A stretch of 64,000 nt of DNA from Thelephora terrestris. Taxonomy: Eukaryota; Basidiomycota; Agaricomycetes; Thelephorales; Thelephoraceae. This document shows, piece by piece, positions 1-64,000 of this stretch. The notes below the pieces were generated by a model that saw nothing but the letters and a program-made list of their open reading frames with translations, searched no databases and was not told the origin of the DNA. A program made the translations under genes and the position numbers. The stretch's first letter is position 1, and every line of letters begins with the position of its first letter. Where the stretch lies: contig WIUZ02000021.1 in the NCBI GenBank assembly GCA_015956445.1, forward strand, positions 620,001-684,000, given 5' to 3'.

Positions 1-2207
1 CGCGCGCCTCATGTTGGTTGACCGCTCTTGCGGTGCTTTGGGCAACCAGCACGCCTGTTGGGTGGTTGTAAGTCATCACGCTTGATCAAAATGTCTAGAC
101 CGTCACCCTCGGCTAATGAAAATCTCCTTGTCCTTATCTGGCCAACTAGGTACCGCGATTAACGCTATGATGTCAGTCAGCCAAGTTTCCTCTTTTCATG
201 CATCCATCGGTGGCTGATCGGTGAATTGGTCCAGCCTCCATCATGCCACCCCTTCAGATTTCGATGAATGGCCAAAGTTTTTAGGCAAGACCAAGGACAA
301 CTCCATTTGGTCCTACCAGGGTCTCAAAAAGTGACGCAATTTTAATCAGTCAAGCGATCCGGGCTGACATACGAGATCGACGTAGGTACCTATTGAAGCT
401 CGAGACTTTCATCCCCCACAAGGACCACCCAGATGTCGATGTCTCTGAGCGCGGATCTTCTGGGCCCATGAAGAGTGAGTCTGCCTCCCGGCCGCTTCGC
501 TTGCGGAATTCATCAGCACTCGATTTTAGCCGGCTACTTCGGTCACAACTCTTACATTACTCGACAGTTCATTCGTGCATGTCAGACGGCCGGAATCCCC
601 GCTTTGCCGGATGCTAACACGTCAAAGGGTACATTGGGTGTGACAAAGGTAACGGCAGTTCGCAGCCTTTACCACTGAAGACCTAACTCCTTCCCGCAGA
701 CAAGTTTCGTCAAACTGTTCACTTTTTCGACTAATCAAGCTAATTTCCCCATCAGTCAACTTCGTAGACCCTAGAGGGCGCCGAGTTACTGCAGAGAACT
801 CATACTTCACCCCTGAAGTGCTTGAACGTCCGAATCTCAGGGTTTGCACCTCTGCGATAGTCACCAAAGTAATCTTCGACAAAAGCGGCGACCAGCCACG
901 AGCTGTCGGAGTCGGATTTACGACCAGCCGTGATGGACCCAGATTCGAGGCTAGAGCTAGGAAGGAAGTCATCCTCTGGTAGGTTTATCCTCCCAGTTTA
1001 CTGTCAATAATGTTTATATCTCCTTCCAGTGCCGGAGCAATCCACACGCCTCACGTGAGTAATATTTTGTCTTCAGTGGGCTCAAGCGTGACGTCGGCGT
1101 GTAGATCTTGATGCTGTCTGGTATCGGGCCAGCTGCCCAGTTGGCATTCCACGATGTTGCTCCTCTGGTGGACCTTCCTGGAGTCGGAGAACACTTGATG
1201 GATCATCCCACCGTTGACGTAAATCTCCTCGACAAGAGTGGTCACAGTCTTGGATGGATGCGCAAAGCCACTGGGGTAAATTTCCAAGCTATCTCCGCTC
1301 TTTTCCAATGGACCTGGATGGGGAACGGGCCCTTGACCACAAACGTGAGCGATTGTGCCGTGTGGTGTATCTTTGGGGCTCATTGACCATACGTACGTTG
1401 TCTCCGCTATGTAGCTCGCGGAAGGGATGGCGTTCATCCGTGCGGATGATCCTAAAGTATTCCCAGACCCTCAAGAGCTGCCTCTCGCAGAAGATTCGAC
1501 CTCGGGGCCCGGGTGTCCGGACATCGAGCTGTTCGTAACCCCAATGGGGTATAACCTCTTCGGTGAACAGATCACAGAGCCGGCGTTCGGAGTACATGCC
1601 GTGGGTTTGCGGCCGACGAGCTTGGGTACTGTGAGACTCAGATCAAATGATCCGTTTGACAGTCCAGTTATTGATCCAAGGTTTGCTGCTGCCACCAGTC
1701 ACCATGGCCCAGGAGATATTGATTTTTGTCGCTACAGGTACCTGAGCACGCAACACGATGTTCAGGTTCTAATTAAGGGAGTCAAGGCACTCATCCGAAT
1801 CACTCAAGCCGAACCGCTAGTAAGCAAGGTGGTGGATAGGGCTGGAGATGACGATCCAACATTAGACCACCATCTCTTCAAGGCAACAAGGGCCGAGATT
1901 GAAGAGTTCGTTCGGGAGAGGGTAAACACGCTGTACCATCCCACTTCGACTGCACGGATGGCTAGGAGGGAAGACGGGGGCGTTGTGGATGAGGAACTCA
2001 AGGTTTACGGCGTGCGGGGATTGAGGGTAGTTGACGCTAGTATATTCCCGACGTGAGTTTCTCCTCCCAAGATGGGACGTGTTAGCGCTGATGCTGACTG
2101 TCGCAACTCTGTGGCGCAGGATCCCTGCTGGACATACGGCAGCCCCCACTTTGGCAGTTGCCGAGAAGATGGCAGATCTAGTCAAGGCTGAACATACCAA
2201 GGCCTGA
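1..2207 (+). CDS. GMC oxidoreductase (aryl-alcohol oxidase-like), 5' part outside window
   Basis: This is a flavin-dependent GMC oxidoreductase of the secreted alcohol-oxidase type; such enzymes oxidise aryl or aliphatic alcohols and often supply H2O2 for lignocellulose decay. Visible in order: a TAINAMM segment near 152-172 (family GG-S-INAM box), DFDEWPKFL near 258-285, GYFGHNSYITRQF from 530, the family signature CAGAIHTP-ILMLSGIGPA (about 1029-1135, split by an intron), PGVGEHLMDHP, then the C-terminal LYHPTSTARM box with the first catalytic His and PAGHTAAPTLAVAEKMADL with the second. Small introns fit at 475-529, 1681-1737 and 2053-2119; the last two restore the expected DPRYL and TIPAGHT joins. 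The FAD-binding GxGxxG start is not seen, so the gene begins left of the window. The join near 650-754 could not be resolved in frame with canonical sites, so a small lesion or unusual intron is possible. Confidence 0.85.
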
Positions 2208-2516
2208 ATTCCAGGATGCGCAGAGCTCCTGCCTCTGAGATGCGTACTGTGTATGAGTTGTGCAGTTGTAGTTTTTTTGGATAAAGTCGGGCGCGGTAAT
2301 GAAACTGAGCAATATTCCGGAACTATACCGAAACGGCTTGCCCGCACCGCCCCCCGCATCAACGCAAGTATACATATCGAGTAACCACCAAGACAGTGGC
2401 CAAGTGACTTCCATCGCCTTTGGAGTTCTTCACCCTCTCCCTTGTACTTTCACCCGTAGAGGATAGGAGACGATACCTTTACTGCGCAGCCACGAACCCC
2501 ACCATCAAATCCAACG

Positions 2517-4771
2517 ATGCCAGCCAGACCGATGTACTCTCCTATCATGCCTCAAGATGGCGACGTAGATGCCTCAGATGCCAACCTGCGTCCGAGCGAT
2601 GGCTTTGTGAGTGTTCCCTGGAATTAACCCGAAGGGGATTTCAACATGTCCGATTATTTTCGGCTATGGGCGTGTTTGACACTGGGTTCTCGCGTCCCTG
2701 TCCCGTGCTGTTTCCCTGCTATAATTATCCCCTCTTCTCTCATAACTGCTTCGGATTGTCCCCCCTCTTTTCCTCCTCCACCACCACTTACCCTTACCCC
2801 CCTTCTACCTCTTCCTTCGGACATCCTCTTTGACTGTAAACTTCGGCGCCGGTTCCTAGAATAACCCAGCAACCCCGCCACAACAAACTGCGTTCACTCC
2901 TTCAAACAATCGTTATACCGCCATGGCAAACCCCGGTCCCAGCAGCAGCTACACTCATCTAGGTGACAGTGGAAAGCCTTCAGAGTGGCTGGAGAAGCAA
3001 CAGTCCGGCAGTCGTAGGTCAAAGCTCCTGGTATGTCGTCCCTGTCTTTATTTCGTTCGCGGCGAAGTGGTTCGGCTGTTGGGCAGAAGCCTTGGCGCAT
3101 TGCCAAGCCATTCTCAAGCACTCTGCCCCGAGCAAGTGGACTGATTTACCTCACCAGATCGTTGGTGCTCTCATTGCCCTTGCGGCCGTGATTGGCGTTG
3201 GTGTTGGCGTTGGCGTATCGCTTTCCAACAAGAACAGGACTTCGACGACGAACGGCAACAACTCAAACGGCAACAGCAACTCCAACTCCAGCAACCCCGT
3301 CACACAATCCGATCCCAATGACCCAAGCACTTTCCAGAAAGACCCCAGGCTCATTCAGTCCTTCTACGGAATCGCCTACGAACCAAATGGCGTCATTTAC
3401 CCGGCTTGCGGCGCTCAATTGTCGGATGTCATCACTGATATCCAACTGATGTCTCAGCTCACTAAGGTGAGAGTTTGTAGCTTTTTGATTCTGTGGAGCC
3501 TCCTGGACACAAGCGGAGGCTATTTTTGGATCTTTCGACGACTGGAGGATCTGATGTCCTTCCTTACACATACATTATTTATATGTCGGCTAACTTTGTG
3601 ACCGCAGCGCATCCGCACTTACGGTGCCGACTGTGACCTTTCCAATCTCGTCCTCGAGGCCATTAACAAGACCAAGGTTGACATGCAGGTCACCCTCGCT
3701 ATCTACATCGATAGTGGCGATTGGTCCTCCTATGCCAGGCAGAAGACCGCAATTCAGAGCGCGCTTCAAACATGGGGGACCAGCAACGTCGCTGGAATCA
3801 CCGGTGAGTCCGCTCGCAACCCTTTCGTAAATTCAATCTCAGGCTGACCATCTCCGCTCACAGTTGGCAACGAGGTATGCGTGCTCTAGTTGATTCGCTC
3901 GTGAACAATGTCTGACGTGCGACCGACCCTCTCGCGCGAATTTTCACCAGTTCATGCTCAAGTACGTAACTCGTTGTCTTGTCTAAATTTGTGATCATCG
4001 CTGATCGCGCGTGTACTCCCATTGCATACAGCTGGCTCACCGCAAATGGCGGAGGAGACGATCCTAATAGCGCCATCGGAAACCAAGGTGCAAACCTCCT
4101 GATTGTCAACATCACCGACACGAGGAACTGGGTCAAGAGCGCGGGTTACACTTTTCCTATCGGAAACTCGGATGCTGGAAGTTACTTCAATAACCTAGTC
4201 TTGGAGGCTGTAGATTACGGCGTATGTTCAGCCTCCATTGCAATTCTTTTGCACCTGCTGACGTTCAATCCAACAGATGGCCAATGTTCACCCCTGGTTT
4301 GCCAATGTTAGCGTCCAGGCTGGGCCGCAATGGACGTGGGACTTTTTCAACCAGACCGACGTCAGCCTTGCAAACACGTTGCCAAACAAGCCAGACATGT
4401 CGATCGCTGAAGTTGGCTGGCCAACGGTAGGACATCTCACTTTTATGACTGTCCATGAACGCTGATATACGGCTGCATTTGTAGGCTTCCAAGGACCTGG
4501 GCAATGAGAGCAACGGACCTTCCAATGCCAGCGAAGCAAACCTCCAGTTATTCCTCGACACCTTCGTGTGTCAGACGAACCAGCTGGGAATCAAATACTA
4601 CTTTTTCGAGTTCTTCGACGAGGAGTGGAAGGATGTGCTGTACGGTGGTGTTGAGGGTCATTGGGGCCTGTTCTACCAGAAGTGCGTCTCTCGTCCTCCT
4701 CAACCACGAGTGCTGATTGTCTCTCCAGCAAAACCCTCAAAGGTATCACCATTCCCAACTGCCCAATCTAA
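2517..4771 (+). CDS. Glycoside hydrolase family 17, type II membrane-anchored beta-1,3-glucanase
   Basis: GH17 enzymes cleave or transfer beta-1,3-glucan in the fungal wall. Ten exons fit exactly: 2517-2606, 2860-3030, 3158-3466, 3608-3803, 3864-3874, 3951-3961, 4032-4221, 4277-4426, 4485-4681, 4729-4771, summing to 1368 nt (455 aa). Residues 1-87 are a Pro/Ser/Asn-rich cytosolic tail, about 88-109 a Gly/Val/Ala-rich membrane helix, followed by an Asn/Ser-rich linker and the catalytic domain (FYGIAYEP ... RIRTYGADC). The acid/base Glu is in VGNE and the nucleophile Glu in SIAEVGWPT; the domain ends with KYYFFEFFDEEWK and GHWGLFYQNKTLK. Two consecutive exons are only 11 nt long, and the first carries the catalytic VGNE. 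The start at 2517 was chosen because its 30-codon exon joins in frame through a GT-AG intron; starting at 2923 would shorten the cytosolic tail. No lesion seen. Confidence 0.93.
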
Positions 4772-5738
4772 GATCCGAAGTTCCCTGTGGCCAGTCGTAC
4801 GCTTTTAGTGCTGGTTTGAACCGTGATCATCTACATCGGACTCTTGAGTGTTTTTATGAAATCTTCCACTTTTTCTGTTGCGCCCCGACGTTCAAACTTG
4901 CTTCCCTTTTTATGAGCTGCTCGGACTCTTTGTCCTTACGACGTATCACGAGGTCTTTATACCGCCCTCATCATCGTACCCCATACAGGCTCTGGACCCT
5001 TCCCATCCCGCATACTCAAATTTGTTCAGCCTTCTTACTCGATATTAGCCCATTCACGCACAAAATTTTTCTTCATCGGATCAATCACGACCTTACAATG
5101 TTCTCTCTTGGATCTCATTGCAGCTTCATGTAAATGGCATGTGGCTATCGGAAACTCTCGGACGCTTTGCCTTTCTCTCAGTTCTCTTGTTCGTCCCCCT
5201 CGTTTACATCATGACCCTCGGTTTTAATATCGGGCCCTTCGAATTTAGGACTTTGCCGTCCTGGTGTCCCATCTGAGCCTGTCTCCGGATCCTCCCTTGG
5301 GACCAGCAGCGCTATCGAGCGAGAAACCTGCGACAAACTTAAAGTTAACTCAGATTGCAGGCGAAACAATCTATCCTGTATACGTGTTTATGGCGCGAAA
5401 GACCGCCCCTGTTTCAACTCGGATAGGGGCCCGCTCGTGGTGATCAAAGGCTTGCGACAGTATCATTTGAAGAATCAGCCATGCATGATGGGGAACGCCC
5501 ACCAAGCAAAATTGGAACTGCCATCAATGTGCTTTGGTATTCTCAAACTTTTCTCTCACTATCTTGTGCTGCGGACATCGGATTTAGGCGGGATGTACAA
5601 CGCTCGTGTCTGAGTTTGTTGAATGAGACACTGCGTACGCAGTGCATCCCGTAGAATCCTCGATATAGTTTCTAGAAAGGAGGCCCTCGAGGAACTCCGC
5701 CTTCACCGGGTCAAGTTTTACGCAGACACATTCACAGC
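4772..5738. other. Intergenic stretch, no gene seen
   Basis: AT-richer 3' flank of the GH17 gene followed by the degraded 5' flank of the DUF6535-like pseudogene. Only short unconvincing reading frames are present and no repeat or RNA gene was recognised. Confidence 0.6.
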
Positions 5739-8478
5739 ATGGCCAATCCCAGGGCGAGATTCTACGACAAGTTCCAGCGGGAAACAGAGGAATACGATCG
5801 GGAACTTGGAAAGAAATACGATGAAGACCTGAACACAACCCTCATAATCGCGAGCATCGCACTCACGTACAAACCATCGCGGGCCTGTCGGATGCTACCA
5901 CGGTGATTCACGCAGTCTGGGTTAACGTTGTTTATTCTCGGCTGTGGCATCGGCGTTCGTTATCGACATCAGGCGAACAACGTGCCATTGCTCGAGATGC
6001 TCCTCAACGCCGCCACCGGCGGCACCCCGCCCCAAAATTATGCGGCATCCATACCTCGATGGACCGGACCCGATCCCGTCGTAGTCCAGGTTCAATGCAT
6101 TCTCTACGCGACGCTGTGCGTAGCCCTCCCAGCAGCATTCCTAGCTATGCTAGGAAAAACAGTGGCTCAGTCGACACAACGAGAACAAAACCCGTGGGTC
6201 GGCCACAGACAGGAACAGGTTGCGCGAGAGGAAGCTGACGGGGACTGATATTGAGACCTGGAAACTCCATCTCGTTATGGAGTCTCTGCCGCTGATCCTT
6301 CAGTTCGCTTTGTTCCTCCTGGGCTTCGCACTTTCTCGGTACATCTGGGGGATCGACTCTTCGGTTTCGGCAGTTATGCATCGCGTTCACGGCTCTGGGG
6401 TTCCTTTCTTACTTGAACATCGTCACGGCGTCCGTGTTCTCCTTCGATCTCCCCTTTCAAACCCCACTTTCGCTTGTCATTCGTTCCGTGGTTGGATTTG
6501 CTGCCCCTCACCTGCGCAACCTCGGGCGGACCTTTGAATTCACACAGCGGCCCTCTCCAGCCAGGAGTGCGGCTGGAGGAAGTAGGCCTGCCCCTCTCAA
6601 TTACCACCGTTGGCAGAGACCATGACTTCAAAGGCGGTAGTATCACTGCGCTCAGTCCCATGATACCGAATGTCACTCAGTTCCCACAGTTGATTACTCA
6701 TCTCTTCGTTCAGAAAAATGATTGGGAGGGCGATAGACTCGACGCCAGGTGCATTAATCGCCTATTCGAGGTGTTCGACTGACGTTGATGTCATCATTGC
6801 AAACATGGATTTCATACCAGAGATCGTTTGGCACAACGGCATCAAAGACATCCCTCGCAAGCGTATCTACGACGCCCTCACATATTTTTTTCGATTTCTC
6901 CAGCACCCGCCCGGTTGTGCTTTCCAAGTTGCGAGACGTGGCACACCTCAGCGCGAGGGCGCTCGTTCATATCGAACTCCAGTGACGTTGTATCACCCAC
7001 TACGAGGGACACAAACAAGACGACTGGGAAGCCCTTTGTGCAAACCATCGTCCTCTGTCGTCCGCGTACCATCGCTCCGACCCCGACCTCCAGGCGGTCC
7101 TCTTTATGGTTGACATGACACTCGGGCATCATGATGGGAAGTTTTCCTGGGCGGAATCAAACGTGACTTTGCCTCACCGCGCATGGATGTCCCACGTGTT
7201 CGTTTACCACACCTGGCACGAGGGACCAGCGCCGGATGTCGTGTTAGATTTCGTGAACAAATCGATGATCCTGGAATTACCGAATGACGCCGTCATCGCA
7301 GACTGCTTCTTCATCATCGGGTTGACGCTCGGAGTCCACTTCCATGGACAAAAGGTCAGATTTGAATTTACTCTGGGTGTCATCCGCTGACCCCTCACCG
7401 TCCAGTTATGAGATGGAAGCCATCATCGGGAGCGTCTTCACATCCTTCAAGGCGATGTTGACCTCCAATTCTGTTCATTACGTGTTTGCCCTTCGTGCGC
7501 TTCAACTCGCAACGCTGATATCAGGCTTTGGTGCCTGCGACGCCAGTTATAAGCTGTTTGAAACGATAATGGCTCTCGATCACCTGACGGATGAGCATTG
7601 GGAAGCTGCCCGCCTTGTGATCTATGCGGCATTCCAGCACCGGCAATATGTGGCGAACCCAGGGGAGCCCAAGGAAATCCTCAAGTTCCTCGACTACCAC
7701 ATTGGCGTCCAAGGCGCAAAGGATGATCACGATGCGTGCACTCGTTGGGTGCCTCGGACCCAACCCTCTGACAATTGAATGTGTCAGGGACTTCAATTGG
7801 ACTAGCCCGCCCTTCGTAAGAGGCGTTTATTCCATGATGCACCCCTCCCGTGATGTAGTATTTCGCGGAAACACTGCTCGACTGATAGCCCTCCTATCGG
7901 ACCGCTGGTTCAATTGCTTGGTATTGGACCCAGAGGAGATACCCGAACACCCCGAATGGGATGAATCGCCGCATTCATGGGCGATGTTATCCATAACCCA
8001 GCTACCAAGAAGACGGGCGTCAGGATCCTTTTTGGAATGCTCCGCTCCCCAGAGTGGAGGAAGCACATAGTCACGAGGCTCTGGAGAGCGTTCGCTTATT
8101 CCGCTCAGGTTGGGGACACGGAATTTGTCAGGTGGTGTTTGCGGAACGCCATCGAGCTGTTGGAGTTTACGAGGGGCTTGCCTGACGGGGAAGGGTTGAA
8201 GTGGTGGTATGGGACCCTGTGGCTCTGCTGCGACAGGCTTGATACCACAGTTCGGGATGAGGTCAAGAGGATCGCGGTGGACATGTTACGCGACGACGGT
8301 CTCTCGTACCTTAATCTGTACCTCATTCTCATGCAAGAAGAGGTTACGGGCATCCGACAGGAACTAAACGGGCTCTCTGAAGACAAGAGGGGTCATCCTT
8401 TGGCATGGATATGCAGGCTCGCATAATCACCGTGGGGGGGACTGTGACCAGTTGGCCCGGATTACAGGGAGACGTTAG
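5739..8478 (+). pseudogene. Decayed DUF6535-type membrane protein (tandem copy 1)
   Basis: This is a second, broken copy of the gene at 8857-11697. It starts with MANPRARFYDKFQ at 5739 and keeps recognisable blocks throughout: RWTGPDPVVVQVQCILYAT, LPLILQFALFLLGFALSRY, MDFIPEIVWH, WAESNVTLPHRAWM and WCLRNAIELLEFTRGLPDG. The stop aligned with that of copy 2 lies at 8476-8478. The blocks sit in changing frames (about 5928-6248, 6220-6537, 6474-6782, 6785-6985, 7106-7390, 7344-7778, 7624-8070, 7977-8426), so there are at least six frame changes, and the first intron donor has become GCGAGC near 5851. A functional product is very unlikely. Large parts still read as close relatives by eye, so decay after tandem duplication is the simplest explanation. 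Confidence 0.85.
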
Positions 8479-8856
8479 AGATCGAACATGGCAAAGCGGT
8501 AGTCTCCTCAAGCAGACCACGTACTAATACTGACGATCGCCGCTGAGGGATGTAGCGTTATAGTATATGTATCGCTCAGCCTGCCCCTTTATCTTATGTA
8601 ACCAATCCATGCCATTTCCTTGTGGCATCTGAGCCACGTCGCGGCTGTACTGTCAAAACTGAATCTTTTCGATATAAGCACAGCCAAGTACCCAGACACG
8701 ATCTGCATAGCCTGATTGGCTGTGCACGACCAACATCAAGTAGACCATGCAAGGTGTTTCCCCTTTCTCTCACCCCCACTTCCGTCTCTAAACTTGATTT
8801 CAATCCCAGGATGCAAGCGAGTGAGTCGGGTAAAAAGATATAATCAGTCACTTTAT
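8479..8856. other. Spacer between tandem DUF6535-type copies
   Basis: About 380 bp separate the decayed and intact copies. A stretch near 8560-8580 has TATA-like runs, but no gene or repeat could be recognised. The promoter of the intact copy should lie here. Confidence 0.5.
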
Positions 8857-11697
8857 ATGAAACTGCACATTTTTCTAGCAAACCCCGAAAGTTTGGGGGA
8901 GGTCCTTCGCAATGCCCACAAGCAAGGCGACGCTGGACCTGGGGCCAACCCGAGAGCGAGATTTCACTACATCTTCCAACAGGAAGTCGAGGAACACGAT
9001 CAGGACCTTGAAAAGAAATATGACGAGGACTTGAACACGACCCTTATCTTTGTGAGCATCGCGCTGTTGAGGCAAGATTCGGTCTAACGATCACCGCCGC
9101 GGTGTTTCACGCAGTCTGGTTTATTCTCCGCCGTGGCGTCGGCATTCATCATCGACATCCAATCCGAGCTCAGCCCAGATTATGAACAGGCGAACAACGT
9201 GTTGCTTGAGATGCTCCTCAACGCCACCACTGGAACCCTACCCCCAAATTCTGCGGCGTCCATCCCTCGATGGAACGGCCCCAATCCCGTCGTCGTCCAG
9301 GTTCAATCCATTCTCTACGCGACCCTGTGTGCGACCCTCCTAGCAGCATTCCTCGCCATGCTCGGGAAACAGTGGCTCAGCCGATACAAGGAGAATGAGA
9401 CCCGCGGGTCAGCCGCAGACAGGAGCAGATTGCGCGAGCGGAAGTTAAGAGGAATCGGGACCTGGAAACTCCATCTTGTTTTGGAGTCCCTGCCCCTCAT
9501 CCTCCAGTTCGCTTTGTTCCTTTTGGGATTTGCGCTTTCCCGGTACCTCTGGGAGGTCAACTCCTCGGTCTCGTCAGTTGTCATCGTTTCCACGGGTTTT
9601 GGGTTCCTTTTTTACACGTCCATCGTCACGGCCTCCGTGTTCTCCTTTGATTGCCCGTTCCAAACACCAATTTCGCTTCTGATTCGTTTAGCGGTCAAAT
9701 GGGCTACTCCTCACTTACGGAACCTCCGACACACCTTTAGATCCACCCGGCAATCGCTCCAGCCCAGAGTGCAGCAGGCGGGAATCAGTCTGCCCCTTTC
9801 AATTTTCACTGTCAGCAGAGGCCACAACTCAAGAACCGCACTCGCTTCCACAACGACCCAGTTCTCTTGGCCGAGTACCCCTCTCTTCGTTTGGGAAAAT
9901 GATTTGGAGGGCGATAGACTCGACGCCAAGTGTATCAATCTTTTGTTCGAGATGTCTACCGACATTGACGTCGTCATTTCGAACATGGATTTCATACCAG
10001 AGATCATTTGGCACAGCGGAATCAAAGACGTTCCTCGCAAACGTATCTACGACATGCTCATGGACTGTTTCGATTTCTCTGGCGCCGACCCGGTTGTGGT
10101 TCCCAAGTCACGAGGCGTAGCTTACCTCAGCGCGAGGGCCTTCGTTCATATAGAACTCCAGCGACGATGTATTGCCCAGTACGAGGATCACGAGCGGGAC
10201 AGCTGGGAAGCCCTTTGTGCCAACCACCGCCCCCTGTTGTCCACGAACAATCGCTTCGACCCTGACCTTGAAGCAGTCCTCTTCATGGTCGATATGGCGC
10301 TCGGGTACAATAACAGGTTTTCCTGGGCGGAATCAAAAATGACATTACCCCACCGCACATGGATGACCCACGTGTTGCTTTACCATGCCTACCACGAGCG
10401 ACAAGTGCCGGAGGTCGTGCTAAAATTCGTGGAGAACTCTTTTTCACTTGTATCACCGAGTGAAACCGTCACCGCAGACTGCTTCTTCATCATTGGGTTG
10501 ACAATCGGAGTCTCCTTTCACGTCGATGACATCCTTGTGAAGGACAAAAGGTTGGGTCTGGAATTTCCATGGATGGTACCCGCTGACCTCTTACCATCTA
10601 GTTCTGAGATGGAATCTATCATCGAGGGTGTCTTTGGAACTTTTGCGAAGATATTTTCCTCCACCTCCATCCAAATACCGTCAGCCCTTCGCGCGCTCGA
10701 ACTCGCAACAATGATCTCAGGCTTCGGCGTCTGCAACGCTAGCTATCGGCTGTTCGAAACAATAATGGCTCCCGATGACCTGACGGATGAGCATTGGGCA
10801 GCTGCTCGCTTTGCAATCTATGCAGCATTTCGTCACTATGGGCACAAAGCAAATCCAGGGGGATTCAAGAAAATCCTGAAGTTCCTCAACTACCATGTCG
10901 GCTTCCTAGGCGCAAAAGGGGATCACGATTCATACATCATGTCCGCCTTGATTCCACTTATCCAATTCGATGGACCCGGCCTTCTGACGTTTGAACGCGT
11001 CAGTAATTTTGACTGGACTAGCCCATCCTTTGTGAGAGGGGTTTGTTCAATCATGGAACCTCGCCGTCCCACCGCACTTCGGGAAAAAGTCCTTTTTCTG
11101 GTATCCCTCCTATCGGATGCCTGGTTCCACGGCTCGGCGCTCGTCCTGGAGCAAGAGGAGATGTCTGAATTCTGTGAAGGCATTGGCATATTGATGGACG
11201 AGATTATTCAATGGTCAGTTGACAGGAAGGCAGGTGTCACTGTCCTATTTGGAATGTTCTGCTCTCCGGAGTGGAGGAAGCACATACCCACCAGGTTGTG
11301 GAAAGTGCTCAAATACTGCACTGAGGCTGGGAACACGGAATCCATCGGGTGGTGTCTGCAAAATGCTATCGAGTTGTTGGAGTTTACGAGGGGGTTGCCT
11401 GGAGGGGAAGGGTTGAAGTGGTGGTGCGGAGCGCTGTGGCTCTGCTACGACAGGCTTGATACCACGGTTCGGGATGAGGTCAAGAAGATCGCAGCGGTCA
11501 TGTTGCGCGACGATGGTCTCTCAGACCTTAACCTGTACCTCAGCCTCATGCAAGAAGAACTCAAGAGCATCCAACAAGAGCTAAACACGCTCACTGAGCA
11601 AAGCAGGCGGGATTTTCCTGGGAGGGAAATACAAGCTCGCTTGATCACCATGGAGGGGAATTATGACCAATTGGCTCGGATTGCAGGGAGACGGTAG
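8857..11697 (+). CDS. DUF6535-type multi-pass membrane protein (tandem copy 2)
   Basis: The gene has two main exons: about 8857-9051 and 9115-11697, joined by an intron (9052-9114, GTGAGC donor) that gives TLIF-SGLFSAVASAFIID. The N-terminal third matches the DUF6535 domain common in expanded Agaricomycete families: NPRARFHYIFQ, KKYDEDLNTTLIF, then four hydrophobic segments (SGLFSAVASAFII; ILYATLCATLLAAFLAML; LPLILQFALFLLGFALSRYLW; VVIVSTGFGFLFYTSIV), ending with FSFDCPFQTPIS. The remaining 600-odd residues look alpha-helical and are not recognised. A possible extra intron at 10551-10601 (51 nt, in frame) is open either way. Start at 8857 is the first ATG in frame in exon 1 and is uncertain. 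Function is unknown; membrane location is inferred from the helices. Confidence 0.82.
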
Positions 11698-12795
11698 AGA
11701 TCGAACCCGACACATTTGTAATATGTATATGTACCGTTCAAACCCGGAGTTTTCGTTTTCTGTCAGATAATAGTCGCCGAGCCTCTAAATCCACTGAATT
11801 ATGTACACTAGAGGGCCCAAGATCGTGCTCAACTGCGGAGTGTGGTGGTGGAACACAGACGTGCGCGCGGAGGTGATCGTTGACTTCGGGTGATGTTCGG
11901 ACACCTTGACTGGCGAAGGGAAGTGGCATTTCTGCTACTTACTGGCGACGTCTCGGTCTGTGAAGCCGGAAGAGAGCTTCATACGACGTGGAACCGCACA
12001 TGAAACATGACTTGTCTAGAGGAAGGTCATCTACGAGCGACGACTTCGTTTTCTGAAGCCTACTGGGCCTCAGTACGCGGGAGGCTCGCAGGCTGATGTG
12101 ACCACGGCACCAACGCAGATTCAAAGAATAAAGCGGTCAGTAAAATTTGCATATGCATAATGATCGAGTGTCTCTGGATGACGGCATGTTCACGTGCTGC
12201 GCTTTGAAGAGCATTCCTACTGCAGTGCCAACCTCCGGCCGCGCAGGGCTCCGCAAGTGAATCACCGGAGGATTTCACTCCTAACTCAACGGCAACGATG
12301 GCACCGAAGCACCGGCAAACTGGCGGCCTCGGTTGCTGAGGTGCTTGGCTTGTTATTTAATAGCCTAAGCATCGACTTCCCCGCAGCGTTTCCACCGTAA
12401 CTAGTATGTGGCGAACTTCGCATTGGTGGAAATCTATATCACTTGTTTACCTCCAGCGGTCGAAGGTGTCGCACCAAATCCAGGTGATGCGTGCTTTCAT
12501 CAAGACCTCGCGAACGGAGTATTCCTCCGAAGGATTGCATCGAAGTAATCATCCCTTAGTCAAAAACTATGTGAATGGCCACCGAAGCTTTATAGGTCGG
12601 ACCTTCACTCTCCGTTTCAATGCAAATGCCCGCTCCCTTTATTGGAAAGCCACTCCTACTGAAGTTCAGAACCTCCTCACGGGCCGTGGATACTCAACGT
12701 GCAGTATACCTTGTCATGCCCTGATTGCCGAAGCCGGCTCGGGTGACCGTCCCCATATAAGTTGGGACTCGCCGATAGGAAGTGCCCACCTAAGG
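11698..12795. other. Intergenic stretch, no gene seen
   Basis: Contains the 3' flank of the DUF6535-type gene and the promoter side of the P450. One open frame (12406-12795) continues into the P450 start but shows no family motif and is probably leader. No RNA gene or repeat recognised. Confidence 0.5.
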
Positions 12796-15157
12796 ATGGT
12801 CTCACAACAAGCAGCACTAGCGATATGCGGAGCCACAGCGGCCTACGTCTGGTACAAACGAAATCGCACCTTTGCGATCAGCGATGTCCCAGGACCAAAG
12901 AATCCATCTTGGATTTACGGTAATTCTGCATTCCCAGCAAAACCAATGGCATTTTCTCATGAAATCCGGAACAGGACATGCGTGGTGGTGGATGTGTGAG
13001 GAGTTCACGGTCGTAGAGAAGAGCATTCTGGAAGAATACGGAACCATATCTCGTTGGAACGGGTCTCTTGGGGTGTGTTTCTTCTCCGGTAGTTAGGCTT
13101 AGTGAGCCCTTCACCAATGTCCTCACGCAGGAAGAACGCTTGTGGGTTGCCGACCCCAAGGCCATCCATCATATCCTCCATGGGTCCAATCGTCTATACG
13201 ATAAACCGAGCTTCATCAGGGAACGAGGTGCAATGGTCATAGATTGGGGTGTCGCCTCGGTCGCGGGTGATTTGCCTCTCATATCTCATGTACTCTATCT
13301 TCTGACTCCGGCCTCAGGAGATGCACATAAACGCCAGAGAAGAGCCATGAACCCAGCCTTCGGTCTCGCCGAAGCCAAGGCTTTGTACTCCTGCTTCGCC
13401 CGGTGTTCTAACTCCGTAAGTCAAAGTCATACTCACAAGCGACCATTGATGTCTGAACCCGGTCTCACATCACTCGATAGCTCGCGGACAAATGGCGCGA
13501 GGTTATTTCGACCACAGGGTCAGAACAAGCTGCGATTATAAACGTCAACACCTGGCTTAGCAAAGCAACGCTTGACGCGTATGTCGCCGAATCGAGAGCA
13601 TTTGCACATGGGTTTCACTGACCTTAGAAATCAGCATTGGCGCAGGTGCTTTCGATTACGACTTTGGCGCTTTAGAAAACACCGACAACAAGTTCACCAA
13701 GTCCTATGTGAACCTGCTGTGAGGATCCCTTCCCTCAAAATTCAAGGACAACAGTGACCAATGTCGTTCACAGTTTTGATGCATTTGGGAAACCCTCTAA
13801 AGCTCGACTATTTTGGTTTGATGCCTTCGCGTGGGCTCCGGAGGGCACAGGTGTCTGGTTTGTTGACAGAAATAAGAGCCCGGGGATGGTAAGACTTCGG
13901 GAGAACAAGAAATACGCGCACGAGGTCGCTGCGAAGCTGATTGAGGAGAAGAGACAAGAACTGAAGGATGGTGCCTCTCGGAAGGACGTCCTCAGCTTGC
14001 TCGGTTTGTCTTGCCTTTCTTTTGTACAGCACGGCAGATGATACAATTTCCAGCCTTTTAGTCAAGGCGAATTCGGCCCTGCGACCAGATATGCGGCTGA
14101 GAGATGACGAAATTATCGCTCAACTTCGGTAAGAGAAGCATCTGCGACAAATAATTACCCCCTTTCAATCTTGATGCAGGACAATCATGTTGGCGGGCCA
14201 CGAAACTACAGCAAAAACGGTCAGCTTCTCCCACATTTCGACTCTCGACCAATCTAAACCGGTCCCGTAGCTGACATTTGTCCTCTGGGAGCTCGCGAAT
14301 AAACGTCATGTCCAAGCAAGACTCCGAGCAGAGATCACGGAGATGTTGGGACGAATCAGAGCCAGAGATGAAATTGATTTCACAGCGAACGACTTCGACT
14401 CCATGCCATACTTGCTCGCTGTGGGAAAGGTTTGTCAAGATTTTGTTCAGCTGTTGACGAGAGCCGACCCTCCACTCCGCATAGGAAGTCTTGAGGGTGT
14501 ATCCTATCCAGCCTGAAGTCCAACGTACACCCAGCAAAGATGACGTCCTGCCCCTCTCTAAGCCCCTCGTTGGTATGTCTGGAAAGCAATACGAAGAATT
14601 ACCAGTTCCAGCAGGGACTACCGTAACAATCTCAACAGTCGGATATAACTTGTACGTTTCCCCTCACTGTTCTACAGCCACCGGGGAGTCATGGCGGTCG
14701 GTGAAACGTTCGCAGGAACAAGGACGTCTGGGGGCCGGACGCTTATGAATTCCGACCGGAACGATGGCTCGAAATGAACGAAAAACCTGAGTCGCCCGTC
14801 GGGGTATACGGAAACCTGTGCGTGGTATAGTTCTACGTCCTTCATGTGTGGGCTGAGACCGTTTGATTCAGCGCTACATTCGGCGGAGGCCACAGGGGTT
14901 GCATTGGGTGGCGATTCGCGTACGTCTCACAGTGCTGCGGTCAAACTCTGAATAGAAGTGAACCAACTGATCCAATGGTTGATAGCATCACTGAGTTGCA
15001 TACGTTCTTGGTTACCCTCATCAGGCAATTTGACTTTTCCCTTGCGGAGGACGGACGGGAAATCAAGAAGACGAGACTGGGGGGCGTAGCGCCAATGGTG
15101 GTCGGAGAAGTCCACAAGGGACCGCAGATGCCGCTCAAGGTTACCATTCTTGAGTAG
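12796..15157 (+). CDS. Cytochrome P450 monooxygenase
   Basis: A haem-thiolate monooxygenase anchored to the ER membrane. The proposed start (MVSQQAALAICGATAAYVW) gives an N-terminal hydrophobic anchor followed by the proline-rich hinge DVPGPKNPSW. Then come EERLWVADPKAIHHIL, the C-helix HKRQRRAMNPAF, the I-helix motif AGHETTAKT (about 14198-14220), the ExxR motif as EVLRVYP (from 14488), PERW near 14757 and the haem-binding loop FGGGHRGCIG with the axial Cys (about 14880-14910). The last intron (14920-14985) joins GWRFA to ITELHTFLVTLI. About ten or more short introns are present; several borders are approximate. All P450 signature motifs are intact, so it looks functional. The CYP family and substrate cannot be told from this sequence. 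Confidence 0.9.
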
Positions 15158-16069
15158 GGTGTAGTAGTGATTTAGCGTAGTTGAACACAGAGTCTGGCAC
15201 ACGATCTCGTGTAAGCACAATTCTGTGTCCGAATGATGAATCATGAGGGTCTCTGGAAGCCGCCGTGAGGCGGCAACACTCAGAACGGCGACGGAAGGGA
15301 CAACGGTTTGTCTTGCGAGAGAGAGAGAGAGAGAGAGAGACAGGTATCCTACTGTAATCGAGGTCGAATACTGTTTATATACTGTACTGTAATTCAACAT
15401 GAACATAATGACGTCGTAATCATGGGAGCATGATTACAGTCTCCCTGGTGCATCCATCGACAAGGTTGATGAGATATTTTGGTTGTATCTTGGTTCATTG
15501 TTGTTTCTCGATGCCACATAGTGCCCTCAAAATCTTCGACGAGGCTTCCGGCGATCCATTGCGACAGCCTCGAAAGATCCAACCAATCTCTCTCCGGTAT
15601 CAAGTCACCGTCTGTTTTGACTACGCTGGTGAGGGGAGGCGGCGAAAGTGCCATTTTTACGAGGACTGCGATGGAGCTATTCAAGTGTGGTGTGCCGGGC
15701 TTCTCCTGGCGAACACGAGATTTTCATGATGTAAACTTGGGTGGTCGGACCCTGTATATGTGTGTTAGCCGTCGCCTTCGCCGCAGTTGCTGGGACCAAA
15801 GCCGTCGTAGTCATAATCTCGTTGAGAAATTGTCAGCAGCCTTGACCGTGGGCCATGTGAGGATTCACCGATGTAGTGGACAGACAAAACTGTAATGCAC
15901 CCTCCACACAGCTGAAACAAACGATGATCATATCGGTGTTCCCTTCTAGTGATCCGTAAAACATGGAAGTTCCGATCGACGGATCCTGCGTCGATGTTTG
16001 GAAGGATATCGTACAAACGTTGGGAAGATTATACGACGACAGTCCTACCCTGAGTGCCAAGAATTCTGA
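15158..16069. other. Intergenic stretch between convergent genes
   Basis: The P450 (+) and rim20 homologue (-) converge here, so this holds two 3' ends. Apart from a GA microsatellite no gene or repeat was recognised. Confidence 0.55.
15317..15340. repeat. (GA)n microsatellite
   Basis: A run of about 12 GA dinucleotides just downstream of the P450 stop codon. Confidence 0.9.
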
Positions 16070-19000
16070 TTACCTCCCACCACGAGCCATGGTTTTAGAA
16101 CGGTTGGTTACCAGAGGCGGGGGAGGCAATGCCAATTCCTCCCAATCATCGGAGTCCGGAGGCGGCAAACCTAGCCCCTGAATATTTGAGGGGAGCTCAC
16201 TTGGAGACAAGGGTGCTGTTAGCGGATTGTTGGAGTCTGTTTCTTTGTGCGAGTTATCGAGTGACATGGAAGTCATCGACCGTGTGATGAGCCTGGGGGC
16301 GGGTCAGCTCCCAATTGTCTGGAGGGGGACCCACAAAGAACAAACATACTCCAATTCAGATGAACGTTGGTTCGTCCATTGCTGACATTCATCCTTGAAT
16401 CCCTTCAGGAGAGCTAAGAATTCTTGGTGGAACTGGTGACGTTAGAGCCCGTGCTCTACTTCAGCGCAAGACAAGTCGGTAACGAACCTTGGTGCCTTCG
16501 GCAAGGTTAGCCTCGATTTCTTTGCATTTGTGATACGCGAGTTCGAGGGATTGAATCGCGTGTTCGCGCTCTTTGACAACGGGGTCATCCTGCCTCGACG
16601 CTATCAGCGCCTGATTACGCTCCTAAGTCCGATGAGTCAACATTTTCTCCAAGCTCCCAATGTTCTGAGATAACAAACCCTCAACTGTGACAAAAGGTCC
16701 TTTTGGGTTGTATCCCCTTCCTCTAGGGCACTCTTGAACTTGTCGTACTTGCTCATCTCTTGCTCAAAGGTATCTTCGAACATGGTCGGTTGCACTTCGG
16801 TCCATTGCTCGACACCTGCCGCTTCTCGTAACACTCGACTGGTTATGTCATCCGACTCAGCCGCAAATCTTGCTCGTTGTACGGTCTGAGACCGCGAGTT
16901 TTTCAGGTCCTCCAGCTTCTCTAGAAGAGCTCGTAGATCTCTAGCGCATCTCCTCGTCTCCTGGTTCACGTTGGAAGTATTTTTTCCGGGAACGACCGTG
17001 GGTGACGGGACGGATGCCTCTAAAGTTTCCTGTGAGTGCATCACATAAGGAGTTGGTTGTCAGGTGAAGAAGGAAGGCTCCTACTTCGTCCCAACACAAT
17101 TGTTCTATGATCTCTTTCCACTCATCCCACTTATTCCGCACTTGTTTGTCGCTCGCAGAGGCTTGTTCAAGTACCTTCAGATACCTCGAATGTTTCACGA
17201 TCAGATCCGAATTAGCTTCGTGGGACTGCGGTCGCTCCAGATCGTGTCCTTCCCGGAAATTCTCGTCCTCTTCCGCTTCATCGTCAAGAATCCCAATGGC
17301 CTAGGATCGGGTGAGAAATTTCGTCAAACCCACAATATCTGCCGCGGTACCTCTTCCAGGGTGCTATGATTCCGAAAAGACAGTCCTTCAATTACATCCA
17401 ACGAGTTCTCGATCAGTGAGGGCGTGTTGTGCCCTCTAATCTCCCTCGCCTTGGCCAGAAGGCTCGGAGGAAGACTAATCGGTTTTCCTAATGCGTCTAG
17501 CACGGCAGGAAGGCTCAGGGATTTTTTCACCCTTTCGTTCTTTGAGCCCAGAGGCGAAACGAGTAAAATTGATAAACTCACGCATCTATTTCCTCATTCA
17601 ACTCGACCGCATACCCAACGATTTCATCTGAAATGAAGCCGTCCTTCCTATGATTATAAATGTCTGCCAAGATATGTTCACGATCTAAGTCTCTGCTCTG
17701 GAGCGGAAGCACGAACCGATCGCTTTCCTGGTTCCCAATGCAAGTAGCTCTCCAAATATTACACCATCCCGCTGAATGACGCTTTGCGGATCGGTAAGAG
17801 TAGATGGCACGTCGGACTTGACCATAGATGCAGGGGAAATTGGCTGAAGAGACGTAAGCGAAGGAGGGACCTGGTGGTAAATCAAGTCGTTATCGCGTTC
17901 CGCTCTCTTGAGATCATTCTCCACAGCGCTTAGCAATGACTAAAAGGGGCAGTAAGTATCTTAGCCACTTGTCCCACTCATCAACACCAACGTTCAGGTC
18001 ATTGAGTACAGAAGCTGAGGCACCACCCTTTCGCGCAATGTCTATACCTTCCTTGGCTTTTTTCCGGGCGGACTGAAGCCTGCCAATCTCTTGGCCATAC
18101 CTACACGAGATTAGATATCGAATGCATGCGGCGACTTGGGGCGTACTTCCGGCCTTCCAGCTCTTCGTTGGCTTTTCGATATTGGGCGGCAGCATCGAAA
18201 TGCAGCGCTTTGGATTGTATATGAACGAGCCAGTTCTATGATATTATCAGGCAATGAGGGTCTTAACCTGCAAAGGCACACACCGAAGGGAAGAGGTGCT
18301 TTATGGAAGGGGATGCCTCTCGAACGCTCAATGCCGCTTGATCATAATAAATAGAAACCTAGGGGAGCTCAGACCAGCTGTACGTCGTGATTGGATACAC
18401 GCGATCTTTACCTGTGTAGACAATCGTGCAATTATGCTATTAGAACTATCTGATGGGCGTTAGTAACTTCCGACAAACAACGCCACGCAGACGCACTCGG
18501 TCTCGTGAGCACTAGTTGCCAGGCGCACTCTTGAGCTTGCCCGAGCATGAGAAGTTCCAGACTGTTGATGAAGGCATTTGTGAACTCCAACGGGGGTTCC
18601 GCATCATCCAACGACTTGTAGAATCTGGGAAGGACCGAAGTTCCCAAGTATTTCAAGACGCCCGCGGCCTGCTACTTCCACCCCCGCGTCAGAGGCCAGG
18701 ATTCGGGCGGCGGTACAATAAAGTTACCTGGTAATACTTTGACGCCGTTTTGAGTCCATCGGGACTTGACCTATCCTCGGCGTAGGCAATCTGAGAGTAA
18801 AGGGAAGCCAAGTTGAAGAGAACCGCGCATCTCTCGTACACAATATTCGACAGAGATATTGGTCTTGTGTTAGAGGACGCAAACGCCAGTGAATACGGGA
18901 TCTCAAGCCCTATCTAATCATATGTGGCCTCAGTCCGAGCGGTCAATTAAAACAGAAGGCGCCTACATCAGCAGGAAGCTTCGTCAAGATGAACACCAAC

Positions 19001-19258
19001 TGAGCGTGGTAGCTAGATGGAGATTAGTCACGACGTAATCTTTGTTCGGATGGTCACACACTCGAGGAAGGGTTGGATGAGATCGACGTGGATGACGTCA
19101 CTCAAGGTGCGCTTCCGAAAGGATTCCCATTGTTTGAAATCCCATTTGAAGGCGTCTGGATTGGAATCGGGGAGGTTGTCTTGAATGTACTTTCGAGCAG
19201 CCTGGGCGACGGGGATCACCGAGGTCTTCTTCAAAGGGAGCGCAAGTAGGTTTGACAT
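16070..19258 (-). CDS. rim20: pH-response regulator Rim20/PalA (Bro1 domain and V domain)
   Basis: Rim20/PalA is an ALIX-family scaffold that brings the Rim13/PalB protease and the Rim101/PacC factor to ESCRT-III at endosomes for alkaline-pH signalling. The N-terminus MSNLLALPLKKT at 19258 matches the family start. Exons then read WDFKQWESFRKRTL, YHAQLVFILTKLPAD, the Bro1 core NIVYERCAVLFNLASLYSQI (near 18840), AAGVLKYLGTSVLPRF, NWLVHIQSKALHFDAAAQYR, then the segment YGQEIGRLQSARKKAKEGID and ERDNDLIYHQVPPSL. The V domain follows (LPPSLLAKAREIRG; KVLEQASASDKQVRNKWDEW; ARDLRALLEKLEDLK; IASRQDDPVVKEREHAIQSL). The C-terminus is proline-rich (WEELALPPPP) and stops with TAA at 16070. About ten short introns interrupt it; borders are approximate. 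No lesion seen. It converges with the P450 and shares no obvious regulation. Confidence 0.92.
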
Positions 19259-20602
19259 CGAAAGCACGATATCCCACGTGCAGGTACGAAAGCGTTCGTA
19301 TTAAATCGGGTTGGCAGCAAGTCAGACGTTCGGATGTCGCCAACAAACTTGTGGCGCACCAGGGCGAGTGGTGGTCGATGAGGCAGTGTATGAGAGGACG
19401 TTCGGCAAACCCCGATTGAACTTTGATCAAATAACCCTCGACGGTCGCGTCTCGGTCGCGTCTTTGCTGAGGGCTGGAACGCGCTTGCCGGCCCGGTGCT
19501 CCACTGTATCTTGTAGTTTGCTGGCGGGAGTACCTTGGTGCGGGACTTTGTTCGGTTCTCCAAACGGGCTACCGTCTGCTACCGTCCTCGTTTGGCGATT
19601 CACATACAGTCTCTCCTCAGTGGCAACCGTCACACTTCAAAGTGGCACTTCTGCAATCTAACAGCGCTCAGCAATGTTGATGCGCTGCCGATTCAGCACA
19701 GAACCGGTATCGCTATCAGGATTTTGTAAACTCCAGGTGAACTCCCACCAACATCCCAGCGTTTGAGCCGGAAACGTTCCACCTGTGAGGTAGTGCGAGG
19801 TCCCCACGGTAAGCAGTTCCCAATTACTGGTTAACCCCAAACCAACTGTTCTTGGACGCTAACGTTCACCACGAGGATGCACCGCAAACTCAATGACGCT
19901 CTCACTTCCGCGTTGCCTGAGCGTTTGCCATGGTAACCTCGGTTCCGTGCTGAATTCATGATGCTGACAGACGGGCGTCCGTGGCATATTTGACACCAAC
20001 CGCTGTGGTTCCCGGCTTTGTGGCCCTATATGGAACAGGATTTGTTCTCTTCGCAAGCGTCGTAACCTTTGGCAATGCCGAAGAGTGGCGCGCCGCGTGG
20101 TGATGTATCTGAAGTCGGTCTCAAACCGCAAGCATTTGTGCGATCAGTGACGCGAACGGCCGCCTGTGATATTTTGCCGGCCCATTTTTGTACCGATTTT
20201 TTTTCCAAAATTTTTTGGGTTGTGTACCGTAGTTTGTGAGCCCATAATTACCCATATCTTCATTTGCTGCGGGACCGTTATTTGGGGACCAGACCCTTCT
20301 TATTGTGGTGGCGTCCCATCGGGGGATGCCGAGGTTGCCATTTCGCTCTAGCGTTGAGCGGTTCGGATTAGTACCTTCGCTCTCGACCGCGTTTGTTGTA
20401 TCACCATCCCTCACTCTATCTCTTCCCCCTCCCTTACTTCGTCGACTGTACTCTAACCCCCTGACAACCGCCGTCGCCTCCAAGTATCATATTCCCCGGA
20501 TCCTCCCTTCGGTTTTGCCAGGCTGCAAAACGCCTTGTCTCTCATAGTTGACCTATACCACATACCCGTCAACTTTGAAGATCACCCTTCCAACCCTCAA
20601 TT
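19259..20602. other. Divergent intergenic region (rim20 / RasGAP promoters)
   Basis: The two neighbouring genes point away from each other, so both promoters should lie here. A pyrimidine-rich leader (about 20395-20600) precedes the RasGAP start. Short open frames on both strands show no family motif. No RNA gene recognised. Confidence 0.5.
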
Positions 20603-23429
20603 ATGTCTACGTTTGCAGAACCCAACTCCCCAGGGAGCATGCGACGCCTCACCAACAGAAATACGAACCGATACAGCGTCACCGCTCTGTTCAGTATGGC
20701 CGCTGAACAGGATGCGGACGTCGATGACGAACTAGCTAGAGGTGCATGCTCTTAATATCTTTTACTCGCCTTATGTACTCAGCTCTTTCCAGCCCAGAAG
20801 CGTTTGAGGGACCTCAAAGCCCGCATTTCTGCTCAATCCAAAAAGAATTTTGTACTTGAGCGTGATGTTCGTTTTCTCGATTCCCGAATAGCCTTGTTGA
20901 TTCAGAACCGTATGGCCTTGGACGAAGTCAGTCCGACAAATCGATTTTTCGAGTCGGGGTGTCGTTACTCATCAACCCATCTAGCAAAACGAGGTCGAGC
21001 GACATCTCGAAGACGTTGATCCAGAAGAAGGCCATTTCCCCGACGACAGGAAAATCCAACAGTACTCCAACCTCTTCTTCCTTCTACAATCAGAACCTCG
21101 TCATATCGCCGCCCTATGCCGTCTCGTCAGCTTATCCGAAATCGACACCCTCCTCCAGACTGTCATGTTCACGCTATACGGAAATCAGTACGAAAGTCGC
21201 GAAGAACACTTGTTATTGACTATGTTTCAGTCAGTTTTGTCGGCTCAGTTCGAAACGGCTACCGAGTTCGGCTCTCTGTTGCGAGCCAACACCCCCGTCT
21301 CCCGCATGATGACAACTTACACACGGCGTGGCCCTGGTCAAAGCTATCTGAAGAGTGTCCTAGCTGAGCGTATCAATAGTCTTATCGAACACAAGGACTT
21401 AAACCTGGAGATTAATCCTGTAAAGGCAAGTCGTCTTCTCAATTTAACGATGCCGTCAGCACTCATTCATTAATACCCCACACCAGGTTTATGAACAGAT
21501 GGTTAATCAGATTGAGGAGGAAACGGGTTCTCTCCCGCCAAATCTCCCCCGCGGAGTCCCGCCCGAAGTTGCCCAAGCCAACCCGGACGTCCAAGCGATC
21601 ATCGCCCCACGGTTGACGATGCTCATGGAAATTGCGAATAGCTTCCTCATGACCATTATCGAGAGTATGGACAGCGTCCCTTACGGAATCAGGTGGATCT
21701 GCAAGCAGATCCGCAGTCTGACCAGGGTTCGGGGTCAATTGTTCTCCAGTCCATGGCTCTCTGACCTTGTTTTCTCGGTTACAGCGAAAGTATCCAGAGG
21801 CAACGGACTATGCTATCTGTTCACTTATTGGAGGATTCTTCTTTCTGCGATTCATCAATCCCGCAGTCGTCACACCGCAAGCGTATATGTTGGTCGATGG
21901 CGTTCCTGCGAAACACCCGAGGAGGACTTTGACGTTGGTAGGTTTTGGCTGCCTGTTCTAGTCGTAATAAGCAGCTGACCTGTCGTTTGTAGATTGCCAA
22001 AATGCTTCAAAATTTGGCGAACAAACCCTCCTATGCAAAGGAAGCCTACATGATCACTCTCAATCCCTTCGTCGAAAACAACAAAGCACGGATCAATCAG
22101 TTCTTGAACAACTTGTGCGAGGTTGGAGACTTCTACGATACACTCGAGGTTCGCAGTCGTGGCGTCGACCTTTCCCCTTCGAGCTAGTTGATTGACGGGA
22201 TGATCCCAGATGGACCAATATATGGCACTTTCTAAGAAGGACCTTGTCATCCACATCACCCTCAACGAGCTGTACAATACACACTCTCTGATCCTACAAC
22301 ACATCGAAACGCTTGTGAGTAAATGTTCTCTTCAACCTCCCGGTCCACTTCTCACACTCTTTCTCAGTCTCCTAACGATAAGCAACACTTGCGTATCCTC
22401 ACTGATGAACTCGGAGCCGCTCCTGCTCAAGTCCCCCGAAAGGAGAATCGCACACTCGAGCTCCAACTGTACAGCCGATGGGAGACACCCATCCAAGACA
22501 TTCAGAGTGCTCTTATGGACTCAGTCTCCTCAAGTGATATGCTCTACATGGAGGCCAAATCTATTTTTGTCCAACTCATTCGATCCCTGCCGCACGTCGC
22601 TGAGCGGAGGCCTTATAACCTAGCAGCGATCGCCGAACGCGCTGCTACCACCAAAGATGCCACACTTGTTCGTAAGGGTATCAAGGTGAAGGAGATGATA
22701 CGAGAGCTGGAGGAGCAGAAAATTGTTGACAAAGCCGACGGCTACAAGTTGATGCAGGAGGAAGTGGCTGCTGAGCTGGTGCATCTTGGGAACCTCAAGG
22801 ACAAGGTCATCCAGGAAACCAAATCCTTAGATGCCGTGTACAAGACCATCTGCGACCACAACAACTACCTCCGTGGACAACTTGAGCAGTACAAGGCTTA
22901 CCTCCAGAATGTTCGTCTGACCGCCTCGAAGGACAAGGGCTCCACGACTGCAGTCGGTGTCGTTACCGTTGGCGGAAAGGAAAAGAAACCTTCTAAACCT
23001 CAGGTTCTTGGCCCCTATCGTTTCACCCACGCGCAACTCGAAAAGGAAGGCATCATCGTTGAAAGTAACGTTCCAGATAATAGGTGAGTTCTACCATTCG
23101 TTACAAGGCTATAGGTGGACGGGTAACTGATCCGTGGATTTCGAATATCAGGCGTCCCAACATTTACTTCAATATCACTTCGCCCACGCCTGGAACGTTT
23201 ATTATTGCATTGCACTACAAAGGGAGAGAAAAGGCGATTCTTGAGATGGATCTCAACATTGACGATTTGTTGGAAAAGGTTGGTTGCCATCGCATCGCCG
23301 CTATGACCCCTCCACTAACATGTTCACTATCAGCAAAAGGACAACAAACATCTCCTTGACCTCGAGTATGTTCAACTGAACGTACCAAAGGTGCTGGGGC
23401 TCCTCAAGAAAGTGTTTGCTAAGCGATAG
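20603..23429 (+). CDS. gap1: Ras GTPase-activating protein (S. pombe Gap1/Sar1-like, RasGAP plus RasGAP_C)
   Basis: Stimulates GTP hydrolysis by Ras and so switches Ras signalling off. It starts [19 protein letters not shown] at 20603. A coiled coil ([17 protein letters not shown]) precedes the RasGAP domain. There, [13 protein letters not shown] carries the likely arginine finger and [11 protein letters not shown] is the classic FLRFINPA signature. The segment [19 protein letters not shown] closes the domain. The C-terminal half ([20 protein letters not shown] ... [19 protein letters not shown] ... [20 protein letters not shown]) matches the RasGAP C-terminal domain of the IQGAP/Gap1 group. 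IQ or calponin domains are absent, which favours the Gap1/Sar1 subgroup over IQGAP. About ten short introns are present. It ends KKVFAKR with TAG at 23427-23429. Complete by eye. Confidence 0.92.
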
Positions 23430-23978
23430 ATACCCCCTTTGCTCTTTGCCCAGTTTCCGCCCCCGCTACCTCACGGCAACCCCCCTCGGATTTATATCAT
23501 CAGTTCATTCGGATTTTCGTGTCCATATTCTATGTTCTGCGGTTTTGCCGGAGCCCCTTCATCAGGTATTAGATGGTTCTCTATTTGTTCCTTTATTCCT
23601 CCTCTCCTTTCTTTCCCCCTTACCTTTGATCCCTGTGAACTCATACCTTGACTGTATCGTATACTCTATCGCGTAGCATGTACGGCTCGTTTACCTGACT
23701 GTTAATCTGTGCCAGTTGATTTCATCTCAAACGCGTGCTCTCTTCGGTCATAGCCACAGTTTGAGTTTCAGTTTGGCGCTCCGGGACTTAGAGACCGACG
23801 TCGGCTTACCGCTTCCGCCCAACCTGGGCGGAAGCAGTCTAATAAAACTCCATTCCCACTCTCCTTTCTGCCACCACCCCGGCCTTGACCTCTTTCGTTA
23901 CGAATTCGGATGCCATCCTTTGCCCGAGCTGTGCGCCCTTGAAATCCCCCAAGTGTACAAATCGCGCTCGGTTCTCAA
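23430..23978. other. Intergenic stretch, no gene seen
   Basis: Pyrimidine-rich 3' flank of the RasGAP gene and promoter of the protease gene. Nothing further recognised. Confidence 0.55.
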
Positions 23979-26319
23979 ATGCTGCTCTCAGTTGCTCTGT
24001 TCGTCTCCTTAACTACCTTTCTTGGTTGCGTCGCGTCAAGTACGGATCCCAATCCAAATCATGCAGCGGACGTGAGGAGGCCGCGCGGGCTTGCGCCCCG
24101 CCAGAATATTGCAGGGGTCAGGTTGGGTTCATCGAACAATACCTCGGGGTCAGGGATCACCCGCCTCGTTTTGGCCAGTGATCAGAGGTGCGTTTTGAGC
24201 TATCCTACCCTACTTCGAGCGGCCTTCAATGCTCAGCTCGATGACAGCTCATATTATGCCACCATTGCTGCGGGGAACATCACCTTCAGACTGGCGGTAG
24301 ACACGGCGTCATCGGACACGCTTATCGCCTCGACCGACTGCGTGTCAAATGCCTGTCGCTCAATCCCAAAGTACCCACTGAAATATCAGAGCCCCACGTT
24401 CGTCTCTCTCAACGGAAACTCGACAACGTTCAACGTGAGCTACGCAGACGGAACTTGTGCGTGCAATTTTGATAGCGTCTACCGGCCCCCCATTTCATTT
24501 GTGATTCACCCCCTATATGCTGCAGTCTCGAGCGGGTATGTCGCTCGCGAGTCCGTGAGGGTTGCAAACCTTACTGTACCAGACCAAGCGTTCGGTAATG
24601 CCCCGTTCCTCCGCTGTCTTTTGGTCGATCAGCTGACTTCTGTTGGTTCAGGCGTTGTCAACGAGACGACCGTCTCCTTTACCAACGAAATCAGTGGTAT
24701 ATTGGGCCTTGGCTTCCCTCGCCTGTCCCAGATTTATAACACCAGTGCGCACGGTAATGATTTCCCTGCCACACGAGTCCCGAGAAGCAATTTCCTGACG
24801 TGAGGCATGATAGGAACTCCGTTCTTTTCGGCCTTGGCGCAGCGTGCGATCGTTGACTATCCCATCTTTGGCATCTATCTTACACGCAATTATACGGGCA
24901 CGCTCTCCCTTGGTCAGTCTATCAACACTATTGTCACGATAGCGAGAGCACTTACCAGCGGACCGCCATCAAAAGGTGCTATCGATTCGGGCGTCGTGAA
25001 CAACATAAGCAACATCGAATGGCACGATGTCGTTCCTTTCGCACCTCAGGGTGCCTCCAATAATGTGTCCAGCTATCTATATTGGGCGCTCCAGTTGTCC
25101 TCGATTTCCGTAAGTCTACGATCAGCACATAGCTTGAGCACGTCGCTAATTGGTTCTACACAGGTAAACGGCACCAGCTTTACCCCTGTCCCCACATATC
25201 CGTCCGTCACCCCAGATATCGGCTCCCTTGCAATCCTTGATGTGTAAGTATTTTCGTTACCCAGTAACGATCGCCACCAAATTTAGCGCAACTTCACTAC
25301 AGGGGTACCCCTGGGATATATGGTCCCTACAATGACGTTTCAAATATTTATTCCCTTATACCCGGTAGTAGGCTCGTGGATGAGGGTAAGTGCAAACGTC
25401 GTGTTTGGTTGACGGAGATTAACAAAACACAGGAGGGCAATGGGCGATTCCTTGCGACACTCTGGTCACCATGTCGTTCTCATTCGGGTGAGGAATCTTG
25501 GCGTTGTTGCAGCCAAAAACGGTGGTCTAACGTCACCTACCCAAGGGGTCAAAACTTCACATTACAGCCAACTGATTACATGATTGGTCCCGCATCTGGA
25601 AACCCTAACATGTGCCTGACGTGGCCTCGTGCGAGCCCCCCTACCCCAGACGGCGTCGACTGGCAACTGGGTACGTTTTGGACTGCTGTCATTGGATATG
25701 CGCTCATGCTCATTCCCTCCCAGGCTCCGCGTTTCTTCGTTCCGTATACAGTATCTATGAGTAAGTGTCCCTCACTTTCAGGGATCACCCCATTCAATAG
25801 TCTCTGGTCAGCTATGGTATCGATACGATGGAGCCCCCTATTATTGGGCTGTACCCCCTCAACAATCAAACAACCCTCCAGCAGAACTCTACCTTCCTCT
25901 CTTCATATTTCTCCCTCAATACCGCGACCATCGCCACAACACTTCCCAATTCATTACTCTCCCCGCCCTCCTACACAACCCCCCCTTACGCTTTCAATAC
26001 CTCTGTCGTTGCTGAACCAGGGGAAATTGTATCATCCGAACTGGGAACGAGTACCTACTCGCCAATGTTCGGGACCGTGCCCACTCCCCAGCCGACAGCG
26101 ATCCCGACAGTCAGTTTGACACCCAATGTGATCACGCTCCTCGTCACGAACCATAATAGCGTTTCGACGAGCGTAAGCACCGCGATGGATGACCAAGCCT
26201 CTCTAGGCGTTCCGTACGGGTGGACCAGCAGTGGGTCAATCGGACGATATACCGCACCATCTTTGGTGACCACGGCTTCATTATTCTTGCTTTCGTTCGT
26301 CGTGTTTTCGATGTCATAG
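23979..26319 (+). CDS. Pepsin-like aspartic protease (family A1), probably GPI-anchored
   Basis: A secretory protein with signal peptide (MLLSVALFVSLTTFLGCVAS) and pepsin fold. The first catalytic Asp is in the VDTASSD motif (about residue 88); DTAS in place of DTGS is seen in this mushroom subgroup. The middle holds NISGILGLGFPRLS-type flap and core sequence with many N-glycosylation sites. The second catalytic position reads AILDVGTPGIYGP, with Val where DTG has Thr. The C-terminus is Ser/Thr-rich and ends in a hydrophobic tail (LVTTASLFLLSFVVFSMS), as expected for GPI attachment or a C-terminal membrane helix. An intron at 24188-24247 joins ASDQ to SSYYATIAAG; five or six more lie downstream, approximate. 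Complete by eye. Whether it is an active protease is not certain given the second motif. Confidence 0.85.
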
Positions 26320-27807
26320 TGTGTCGCTCGCATATCCTTTCGTTTGGACTTCAGCAGTACCGCTGGGACTTGCGTTTGTTTCATCGTTGTTCGCGTATAT
26401 ACATATACTGGACACTGGTTAAAAATGGAGGGCTGCAAATCCCCCGACTCTCGTGCTTCTCGCAAAAGTTACAACCGAGCCTCGATTGAAACCTTTGGGC
26501 ATCACCAAAATGTACCGCAGCCATCCCTTCCCCAAAAACTCGCCGGGTTGGGCCAGGCTCTGGTCCTGGTCTGAAGAAGCCTTCTGTCCCCAAATTTCGC
26601 TGGGTACGGCCGCTTCAGTAGCAAGAGGTAAGTCGTGAGATATTTACCCACGCCGTGCAGTACCGCGGATTATGGACATGTCATCCCCCAATAGGGAGGA
26701 GATATGGAGGCCTCATGAGCGGAGGATGATCTGGAATGATCCCTCTGACTTGTTAAGAAAGGCATCCACTCATACCTACTGTGTTGGCATATGTCAAGAA
26801 TGGGCACCAGATGGCTGACTTCCCCCATCAGGAAAAACCTCTGAGGCTACGCGACACTAGGCGAAGCTAGGCGAAACTATGTGATCCCGGGTCCATAGCT
26901 ATAGCATAGCGGTCCTCCTAGCCCATCATTATTCGATAGCGAGCCGATAGCTATCCCATATAGCACTCGTAGCGTCTCTTAGACCCCACTAGCATGGTCG
27001 TAGGTAAACTTGCTCTCGTGATTGCCATCCAGATGAGTTTTAAAATTTAAAACCAGTATATTTGAGAGGGGGAACTCATGCAATGTACAAAGGAAATATA
27101 CGTATATAAAAGATAATATAGGGTGGGTGTAAACCCTGCATAAAAAGGTGATATGCTCCACCATATACGTGGCCAGACAAGTGTATGGTCGCAATCCAAC
27201 TATTAGATGTGGCACGCCGGTAGAGCTCAACATACATGTTGGACTCAAACGGGTCATCATCCTGCTGCAAAGTGGGATTGGGCCGATCGAGTGGCTCAGG
27301 GGTGATGTGTCGGCAGTTGCTGAAAGTGGGAATGAGCTCTCAGCTAGTTATCGACGGAAGGCCGGAACGGTTACCTCAGCCATAATCTGGCATGCCCCTG
27401 CCACCACAGAAGAGCATTTCAAGGTCGTTGTTATTCGCCAGGGTCAACGGGAGCATGGCGGCATCTCCAGAGGCAGGGTGGACTCGAATACTGCCACTGG
27501 GGGAGCAGGTATCACGTAAGGTGGAAGGATCCCATAGCATGGCGGAAACGTTGGCCTGGATGGACGCCATAAATACGTGAGCGTTGGAATTGAGACCAGC
27601 GGTCCCGACCATAAACCACCTGGCGGGGCGAGTGATGGGAAGAACTCGGCAGTTGATCCCTGCGGCACCTCCCTCAGTCAACACGTTGGCATTTTCAACG
27701 AGAGCCAACAACGTTGATGATACAAACGGCATGGGCCCTGTCGTAGCTCTGGTAGGTACGTCGTATTGAGCCAAGTCACCACTGGGGTTCAAGGGGTAAA
27801 ATGCTCA
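26320..27807. other. Boundary region between gene space and mobile-element block
   Basis: Sequence from 26.3 to 27.3 kb shows no gene; 26,860-26,990 has many short inverted ATAGCTAT-like pieces. From 27376 to 27792 (-) a 138-codon open frame contains RATTGPMPFVSSTLLALVEN and LANNNDLEMLFCGGRG; I do not recognise it. It lies directly downstream of the copia fragment on the same strand, so it may be element-derived, but no integrase or reverse transcriptase motif is visible in it. Confidence 0.4.
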
Positions 27808-28779
27808 TCAAACAGAACGGGACTTTGGGAATGGGTGGCATTTGATCTTTGCGAGCACACAGACTTCGCAAAAACCAACGTCCCAGTCGTTGACTGTGAT
27901 TCCTGCAAGGGTTCCCTTGTTGACAAGTTGGGCGATGGTGGAGGGTGAGACATGTGCGAGACAACGGTGTAGGTCCATGAGGGATACCGTGGTAAGGGAG
28001 TGATTGCCTGGGAGCAGGTTAATACCATTCTTCAGGGCTTTGGTGGAACAAACACTCCAAAGGTCATTGTTGGATGGGATTCTCCCGACGACGTTGCCGT
28101 TCAATTGGTCGATGAGGCGGAGTTCCCCGTCTTCGATGAGGGTGGAATAACCGGCTTTGTCGACTCGGTTCAGGGAGATGAGGGTGAACGCAATGTTTGG
28201 AGCGTAGAGTACGTCGTGTAGGGTAGCTGAGGTGAAGGTATCTCCATTAGGGATTTGCACCTGGACATTGCCCTTGCCAATCGCCTCGAAGATTTCATTG
28301 TTGGCAGCGCAGATTGGCTTGGGAGTGATGAACTCAAAGTCAGTGAAGGCGTCGATGTATGGCAACATGTGGCATGTTGCTCCGCTGTCGTAGACCTCGA
28401 GGTGTTCCATTGGGTCACCACTAGCGGCGATTCCCGCGATTCCAATCGATGTGGTGGAACTAAGAGCAAGGTTGACTTCAATGGGCTCGGCGGGTTGCGT
28501 GGCCTCCTGTGCGGCATTCGCACGCATCATCTGACACGTGTTACGTCCTCCTTGACCGTTTTGGTTCTGGGGACGATTTTGGCCTTGGTTTGAGTTCTGT
28601 GGGTTGCAAATGGGAAGCAGGTTAGACGCATGCTGCAGTCCTCCCTCGGATCGACAGTCCTTAAAGTCATGGGTATGGCGGTACTTGCACTTCTCGTTTG
28701 TACAGCGGTTGGGCTTCTTCTTGCCGCATTTCGAGGCTGAAGGTCCCTTCGGATTCGTGTAGAGTGCCACTGAGGTCAA
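27808..28779 (-). mobile_element. Ty1/copia fragment (nucleocapsid, protease, pre-integrase part)
   Basis: A fossil piece of a Ty1/copia polyprotein of about 323 codons. In order it shows a Cys/His cluster (CTNEKCKYRHTHDFKDC), the retropepsin active site (YDSGATCHM), and a GAG-pre-integrase region with LHRCLAHVSPSTI and CEVCVLAKIKCHPFPKS. The integrase core, reverse transcriptase and RNase H are not found next to it, so it is a truncated copy; the surviving frame itself is open. The repeat immediately upstream (28814-28981) begins with TG and may be the remains of its 5' LTR. Age cannot be estimated without the second LTR. Confidence 0.85.
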
Positions 28780-28813
28780 TGACCCTGGTGTGCCTCCATT
28801 CGTGATCTGCAGC

Positions 28814-28981
28814 TGTCGTGCTCGCGGGTGGTGTAGTTTTATGTTCTATACAGAAGATAACTAGACCCAGTTGGTTTGCTTAGAGACTAAGTGTATAGAA
28901 GCTAAGCAGGCTGGTTGAGTAGTCTATGAACGCGACTAACAACTCCACAGGGTGAGCAGGGTTCCTCTTTCCGGCTCTCGG
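28814..28981. repeat. Dispersed repeat R1, copy a (LTR-like end)
   Basis: About 168 bp starting TGTCGTGCTCG and ending TTTCCGGCTCTCGG. It recurs in direct orientation at 38745-38912 with only a few differences. Here it abuts the start of the copia frame, as a 5' LTR would. Confidence 0.8.
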
Positions 28982-29442
28982 TGTGATGATTTCGCCGTTT
29001 TACCCACTTTAATTCCCTTTATTTAACGCCTCATCACCACTAAGTCAGTTGGTGCCCTGCCCTAAACACGGCGGTAAACTGTTTATTATGCAATATGCCC
29101 TATGCTTAACGACTCAAAGTCCAATACGTGGAACGTGCTACTAGTCAAGATACCCCAGAAGACCCGAGGTATAATACGTGAACATGTACCGGCGGACCTT
29201 CATAAGAAGATCCCCCCTACCTGGCCCTCCGTTGCCCCTGGACGACTAGTAGATATTCAGGCTACCGACAACAAGGGATGTATTAATAAGCAACGCGCGC
29301 TGACCTCTCGCAGAAGTCAACCGACTTATTAATCTGACCCTTGGATTGGACTTATGAAAACCATTATGCTTTACGACTCATGGATCACACGCAATGAACA
29401 ATATAGAAGATTCATTGGAAGCCAATAGTACAAAAGAGTTAT
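28982..29442. other. Short gap downstream of coiled-coil gene
   Basis: No gene recognised. Contains one of the GTCGTAA motifs (as TTACGAC, near 29371) that are over-represented across 29-42 kb. Confidence 0.4.
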
Positions 29443-30706
29443 CTAATCAATATCTCTTCGGATCCTTTGTACTACTTCCAACGCCGACCTCACCAACTCC
29501 TCATTCACCCAGTTCTGCTCCCGGATCTCGTTCGGGTCTACGTCCGATAGGTCGTCGTAATCTGGAAGCTCTGTGTCAGAGTTCGGTTCGCTATCAGGAA
29601 CGAACTCGGCATACGGATCATACTCCAGAGCAGGCCATTGACGGCGACTACCCCAAGGAGTAGATACGAACCCAGGACGAGGAGTGTCCCTACGGACGAC
29701 TCCTATGTTCTGGTAGAACTCGTCGCTCCCGATCTCGATAACCTCATCATCAACGGGAACCAACCTGTTCTCGTGACGAACCAACAGACGAGCAGGCGGC
29801 GACTCAGCCCGGTTAGGGATGATCGGCGACCCGGCCCGATGCAGAACCTCATCCCCTTCCTCTTCTTCGACTTGGACCTCCGGCTCGTTACACCTCCTCT
29901 GGAGATCCCGGACTTCTCCGGTCAACTCGGAGACACGACGAGTAAGGCGAACCTAAAGGAATAGGGTTAGAAGATATCAAAAAACCTTCAACCCCTACCC
30001 CTTACCTTATCGTCCTCCAACTCTCCGGTCTTAGTGACCAGAGCCCGGACCAAGTCCTTAAGAGTGGTCACTTCTCCCTAAAGGAAATGTTGGGTTAGAA
30101 AAGTCAATTATCTCCCGACCCCACATTTACCTTCAGCAAATCAATATCAGCCCCCTGTCGAACAACGCTATCCTCTTGTCCATGAATAACCCCCTGCATA
30201 TCCTCTTTCCAATTCTCCAAGGCTTCTATCTCTTCGCGACGACCATCGACTCGCTCATTAACATGAGCTATCTCGTCCATCAACATAGACCCAACGTTAC
30301 CCGTATGGATAACGCTAGCCTCCAACACGGAGTTGAAGGTCTCGTTGGTCTCGGTGACGAACTCGACACCCCTATTGAGGAGTTCGGTCGCATAAGGGTT
30401 TGTCTCGATACGCGCCAACTTGCGCCGAGACACCCTACGAGAAGCCTGGATAAAATCCCTGAAACCTAAAAGGAGTTAGCTTGGTTTCCTAGATCGGAAT
30501 TCGCAAGCAGGGCCCCCACCTAAATCAGAGAACCCCTCATTAGGGTCGGCGGTGGCGGTCCGGTCCATGACAGCTCCCAAAGTAGGATAAGGGCGGGACG
30601 GATCACGGCGGGCATGGGAGAAGCGGTCGATATTGTAATTGTTCTCCTGAACAGGAGAGTAGGAAGAAGAGCGACGAGTGGGATTGCGAGTAGAGGCACG
30701 AGGCAT
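29443..30706 (-). CDS. Unrecognised four-exon coiled-coil protein (accessory gene 1)
   Basis: Four exons fit exactly with GT-AG introns: 30706-30520, 30465-30131, 30077-30006, 29952-29443, giving 1104 nt (367 aa). Residues 1-62 are basic and low complexity (MPRASTRNPTRRSSSYSP). Residues 63-200 are rich in charged heptads (RVDGRREEIEALENWKEDMQ; LKDLVRALVTKTGELEDDK; RLTRRVSELTGEVRDLQRR), a long coiled coil. The tail is acidic and Pro-rich (DDEVIEIGSDEFYQ; PDSEPNSDTELPDYDDLSDV). A TATA box (TATATAAC, 30772-30765) lies 60 bp before the ATG. The exon layout resembles that of the gene at 35378-36981. I know no family for it. Intact introns and frame argue against decay. It lies among LTR-like repeats without reverse transcriptase; host gene or passenger of a non-autonomous element are both possible. 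Confidence 0.7.
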
Positions 30707-31400
30707 GTTGACTATGTGTAACAAAGGTGGGTTTGTTGGAAGACCAGTCATCCAACCCCCTTTGGTTATATACCAAATGCCACGCCCCTTCCACGACTCA
30801 GGAGTTGAGTCATCATTTCTATTGTTTACTGCGCATGACCCACATGACATCATATGCCCCTATTTCTTAGTCATATGCTCCCCTTTTGCCATTGGCTGTT
30901 AGTCAGCCATACCCACATTCCTTCCGAACATTCTCAGGATACGTCATGCTTTGTAATTGCTCTGTAATGCTCTCAAATTGCTATTGGCCGCCACACTTCC
31001 GTTTATCAGCTGATAATTTGTAGCATTAGTCACCACGTAACGCACAGACCATGCAGTGCTGCGCACGGACCATGTTTGTCTGTGTTTGTATCTTTAGGGT
31101 AGTTACATGTCACTGTCACGTCACAAATCTAAGTAGTATATATACTCAGAGTAGTTTAGCCTGTACTCCTTAGATTTGTTATCATCAGACTCTCCGTGAC
31201 CTCTACTGCTGTGTGCTTAGAGCAAGAGTGCCTGAAGACCCTTGTCTCCTTCTTTCTCCTCTTCTCCAATCTAGTCTGTGAAGAGACTTCCGATATCCCT
31301 GGGTTTGCAACAGGGTTATAACTGTGTGTTTGACCCCTGCGTGTGATAGGTTTGGATAGCAAGAGTGCTATTGGACTGTAGAGGTCGCGTCGGCCTGACA
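30707..31400. other. Promoter-like region with TATA boxes, no gene seen
   Basis: The left edge is the promoter of the leftward coiled-coil gene. A perfect palindrome TTATCAGCTGATAA is at 31003-31016, and a rightward TATATATA box at 31137-31144 is followed by a pyrimidine-rich leader, the layout of an LTR U3-R region. No reading frame with a recognisable product follows on the + strand. Confidence 0.5.
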
Positions 31401-31508
31401 CTCGGACCTGATGAGTTCGCTGAGGGATCTACTCTGTGAGTGTGTCCTTCAGTATTATTCCAAGGGAATCAGACGTACTATGTCACTCAGTTGTTCCTGT
31501 TCCTTGAT
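31401..31508. repeat. Dispersed repeat R2, copy a
   Basis: About 108 bp from CTCGGACCTGATGAG to TGTTCCTTGAT. A nearly identical direct copy is at 38908-39015, directly after repeat R1 there. Here it is joined to R3 instead. Confidence 0.8.
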
Positions 31509-31598
31509 GTCAGGGCCACTCTACCCCAACAACTACCAGTGCACTGAGCTGACTCTGCAGAGTACCCACTAGTCCAACTAGCTGTGAGAGAACGATCA
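31508..31598. repeat. Dispersed repeat R3, copy a (inverted partner at 38.3 kb)
   Basis: About 91 bp starting TGTCAGGGCCACTCTACCCC and ending GAGAGAACGATCA. Its reverse complement, somewhat diverged, lies at 38267-38358. The TGTCA start and opposite orientation fit LTR ends of two insertions. Confidence 0.75.
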
Positions 31599-31935
31599 TG
31601 TCAGGGTTGAAGGCCTGCTTACTGTCTGGGGGACGTGTCACGAATGCGTGACATAGTAAGGAAGATCACACAGATAATTCAAGACATTGGTCTTATTCGC
31701 AGTCGCAGTAGTAATGATACAAAAGGAGACAAGAAAGAAGCTAAACGAGGAGGAAAAGATCTATCTTACAAACGCAGTCCTGATCTACGGACAACAATGA
31801 GCGAAGTGGAAGGGATTGTATATCGACTGAGGACAGTAAGTGTAATCTCGAGATATCGGATCCACCCAGCAGTCTCAACACCCTAGAACATCGTGCTCCA
31901 AACCATCAAACATGTCCTTCCTCACTGAATCTAAC

Positions 31936-32602
31936 CCTTCATGGACTAGATCGAATCCATACTTTTCCTGAAGACTCGCTACCTCCAACTTCAGCCGCAT
32001 TTGAACCTGGTGACTCTTGCTTGACGGGCAACACCACTGTCCAGAACGAGTCATCGGACTCTTGCACTCTTTCTTTGAGGTCCTCGCCACCATCTGAGGA
32101 ACTGGAGCAGGACTCCAGGGAGGGGATTGAGGAAGAGGGACTCCTTGATCCTGGTGGTGTCGGAGGGACAACGGGGGAGTGAGGAACGGGGTCAGTACAA
32201 TATGCCCCTCGGCACTGGTGCCCGAAATAGCGGAAGAGAGATTCCTGGAATGGTTTCCAATGTTCCAAGGCAAAGTGAGTGAAGTCTAAGACTGTTCACA
32301 ACAACATACATCACATCCATCTGACCCTCCAACTTCCTGATACGATCTTCCCTCTCTTGCTCCATTGCGTCCCTCAAAGGGGAAACACCAGGAGCCCATC
32401 GTTGAGTCCGGTTAGGGTCTTCATAACCGGCCTGTTCCCAAAACTGAGAGGGAGCGTTGTGGGCCGTCAAGAAATCTACGGCGACCTTGTTGTCCTGAGC
32501 GATGTTGGTAGGAGTGTCATACAGATGCTGTTCAACATCATAGGGGGTGTCATCCTTGTAGGAGACAGAGACAAAGGGGGTGGCAGTGGCGTTAAGAGAC
32601 AT
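31936..32602 (-). pseudogene. Unrecognised duplicated gene, left copy (broken)
   Basis: Starts MSLNATATPFVSV at 32602 and parallels the intact right copy: YDVEQHLYDTPTNIAQDN, AVDFLTAHNAPSQFWEQAGY, a coiled coil (RIRKLEGQMDVMYVVVNSL), then LFRYFGHQCRGAYC and an acidic Ser/Pro tail. It looks broken, with about one interruption. It shares its TATA-like box position and leader with the right copy. Because it sits in a repeat-bounded block it may belong to an old element, and it is treated as a fossil. Confidence 0.65.
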
Positions 32603-32975
32603 AGTAGCAAAAGGTTGTTTATGAGAGGAGGAAGTTGTTGTGAGTTGGTGGGAGTGGAAAAGAGATGATGAGGGAAAAGACGAAGGCAAGCCACAGCCTA
32701 AATATGTCACGAACGCGTGACATAGTAGCCAAAATCGCACAGGTAATCCAAGACATTGGTCTTATTCGCAGTAATAATAGTACACGAGTGGTTAAAAAGA
32801 ACTACAAATTCAGACAAGAACAAACAGGTCGACATCGCAGGAACAGTTCTGGGGAAGAGGGCAACGATGAGCGAAGTGGTGAGGGTTATAAACGCTCTCA
32901 GGACAGTAGGACCACTCTCGCGTCACCGGATCCTGCCAACATTCTCTACACCCCAACACATCATGAGAGAGACTC

Positions 32976-33713
32976 TCATACATCTCTCGTCGCACGTCCA
33001 GCAAGGCCCCGCTCACTAAGGAGAACCCATAGCGGTCTTGGAGACCCGCCACTTCCACCTTCAACTTCATCTTCACCTGCCGTGACTTGTCGGAGGGACG
33101 ACAGCGTTGACCAGAACGAGTCATCGGACTCTTGCGGGTCTTCTTCTTCTGGGACCTCTCCACCATCTGGTGAACTGGGGCAGGACTCCAGGGAGGGGAT
33201 GGAGGGAGAGGAACACCCTGATCCTGGCGGTGGCGAAGGGACGACTGGGGACTTGCAAGGGGGGTCGGTGCAATAGGCCCCGTGGCATTGGTGTCCGAAA
33301 TATCGGAAGAGAGATGCCTGGAAAGGTCCCCAATGTTCCAAAGCAAAGTGAGAGAAGTCATCATTCAAACTGTTCATGATGACGTACATGCGGTCCACGC
33401 GCTTCTCCAACTTCGCGATCCTATCCTCCCTCTCCCTCTCCATGACGTCCAATAAGCGAGAGGCCGCAGGGTGTTGAGCCTGCATCCGAGGCGAGGGAAG
33501 CCTGGGGTCTTCGTACCCAGCCTGTTCCCAGAACTCGGCAGGGGCGTTATGAGCGGTAAGGAAATTGATGGCAACCTGGTTGTCATGGGCGATGTTGGCG
33601 GCAGAGTCGTACAGGTGTTGCTCCACGTTGTAAGGAGCATCCGTCTCGAAGGACGGGGTGAAGGGGGTGGCGACGGCATTGAGCACGGCATTGTTGGCAG
33701 TGAAAGAAGACAT
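32976..33713 (-). CDS. Unrecognised duplicated gene, right copy (intact 245 aa)
   Basis: A single open frame of 245 codons starting MSSFTANNAVLNAV at 33713. Visible parts: an N-terminal module (YNVEQHLYDSAANIAHDNQ; FLTAHNAPAEFWEQAGYEDP), a short coiled coil (REREDRIAKLEKRVDRMYVI), a conserved FRYFGHQCHGAYCTD with two Cys, and a Pro/Ser/Asp/Glu-rich tail. A TATTTAAG box (33810-33803) lies about 95 bp upstream of the ATG. The N-terminal module and the FRYFGHQC block are the best conserved between the two copies, which suggests protein-level constraint. No family is recognised. It could be host-derived or a passenger of a non-autonomous element. Confidence 0.6.
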   Translation of the reverse strand: MSSFTANNAVLNAVATPFTPSFETDAPYNVEQHLYDSAANIAHDNQVAINFLTAHNAPAEFWEQAGYEDPRLPSPRMQAQHPAASRLLDVMEREREDRIAKLEKRVDRMYVIMNSLNDDFSHFALEHWGPFQASLFRYFGHQCHGAYCTDPPCKSPVVPSPPPGSGCSSPSIPSLESCPSSPDGGEVPEEEDPQESDDSFWSTLSSLRQVTAGEDEVEGGSGGSPRPLWVLLSERGLAGRATRDV

Positions 33714-33884
33714 AGTAGTAAGGGGATCGTTGAAAAGTAGTACTGGTGTTTGGTGGGAGTGGAAAAGAGACGATGAGGGGAAACGATCATTAATCCCCCT
33801 GACTTAAATACATCCTGACTCAAAGGAAACCGAAAAGGGAAAACAAAAACTCACTATCCATTAAACGTCCCCATTAGGGTAAAC

Positions 33885-34233
33885 GAACCCTCAGCCCCAA
33901 TCACGATCAAACCAGAGAAATCCCCATCGATTACGGGAAATCCCCATCCGCCTTCTACTGCTACCTGAAACGAGAGAAGTCCCCACCGATCATGGGAAAT
34001 CCCCATCAGTCTTCTACTACCCCCGTCGATCATGAGAAATCCCCATTGTGCTTCTAATAAACTCCTTACGACTATTCCCCTATTTCATTTCGTCATTTGT
34101 CGTTCTAGAGTCCCACTTCTCTGACTCATTCCCCCTGCCCTAAACTACGCACAGACCATGTTGACTCCTGTTTGACTCGTTGTAGAATAATGACTCCTGT
34201 AGAGGATTGGGTATATAAGGAAGAGCGTTCGCT
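33885..34233 (+). repeat. Dispersed repeat R4, copy a: LTR-like promoter with GAAATCCCCAT motifs
   Basis: About 350 bp rich in GAAATCCCCAT repeats, ending with GTATATAAGGAAGAGCGTTC (TATA at 34212-34218). The same sequence occurs directly at about 38393-38744. Upstream repeats followed by TATA and a pyrimidine-rich leader are the layout of an LTR U3 region; here it drives the 207-aa gene at 34362. Confidence 0.75.
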
Positions 34234-34361
34234 CCTTTCTTTCCCCATTCTCAATCTCTTCTGTACTCCTCTACCCACAACCTGAATAAAAGTAAGCTGA
34301 GGAATTCTCCTCACACATTACCTTCTCTGACTCCTTTCAGCAGGAATCCTCCTGCCAGTGT

Positions 34362-34985
34362 ATGTTCAGTGCCCCAAACCCCTTTCCCTCTACCAGTCCC
34401 GTCCAGCGACCCGTCATCCCTGACGCCAGAAGATCTATCTGGGAGTATAAGCTCATCAGAAGTCTTCAAGTAAACCGAACCGCCGGTTTACTTACCCATT
34501 TTCCCTACTACCGACCCTTTGCAGCTCTTGACGCCGGAGTCACTACCCCTCCGTTTCTACTAGGAGCAGATCATCAATTCCTCTGGAATTCAGATCTTAC
34601 TGAGAGCGTCCTTGCGACTGTCTACTTCAGTATCAGCCCAGCCTTTTACTTCCCTTCTCCACGTGTTCATCTCACGACTAACATCCACACCCACTCCCCT
34701 GCTATTATCGTTCTTTGGTGGGAAATCCCAACTGAATTACCTTACTCTGTCATAGAATACCTCGTCAACTTCGAACGACTTAGTGATCAAGACTTCGAAC
34801 CGTTCGTACAGCAACTCAATCAGTTCTGCCAAGACTACCACTCGCCCGTTCATCCGTATCAAACCGAATCACCCCTCTCTCTTGATATTCCTCCTCCCCT
34901 CGTCTCCACGCCCGGAACCCCCTTCAAAACCAGACCCGACACCCCTCACCCCACTGCTAATCCTCTAGCGCCCCACAAACAGTAA
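34362..34985 (+). CDS. Unrecognised 207-aa protein behind an LTR-like promoter
   Basis: Single open frame starting MFSAPNPFPSTSPVQRP and ending NPLAPHKQ. The middle has a globular appearance (RSIWEYKLIRSLQVNRTAG; ADHQFLWNSDLTESVLATVY; SPAIIVLWWEIPTELPYSV; LVNFERLSDQDFEPFVQQL), and both ends are Pro/Ser-rich. A TATA box lies 144 bp upstream, and a 49-nt GT-AG intron (34292-34340) fits within the 5' leader. No family recognised. It points toward the leftward coiled-coil gene at 35378-36981. Confidence 0.55.
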   Translation: MFSAPNPFPSTSPVQRPVIPDARRSIWEYKLIRSLQVNRTAGLLTHFPYYRPFAALDAGVTTPPFLLGADHQFLWNSDLTESVLATVYFSISPAFYFPSPRVHLTTNIHTHSPAIIVLWWEIPTELPYSVIEYLVNFERLSDQDFEPFVQQLNQFCQDYHSPVHPYQTESPLSLDIPPPLVSTPGTPFKTRPDTPHPTANPLAPHKQ

Positions 34986-35377
34986 GCAGGCCTACAACCC
35001 TGACAAAATACATCCAGATCAATGAACAACCCAAACGGGTAAAGACAATGCGCCATTGTGTCAGGAACATGGTATTTTTAAACTTTTTATAACACACCCT
35101 TTCTTCGAACTCTTCTTACCAATTCTTATGTTTCGAATGCTTCATACTCCTTATCCTTCACACCAATCATTCGAAACACACACACGCGCGTACTATTCCC
35201 AGCGAATCCACAACGAGCTATACAAGTGCTATCCAATCCCATCAAAAATCAACGCTATCTACGGCAGGCCTCATGGTCATCACCCTTCCATCCCGGAGAT
35301 CGAAGTGCTGGCCCCTCCTTGCAAGGACCTCCCCAAACATGGCGTCACCATCTTCGGCACTCAGCTGAACGACCAGT

Positions 35378-36981
35378 TCAAGCCGATAGGAAGAGATACC
35401 TTCGAGCGGACCGATCAGCCTCCCAGATGTCACCGAACTGCTGAACACCTGGTCCCACATCTCCATCACCGGGTGACTGCTCGACAGTACTGTCGACGTA
35501 GTCGGCAAGCGACCCTCCGTCTCCCTCATCGGACCCCTGGGCGGAATCCTGTCTTGCGAGTCGTAGCTGGTGGCGAAGCTGGATCTCCGACTCGACCTGT
35601 CGGTAGGGACGGTTGACTCGATAGCGGAACTCTCGTCCCCCACCTCGACCAGACTGGTCACCATCCGACTCGACTGGACGAGGATAGGGATTAGCCGATG
35701 GAGCCATGCGATGAGCAGGACGGCGTCGAGAGCGTTTGCATCGTTGCCCCTTTGTCACCGGACGTACCTCGGCGACCCTCGGAGCATCTTCGGCTCGGTC
35801 AACCTCCATGACCTCATCCTCGATCTTCACCAACTGATGGATTGGCTGCAAGACGCAGCGCCCACAGTTCTCCTTGTCGGAAGCGGCCAAAGTGGAAGCC
35901 GGAGCTGGAGTCGGAACGGGAACCGCGTTCTCGATCGGAGGCATCGCGTAGGACGACGGGTTAGGCGATGGCAGTACCACCTCGTCGGCGTACTCCAGCT
36001 CGAACGGAACATCGGCGGTCCCCTGACCAACCAATTTGGGACCCTCCTTGCAGTTGCAGGTTTTGTCCTGCAAGGACTCGACCTGCGCTGTCAACACAGC
36101 CACCACGTTCTCGAGTTCTTTGGTCTAGGAAATGTCAGCTTCCATCATTCTAAGCAATGATGAAAGCAGCATTACCTTTTCATCCCTTCTGGCCAATGCC
36201 CCCTTAATGTTGTTGTCCCGAACCTTCAACCCGGCGATCAACTCTTGATGGTTGGCGACCATTGCCTCCAACGCCTCGTTCGTCCCTTGTTGGAAGGCTG
36301 CCAAGGTCTCCTTCATTTGAAGACCCTCTGTCGACAAACGAAGGACGTCTGCCTTCGCCTCCTTCACCTCACGCTCCAAACGTTCCACCTAGGCAGTTTG
36401 ATTAGTCGAGAGTCATACTCGAATATTCAAACGGAGAACCTACCTTGCTCTCCCCCTCCCGAACGAGCGACCACAACAACGACGTGGCGGCAGTAGCATG
36501 GCGTACGGCCCGAGGAACGGTCGCTCCGTGCTCCAATAGGTCCTGATCGTAGATTCCCCTTTGCAGGGTGTACCAGAGCTCCTTCTTGATCGGATGCTCC
36601 AACTCCCCGAACCTACCCCTCATTCGGAAGGCCACCTTCTCGGCGATGATCGTACGGACCCAGAGCTCGTCGTCCCAGGTCAACCCCACCAAATGAGGCA
36701 TCGTCTCCCTGAGACGTTCGGCGTCCACTTCCGTGACGACCTCCAAGATCTAGAAGCCGTTAGCTGGACATCAACGCCCAAAAGAACGTTCCTCTACCTA
36801 GAGGAAGGCGTTAGTGCTAGTCAACAAAAGCTCTAGCTCTCCCCCATACCTGGTCATCCGTGGTATAAGGAGTCCCAGCCGCACAGGCATAGGTCTTGCG
36901 AGCGGCGGCCCGACGGTCGATGCGAGAGATGGTTGAGATACCATTGGCGACTTTGTAGGTATGGTTGTTGGGGAAGGACAT
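35378..36981 (-). CDS. Unrecognised four-exon coiled-coil protein (accessory gene 2)
   Basis: Four exons fit exactly: 36981-36850, 36749-36444, 36388-36176, 36124-35378, summing to 1398 nt (465 aa). The N-terminus (MSFPNNHTYKVANGISTISR) is followed by a helical domain (LTWDDELWVRTIIAEKVAFR; IKKELWYTLQRGIYDQDLLE). Next is a coiled coil that continues across two introns (VERLEREVKEAKADVLRL; TKELENVVAVLTAQVESLQ). A CNCKEG cysteine pair, an acidic stretch (KIEDEVMEVDRAED) and a basic Arg-rich block (KGQRCKRSRRRPAHR) precede an acidic end. A CTATAAG box (37055-37049) lies about 70 bp upstream. The layout (exon number, coiled coil split by introns, acidic last exon) parallels the gene at 29443-30706, although sequence similarity is weak by eye. 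No function can be assigned. Confidence 0.65.
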
Positions 36982-38266
36982 GTTTTGGTAAGATGATGGG
37001 GAAGTTGCTGGTGTTGCTGATCAAGGATGGCTCCAAGAAGACGTCCTTCTTATAGCCTAGATCGGTGATCCTTCACGTGACCTACCTCGACGAACCTCAT
37101 TGGTCCGGGTCACATCAACTTCCGCCCCTGTACCATCATCGTCGGCTTACTACATCAAGCTGACACCTCGGCCCGCGGGACGGCCTTGGAAGAACTTCGT
37201 TCCGGAACGCCTAGAACGCGCGCGCACTAAAAATAGGTCTCAAGACCCTGATGACCCCTTTATGACATCACGAACCCCTTTTTACGACCCCTCATGACTT
37301 TACGATTACGATCAACCCTGGACCCTGATCACACACGTGGACAGTCACATCACAGTCTCCTAACCGGAGGAAGGACTCGCCGCTATTCGGAAGCATCGCC
37401 TTAGGATCCTTCTGGTTAGCCCAGCGCATGTGGAGTAGCCGTTAGCGTGAAACGCCGGCGAATCTGTAATCCCTCATGTCCCATGAGTCTAGGCCCGACC
37501 TCCTCATGTTCGGACGTACGTTGAGGTTACCACTTGTCCGTGATGCTGTTACCGCCTACAGACAACAAGGGATGTTGAATGTCTCTACTCCCGAATCCAG
37601 CTGGCAGAGGCCATGTAAAGGGAGATTGACACCTGGCCCTTGGGTGAGATCCCCAGGTACGAACTTTTACGACCCCATGCTCCTATTCCTTTTGGACTAG
37701 TGTTATCTTTACCCCTATGTTTCATGCAGACATTTCTTATCTCTTATGCAATCCTTCACACGCTAGTAAGGCCCTTTGTCTTTTATTCTCCCACGCGTCA
37801 CCTTTGTTCGCTTCCCTTACTTAGCGTTCTCACACTCCTTATCTCCCTTTGTTTGGACTTGATAAGGGTATATTAGGGTATTGACGTCATGGCCACTCCT
37901 TTAGTATAAGTAGCAACTGTGGCTGTATCGTAGTACCTTAGTTTTGTTACCTCAGGAAATCCTCTGCCCTTCTCAGCCCAGTTGCAGTTAAGGCCAAGTC
38001 AGAGTTTCTTGTTTGATCCAAGACATCCCCCATCTGCTCTCCCTCCCGCTCTGCGCGTCAACTGCGCCTCGTAACTATAGACTCTCCGCAGTCATATTAG
38101 AACACCTCGAGCGTCCAGTCGATCAACTGGTGGAGTCATCAATCCTGTTGTAGGGATCAACCCTTGCTTGTTAAACCGAACGAAGTACGGTTTAGGTTGG
38201 GTTTCTCTTTAGGATTTCGACCTGACTTGCAGTGACCTCGGACAACCTACCGGAAGAATAGAGACG
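36982..38266. other. Non-coding stretch with CRE-TATA promoter-like block
   Basis: No convincing gene. The left edge is the promoter of the leftward coiled-coil gene. A palindromic CRE (TGACGTCA) lies at 37882-37889, 15 bp before a TATAAG box at 37905-37910 on the + strand, followed by a pyrimidine-rich leader: another LTR-like promoter without a recognisable downstream product. Confidence 0.5.
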
Positions 38267-39015
38267 TGATCGTTCTCTCCCAAGCTAGTCGGACTAGTGA
38301 GTACTCTGCAGAGTCGGCTCAGTGCACTGGTAGTTGTTGGGGTAGAGTGGCCCTGACACATTGTTCATTATTTTCCCAAAAAGGATAAATGGACCCTTAA
38401 CCCTAATCACGACTCATCAAACCTCGAGAAATCCCCATTGATCATGAGAAATTCCCATCACTCTTCTATTGCTGCCATGAAACGCAAGAAATCCCTATCG
38501 ATCATGAGAAATCCCCGTCAGTCTTCTATTACTACCCTGAAACGTGGGAAATCCCCATTGTACTCCTAATGACTCATTATCTATTGTTCCCCTGTTCTGC
38601 ACTCGCTATTGATCATTCTAAGTCCCACTTCTCTGACTCATTTACCCTGCCCTAAACTACGCACAGACCATGTTGATTCTCGTTTGACTCATTGTACCAT
38701 TACTAAGCCTGTAGAGGATTGGGTATATAAGGAAGAGTGTTCGCTGTCGTGCTCGTGGGTGGTGTAGGGTTATGTTCTATACAGAAGATAACTAGACCCA
38801 GTTGGTTCGCTTAGAGACTAAGTGTATAGAAGCTAAGCAGGCTGGTTGAGTAGTCTATGAACTCGACTAACAACTCCACAGGGTGAGCGGGGTTCCTCTT
38901 TCCGGCTCTCGGACCTGATGAGTTCGCTGAGGGATCTACTCTGTGAGTGTGTCCTTCAGTATTATTCCAAGGGAATCAGACGTACTATATCACTCAGTTG
39001 TTCCTGTTCCTTGAT
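38267..39015. repeat. Composite of repeats R3 (inverted), R4, R1 and R2
   Basis: Four repeat families meet head to tail: R3 inverted 38267-38358, R4 about 38393-38744, R1 38745-38912 and R2 38908-39015. Each also occurs separately between 28.8 and 34.2 kb. R1 starts right after the TATA/leader of R4, so R1 seems to have inserted into an R4-type LTR. This is a pile of nested LTR fragments. Confidence 0.75.
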
Positions 39016-39157
39016 TAGACACTTATCTAGTGTGTGGGGGTTTGGTGGTGATTTGATGGGAATGGAGTTCCTGATCTAAGGGGAGATCAAGAGTGGAGGG
39101 AATGATCTACTGGGGTAGACCAAAGGGGAGGGGGAAAGAGGGGGATGCTCAAAGGGT

Positions 39158-39310
39158 GTGTTTGAGGCTGAATTCCTAAGGCTGTGCTTTGATGCTGTGC
39201 TTAGGGCTGTGCTTAGGGCTGTGCCTAAGGCTGTGTATTGAGGCTGTGTATTGATGCTGTGCTTAGGGCTATGCCTAAGGCTGTGTTGAGGCTGTGTCGT
39301 GTGACTAGAC
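39158..39310. repeat. GGCTGTGCTTAG-type minisatellite
   Basis: About ten degenerate copies of a 10-14-bp unit around GGCTGTGCTTAG, TGCTGTGCTTAG and GGCTGTGTATTGA. The leftward frame through it is Ser/Ala/Thr-rich and only reflects the repeat. Confidence 0.8.
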
Positions 39311-39900
39311 CTAAAAGGGAAGGTGTACACTTACACCTGGGGCTGTGCTAGATATGTTGTAAAGATGACAAGATATGTCGTAAAACTGGGAGGGTATAAC
39401 TGATACCCTAAACTTTGCTGCAGATGACGTCTAGTACGTCTAACTGATATGTCTTCAATAATCTTCAGATAATAAACCTATGTCGTAAAATATGTCGTAA
39501 ATCCTTGTGGTACTGCTAAATCTGGCTGTCACTCAGTCAGTCACTTCTCTGAGGTGGGGTTATCTGCCTAAAGTTTCAGACTTTAGTACTACAGATACCA
39601 AGATTCCAACGTCTCAAGTGTACTAAGCTTATTCAGTTCTTCTGACTTAGAACTTCTTCTCACAGAGGGTAGGGCTAAAATATGGTATGTGATTGCTCAA
39701 ATCACTCAACCAATCAGTCCTAAGGGAATTGAGGTAGATACTTTAGGGGGTAGATGTAGAGAGAGAGGGGGTAGATGTAAAGTGGGGGGGAAAAGAGACA
39801 CTGAGCAAAAGGATGCTTAGCTGATGTGAGGATAGAGCAAACTGTGCTTTTCTCCTGAGCAGTAGGTACCTGTTTTTCTCTTAGAAGTGGGGTTGAGGTC
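39311..39900. other. Non-coding stretch, no gene seen
   Basis: Contains three of the GTCGTAA motifs (39378-39500) and short G-rich runs. No reading frame or RNA gene recognised. Confidence 0.5.
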
Positions 39901-40095
39901 TATATACTATTTTACACAAGAATGTTCTAGAACATTCCAGCACTTTCCACAATGTTCCATAATATTCCGTCATGTTCCATCTGCTTCCACAGCATTCTTG
40001 GTGTGACAAGTTATCACATTTGTGACGTTCCGTCACCTTCTAGAATGTTCCAGCACTTTCCAGCATGTTCCAGGAAGTTCCATGATGTTCTAGGG
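39901..40095 (-). promoter_or_regulatory. TATA box with heat-shock-element array
   Basis: A perfect four-unit heat-shock element with 2-bp gaps lies at 39920-39937 (GAATGTTCTAGAACATTC). A three-unit one lies at 40038-40050 (TTCTAGAATGTTC). About ten more TTCCA or GTTCC half sites lie between and after them. A TATA sequence at 39901-39907 lies on the left, so the order HSE then TATA reads leftward on the - strand. HSF binding is known for nGAAnnTTCn arrays; use as a promoter here is inferred. No clear gene follows leftward, so this may be the U3 part of an LTR. Confidence 0.55.
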
Positions 40096-40198
40096 CTTTC
40101 CATGGCTATCTGATCTCTTGATCTAATCTGTAGGATCCTTATCTTATCTTATCTACAATGGATTATAATTAGATTTCTGTTATCTAATCTTATCTGGA

Positions 40199-40696
40199 TT
40201 AAACAATATTTAAATCATTTAAATAACCCATTGACCAGTCTGTTGAGTATAAATTGTGCGTAAAATCGTAAAATAAATAATGATAATCCTGGGGTCCGAC
40301 ATCCGCGGGAAACTTTAAACGATCGTCCCTGATCGCAATTATCCCAACAAGTCTGGGATTCATTATTTTATATTTACTGATTGTAAACACAATAGAGGTG
40401 GACGTACATTCCAAGGGATAGACCCTGACCATCTCAATCCTGATTGAATAGAAGAGGACTCTGAGATGGTACTGGAATTCCAGATCACTTTGTCCTTTTC
40501 TGAGGCGTAGGTGGAATGGATCACATCGGTGGTAGAGGTGGAAGAATTGTCCGTCGATTTCTCCTATCAAGTTGACTAGCGTCTGCAAGCGAACCCGTTC
40601 CTGTTTGTTGTAGTAGAGGTAGCAATAGAGTTCGAGGGAGGTAGTCCAATACTGGTCTATTCCTTCTGGCTCTACACAGTAGTCGATGATGTGCAT
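40199..40696 (-). CDS. Unrecognised small protein X (165 aa), family with Y and Z
   Basis: Reads MHIIDYCVEPEGIDQYW from 40696 and stops at 40199; the open frame extends to 40780, but this ATG matches the start distance of its two relatives. It shares the block Wx(T/S)S-x-EL-x-CYLYYNKQERVRL with the two proteins to its right. The C-terminal part (FYSIRIEMVRVYPLE; LVGIIAIRDDRLKFPADVG) is longer than in the relatives. No family recognised. Location downstream of, and on the same strand as, a gypsy pol may mean these are element-borne. Confidence 0.45.
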   Translation of the reverse strand: MHIIDYCVEPEGIDQYWTTSLELYCYLYYNKQERVRLQTLVNLIGEIDGQFFHLYHRCDPFHLRLRKGQSDLEFQYHLRVLFYSIRIEMVRVYPLECTSTSIVFTISKYKIMNPRLVGIIAIRDDRLKFPADVGPQDYHYLFYDFTHNLYSTDWSMGYLNDLNIV

Positions 40697-41350
40697 GTTT
40701 TCTGGGAAGGGATGTTGGTTGTGATAGGGTCTTGCCGTTGAAGGCGATGAGCTGGCGGTTCCATTCGTGATCGCATCCAAACCTTTTTATTTGTAATGGG
40801 TTCGGCCTCATGTAAGGGGCAAGGTGGTAAGACAAATGCTTTGATAGGTTCTAGACTTAATTTAGTTTTTGACAGCTGGGCGCTGGAAGGGCAGAACATT
40901 TGACAGGTGAGGGTGTCAAGCGGGCGGAATGCTAACGGGCGGAATGTTACGGCTTAATATGGTTAGTAGCTAGGACGTTCAGAATACAAAAGGGGAAACT
41001 AATATAACTAAAAATAGAAATAACCGAATGGGGCCGAGACCTTGGGTCGGGTCCAGGCAAATTGACAAATTGGCATTCGATGTGACCAGGCGCCATCAGA
41101 GGTGCCGATCGAAGAAGGTTACATAAAAATTGAATAAGAAGGAGGGAGGGGAAAAGAGACGGTTCTTAGAAGGGTGAAGGGGCAAAGGGATTGGACGCGT
41201 GAATGGTGAAGTGATTGAGGATATATAAAAATCGGGACGAAATTTGATTGGAAGGGAGGGGGGGGATGGAAAACGGGACAAAACATGTATTGCTGGCGGG
41301 CGGAGCGGACGTTTGTATAGACGAGCAAAGGTATTGCTAAGGAGACGTTC
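40697..41350. other. Spacer, no gene seen
   Basis: AT-rich spacer with short purine runs between the two small genes. The leftward frames here are low complexity. Confidence 0.4.
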
Positions 41351-41641
41351 CTAACTACAAGGTTTAAGGTTTAACTGACGTATGTGCCGTTTCACCTGCC
41401 TTACAAACTTCTTGTCATTATCTACTAGTCGCAAATTAATGTAGGAATGAAGGAGAGGGTGGTTCAACCATCCGGCACATCCGGTTATGGTCCTCCGCTT
41501 GAGAGATTCTTTGAGTAGATACTGGCGTAGGCCCTTGTTCTTGAGTAGGTAGTTTAAGACGTCGCTTGCAGAGTTCCAGGATTCTCCCATATAGTTCTTG
41601 ATGGGAATGTGGTCTCTTGTTCGTTCTGACACGGGGGTCAT
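41351..41641 (-). CDS. Unrecognised small protein Y (96 aa), family with X and Z
   Basis: Open frame of 96 codons. The core ESWNSASDVLNYLLKNKGLR is followed by a basic region (KESLKRRTITGCAGWLNHPL) and a Lys/Arg-rich end (FVRQVKRHIRQLNL). The core lines up with protein Z (SVSHILLYLLKHKKARQQI) and protein X. No known family. The basic end could bind nucleic acid, but this is a guess. Confidence 0.45.
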   Translation of the reverse strand: MTPVSERTRDHIPIKNYMGESWNSASDVLNYLLKNKGLRQYLLKESLKRRTITGCAGWLNHPLLHSYINLRLVDNDKKFVRQVKRHIRQLNLKPCS

Positions 41642-42116
41642 CCGGATGATCCTGAATTTGTAGTGGCTTTTTCAAGGACCTCTTTAGCTATTCCTTTGGT
41701 TCGCTTGTGTACAAGTCCTACCGTTTCATGTAGGCGATAACATCAACTTGTTTCTTGTAACGTCGTGCAATTAACATGCTTGATGGGTAAAGTTCGATGG
41801 GGAGGATACGTAGGAGGTGGCGGTTGTTTGTGGTTGGGGGTCGTAATGTTGCTGGGTCATGATGTCGTAAGGTTCTATGGGTCATAAGTCGTAATGTTAC
41901 CGTGTTGCGTTGTCGTTAAGTCATTAAGTTCGTAAGGTAGGATGTCGATTTTTCTGGCTGGAGTCAGTTTCCTATTGTTGGCCTCTGCCGTCCTAGGCAA
42001 TATTCTTCTGCATTCTTATCTTCCTTAGTCATTCGGGGTAAATTAATGACGGTGGGAAAAGGAACTTTTTAAATTCGCGGGGGGGGGGGGGGCAGCTATC
42101 TACTTTGATTGGTAGT
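41642..42116. other. Spacer with GTCGTAA repeats
   Basis: Holds three exact GTCGTAA motifs (41850-41894) with degenerate neighbours and a 14-G homopolymer (42079-42092). No gene seen. Confidence 0.5.
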
Positions 42117-42440
42117 TTAGATTATGCCTAAACTACGGTATGACTTCGCAATTCGATGTTTTTGGGAACAGATGCTGGCGAGATACTGGTTTTTGATGTC
42201 TTCCATAAATACTTTGTCTGGGGTATTGCGTTCGAGGAGGAAGGGGTAGAGGAAGGATTCGTGGTCGACCCAGATGGCTTCCCAGGTCGTGGAGCGACGT
42301 TTTTCAGCAGCCATGTAAATTTGCTGGCGGGCCTTCTTGTGTTTGAGGAGGTAAAGGAGGATGTGGGAGACGGAGGTGAGGCAGGTGTTGGGAGGGAGGG
42401 TGATAAGTACGCAATTTCCTTCAGCGTAACTACACTCCAT
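42117..42440 (-). CDS. Unrecognised small protein Z (107 aa), family with X and Y
   Basis: Reads MECSYAEGNCVLITLPPNT from 42440 to the stop at 42117; an open extension upstream to 42812 is Pro/Ser-rich and was not used because the relatives start at the same distance before the core. Core: SVSHILLYLLKHKKARQQIY, then EKRRSTTWEAIWVDHESFLY and VFMEDIKNQYLASI. Nearest relative by eye is protein Y. No family recognised. Confidence 0.45.
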   Translation of the reverse strand: MECSYAEGNCVLITLPPNTCLTSVSHILLYLLKHKKARQQIYMAAEKRRSTTWEAIWVDHESFLYPFLLERNTPDKVFMEDIKNQYLASICSQKHRIAKSYRSLGII

Positions 42441-42949
42441 GGTTTTCAAAGGAAGGGGGAGGGGTTTTGGCGTTGTAATGAACGGTTGGCCAAATACCAG
42501 TGTTGTGGCTATGTCGCGGATCTTGAAGTCAGGTCCTGGGGATGTCTGAGGGACGGACTTGGCCGCACCTTTGGTATAGGGGTTGGAGAGGAGAGGGGAG
42601 GGGTAACGATTGTGTGGTCTCTTCAAGCAGTTAAGTAGAGAGAGTGGGGAGGGACAGGAAAAAGGGTTAGCGGAGAGGCCAGTTCGCCGCTTCGTGTGAA
42701 CATGCCGTTGGTGTGGGCGCTCCGTTCTTGATAAGGTTATCTTGATCGGATCATATTCCCATAAGCAGATTAGTATGGATGATGTTATTGACATAACTAT
42801 TGATGGTTTCATGCGTCACTTGATGTCGGCCTTCTTGTGCCACTGTTTGCTTTCCAGGCGTAAGGGAGGGAAAGTCTTGGATTGTTGGTGGGGGATAAGT
42901 TGCTAAGATAACCGTATACAGGGTGTAATGACAGTGGGGGGTAGGGGGT

Positions 42950-45900
42950 TTAATGAGTGGATGATTCCGAGCTGCTTTCTTGCTGAGATCCTTGGGTATC
43001 TTCACCTGATTGTTCCTGGAGGTTCTCATCTTCAACTTCGTTATCTGAGGTGACTAGTTCAGCCCATTGGCCTAGATCCTGTCTTTTTACGTATGGGATT
43101 AGTCTATAAGCGGCTATGTGTTCTGCTAGTTCACTACTGTCCATTTCTTCCAGGATGTAAGATCCTCCTTGAGTTCGTCTTATGACACGGTAGGGTCCCA
43201 TGTATCTATCTGCAGTCTTCCTTTCAATAGACACACTGTTTTCAATCCGGTTATTTCGTACTAGTACTAGATCAGATCACCTGACCGATAAGCTGTTTTC
43301 CTGAGACGCCTAGCAAACTTCTTTTCATAAGCTTCCTTGGATTTGAATCTTGACTTCTGGAGAATTTTCCGTGCTTTAGCTATATCTTCTGGAAGCCTGA
43401 GCAGTTGGCGTGCTCTGGCCTGGACAAGTTCATCTCTGGTCATTCCTGGCTTAAAGTCATTGACCAATAGCGTAGCGTCAGTGAGATCTCCTGGTAGTAA
43501 GGGGTGAATTCCATGTAACAAGTAATACGGGCTATATCCTGTAGACTTTCGTACTGTGATCCTGTCGGCATAGTTAGCTGCTGAGACAAAGAGAGGCCAT
43601 TTGGATAAGTCTCCTTTGCACAACTTTACTAGTGCTTCACGGATGTTATAGTGACCACGTTCTACTGGTCCATTGGCTTGAGAATTGTAGGGAGAAATCT
43701 TGATATGACGTATTCCATATTTTTCCAGTAGATCAGAAAATTCTTTCCCGAAGGAAGGACCGTTATCTGTTACTACTTCCAGAACTATTCCATAACGCAG
43801 GATGATCTTCTTTAGGAAGAACCTAGCCATGACTTTGGCTTTATCCCTTGCTATAGCTTTACATTCCGTAACACCGGAAAGGTCATCTCTACAGTTGATT
43901 AACCAACGCTTACCTCTGGCTAAGGGCATACTCATTACATCTACATAGACCTTGCTAAACAAACGGGGAGGGTGGGAAACGGTGATAGGAATATGCATCT
44001 TCTTGGTGCTTCTGATTTGACAGGTATGACAGCTTTGTACGTGTTCCTTGATCTGTTGTCTCATTCCTGGCCAAAAGTACCGAAGGGTTACGAACTGCTC
44101 CACAGCCCATACTCCATGGTGAGCTATGTCTTCATGAGCTTCCCATAAGATTTCTTTCCTTCGTTGCTTGGGGAAGATTACTACTTGGGTAGGGTAGCCT
44201 AGGCGACGTTTGTACATGTGGGCTTCTTCCATGTAGAAGGGTTCTGCCTTCTTGAGAAAAGCTTTCCTCTGCCTGGAAAACCTAAAGTTCGGAGTCTTTT
44301 TCGTAACTAAATATCTAAGGATGGCGACTAGATCTTCATCAGAATACTGATGACTTGAGGAGACAGCGTACGAAGCTTTGACACTGTCGTCCAGGAAGGT
44401 TGCATCTTCCAAATGAGGGAGGGGTGAAGGGGGTCGAGGGGTTAGGTGGATTGGAGCGGGTGTAGGTTGTGAGGGGAAAGAGGGGGATCTTGAGGGGAGG
44501 GGGTCTTCTCGGATTTCAGCTGCTAAAGCAATTCTATCTATCCAATCTTCTGGGTCTGATTCTTGGGAGAAGTCTTCTTCGTCGGTGGCACGTCTTCTTC
44601 TTGACAAGGCATCTGGTCCTTTGTGTTTGTCAGCAGGAACATGGACAAGTTCAAACAGAAACTGTTTGATTCCCTTGATCCATCGATTCATTGTTGCTCC
44701 TGGGACAATATCGGGGTGTTTTAGCATACCTCCAATACTAGAAGCGTCAACTTCTACAATCAGATTCTTAACTCCAGAAAGATAAGCTCTAAACTTATGC
44801 AATGCACGGAATAGTCCGTATAGCTCTAGTTTAGATTGGCCATAGCGATCACTGAATCCTCCTAGGGGAATAGATCCATACCTTGCTGGGATACGGCGAT
44901 CATTTTCATCGTCTTGAGAGAGAATCATACCTATTCCATGCACACTAGTGTCTACTGATAGGTAAACAGGTTTGTCACTGGAATAATCAATTGATCGTAA
45001 AGCTGGTGCGCTTGATACCAAGTCTTTTAGCTTTTCAAAGGCTTCCTGTTGCTCTGTGTCCCAATGGAACTCTGTTTCTTTTCTGGTTAGATCGACCAAG
45101 GGTCTAGCCAAACGGCTAAAGTCCTTAATCCAAATCCGCACTGTTCCACAGAGGCCTAGGAATCCTCTAACTTCTTTCAGGTTAATTGGAGTTGGCCAAT
45201 TCTTGATCTTCTGGGCACGACAATCTACTGGTTCTCTGCCTTTAGCACTGCACTTGTGTCCTACTATTTCTACTTCTGCACGGCAGAGCTGCATCTTCTT
45301 AGCTGATACTGTTCCTCCAGCTTCTCCAATCCTATGAAGAACTCTGTGTACATCATTAATGTGTTCCCAAATATATCTTCTGATACCTAGATTTTCTTGG
45401 AGAGTTTCCTCCTTGCCATCTAGTTGAATATATTTCGTAGCTGGTCCTTTGATTGGTATGTCATCAATGAATACACCTGCTACATCGGGGACTTCATCTT
45501 GAAGGATAAACATCATGCAATCCTGAAATTCCGCTGGGGCATTTACATATCCCATTGGTAATGACGTAATCCTAAAGGAACCTATAGGAGACTGGAATGC
45601 AGTTAAGTCTCTACTGTGAGGGTCAAGTACTCTGGCATGGAATCCCCAGTACATGTCCAATACAGTGTAGACACTACGTCCAGCATAGGCTTCTACAAAT
45701 TCTTCAATAATAGGGGGAACTGCGGAATCCCTGATCGTAATGCCGTTTAGATGTTGGAGGTCATGAACTATACGTAAGCTGCCATCTTTCTTGAGAACAT
45801 AAAACCATCTGGACCTATAAGCAGTTTGAGCTCTCTCATAGACTCCAGCATTGATTTTCTCCTTTAGTAACCGTAGGACTTCATCCTTGTGGGCTAATCC

Positions 45901-46521
45901 TAAGGGTATGTTCTTTTCTATCCATGGTTCATGCTCTATGGTAGGAATAATATAGTCTGAAAAATAATCACTACGAAAGGTTCCTCTTTCGTACTCATCA
46001 AAGGCAATGCTCCTTTCATTGATACAGAGTACATGCTGAAGTAGCTTTCGTTCTTCAGGCCATAGTTCCTCATGACTATCTACTGCTAGCTCTTTCATAC
46101 GTTCAGAGGTAATCTTGGGAGTAGGGGAAAATGTTGGAGGGTGAAAGGGTAACTTGGGGAGATTGAGGAGGGGGTCTCGGGGAATGGTACGCCGGGGTTT
46201 CTGATGTTCAGGGATCTGTATGGCTACAGGTCTCACTTTGTCACGTACTTTCTTGTACTTGAACACAGCACGGGGTGTATCATAAGGGAGGGTGGTTATG
46301 TTCGACTCTTCATCTTCATCTGAGTCATCAGACTGAGGCACTAAGCCAGGTAATTCTTTCCAAGATTCTTGGTCAGAAATCTCCTGCTCAGCTTGGGTAT
46401 CCCAGTCTGAGTCAGAGTCGTACCTAAGAGAGGTAACGGGGTTAGGGGGAATAGGGGGAGAAATTGGTCTTACCCAGGTCTTCTTAGTCCTGTCTACGGA
46501 CTTGGTAGCTTGGTGGGACAT
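42950..46521 (-). mobile_element. Ty3/gypsy element 1, pol region (RT, RNase H, integrase, chromo-like end)
   Basis: A fossil Ty3/gypsy pol with a main frame of 1084 codons. In order: an acidic N-terminal extension, reverse transcriptase (NAGVYERAQTAYRSRWFYV; LPMGYVNAPAEFQDCM; GVFIDDIPIKGP), RNase H (VYLSVDTSVHGIGMIL), the HHCC zinc finger and integrase core (TDNGPSFGKEF; SPYNSQANGPVERGHYNIRE), and a C-terminal YMGPYRVIRRT chromo-like segment at 42950-43234. The main frame is long and open, with about one interruption before the C-terminal part. No gag or flanking LTR pair was identified, so it counts as broken. It belongs to the same lineage as element 2 (57-64 kb). It is probably fairly young, judging by the open pol. 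Confidence 0.9.
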
Positions 46522-48704
46522 GGTATGTAAAATAAAATTTTTATTTCACCTGTACCAACGGGCACCCACAACAAACAAAAATAAAAAAGAAGGAAAAGAA
46601 AAAAAATCAGCAAAGGCCGGAAGGGTGGGCGGGCGGGAGAAACCGAAAAAAAAAAGCCAAGGAAGAAAGGGTAAAGACCTCGATGAAGCGGGACGAAGAT
46701 TGAGGCGGAGAGGTCGTGGGAAAAAGAAATAAAGAGGAAGGGGAAACCGGGAGAGCGGAAGAAAATGATCGGGGCACGGAAAAACAGAGAGGGGGAACAA
46801 AGGAGAGGAAAGAACAGGCGGAGGAAATAAAAAAAATTAAAATAAGGCGACGAGGTCGCGGGGAACTAATTAAGGGTGAAAACGAGGTAAAAAAAAATTG
46901 AATAGAGGGAGGGCGAAAATCCGAATCCACGGGGAACTTTTTTCAAGTTGCGCCGCGCGATTAGTATGTGGCGGACGACGGGAAAGAGGCCGGGAAGCGA
47001 GAGGGGGCAGGATAGATATTAAGTAAGAAAAACGGCCTTACGAACAAAAATACTTTAACCTTTCAGTAATGCGTGAGAGAAGGCTGATAAGCCGAGGACT
47101 GATCACACGAGAGTTAGGTTGAAAAAGGGGAGGGGGCACTCGTGTTGCACCTAGGTATACTAACAGTAAAGTAGTCTACCTAAGTAATGGATATAGTGGG
47201 CGCGGCAACAAAGAGCGAAGAAAGGTAGAAACAAAAATTAAACCTGTATGTCAAATACGTAGCGATCAAAGAAAACAAAAGAATGACGTGGGAGAAGGGT
47301 GAGTGGTCCGTAAAAAAAATAAGGCGGGGAGAAGGTGAAGGCGGGATGAAACCGAAAGGGGTGGTAGAAAAAGAAGGGGGCAAAAGGGAACGGCTAGCGT
47401 TCGGAAGAAGGATAGAACTAACGAAAGGAAGGGTGGGTGAGGGTACGGTAAAAAAAGTCCAAAGGGAAGCGGGGTACAGAAAGATCAAGGCGAAGGGATC
47501 GGGGGGTGGTGGCGGCGGGTGTGCTCGTTTGGAGGAGACGAGGGCAGCGGCGTGCACAGGAGAGGCGGTAGGAGCGGCGGGAGGTTGGTTTGAGGGGGGA
47601 GAGAGAAACGGCGGGGGTGGAGAGAGGTTGTGGTCGAGGTCTTCGGAAGGGGGAGCGAGATCGGAGGTTTGACGGAAGGGCGACGGTTGAGCGGCGCGGT
47701 AGACGCGGGATCTGGAGAAAGGTGGGCGTGAGATACGTGAGAGACGGTGGACCAGGCTAGGCTAGGTCCGCGAGAAATTATGAGTTGGTAGGCTACGGAA
47801 ATTTCAAGAGAAAGTGATAAGGTGAGATGGGAATAGGCGAGACGGGATAGAAGGGTCGAAACGAAAGGGGAATAGAGATGGGGACTTAGCGGAAAATCAC
47901 GAACGCACGGTACCCGGTCTAAGGGTTGAGGTACCAAACGCCGTAGACGTTTCCGAGGCAGTCGGGTGAGAGAGAGGTAGGCGAGAGAGAGATTCGAGAG
48001 AGAGGGAGGGAGAGTAGGCGAAAATGAGAGAGAGAGAGATTAAGTGGGGGACTTTACTGTTTGGGGGGCACGGGGCGGCGTAAAAAGGGAATTATCCGAT
48101 AGAGGTGGTTGTAGGGTAGTCGTCAATGTCGAAAAGAGAGAGTTGAGAGGCCGGGATAGAGTTGGGGTGGAGGTATAAGGTCGGGGTCGGGGTATGTTGG
48201 TAGGCGGCGGCAGAGCAAGGTTGCAAAGCGAGGAGGCGTCAGAGACGAGCGAGGAACCGCGGAGGTGTTGTACAGTCGACCAGCGATGGGAGAGTCCGAC
48301 GTTCGTCAAGAACGAGGGACGTGAGAGAGAGAGGGACGTCCGAGGACGTGGGAGAGAGAGAGAGATGGGGGCGTCAATGAGACGGAAGAAAAAGTGCTTA
48401 AGTCGACAGCTGACTTACGAATGAGGAAAGGCGCCAGGAACCGGAGATCGGATCAAACGTTTCTCTGAATCCGATCCGCCTGACTAAAGATTATGTTACG
48501 GGTCGGGTTGATAAGGCGCACGAGGTGGGTTGGACGTCAATAAACGAGTGAGGTGGATAGGGGTGGCGTTTCTTACGTTAAAACGCGGACACAGTCTTGA
48601 CAGTAGGGTTAGCATGAGGGTGAGGGGAATCCTGGGTGGCGCAATCTTGGTTTGATGGGCGGGTGTTAGCGGAATATATGGCGGAAATTACGACCTGGTA
48701 GAGG
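46522..48704. other. Purine-rich (+ strand) 2-kb tract, no gene seen
   Basis: The + strand is strongly G/A-rich for about 2 kb, with GA runs at 47968-48035 and 48322-48365. Leftward open frames here are Ser/Pro/Leu/Phe-rich, as expected from pyrimidine-rich sequence, and show no domain. It lies upstream of gypsy element 1 pol, where an LTR or leader would be. Confidence 0.55.
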
Positions 48705-48707
48705 TAT

Positions 48708-49547
48708 CACTGGGGGCAAGGGGTCACTTACCCAGCAGATACATTGTGATTACATTGTGATTTTTTAGACAATGTGTCCAGCCTTTGGCCAGGAGGTACA
48801 TGCTGAGTTCTTTTACAAAGTACCCATCAATGCAACCACACTGTGACCAGTGGGTCCATCTTGATCACTTTTACAAAGTGCCCATCAATTCGATCACAAT
48901 GTGCCCTGTGGGTCCATGCAGGATACATTGTAAAAGTATCCATCAAAGTGGCCACTGGGCACTTTGTGAAAGAAATCCCTGGGTTCTTTCACAATTTTGC
49001 TTACAACGTGTCTAGCATACCCCTGAGCCACTCATTGAGAGTTCTTTCATAAAGTATTCAGCAATGTGTCCACAAAGTATTCAACCAGATACTCAATGGT
49101 TTCTTTGAGAGTTTGTTGTGAAATCCAACCACATTGAGAGTTCATTGTGAAAACATTGAGAAGAACACCCTGGGGACATTGTGGTCGCATTGCTGGGTAC
49201 TTTTTGAAAGGACTCCCAATGAGTGGCTCAGGCACCCAGTAAATTACATTGTGAACAAAATTGTGAAAGAAACCAGGGGTTTCTTTCACAAAGTGCCCAG
49301 TGGCCACTTTGATGGATACTTTTACAATGTATCCTGCATGGACCCACAGGGCACATTGTGATCGAATTGATGGGCACTTTGTAAAAGTGATCAAGATGGA
49401 CCCACTGGTCACAGTGTGGTTGCATTGGTGGGTACTTTGTAAAAGAACTCAGCATGTACCTCCTGGCCAAAGGCTGGACACATTGTCTAAAAAATCACAA
49501 TGTAATCACAATGTATCTGCTGGGTAAGTGACCCCTTGCCCCCAGTG
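48708..49547. mobile_element. Non-autonomous CACTA-like foldback MITE (840 bp)
   Basis: The ends are inverted repeats starting CACTGGGGGCAAGGGGTCAC and reading the same inward from the right end. The arms pair over about 370-390 bp each, nearly perfect over the outer 270 bp, with a short unpaired centre near 49085-49165. A 3-bp target duplication TAT flanks it (48705-48707 and 49548-49550). CACT(A/G) termini and 3-bp duplications are features of the CACTA (EnSpm) superfamily. No transposase frame is present, so it is non-autonomous. Each arm also holds two tandem 45-bp-like units (ACAAAGTGCCCATCAAT). High arm identity suggests a recent insertion. It lies in the 3' end of the large leftward frame that follows. 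Confidence 0.8.
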
Positions 49548-52500
49548 TATTGGAAGCGGGAGGCGAGAACGGCGATATCGAGGGAATGATCCTTGAGGGC
49601 GGTGAGAGTCGATGGGCCGTAGACATTCTTGAGGGAGTCCAACTCTTCCCATAGGGCTGCAGTCGTCTTGTTCTGGATCTTGTAATTTTCCTCGACAACC
49701 TTAGCGAGTTTCTCGATGTCGGGCGCCAAACACAGCACCGAATCCATCTTGCCTTTGATTGACGTGATCTCGGCACGGGTGTCTTCGATCTTTCCTTCCA
49801 AAGTCTTAATTTCCCCGCTAATTCTTGCGATCACCTTCTTCGTGTCTAGGGTCCGTCCTTCGGCAGCTGTCACTGATCGTGTCAGATATCGGTGAGTTAC
49901 CCTAGGGTCCTGTCGGCGATTCATCCTAATCTGGTCTGCGCGCTGCTCATTATCGGCCCTCCTGGCTTCGTTTATCTTCCACTGGAGCTCGGTAAGCAGG
50001 CATCCGTCGGCAAAAACTTGATCTTCAAGCGAGGTGATCTTCTCCTTGAGGCTTTCGGTCGTGGCGTACACGCGATCTTCAAGCATCGAGACTCGTGTCG
50101 CGATGTCCTCAAAGTCGTCAGGTTCGGGGGAGGACGGTGGGTCAGACGTGCCACGTTCCGAGGGTCCCGGGATCTTGTCCAGGTAAGCGCCTCCTTCTTC
50201 TTCTTCATTATCGCTTGGGTAAGGAGGGGCCTGGACGTCGGGGAACCAATCGCCAGCCGTGTAGGCTCGGTTGCCGAACTCGTCTCGTTCTTCTTCTTTA
50301 ACTCTTTTCTTCTTCCTTCCTTCGTAGTCCACTTCCCTCTTCCTTCCTCTCATCTTTTCTCCTTCCTCAGCCTCCTTCTCCTTCGACGCCAGGAGTTTCG
50401 AGGCTCGGTACTTGCGTTCCTCAAGCTCGTGGCTGATCTTGGCGCCCCAGTACTCGCGGTCGGGCTCTTTCCCGTACCATCGCTCCGTCCCGATGTCGTA
50501 GGCAATCTGGAGGAGTCCTAGGCTTGCGAGACACTGGAAGATCTCGGCGCGATCTCCACATTCTTGGAGGTAATCGAGGTAAGGTGCGAGGAAGCTGAGA
50601 TTGCGGTCAATCTCAGCTTGTTCTCGAGGGTCGTCGGGGGTCGATGTTTTCTTCAATTTTAATTCCGTCGTCCTGGACTCGCCTAAGTCGCACGAAGGGA
50701 TGTCCTTCGTGTTGACGAACCTATCGTGGCCGTCCGTCATGACTTCGTCGTCGTCCAGCTCGTCATCTTCGATATCATCCTGGTAATAGCGGATTTTGGG
50801 CGAATCAGGTCCGGTGTTCAACGCGTCGAGCGTTTCGATAGGTGGTAGCAAGCAGCTTAGGACCTTCGGGGGTGGCGGAGGAGAGTCTGGCATGGTGTCC
50901 AGGCTTTCGTTGTTGACCCGCGTATACCCATGCCTCTTAGCATCGAGATCTTTTGCGATCTCCAAAGATCGTCGGGCATTGGCCATCGGGTGAGGCGTCC
51001 TTGGTCGTTGCAGCAAGGGGGCGTCGGATTCGTCGTCAGAAGCTAAGTTTTCCTCAGTTTCGACTTGTTCGTCGAAAATCTGATCTTGCTTACCCGCGGT
51101 ATTGGATTCTAGGTCCATTTCGTCTTCCCTCGGGCTGTCCACTCGCAGTTGCTGCACTTTCCTGATTCGCTCGATAATCTCGTTCCTTGTTAATGTCTTG
51201 TTGTGTTCGTCGACAGCCGTTGTTTGGCGTGGGTCGAAGGGCGGCGGTATCACGGAAGCTGATTGTCGTACAACGGACTGATCTTCGAAGGGGGTGTTCC
51301 GGGGTACTTGAAGGTACACCTGGGTGTCGGGCGTAGGGTTCCTCGACCCTTGGAAGATGCTGGAGCATGCTTCCAGGACTCGAGGCGCAGGAGGGGGTAG
51401 GGGTCTATCGGGTAAGTTGTCCAAGTTTGAGGTGAAGAGGCGGACATAAGCTTGTCCCCTGCGTACGAATGGGGGCTGGTCCTTTCCGCCACCGACGATT
51501 ATGGCGCCGTACGCGAAGTATGAGATCTCGTCGGGGCCCAGAGTAGGGTCGGGGAGCTGGGTTATGTGCGCCACTGCTAGGATACCTGGGCTTCGTTCCT
51601 CTGGTGGCAGGATATCGACGTCGACTACCTCGCCCACGCTGGGGACGTTCTCGGGGACCGGTAAGTCGATAATACGGTATCGGGAAGGCGGACTGGGGGG
51701 TCTGTCCCTCATAGAAGGAGCCAATTCCGTCTGTACAGAGGCCCTCGTGAGCTCGGGGACGTTCAAACGTCCACAAGAACACTTACCATTATTTGCTGAC
51801 TCCGTCTTTGCAGATCCTGGGGTGAGAGGTGTAGGGGTAGCCGGATTTTCCTCATCCGTGAGTTCAGATTCTTTTATACGAAATACATTAACTAATTCTT
51901 TTTCTCCTTGACTTCGTAGGTCGTCTGGTCCCTCGTTACAAGTCCGCGAGTTTCCCAGACCGACCGAACGGCTCGTTTCACCGTGACTTGGATCGCTATC
52001 CCTTCCTTGTCCATTGGCGTCTAACTTTCGATCGGAGGCCGGTGGGTCACTTCCCGATTTGGAAGTCGGTAAACGTTTCAACTGGTTTTCCACAATGCCA
52101 TAGCGGAGTCTGTCGTCGATCCATTCCTCATCCGTCGTTTCTTTCTCTTGCGGCTTCTCCTTCTTTTGTTTCCAGGTTCTCATGTGACTGAATCCGTTCC
52201 TGACCTCGACCGTTCCATCACTTTTCTTTTGAATCGAGTACGACCGCATTTCTCCACTCTTTATCAGCGGGTCCCGTTCCAATTCATCGATCACGGCCTC
52301 CAGCTCATACTGGGTTAGGCCGTTCCATTTGATCTCGTTACCTTCAGGTGTGTCGGTTTTCCTTGTCTCCGTCAGTAGTGTTATTGATTGGTTGAGGGAT
52401 AGGCTCTTGCTGAACACGAAGTTATACGCCTTCTTGACCTTGTCTTTTTTAGGCACATATAATACTGACCCTGGCTCTGGCTCGTCTAACCGCATTGTGA

Positions 52501-53329
52501 CGTCCCCATGATACATCACAGGTTCGCCGGTTGGGTCTTCTAAGGCCAGAGTCACATCTTTCGTGAAGATGTGTCGTTCGCGCCGGGCATCGTCGATGCC
52601 GTAGATCGTCATTTCTTTGGACGCCAATAGTCCTCTTGGCAGGTAGTCCGGCTTCGGTATGTACTTCATACCAAATGGTTCTCGTTCATCGCTGAACTCA
52701 CTATCTACCAGACTACTGCGTCCGTCTCCGTCTTCCGCCATTCCATATCCGGCTTCCGTGTCTTCTTCTCGACTCAATCCGTCTTCATTAAGACGATCAC
52801 CTGGCTCCGGCGTTGATGTTCCTTTCCTTTCTGGTCCTAGGTCGGGTTCGTTATCCGTTCTATGTTCGTCAATATATTGGCGCTGCGGATCGGTGTCGCT
52901 TTTGGGCGTTACGACACACTCCATATTTTCTACGGTTTGTACCCATGGTTTATCGCCTTTTGCGGCGAATACCTCCGGCCTTCGTGGGACGGTTTTACTG
53001 ATTTGTGGTTTAGGCTCATCTTCCATGTCGCCTGATTCCGCTGTCAGTCCGGATTCAGCTACTCTTTTTTCGAGGCCATGTGTACCTTGTTCGTCGCACA
53101 GCCTTTCCGGGTTACGGCACCCTGTCTCGTTCGCGGTGTTTGATTCGTCCGCCTTTGACGAGTTTTCGGCGGCGTCAACTGGTACGTCCTGAGATCTTCT
53201 TCCTTCGTCTTTTGACCTGACCCGTTTTGTGCTAGGTTCTTTAATCAATCCTTCTTCGTTCGTTGCCAACAAGCTAAGTTCTTCTAATTCGTGGCTAGAC
53301 TCATACGCGCGTTGAACTACCCAGTCTCG
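49487..53329 (-). CDS. Unrecognised ~1,280-codon acidic/coiled-coil protein, 3' end overlapped by MITE
   Basis: One continuous frame. No ATG lies near its start; the frame opens at an AG acceptor (CGACTTAG, 53330) before RDWVVQRAYESSHELEEL, so a further exon upstream probably supplies the start. Residues 1-500 are acidic and disordered apart from EREPFGMKYIPKPDYLPRG and YNFVFSKSLSLNQSITLL. A CSCGRL pair lies near 51775. The middle contains a well-ordered looking stretch (FLAPYLDYLQECGDRAEIFQ; YDIGTERWYGKEPDREYWG), a lysine-rich nuclear-signal-like block (RKREVDYEGRKKKRVKEEER) and a C-terminal coiled coil (VSMLEDRVYATTESLKEK). The last 17 or so codons lie in the MITE inverted repeat. No domain is recognised. 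It could be a gag-like or accessory protein of a large element or a host orphan. Confidence 0.55.
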   Translation of the reverse strand, partial: RDWVVQRAYESSHELEELSLLATNEEGLIKEPSTKRVRSKDEGRRSQDVPVDAAENSSKADESNTANETGCRNPERLCDEQGTHGLEKRVAESGLTAESGDMEDEPKPQISKTVPRRPEVFAAKGDKPWVQTVENMECVVTPKSDTDPQRQYIDEHRTDNEPDLGPERKGTSTPEPGDRLNEDGLSREEDTEAGYGMAEDGDGRSSLVDSEFSDEREPFGMKYIPKPDYLPRGLLASKEMTIYGIDDARRERHIFTKDVTLALEDPTGEPVMYHGDVTMRLDEPEPGSVLYVPKKDKVKKAYNFVFSKSLSLNQSITLLTETRKTDTPEGNEIKWNGLTQYELEAVIDELERDPLIKSGEMRSYSIQKKSDGTVEVRNGFSHMRTWKQKKEKPQEKETTDEEWIDDRLRYGIVENQLKRLPTSKSGSDPPASDRKLDANGQGRDSDPSHGETSRSVGLGNSRTCNEGPDDLRSQGEKELVNVFRIKESELTDEENPATPTPLTPGSAKTESANNGKCSCGRLNVPELTRASVQTELAPSMRDRPPSPPSRYRIIDLPVPENVPSVGEVVDVDILPPEERSPGILAVAHITQLPDPTLGPDEISYFAYGAIIVGGGKDQPPFVRRGQAYVRLFTSNLDNLPDRPLPPPAPRVLEACSSIFQGSRNPTPDTQVYLQVPRNTPFEDQSVVRQSASVIPPPFDPRQTTAVDEHNKTLTRNEIIERIRKVQQLRVDSPREDEMDLESNTAGKQDQIFDEQVETEENLASDDESDAPLLQRPRTPHPMANARRSLEIAKDLDAKRHGYTRVNNESLDTMPDSPPPPPKVLSCLLPPIETLDALNTGPDSPKIRYYQDDIEDDELDDDEVMTDGHDRFVNTKDIPSCDLGESRTTELKLKKTSTPDDPREQAEIDRNLSFLAPYLDYLQECGDRAEIFQCLASLGLLQIAYDIGTERWYGKEPDREYWGAKISHELEERKYRASKLLASKEKEAEEGEKMRGRKREVDYEGRKKKRVKEEERDEFGNRAYTAGDWFPDVQAPPYPSDNEEEEGGAYLDKIPGPSERGTSDPPSSPEPDDFEDIATRVSMLEDRVYATTESLKEKITSLEDQVFADGCLLTELQWKINEARRADNEQRADQIRMNRRQDPRVTHRYLTRSVTAAEGRTLDTKKVIARISGEIKTLEGKIEDTRAEITSIKGKMDSVLCLAPDIEKLAKVVEENYKIQNKTTAALWEELDSLKNVYGPSTLTALKDHSLDIAVLASRFQYTGGKGSLTQQIHCDYIVIF

Positions 53330-53411
53330 CTAAGTCGTGGGAACACGTAGCAAGAAGAGGGAGCTGAAGGGTGTGGGTGACCGGTTGTGCAGACGTCGGT
53401 AGGGTAAAGCA

Positions 53412-53477
53412 GGTAGAGGTAGGGAGGAGTAGGGAGAGGTAGGGAGAAGTAGGGAGAAGTAGGGAGAAGTAGGGAGG
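53412..53477. repeat. GTAGGGAGAA minisatellite
   Basis: About six copies of a 10-bp unit AGGGAGAAGT with small variants. Confidence 0.85.
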
Positions 53478-53630
53478 GAATAGGAAGTGGTGGCAATAGA
53501 GTAGAGTCTCAATAGACAAGCGTCGCGACGAAGAGGGTCGCGGCGGGATAGGTGGCTAAGAAGGAAGCTATCAGCGCGAGACGAGAGAACGAGAGAATAC
53601 CTGAGACGAGAAGAAACTAGTAGAGGTGGT

Positions 53631-53801
53631 GAACACTGCGTTCGCCACGAAGAGCTAAGAGCTGAGCACTGCGCTCAAGACTGGAGTAGAGCACTGCGCT
53701 CGCGAGACGAGTAGAGAAGGTCGAGAAGCACTGCGCTTCACGTCGAGAGAAGTCGAGACGAGGAAAGAGAAAAGCTAGAGGGTTCTTCGAGCACTGCGCT
53801 C
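53631..53801. repeat. Five hairpins with constant ACTGC loop and varying stems
   Basis: Short inverted repeats at 53631-53643 (GAAC/GTTC), 53663-53677 (TGAGC/GCTCA), 53689-53701 (GAGC/GCTC), 53725-53739 (GAAGC/GCTTC) and 53789-53801 (GAGC/GCTC), all around the loop ACTGC. Stems change in a pairing-preserving way. Confidence 0.65.
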
Positions 53802-54614
53802 AAAGAGAACTTGGTCGCGAGGAACGAAGAGTGTTGAGGGCTTTAGACAGCGCAAGGCTGAGTTGAACTTTAGAGGGAAAGGGGGAACTGCACTTCGTTA
53901 TTCGAACCAGGCCTATCTACTGACACTTATATAGTGGGTAGAGAGGTCGAAAGTAGAACATGAAAAGAGGGAGAAAGAGAAGTGAACAAAGCGAACGTCG
54001 CGAGAGAACGGGAGTCGTGAAGGTCGTGAAGGGCGTAGGGAGGTCATACAAAGCGAAGAGCGGATCGGATAGAGAGAACAAGAACGCGGGAGGAACGAAC
54101 AAGGCGGCGGGAAGGGGTGAGGGAGGAATGAAGGCATCGTGGGAAACTACGAAGCTACAGAATGGATGATCGAACCAAGACGTCAAAAGATGGCTGAAGT
54201 GGAACAGGCGGGAGTCGGGCAACGCGGCGAGAGGATCGGGGCGGCGTCGACGTGCAACAAAGGAGCGGGAGGCACGTGTTCCAGAGTCGGGACGACGGAC
54301 CGATGCGGGGGATCCGAACAACGACGAACAAGGGGTCGAGTCATTGTCGAGAGGCGGAAGTGATCGGAGGGCACGCGGGATCGGGGAAGCCGGACTCGGA
54401 ATGTGGACTTAGAGAGTTTTGGTGAAGTCCAGACGGGCGGGAGGTCGCGAGACTGGCGGGAGACTGGCGAGAGTCGATGGAGCGTCAGGTCGAGGAGGGA
54501 GGCTCGCGATACGTCGCGACACAGGGCAGGCAGGTGGGGAAGGGACCCGAATCGCTGGAGGGAGGATGGGTGATGGATCTGAGTCGGAGGGCCAGGAAAA
54601 CGGAGTCAGGTCAT

Positions 54615-54650
54615 CTCCTCGGGACTTGAGATATCAACCATCCCTGGTTG
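54615..54650 (+). other. Pseudoknot-like motif, copy 1
   Basis: CTCCTCGGGACTTGAGAT followed by a 6-bp hairpin CAACCA-TCCC-TGGTTG. The loop TCCC is complementary to the upstream GGGA. A second copy with changed stem lies at 56930-56964. Confidence 0.5.
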
Positions 54651-54794
54651 CCACGAGGGAGGCGCGAGGCGAACACGAGGCTGACACGAGGCGTTCGAAT
54701 CGGGTAAGTGCGCGAGACAAAAGGAAAAACTTCTCGCTGCCACATCATCACCTCTCTTCTTCGCAGACTCTCTCGACAACCTCTCTACTCTTCA

Positions 54795-56545
54795 ATGGAC
54801 TATGCTGGCGACTGGACTCCGTCGAAGGGACCCAACGGGATCGCGCCGTTCGCGGAGCTCGATCAACTAGGGGAGGACTGTCTCTTTCCTCCGGAGAAAG
54901 ACGAGTGGTCGAAGCCGGAGATCAGGCAGCTCATCGCGGGGTCTCCCGACTGCGTGAACCTCGTCTGGCAGTCGGTACTGGCGGTGTGGCGGCTCAAGAC
55001 TCTGGAGGGGCGCCTCGAGGAAGAGAAGGAGCTACGAGGGCCGTGGGCGGATCACTTGTCGGCGTGGTTGGTGAGTGACGTTACTTAGGGGCTAGGAGAG
55101 GCGGAAGCTAACTGCGCGAGGGTAGTCGAGGCATCGGGACGTTTGTAGGGCCTTCCATATTGAGCCACTGAGGCTCGTTACAGACTTCGCGGAGGCCGCC
55201 CACAAGGTCGGGCATATCGAAGCAGAGATGGTTCCGGACTTCGGGAACTCGACTGGGACAGCGGCTGGGACGACGGCGGGAACGACGACGGGAACGACGA
55301 GTCATAGGGCGCCAGCGCCAGCGCCAAGCGCGAGGATTTCTACTGAACCGGCTCCAATGGCTACGGAACCTGCAGAAGACGTCGAGATGGTGGGCGAGGA
55401 GATCGCACCAGCTCCAGCGCGAGTCGATAAGGGAAAGGGGAGGGTTAGAGAGAGGTTCGAGGTTGTGGTGCCGCCAAGGGCGAAGCCAACACCGAAGACG
55501 AGAGCTCAGGCTGTGGAGCCATCCGTTGGGACGAAGCGGGTGCTCTCGAGCTCGCCTAGCAAGGAGGAGGGGCCGTCGACGTCGAAAAAGTCGAGGAAGT
55601 CGCGCCGGAACCAGCGGGTGGAGTCAGACGAGTCGGAGAAGGAGGAGCCGGCGTTGCTGGATCTGAGTGGAGAGACGGTCGTCGAGGGTGATCCGTTGGA
55701 CGTCGAGCGTATTCCTCTTGCCAGAGGGGCGGTGAGTCCGTCAGTCGAGAGTCCGGAGCGAGGGTGCTGACGTTCTGTAGACTTGCGGTCTCTGTTCTCG
55801 CAAGAAGAAGAGCCAGAGGAGGTGCGCTCCTTTGTGGTATCCTGGCCAAGACCAGAAGGTGAAGTGCGCGCCCTGTGGCGTCGGGAGGAAGGCCTGCTCC
55901 TTCGGGCTGAAGAGCTTTGGGATCGGGAAGTGGCCGAACATCGAGCCTTCTGAAGCCGGGAAGGCACTGCGTAGGAAGGACGCCGAGAAACATCGCTCGA
56001 AGAGCGCGATGGCGACGGAACTCGGAACGGTGGAGGTGGGCAGGATGAGGCTGAGGGATGTCGCGCCCTCGATGTCGACGAGATCGAGGTCGGGAGCTGC
56101 TGGGGCTTCTTTTCAGGCTCCGGTTCAAGTCTCGGGGGGTGTGAGACCTCCAGACGTTGCCACGGTCTTCTTCGCTGACCTGGCTCCGTTGGGTGATGCG
56201 GCGGGAGGGTCTGGACAGTCGAGGTTCGATCTGCAACTCAGACGAACCGAACTTCGCTCCATCCTGCGTCGAGAACGCGCGGACGCCAACGAGATCGTGG
56301 CGAGGGTCGAGGATCGTCGCCTGGTCGGGAAGGAGATCCTCGCGGCGTTGAACGAGGCCATCATCGCTGACGGTGGTGAGGGCGTCTACGAGGACTCGGA
56401 CCTCGAGTACGTGACGGACGTTCCGCCGGGAGATAGCGACTTCGAGTTGTCGGATGCGGGAGAGGGATCGGGGGCTGGGGATAGTGCGGGAGGAGAAGGT
56501 GGTGAAGAGGAGGGTGGAGGGGACGAGGGGGTAGTGAGCGAGTGA
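54795..56545 (+). CDS. Spliced protein with atypical Zn2Cys6-like cysteine cluster
   Basis: Three exons: 54795 to about 55069 (MDYAGDWTPSKGPNGIAPF ... WADHLSAWL), about 55161-55730 (LVTDFAEAAHKVGHIEAEM, then Ala/Thr/Pro-rich, basic KKSRKSRRNQR and acidic parts), and about 55780-56545. The third opens with CGLCSRKKKSQRRC and CAPCGVGRKAC, spacing C-2-C-9-C-13-C-2-C-6-C. This resembles the fungal Zn2Cys6 binuclear cluster but has longer gaps. It ends with a coiled coil (LRSILRRERADANEIVARVE) and an acidic Gly-rich tail. Frame and introns look intact. It runs toward the gypsy element 2 pol. I suspect an element-associated accessory gene with DNA-binding potential; a host orphan is the alternative. 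Confidence 0.6.
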
Positions 56546-57208
56546 GGATGGGGAGGTAAATTCAATCTGCGCATATCTTGGACTATCAACAATACTGTGT
56601 CTTCGTTTTTGTGTCGTGAATAGATGTCGGTTTTCTTGGTTTTGTAACGTCGTGAGGGGAAAGCGAGCCGGGAGGGAGGGAAGTAAATCGGGAGGGAGTC
56701 GGGAGTCGTTGGCGGTTGGTGAATGAAAATAGGAGAGCTAAGGAGTGGGGGACATTGCGACGAATCACAACGCAAGGTTAGTAGTATGCGGTGTGACCAG
56801 ATCCGAAGATCAGTCGCAAAGCGAGGGAAAAATTGGGTGAGGACCACTACTCGAGGTAGTGTCTCTAGTGGGTCTCACGAAGAGTTACCTCACTATCAGC
56901 GAGCGCGAGCGTTCGCGAGGGTATGGGGCTCCTCGGGACTTGAAATCATGACCGTCCCCGGTCACAAGATCAGTCCGAGCGCAATCTGCAAGAATAAGTA
57001 AAGAGAAATGAGTCCGGGATAAGACGGAAAAAGCATAGGAAAGAAATCGGGAGGCATAAGACGAAGAGAGGGAAACATAGAGAAAAGAAAAAAAAAAAAA
57101 ATTTCAAACGAGTGGATGGGGTCAGACGATAGATATAGGGATAGGAAGGGGAAACATAAGGTGAAGGTGGTCCAAAAAGAAAACTTGAGAAATTAAATAA
57201 CAAGAGAT
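56546..57208. other. Convergent 3' region, hairpin-rich, no gene seen
   Basis: Between the rightward cysteine-cluster gene and leftward gypsy pol. Holds hairpins (CACTACTCGAGGTAGTG near 56844; CGCGAGCGTTCGCG near 56904), the second pseudoknot-like motif and an A-run (57087-57099). The 3' LTR of gypsy element 2 may lie here, but its partner would be outside the window. Confidence 0.5.
56930..56964 (+). other. Pseudoknot-like motif, copy 2
   Basis: CTCCTCGGGACTTGAAAT followed by the 6-bp hairpin TGACCG-TCCC-CGGTCA; loop and flank as in copy 1 (54615-54650), stem different but fully paired. Confidence 0.5.
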
Positions 57209-60200
57209 TCATAAAGAGGGAGCGTCCAAGTGAATGTAAGTAGAGGAATCGGAGTCCAACGAGCCAAAGTACAGGGTGTCCTCGGGGTCGTCTTCGGTAG
57301 AGTCAAACTCGTCGTCGAGAACGTCGGGAACAATAGGAACCGTGGCGCGAGTGCGGGGAAAGTAGGGGATAAGTCGAAAACCAGCGACGCGAAGCTGAGC
57401 CTGGGAACCGTCGAGCTCGGCGATGACATAGGAGGTGCCGATAGTCTTGCGGACCACAACCATAGGACCAGTGTAGCGAGGCTTGGTCTTCCGGTTGAGG
57501 GCTTCCTCGATACGGTTGTTGCGGACTAAGACGAGAGCTCCAGGCTTGAAGTCGAAGTCAATGATGCGGGAGGCGTGCTCTTTTTCGAACCGTTCAAGGT
57601 TCTTGATCCTAGACTGAGTGACGAGTTGGCGCATCGTCGCGAGATCTTCGGGACGCTTCGCGAGCTGTTGAGCCCGGATGGCGATGAGTTCCTCGGTAGA
57701 AACGCCGAAGTCTTGAGTGGGAGCAAGATAGGTAGCCTCGAGAATGTCGAAGGGGAGAAGGGGGTGAACACCGTGAACCATATAGTAGGGGGAGTAACCA
57801 GTAGCCTTGCGGACGGTAACACGCTCGGCCCAGAACACGAGAGGGAGAACTTGACGCCACTTAGACTCGTTACCTTTGCAGGTCTTCATCACGGCTTCGC
57901 GAACGTCGAAATGCTTGGACTCGATGATGCCATTCGCGCGGGAGTTGTAGCCAGAGATGCGGATGTGTCGAATGCCATAGCGAGCAGCGATAAGGTCGAG
58001 GGCAGCGATGTAAGCGGTACCGTTGTCAGTGACTAACTCGTCGAGAGCGCCCCAGCGACAAAGGATGTCCTGGAAGATAAAGTCGGCGATAACGGAGTGG
58101 GAGTCGGAGGTGGTAGCGCGTCCTTCGGGATATGAAGTCATCGCGCAGCGAGCATGGATGACATAACGGTAGTTCCCGACCTTGGGCATAAGGAACGTGT
58201 CGATGTGGGCTTTGCGGAAGAGGGAAGGGACGTCGGGGACCATAGGGGGAATGAAGAAGTACTCAGTTTGACGAAACTGGCACTCTCGGCAGGTCTTGAC
58301 GAACCATCGAACGTCTTCGTTGAGGAAGGGCCACCAGAAGCGAATCAGCAAGTTCCTAGTCGTAGCGAAGACACCCTTGTGACCGAGATTGTCGTGAGCA
58401 TACTCGATGAGGGGGTAGCGGGCGTCGGGAGGGGGAACCAGCTGGGAGTAACCGTCTCGATGTTTCCGGAACAGGCGGGAGTCCAAGATGAAGTAATCGT
58501 AGGCCTGTCGGATGAACTGTCGATACTCCTGATCAGAGAGGTCTGGCGGACGTTCGAGGGTGGTGAGAAAGTGGCGGATCTTCGAGAGCTTGGCCTCGCG
58601 GCGCAGAGCCTTCTCGGAACGGGGAATCTCGCCGGCTTTCTCAGCGGGAGGGAAGGAGGAGGAGAGGGACGACTCGGGATCGAGGTCTGGATCTTCGGTG
58701 GCTATGTGGGAGGAGACGAGGGAGAGAGGTGGTGCGGAGTCGAAGAGAGAAGGTGGGGAAGTAGCCTCGATAAAGAAACCAGATTGACTGTCGATCCAGT
58801 CTTCTAAGTCGTCACCTTCGTCGGGAAGGGGGTCATCGGAAGCGCGAGGACGTCGGGAGAGTCCGTCCGCTCCGGTATGCTTCTCGGCAGGGACGTGTAC
58901 GAGCTCGAAGTCGAAGAGGAGAATAGCAGCAATCCACCGGTTGATAGCGTCGTTAGGATGGAGAGTAGGGTTATTGAGCATCCCCTTGATGAATTTGGCA
59001 TCCATCTCGACGATAAGGCGTTTGACTCCGATGGTGTAGAGCTGCGTCTGCTTCAGAGCGCGGAAGAGGCCATAGAGCTCCAGTTTAGCCTGAGAATAGC
59101 GGGACTCTCGCTCGTTGAAGGTGATAGACCCAAATCGACTAGGATAGCGCTTCTTATCGTCCCCAATCTGGAAGATAATGTAGCCGGCGCCATTCATGCA
59201 AGAGTCGACGGCGAGAATGACGGGGTTCTCGGAGTCGTAGTCGATGGGTCTGAGAGCGGGAGAGTTCGCGATAGCTGACTTAAGCGTAGCGATGGCTTGG
59301 AGGTGCTCGGGGCCGATGGCGAAGGGTTCGTCCTTGCGAGTAAGCTGAATAAGCGGGCGGGCAATGAGGGTGTAATCCTTGATGAAGATACGAAGGACGC
59401 CACAAGTGCCTAAGAAAGCTCGTACTTCGGAGACATTCGTCGGGACGGGCCAGTTTTCGATAGCGCGAATGCGGGAGGAATCCGCGATACGGCCGTCATA
59501 GGTGCAGATGTGTCCGAGAATGTCAGCGCGAGGGACTCCAATGAAAGCTTTCTTGCCGCTAAACGTGGCTCCGTAGGCTTTGACACGCTGGATGATACGG
59601 TGGACGGACTCAAAATGCTCCCAGACAAAGCGTCGAATGCCTGGGTTGTCGGGGATAGTCTCGAAGGTACCGTCGGGAAGCTCGTATCGTGTGCGGGGAC
59701 CTTTGATCGGGACGTCGTCAGCGAAGGGCTGAGTGCAGTGGGGGATCTCGGGTCGGAGGATATGCGTGATGTCGCCTTGGAGAACAGCAGGAGAATTCGT
59801 CCAGCCCATCGGGAGGACTGTAAGACGAAAGGGACCTAAAGGAGTATTGAACGTTGTCATGTCGCGAGAGGAGGGATGGAGTTGCCGCTGGTCGAATGAG
59901 ACGTAGAGATCTAGCGTGGTGTAGATCGACCTAGCAGCGAAGTCCTCGGCCACTACGTCAGTGTAGGGAGGCATAGCGGCGTTGCGAATGGTAACAGCGT
60001 TCAGGGGCTCCAGAGAGTGAACGAGACGAAGAGACTTGCCGTCCTTCTTATAGACGCAGAACCAGCGACTATTGTAGGAGGAGGAGGACGGCTCGTAGAC
60101 ACCGGATCTCCACTTGTCTTCGATGATCTTCGTGACGTCGTTCAGAATACCGCGAGGGATAGGGCCTTGTCGATGAACCCAGGGAGTGTGCGAGATATGG

Positions 60201-61021
60201 GGGATCTGAATTGGCGCGAAATACTGTGGGTCAAAGCTACCTCTCTCTTCGTCGGTCCAGGCGAAGGCGGTATTGTGGGTGCAGACGATCCACTCAGCAA
60301 GCTTGACTTCTTCAGGGAGAAGGAGATCTCTTCCTAAGTCCATCTGGTCTCGTCGTTCTTGGGTGAGGCGACCAGTAGGGACGAAGTCGGGAGGACGAGT
60401 TGGAAGCGGGGGCATGCCTGCTAGGGGATCGGGATGGTCTCGACGAGTGATCCGGAAGTTCTCGGGGAGGGTGGTCGCGACGGGTCGAGTCTTATTGGCT
60501 ACCTTCTTATAGGCGAAGGCTGAGGCAAGGTAGGGGTCGTCGGGAGGGGATAGACTCTGGGCGTGACGGTCGGTATACCATTGGCTTAGAGCCGAGAACT
60601 GGTTGAGGGGACCGGGAGACGGGCTCGGGAGTGTTTCCTGGAGCGTAGCGAGAGCAGAGGAGAGAGTACGTCGAGAGGGGGAAGTGGAGAGAAGGGAGAC
60701 AAAGGATACAAGTGGGCTCTCGGGGGACTGCGTGCTCGTGGGGAGACACTCGCGCGAGAATGGTACGGGAGGAGAGCGAGAGGGGGTATCTGGAGGATAA
60801 ACGTAATGATCAACAGAAACGGGATGGAGAGAAACGGAATCTATGTCTACGGAAGCGGAAGTAAAAGGGGAATGCTCAGGGGAAACAGAAAACGAAGCGG
60901 GAGAAACGGAACCGGGAGGAGAAACAGTCGAGAGAAAGTGAAAACAGAGTGGGAAGGAACTGGAGGAGAGTGGGACGATCGCGAAGAATCTACAGACAAG
61001 GAAGAACTGGAAGAGGAACAA
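57209..61021 (-). CDS. gypsy element 2 pol (RT, RNase H, integrase, chromo-like end)
   Basis: An open frame of 1270 codons. A Ser/Pro-rich N-terminus is followed by reverse transcriptase (SGVYEPSSSSYNSRWFCVYK; LPMGWTNSPAVLQGDI; FADDVPIKGP), RNase H (PVILAVDSCMNGAGYIIF; SQAKLELYGLFRALKQ), the integrase zinc finger (HDNLGHKGVFATTRN; CRECQFRQTE), the integrase core (DELVTDNGTAYIAALDLIAA; SGYNSRANGIIESKHFDVRE) and a C-terminal YTGPMVVVRKTIGTSYVI segment. Aligned by eye it matches the pol of element 1 block for block. Confidence 0.9.
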   Translation of the reverse strand: MFLFQFFLVCRFFAIVPLSSSSFPLCFHFLSTVSPPGSVSPASFSVSPEHSPFTSASVDIDSVSLHPVSVDHYVYPPDTPSRSPPVPFSRECLPTSTQSPESPLVSFVSLLSTSPSRRTLSSALATLQETLPSPSPGPLNQFSALSQWYTDRHAQSLSPPDDPYLASAFAYKKVANKTRPVATTLPENFRITRRDHPDPLAGMPPLPTRPPDFVPTGRLTQERRDQMDLGRDLLLPEEVKLAEWIVCTHNTAFAWTDEERGSFDPQYFAPIQIPHISHTPWVHRQGPIPRGILNDVTKIIEDKWRSGVYEPSSSSYNSRWFCVYKKDGKSLRLVHSLEPLNAVTIRNAAMPPYTDVVAEDFAARSIYTTLDLYVSFDQRQLHPSSRDMTTFNTPLGPFRLTVLPMGWTNSPAVLQGDITHILRPEIPHCTQPFADDVPIKGPRTRYELPDGTFETIPDNPGIRRFVWEHFESVHRIIQRVKAYGATFSGKKAFIGVPRADILGHICTYDGRIADSSRIRAIENWPVPTNVSEVRAFLGTCGVLRIFIKDYTLIARPLIQLTRKDEPFAIGPEHLQAIATLKSAIANSPALRPIDYDSENPVILAVDSCMNGAGYIIFQIGDDKKRYPSRFGSITFNERESRYSQAKLELYGLFRALKQTQLYTIGVKRLIVEMDAKFIKGMLNNPTLHPNDAINRWIAAILLFDFELVHVPAEKHTGADGLSRRPRASDDPLPDEGDDLEDWIDSQSGFFIEATSPPSLFDSAPPLSLVSSHIATEDPDLDPESSLSSSFPPAEKAGEIPRSEKALRREAKLSKIRHFLTTLERPPDLSDQEYRQFIRQAYDYFILDSRLFRKHRDGYSQLVPPPDARYPLIEYAHDNLGHKGVFATTRNLLIRFWWPFLNEDVRWFVKTCRECQFRQTEYFFIPPMVPDVPSLFRKAHIDTFLMPKVGNYRYVIHARCAMTSYPEGRATTSDSHSVIADFIFQDILCRWGALDELVTDNGTAYIAALDLIAARYGIRHIRISGYNSRANGIIESKHFDVREAVMKTCKGNESKWRQVLPLVFWAERVTVRKATGYSPYYMVHGVHPLLPFDILEATYLAPTQDFGVSTEELIAIRAQQLAKRPEDLATMRQLVTQSRIKNLERFEKEHASRIIDFDFKPGALVLVRNNRIEEALNRKTKPRYTGPMVVVRKTIGTSYVIAELDGSQAQLRVAGFRLIPYFPRTRATVPIVPDVLDDEFDSTEDDPEDTLYFGSLDSDSSTYIHLDAPSL

Positions 61022-62372
61022 GAGTCAAAAGGAGAGAAAACTACCGAGGAACGAGAGGGAAACTGGTGAGATGGAAAGGAGGAGAAAGAGGGTATATGGC
61101 CTGGAAGACCACGGGAGGAAACACGGACGGAAGACGATTCTGCGGGGCTGGGATGAGGAGGATAGCGAAGGGGAAGATGGGTATCGGGATGCTTCGCCGG
61201 TACAGAATCGTCTAGTGTTGAAAATTTGCGGACTGTGCGTTTCCGTGTTTCTCGGGAGGGCAGCAAGAGGCTCTATTAGGACGAGGCTCCGTCGCGAAGA
61301 CGTAGGGAGTACCGGTGCTAGGTCTTTGACGTGGATCTCGTGGTTCCCGCCGGAACGGCTGACTTCCGAGCAGTTCACGACGTCAAAGAAGGGTCTTCCT
61401 AGCAGGACTTCAAAGGGAGCGTCGTCTACGACCTGGATCTGGAGGTGAATCGTGATAGGTCCAAGCTTGACCGGGTGATTCTCGATGAGTCCTAGAGTCG
61501 TGGTCCTAGAGGAGTTAGCAGACTCCATGGACATAGCCTTGTTTGCTGCGATAGGTGGCTTCTTGATGCGTTCCCAGATGTCTTTTCGCATGACTACTAT
61601 CTGTGCTCCCCGTCGAGGATGCATTCGGGCTCAACGCCTGGGCGCGACGGTGGGACGAATGACGCGAAGAGGTAGGGAGGGCGCGGCGGCAGACGAAGCG
61701 GGTCGTACTTCACGAGATCGAAGTAGCGGGAAGACGGGAGAGAACCGCTAGTCGTAGGCACCGTTCGGGAGGTCGTCGTCGTCGATTTCCACTAAGTTGG
61801 CTGATACCTTCTTTGAAGTAACGAGGTCCTTCATATGTCGACGGACGTCGGAAGATACAGCGAGAAGCTCGCGACTGCTGAGGGTTACCTTCGCATCGAG
61901 CACCGATTGGCGATATCGGAGGTGTTAACGTCTGTCTCGATGGCGGCTTGGTAACGGGACTTAGGTTCCTCGGCAGTGGGCTGGCGGGAATCGAGAAGGG
62001 ACGCATGGGTCCTTGTGAACGTGGGATGGGAGAGCTCCAGCGCGAACTCCAGGTTCTTCCGAAGACTTAGGGGTAGGAGGAGTGGGCTCAGAAGTCGAGA
62101 GCTGGGACGTCGATGGCTGAGATGGCTTAAGAGCAGACCTGATCGGGAGTGGAGCGGAGCTGGCTGAGACTGGGCGAGAGGGGGAAACTGAGGAGGAAGG
62201 AGAGGGAACGTTCACAGAGGGACTCTTGGGGGGAGGAGGAGTGGGGAGCCGACCGCTCTCCTAGGAGGGCCCGACTCTCCTGGCGATCTAAACACGTCGA
62301 ACTGCACCTTCTTGGAACCCTTCTCTGACTGCAAGAACCTGGGCCTCGCGAGTGAGTCGATCTGAGCCTGTA

Positions 62373-63683
62373 TCATCGAGAGCTGCTCATCGGTGTTGTC
62401 GGTGCTATCGGGACAGTTCGCGAAGTTGCACGAAGACTCGTGAGGAGAGACGTCAAACTCGAAGATACATTCGTCGAGAGTTTCCAGGTAGTGGGTAGAA
62501 ACGACTTCTGGGGCGGGAGCCTCTCGTTGAATGCCTTCGAGTTCCACCAGTTGTCAACACGCTCGCGCATGTTCTTACCGGGGATATGACGAGGGGGGAA
62601 TCGGCCGTCTGGGAGCGCAATCTTCCCGAAGTCGTTGCGAATGACTCTGCCGTCGCGCATATACTCGAGAGCTAGTGGACAGTCGCGCACGAAATGGTCA
62701 GGCTCGCTACAAAACATGCAGTTCTGCTGATACTGCTGCTGGTAGTGATCTGAACGCTGTGGAGCCTGGTAGGGCTCCGGGCGTTGTGCGGACTGGGGGT
62801 TCCACCGGGGGGTACTCTGATAAGCTCCTCCCGGAGCGGGACGAGGAGTATCTGGGCGATAGCGAGGAGCGGGAGGATTCGCGGGAGGGGTACGAGGACG
62901 CTGAGTATGAGCATTGGAGGTGAAAACACGGGTGAGGTCGGAGACAGCCTGGAGGAGCTGGCCGACGGTGTCCTGCTCTTGCTTTACGATCGTAGTAGTA
63001 GCTGGCTGAGCCTCGTCTGCGAGGACGAACAAGGCAGCCTCGTGAATGTCGTCGAACTCGTATCCCTCACTCGGGACGGTGTCGGGGACCTTAATCGCGA
63101 GACGTCGCCTGATAGACTGGCGAACGTCGAGAGGGAAGCCCTGGAGATAGAGCCCGTTGCGCTCGTGCTCGGAGAGACGATTCCTTCGGAGGAGATAGGT
63201 GGAGTAGGTAACGAAGCGACGGAAGTATCGTCCGAGATCGTCGCGAGACATGTCGTTGAGACGCTGGGTCCTCTCTAAGAGACGCTGCATATCGCCTCTA
63301 GAGTACCGGCGGTCGCTACCGAGATGTGGGTAACACTTAGCAACTTCTGCCTGGAATTGCTTGAGCGTGGGGTTACCCTCATCGACAACGGAAGGGAGGT
63401 AGCGCCAAGAGGCACTCTCTGGGCCTGCGTAGCGTATAGCCCATCGAATAGCATCCTTATCGGCGAGGCCAGCGCGAGCAGCGAGCTCTGCGACATCGAT
63501 AAAGAACTCGTCGAAGAAGTCTGCATCGTCTGAAAATTTGGGGGCCTCGCGGTTGCCCGGCATAGGCATGTTTACTGTAGTCATAGCTGGAACTGGTGGC
63601 GGGACGATTGGCGCGAGGGGAGGGATGGGGGATTCTGGTCGTGACACGGGTGGGAGGGTGGGAGATAACTGGGCTGGTGTCAA
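62373..63683 (-). CDS. gypsy element 2 gag (capsid plus CCHC zinc knuckle)
   Basis: A capsid-like region (FFDEFFIDVAELAARAGLA; FRRFVTYSTYLLRRNRLSE) is followed by a Pro/Gln-rich linker and one zinc knuckle, CMFCSEPDHFVRDC (C-2-C-4-H-4-C). The likely start is the Met of MTTVNMPMPGNREAP rather than the upstream end of the open frame. Fossil treatment as for the element. Confidence 0.8.
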   Translation of the reverse strand: MTPAQLSPTLPPVSRPESPIPPLAPIVPPPVPAMTTVNMPMPGNREAPKFSDDADFFDEFFIDVAELAARAGLADKDAIRWAIRYAGPESASWRYLPSVVDEGNPTLKQFQAEVAKCYPHLGSDRRYSRGDMQRLLERTQRLNDMSRDDLGRYFRRFVTYSTYLLRRNRLSEHERNGLYLQGFPLDVRQSIRRRLAIKVPDTVPSEGYEFDDIHEAALFVLADEAQPATTTIVKQEQDTVGQLLQAVSDLTRVFTSNAHTQRPRTPPANPPAPRYRPDTPRPAPGGAYQSTPRWNPQSAQRPEPYQAPQRSDHYQQQYQQNCMFCSEPDHFVRDCPLALEYMRDGRVIRNDFGKIALPDGRFPPRHIPGKNMRERVDNWWNSKAFNERLPPQKSFLPTTWKLSTNVSSSLTSLLTSLRATSRTVPIAPTTPMSSSR

Positions 63684-64000
63684 GATGAGAGGAGAATCCG
63701 GGGCTACAGACGATAGAGGAGAGGTGGGATGCGAGATAGGCTCGAGAATGGAGAGGGGGGAAGATAGTCGTGTGCTGCTGTCGGAGACGAAGGGGGGGTG
63801 CTGAAAGGTGAATCCTCAGAGTCGGAAGGCGGGAGGGGAGTAGAAGGCGGCAGGCAAATTTTGTCGGGCAGAGATGATGTTATCGATGGCGGTGAGGATA
63901 TCCTGAGTTTCAACAGCAGCTATCTGGGCAACGAGAAGATCTTCCCTGGCTCGGGAGAGAGTCGCGAGTTCGTGAGCTCGAGCGCGAGTAAGAACTGGGT

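Follow-up and report, generated by a model that had tools for sequence, protein, structure and literature searches.

Proposed accessory genes housed in LTRs: nested insertions and a self-priming chromovirus in Thelephora terrestris

Within a 64,000-nt window of the Thelephora terrestris genome (contig WIUZ02000021.1, positions 620,001 to 684,000), the apparent gene cluster at positions 28814-39015 is a nest of separate insertions, and its genes sit within the LTRs, not between them. We read these insertions, with a probability of about 0.75, as solo LTRs of Ty3/gypsy chromoviruses in which U3 contains an accessory gene driven by a promoter of its own. One unit, E3, is an LTR of 3.3 kb belonging to a Ty3/gypsy chromovirus that is both complete and self-priming, and two further units, E1 and E2, are taken as chromovirus LTRs by analogy to it.

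Genes inside a nest of insertions

Three intact units, E1, E2 and E3, each begin with TG, end with CA and lie inside their own perfect 5-bp target duplication (Table 1). Five coding regions were identified, in line with the initial annotation of at least five genes: E1g, E2a, E2b, E3g and an older E2a copy whose frame is broken (31939-32761). E1g (protein of 367 aa) and E3g (465 aa), on the antisense side of their units, account for the genes reported with three introns, each intron being predicted as GT..AG, while E2b is a second ORF of E2 on the sense strand, downstream of the presumed sense promoter. TATA-like boxes, also reported earlier, were seen by eye upstream of all four intact genes; the introns and start sites of the LTR genes are predictions from sequence.

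Table 1 Features of the nested insertions (positions within the window)
Feature	Position	Strand	Read by
271-bp LTR, left part of split copy (R1)	28814..28981	-
E1 target duplication CTCGG, left	28977..28981	.
E1, LTR-like unit, 2419 bp, TG...CA	28982..31400	+
E1g exon 4	29443..29952	-
E1g exon 3	30006..30077	-
E1g exon 2	30131..30465	-
E1g exon 1	30520..30706	-
E1 TATA box, presumed sense promoter	31137..31144	+	by eye
E1 target duplication CTCGG, right	31401..31405	.
271-bp LTR, other part of split copy (R2)	31401..31508	-
Inverted E3 LTR 3' end, fragment	31508..31602	-
Inverted E2 3' end, 37-nt fragment	31599..31635	-
Left piece of an older E2-type LTR, containing a frame-broken E2a homologue	31636..32704	+
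E2 target duplication AAATA, left	32700..32704	.
E2, LTR-like unit, 2301 bp, TG...CA	32705..35005	+
E2a, single exon, 245 aa	32976..33713	-
E2 TATA box, presumed sense promoter	34212..34218	+	by eye
E2b, single exon, 207 aa, presumed R-U5	34362..34985	+
E2 target duplication AAATA, right	35006..35010	.
E3 target duplication CATTG, left	35054..35058	.	by eye
E3, chromovirus LTR, 3300 bp	35059..38358	+
E3g exon 4	35378..36124	-
E3g exon 3, coiled-coil-like	36176..36388	-
E3g exon 2	36444..36749	-
E3g exon 1	36850..36981	-
E3 sense-promoter TATA box	37905..37910	+	by eye
TAGTTTTGTTAC, presumed genomic RNA 5' end, complementary to the full element's primer site	37939..37950	+	by eye
E3 target duplication CATTG, right	38359..38363	.	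by eye
Older E2-type LTR, right piece	38359..38744	+
271-bp LTR, another gypsy family	38745..39015	-

The repeats R1 and R2 described initially do exist (28812-28981 with 38743-38912, 96% identity; 31401-31508 with 38908-39015, 99%), as do the inverted arms (31508-31583/38283-38358, 96%). They were thought to bound the gene set, a role that we reject: R1 and R2 are parts of one 271-bp gypsy LTR, distinct from E1-E3, whose left copy was split by the E1 insertion, and because each of E1, E2 and E3 has its own ends and its own target duplication, R1 and R2 are not the boundary of the genes as a unit. A 6.9-kb offset to reverse transcriptase (RT), worked out by hand, makes the uninterrupted copy the 3' LTR belonging to the pol at 43267-46545(-). 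As initially noted for these roughly 10 kb, 28814-39015 contains no RT, whether judged from the listed places of gypsy and copia RT or by Pfam in the frames scanned. An Rfam search of 26000-42000 gave no match up to E 0.5.

Start motifs recur at least 214 times for E1, at least 268 times for E2 and 411 times for E3 across the genome of roughly 40 Mb. The flanking duplication was intact around a single LTR in 48 of 50 whole units (E1, 8/8; E2, 28/30; E3, 12/12 solo copies). The reading as a fast-evolving host gene cluster colonised by LTRs, one of the initial suggestions, is refuted: spliced genes with TATA boxes look cellular, but they recur inside their own repeat, within duplicated ends, in 8 E1, 30 E2 and 14 E3 copies, nearly all with a target duplication of their own.

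Pfam and PDB searches with the LTR proteins returned nothing above cut-off and only weak coiled-coil-type matches. The E1g protein would comprise a coiled-coil-like part, suggested by such sub-threshold matches, followed by an acidic tail. AlphaFold2 gave an all-helical model for E3g exon 2 (mean pLDDT 54) and a mean pLDDT of 33 for E2b. By profile comparison, no homology was found among E1g, E2a, E2b, E3g and E3 gag (best pair E1g-E3g, E 0.04, probability 1.3%), so E1 and E2 are grouped with E3 by shape alone.

E3 and its full-length chromovirus

A whole element at C1:546891-559517 carries two E3 LTRs (TG..CA) within an outer duplication TAATC; between them are gag with a CCHC knuckle and a pol of 1322 aa comprising protease, RT, RNase H, integrase and chromodomain. 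An RT-bearing element with the same gene, which the initial annotation took as the mark of an ordinary element, thus exists for E3 elsewhere in the genome. The initial suggestion of non-autonomous LTR elements with cellular-style genes comes close and holds as to LTR character and the spliced genes of unknown family, but the units are single LTRs or LTR-like and E3 has an RT-bearing parent.

The RT search gave eight places at 99-100% identity and three at 76%. In one element of the latter group (C12:1325805), the two LTRs agree at 99.93% of 2896 bases, the target duplication is GTTTT, and an antisense LTR gene shows 33% identity to E3g over 230 aa (E 5e-17). The primer site of E3, GTAACAAAACTA, matches TAGTTTTGTTAC 34 nt past the TATA box (by eye), which gives the complementarity of Tf1-type self-priming; in the C12 relative the pair is altered on both sides (ATATCAAAGAT with ATCTTTGATAT).

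We propose that U3 has been swollen to about 1.5-2.9 kb by an entire protein-coding gene equipped with a TATA box of its own. Transcription of this gene would lead away from the promoter of the genomic RNA and, in E3 and its relative, run antisense to gag-pol. Recombination between the two LTRs of an inserted element would then yield a solo LTR with the gene left complete. The LTR genes would encode accessory proteins of the element's own cycle, and our guess is that these, made from a divergent promoter like retroviral regulatory proteins, may act as trans-acting regulators of element transcription or chromatin.

Purifying selection on the LTR genes

The LTR genes are under strong purifying selection. 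Among the end-to-end matches from the best-ranked hits, which served for the ORF, dN/dS and site-rate comparisons (E1, 8; E2, 30; E3, 14), ORFs were intact in 8/8 copies for E1g, 29/30 for E2a, 27/30 for E2b and 12/14 for E3g, with dN/dS between copies of 0.043, 0.205, 0.050 and 0.109, respectively. Distinct gap patterns in exons and outside numbered 0 vs 7 in E1, 4 vs 55 in E2 and 0 vs 31 in E3. In full-length E3 elements (means of the 28 pairwise comparisons among 8 elements, of which two are identical), exons 1-3 of the LTR gene gave dN 0.0066, dS 0.299 and dN/dS 0.022, and RT gave 0.0030, 0.183 and 0.016; the constraint on the E3 LTR gene is about equal to that on RT.

For changes private to single copies, dN/dS was 0.07 (E1g), 0.57 (E2a), 0.32 (E2b) and 0.23 (E3g), and the higher values of the last three are expected if part of the changes arose after insertion. 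Private changes at codon positions 1+2 are few (0.24-0.92% per site and copy), and the copies are therefore young. This would suit the idea that the LTR genes are chance ORFs kept merely since the copies are very young, which we regard as very improbable: mean dS between copies is 0.23-0.56 against a mean dN of 0.01-0.05 (dS by NG86, with the strong transition bias ignored), dN/dS is 0.02-0.2 overall and not near 1, and the homologous gene persists in the element with 76% RT identity. The proposal that synonymous sites evolve faster than all else was weakened; it is true of E1 (third positions 0.12-0.20 vs noncoding flanks 0.02-0.03) and partly of E3 and E2b, not of E2a, where the rate at third positions (0.14) is the same as in noncoding parts of E2 (0.12-0.14).

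Origin of E1 and E2 and comparison with known systems

Partial tests of primer sites and RT framing turned up no pol-bearing parent for either E1 or E2. Predicted self-priming sites for E1 and E2 had no match at up to 3 mismatches in one search and no exact match in another. The framing test covered 80 gypsy RT rows out of 96 and 73 copia RT rows out of 99, those dropped being short, incomplete ones at the tail, and the 130 of at least 214 E1 and 115 of at least 268 E2 units placed from the unit places listed. Within this set, a pair of E1 or of E2 units framed an RT of the same strand in a single case, a gypsy RT flanked by E1 at either end, which is the E3 element at C12. Copia LTRs were rejected, with no association among the copia RT places covered. 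Neither unit fits a TRIM or LARD (two LTRs with a short or non-coding interior); where two units lie close together on one strand, at C10, C21 and C23, they inserted separately, and at C45 one of the two units was judged. E1 and E2 are, by analogy, likely LTRs, and we do not file them as chromovirus members. The copies are also intact and young, an odd state for solo LTRs if these are dead and one that counts against the solo-LTR reading.

Alternatively, E1 and E2 may be LTR-shaped mobile units with one or two genes between integrase-recognised ends, moved singly by a chromoviral integrase, for example as recombined single-LTR linear cDNA. This is unlikely. In its favour, no paired form was found among the units placed despite the hundreds of starts, and E1g is intact throughout with a low dN/dS even for private changes. 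In addition, nine more units read on both sides (E1: two at C10, two at C21, C23:174961; E2: C14:103510, C45:2514167, C23:2460333, C23:2463650) each had their own duplication: five are 5-mers that match perfectly, three show a single mismatch and the ninth can be read as 6 bp. However, E3, with a proven parent, has 411 starts per 8 near-identical pol places, so solo-rich families are the rule here; at this ratio one would expect some 4-5 full elements each for E1 and E2, but no more than 130 and 115 of their units were placed, and young full copies may be absent from the assembly. A further eight E2 units either are interrupted or could be read on a single side. E2 lies upstream of a gypsy RT 7 times on the same strand vs 2 on the opposite. 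Also unlikely is that E1 and E2 are autonomous-looking single-LTR units that amplify to hundreds of copies without an internal region, use a chromoviral integrase and need their own protein for spread.

LTRs are normally regulatory DNA, and we know of no ordinary LTRs with protein-coding genes of their own under selection. A gene that lies wholly in the LTR is present twice per element and is retained when a solo LTR is left; hundreds of loci in the genome may still encode an element protein, which makes the distinction between a solo LTR and a gene less sharp, and annotation of such genomes could count LTR genes as host genes. The LTR genes also offer a testable system for trans-acting retrotransposon control. 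At the level of titles and abstracts, we met no spliced antisense gene within a retrotransposon LTR in one open-access library.

Accessory proteins encoded in, or started from, an LTR include MMTV sag and HTLV HBZ, the latter antisense and spliced; likened by description, the present case differs in that a whole multi-exon gene lies within a retrotransposon LTR. The chromoviruses Tf1 and Cryptococcus Tcn1 resemble E3 in gag, PR-RT-RH-IN-chromodomain, TG..CA ends, 5-bp duplication and a primer site complementary to the RNA 5' end, whereas the LTRs of E3 and its relative measure 2.9-3.3 kb and enclose a gene. Self-priming has been described for Tf1/Tf2 and proposed for Tcn1 (PMC7175516), and a plant element of the Tcn1 clade has 440-bp LTRs and no self-priming site was found in that element (PMC2864245). 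Plant Retand has an antisense ORF, TRP28, between pol and the 3' LTR, suggested to be a regulator (PMC11963269); the likeness is an extra protein antisense to gag-pol. On that account the Retand ORF lies outside the LTR and would be lost from solo LTRs, whereas here the gene is inside; with no TRP28 in the Pfam scans, we did not assign the units to Retand. Finally, the wtf genes of Schizosaccharomyces pombe are linked to Tf LTRs (PMC7175516) and are flanked by LTRs, whereas the genes of E1-E3 lie inside them.

Nested repeat units and their copies

Within 28814-39015, older repeat units hold three intact younger ones, E1, E2 and E3, which begin with TG, end with CA and are taken here as LTRs or LTR-like units (see the table). 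The repeats R1 and R2, said in the initial annotation to bound a gene cluster, are real, but together they make up one 271-bp repeat that is interrupted by E1. The assembly searched comprised 40.6 Mb in 60 contigs, with the window at C14:620001-684000, and this repeat had 35 near-complete copies among 40 matches scored, the window's own counted. Four gypsy elements, with RT at C8:118216, C59:189780, C56:1230598 and C56:1273521, have a copy about 6.9 kb beyond the point where RT begins (offsets by hand). Because the copy at 38745-39015 stands at a matching distance, 6.9 kb beyond RT in the gypsy pol at 43267-46545 (by hand), it is most likely the 3' LTR of that element.

Features of the nested region and its surroundings
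Feature	Position	Length	Target duplication	Remark
Copia fragment	27808-28845			pol beta-barrel domain, weak gag-pre-integrase; ends at 271-bp repeat
E1	28982-31400	2419 bp	CTCGG	splits a 271-bp repeat
Older E2-type unit	spread over 31636-38744			70-79% similar over two main pieces; E2a frame broken
E2	32705-35005	2301 bp	AAATA	inside older E2-type unit
E3	35059-38358	3300 bp	CATTG	inside older E2-type unit
Gypsy pol frame	43267-46545	1092 aa		stop-free; RT region 31-33% match to E3 RT
Inverted repeat	48708-49547			302-nt arms, 98% complementary, 236-nt gap
Charged frame	49487-53329	1280 aa		adjoins inverted repeat
Gypsy pol frame	57209-61024	1271 aa		stop-free; RT region 31-33% match to E3 RT

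The units recur genome-wide. With up to three mismatches allowed, start motifs numbered 214 (E1), 268 (E2) and 411 (E3), counted as unit starts rather than complete units, while reversed control patterns gave 0 matches in the same search. Perfect 5-bp duplications were found directly outside 48 of 50 units fetched whole, namely 8/8 for E1, 28/30 for E2 (all except L016 and L036) and 12/12 solo copies for E3, with the window's E1 and E2 counted. One other E3 unit fetched belongs to a full element as its 3' LTR, and the terminal base is altered in two E3 copies (L049 and L055). The 5' terminus of E2, TGTCACGAACGCGTGACA, forms a perfect 7-bp inverted repeat centred on AACG and is unaltered in 27 of 30 copies.

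A full-length parent of E3 and the nature of E1 and E2

The absence of RT noted in the initial annotation is a local one, as an RT-bearing element with E3 LTRs exists elsewhere, on contig C1. Its two LTRs start 9.3 kb apart, with an outer duplication TAATC, and enclose a gag of 681 aa with CCHC and a pol of 1322 aa with protease, RVT_1, RNase H, integrase zinc and core, Tf2-1-type SH3 and chromodomain. Searching with the E3 RT gave 8 places at 99-100% identity and 3 at 76%, all 11 stop-free. The primer site lies two bases inside the element. Its complement is found in the LTR, 34 bases downstream of the TATA box, an arrangement also known from Tf1-type self-priming. Both partners are altered together in the 76% relative (LTRs 99.93% alike, duplication GTTTT). 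At G000:C23:1029462-1050481 two E3 pol copies spaced by 9310 bp, whose RT and LTR pieces are identical, likely form a tandem of E3 elements with common LTRs.

No paired form (LTR-internal-LTR) was found among the 130 E1 and 115 E2 units placed, as would fit E1 and E2 being mobile as single units, which is possible. Same-strand neighbours at 3-16 kb were no more frequent than opposite-strand ones among these units (13 vs 12 for E1, 16 vs 26 for E2), in contrast to E3, where both same-strand pairs among 35 units are spaced 9326 and 9341. The gypsy RT at C12:3174248 has E1 on either side, but the element is E3; among the 80 gypsy and 73 copia RT entered, no other lies between two E1 or two E2 on its own strand. 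Predicted self-priming sites had no match for E1 (up to 3 mismatches) or E2 (exact matching only). Nine further units with both sides read are separate insertions, of E1 (C10 twice, C21 twice, C23:174961) and of E2 (C14:103510, C45:2514167, C23:2460333, C23:2463650), with one mismatch in the duplication of the C14, C45 and one C10 unit and a 6-bp reading in one C21 duplication; eight more E2 units had one side read or were interrupted. Against single-unit mobility, the count of E2 upstream of gypsy RT is 7 for the same strand and 2 for the opposite one (downstream 3 vs 3), a small excess that speaks for the existence of parents. In E3, 8 near-identical pol places compare with 411 starts, so that each full element is matched by about 50 single starts. 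Since this ratio predicts 4-5 parents apiece for E1 and E2, and fewer among units placed, we prefer to read both as solo LTRs whose parents are rare or missing.

Genes inside the LTRs and their constraint

E1 and E3 each contain a predicted gene of four exons (E1g, 367 aa; E3g, 465 aa), in agreement with the three-intron genes first described, and E2 contains two predicted single-exon genes (E2a, 245 aa; E2b, 207 aa). E3g is antisense to gag-pol. The LTR of the 76% relative also holds an antisense gene, with 33% identity to E3g over 230 aa (E 5e-17) and the exon 2/3 break at an equal position. Open reading frames were intact in 8/8 (E1g), 29/30 (E2a), 27/30 (E2b) and 12/14 (E3g) copies, each of the six broken frames showing a stop or one-base shift, and all introns in E1 and E3 copies were GT...AG.

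Mean pairwise dN/dS was 0.043 (E1g), 0.205 (E2a), 0.050 (E2b) and 0.109 (E3g); for changes found in one copy alone it was 0.07, 0.57, 0.32 and 0.23, respectively. Distinct gap patterns fell inside exons in 0/7 (E1), 4/59 (E2) and 0/31 (E3) cases. Private changes at second codon positions were rare (0.0024-0.0043 per site and copy), and most copies therefore look young. Across eight full-length E3 elements, two of which (C23) are identical, the LTR gene (exons 1-3) had dN 0.0066 and dS 0.299, near the ratio for RT (dN 0.0030, dS 0.183); during the spread of the elements, the gene is therefore under about as strict a constraint as RT.

Third codon positions varied by 0.12-0.20 in E1, against 0.02-0.03 in noncoding LTR parts and 0.04-0.06 in introns, and by 0.10-0.18 in E3, against 0.03-0.06 and 0.05-0.12. 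This excess was partial in E2b and absent in E2a. In full-length E3 elements, RT proteins were near-identical yet dS was 0.18, with 0.05 in introns and 0.013 to 0.16 in upstream noncoding sequence. Either the noncoding LTR is unusually constrained, or synonymous change is favoured, for example via escape from homology-based silencing.

Possible role of the LTR proteins and known systems

The U3 gene has a TATA-like box 60-97 bases 5' of its ATG, oriented away from the sense TATA box, at a distance of some 365-850 bases (distances by hand). The LTR protein would be produced independently of genomic RNA and could serve the element in trans. E1g, like E3g, has a coiled-coil-like part and an acidic tail, and by eye the two proteins have a common short motif (LVPVDDEVIEI and LVKIEDEVMEV), presumably similar to SUMO-interacting motifs; a profile comparison of the two was not significant. 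Our guess, at perhaps one chance in three, is a transcription or chromatin regulator, with a helper in structure or packaging as the main alternative.

In the open-access literature searched, no LTR was found described as housing a spliced antisense gene, and the terms looked for did not occur in PMC3248453 on fungal LTR elements. The antisense ORFs of plant Retand sit between pol and the 3' LTR (PMC11963269), bdelloid elements have additional ORFs and many solo LTRs (PMC5408684), and self-priming is already known from fungal chromoviruses (PMC7175516).
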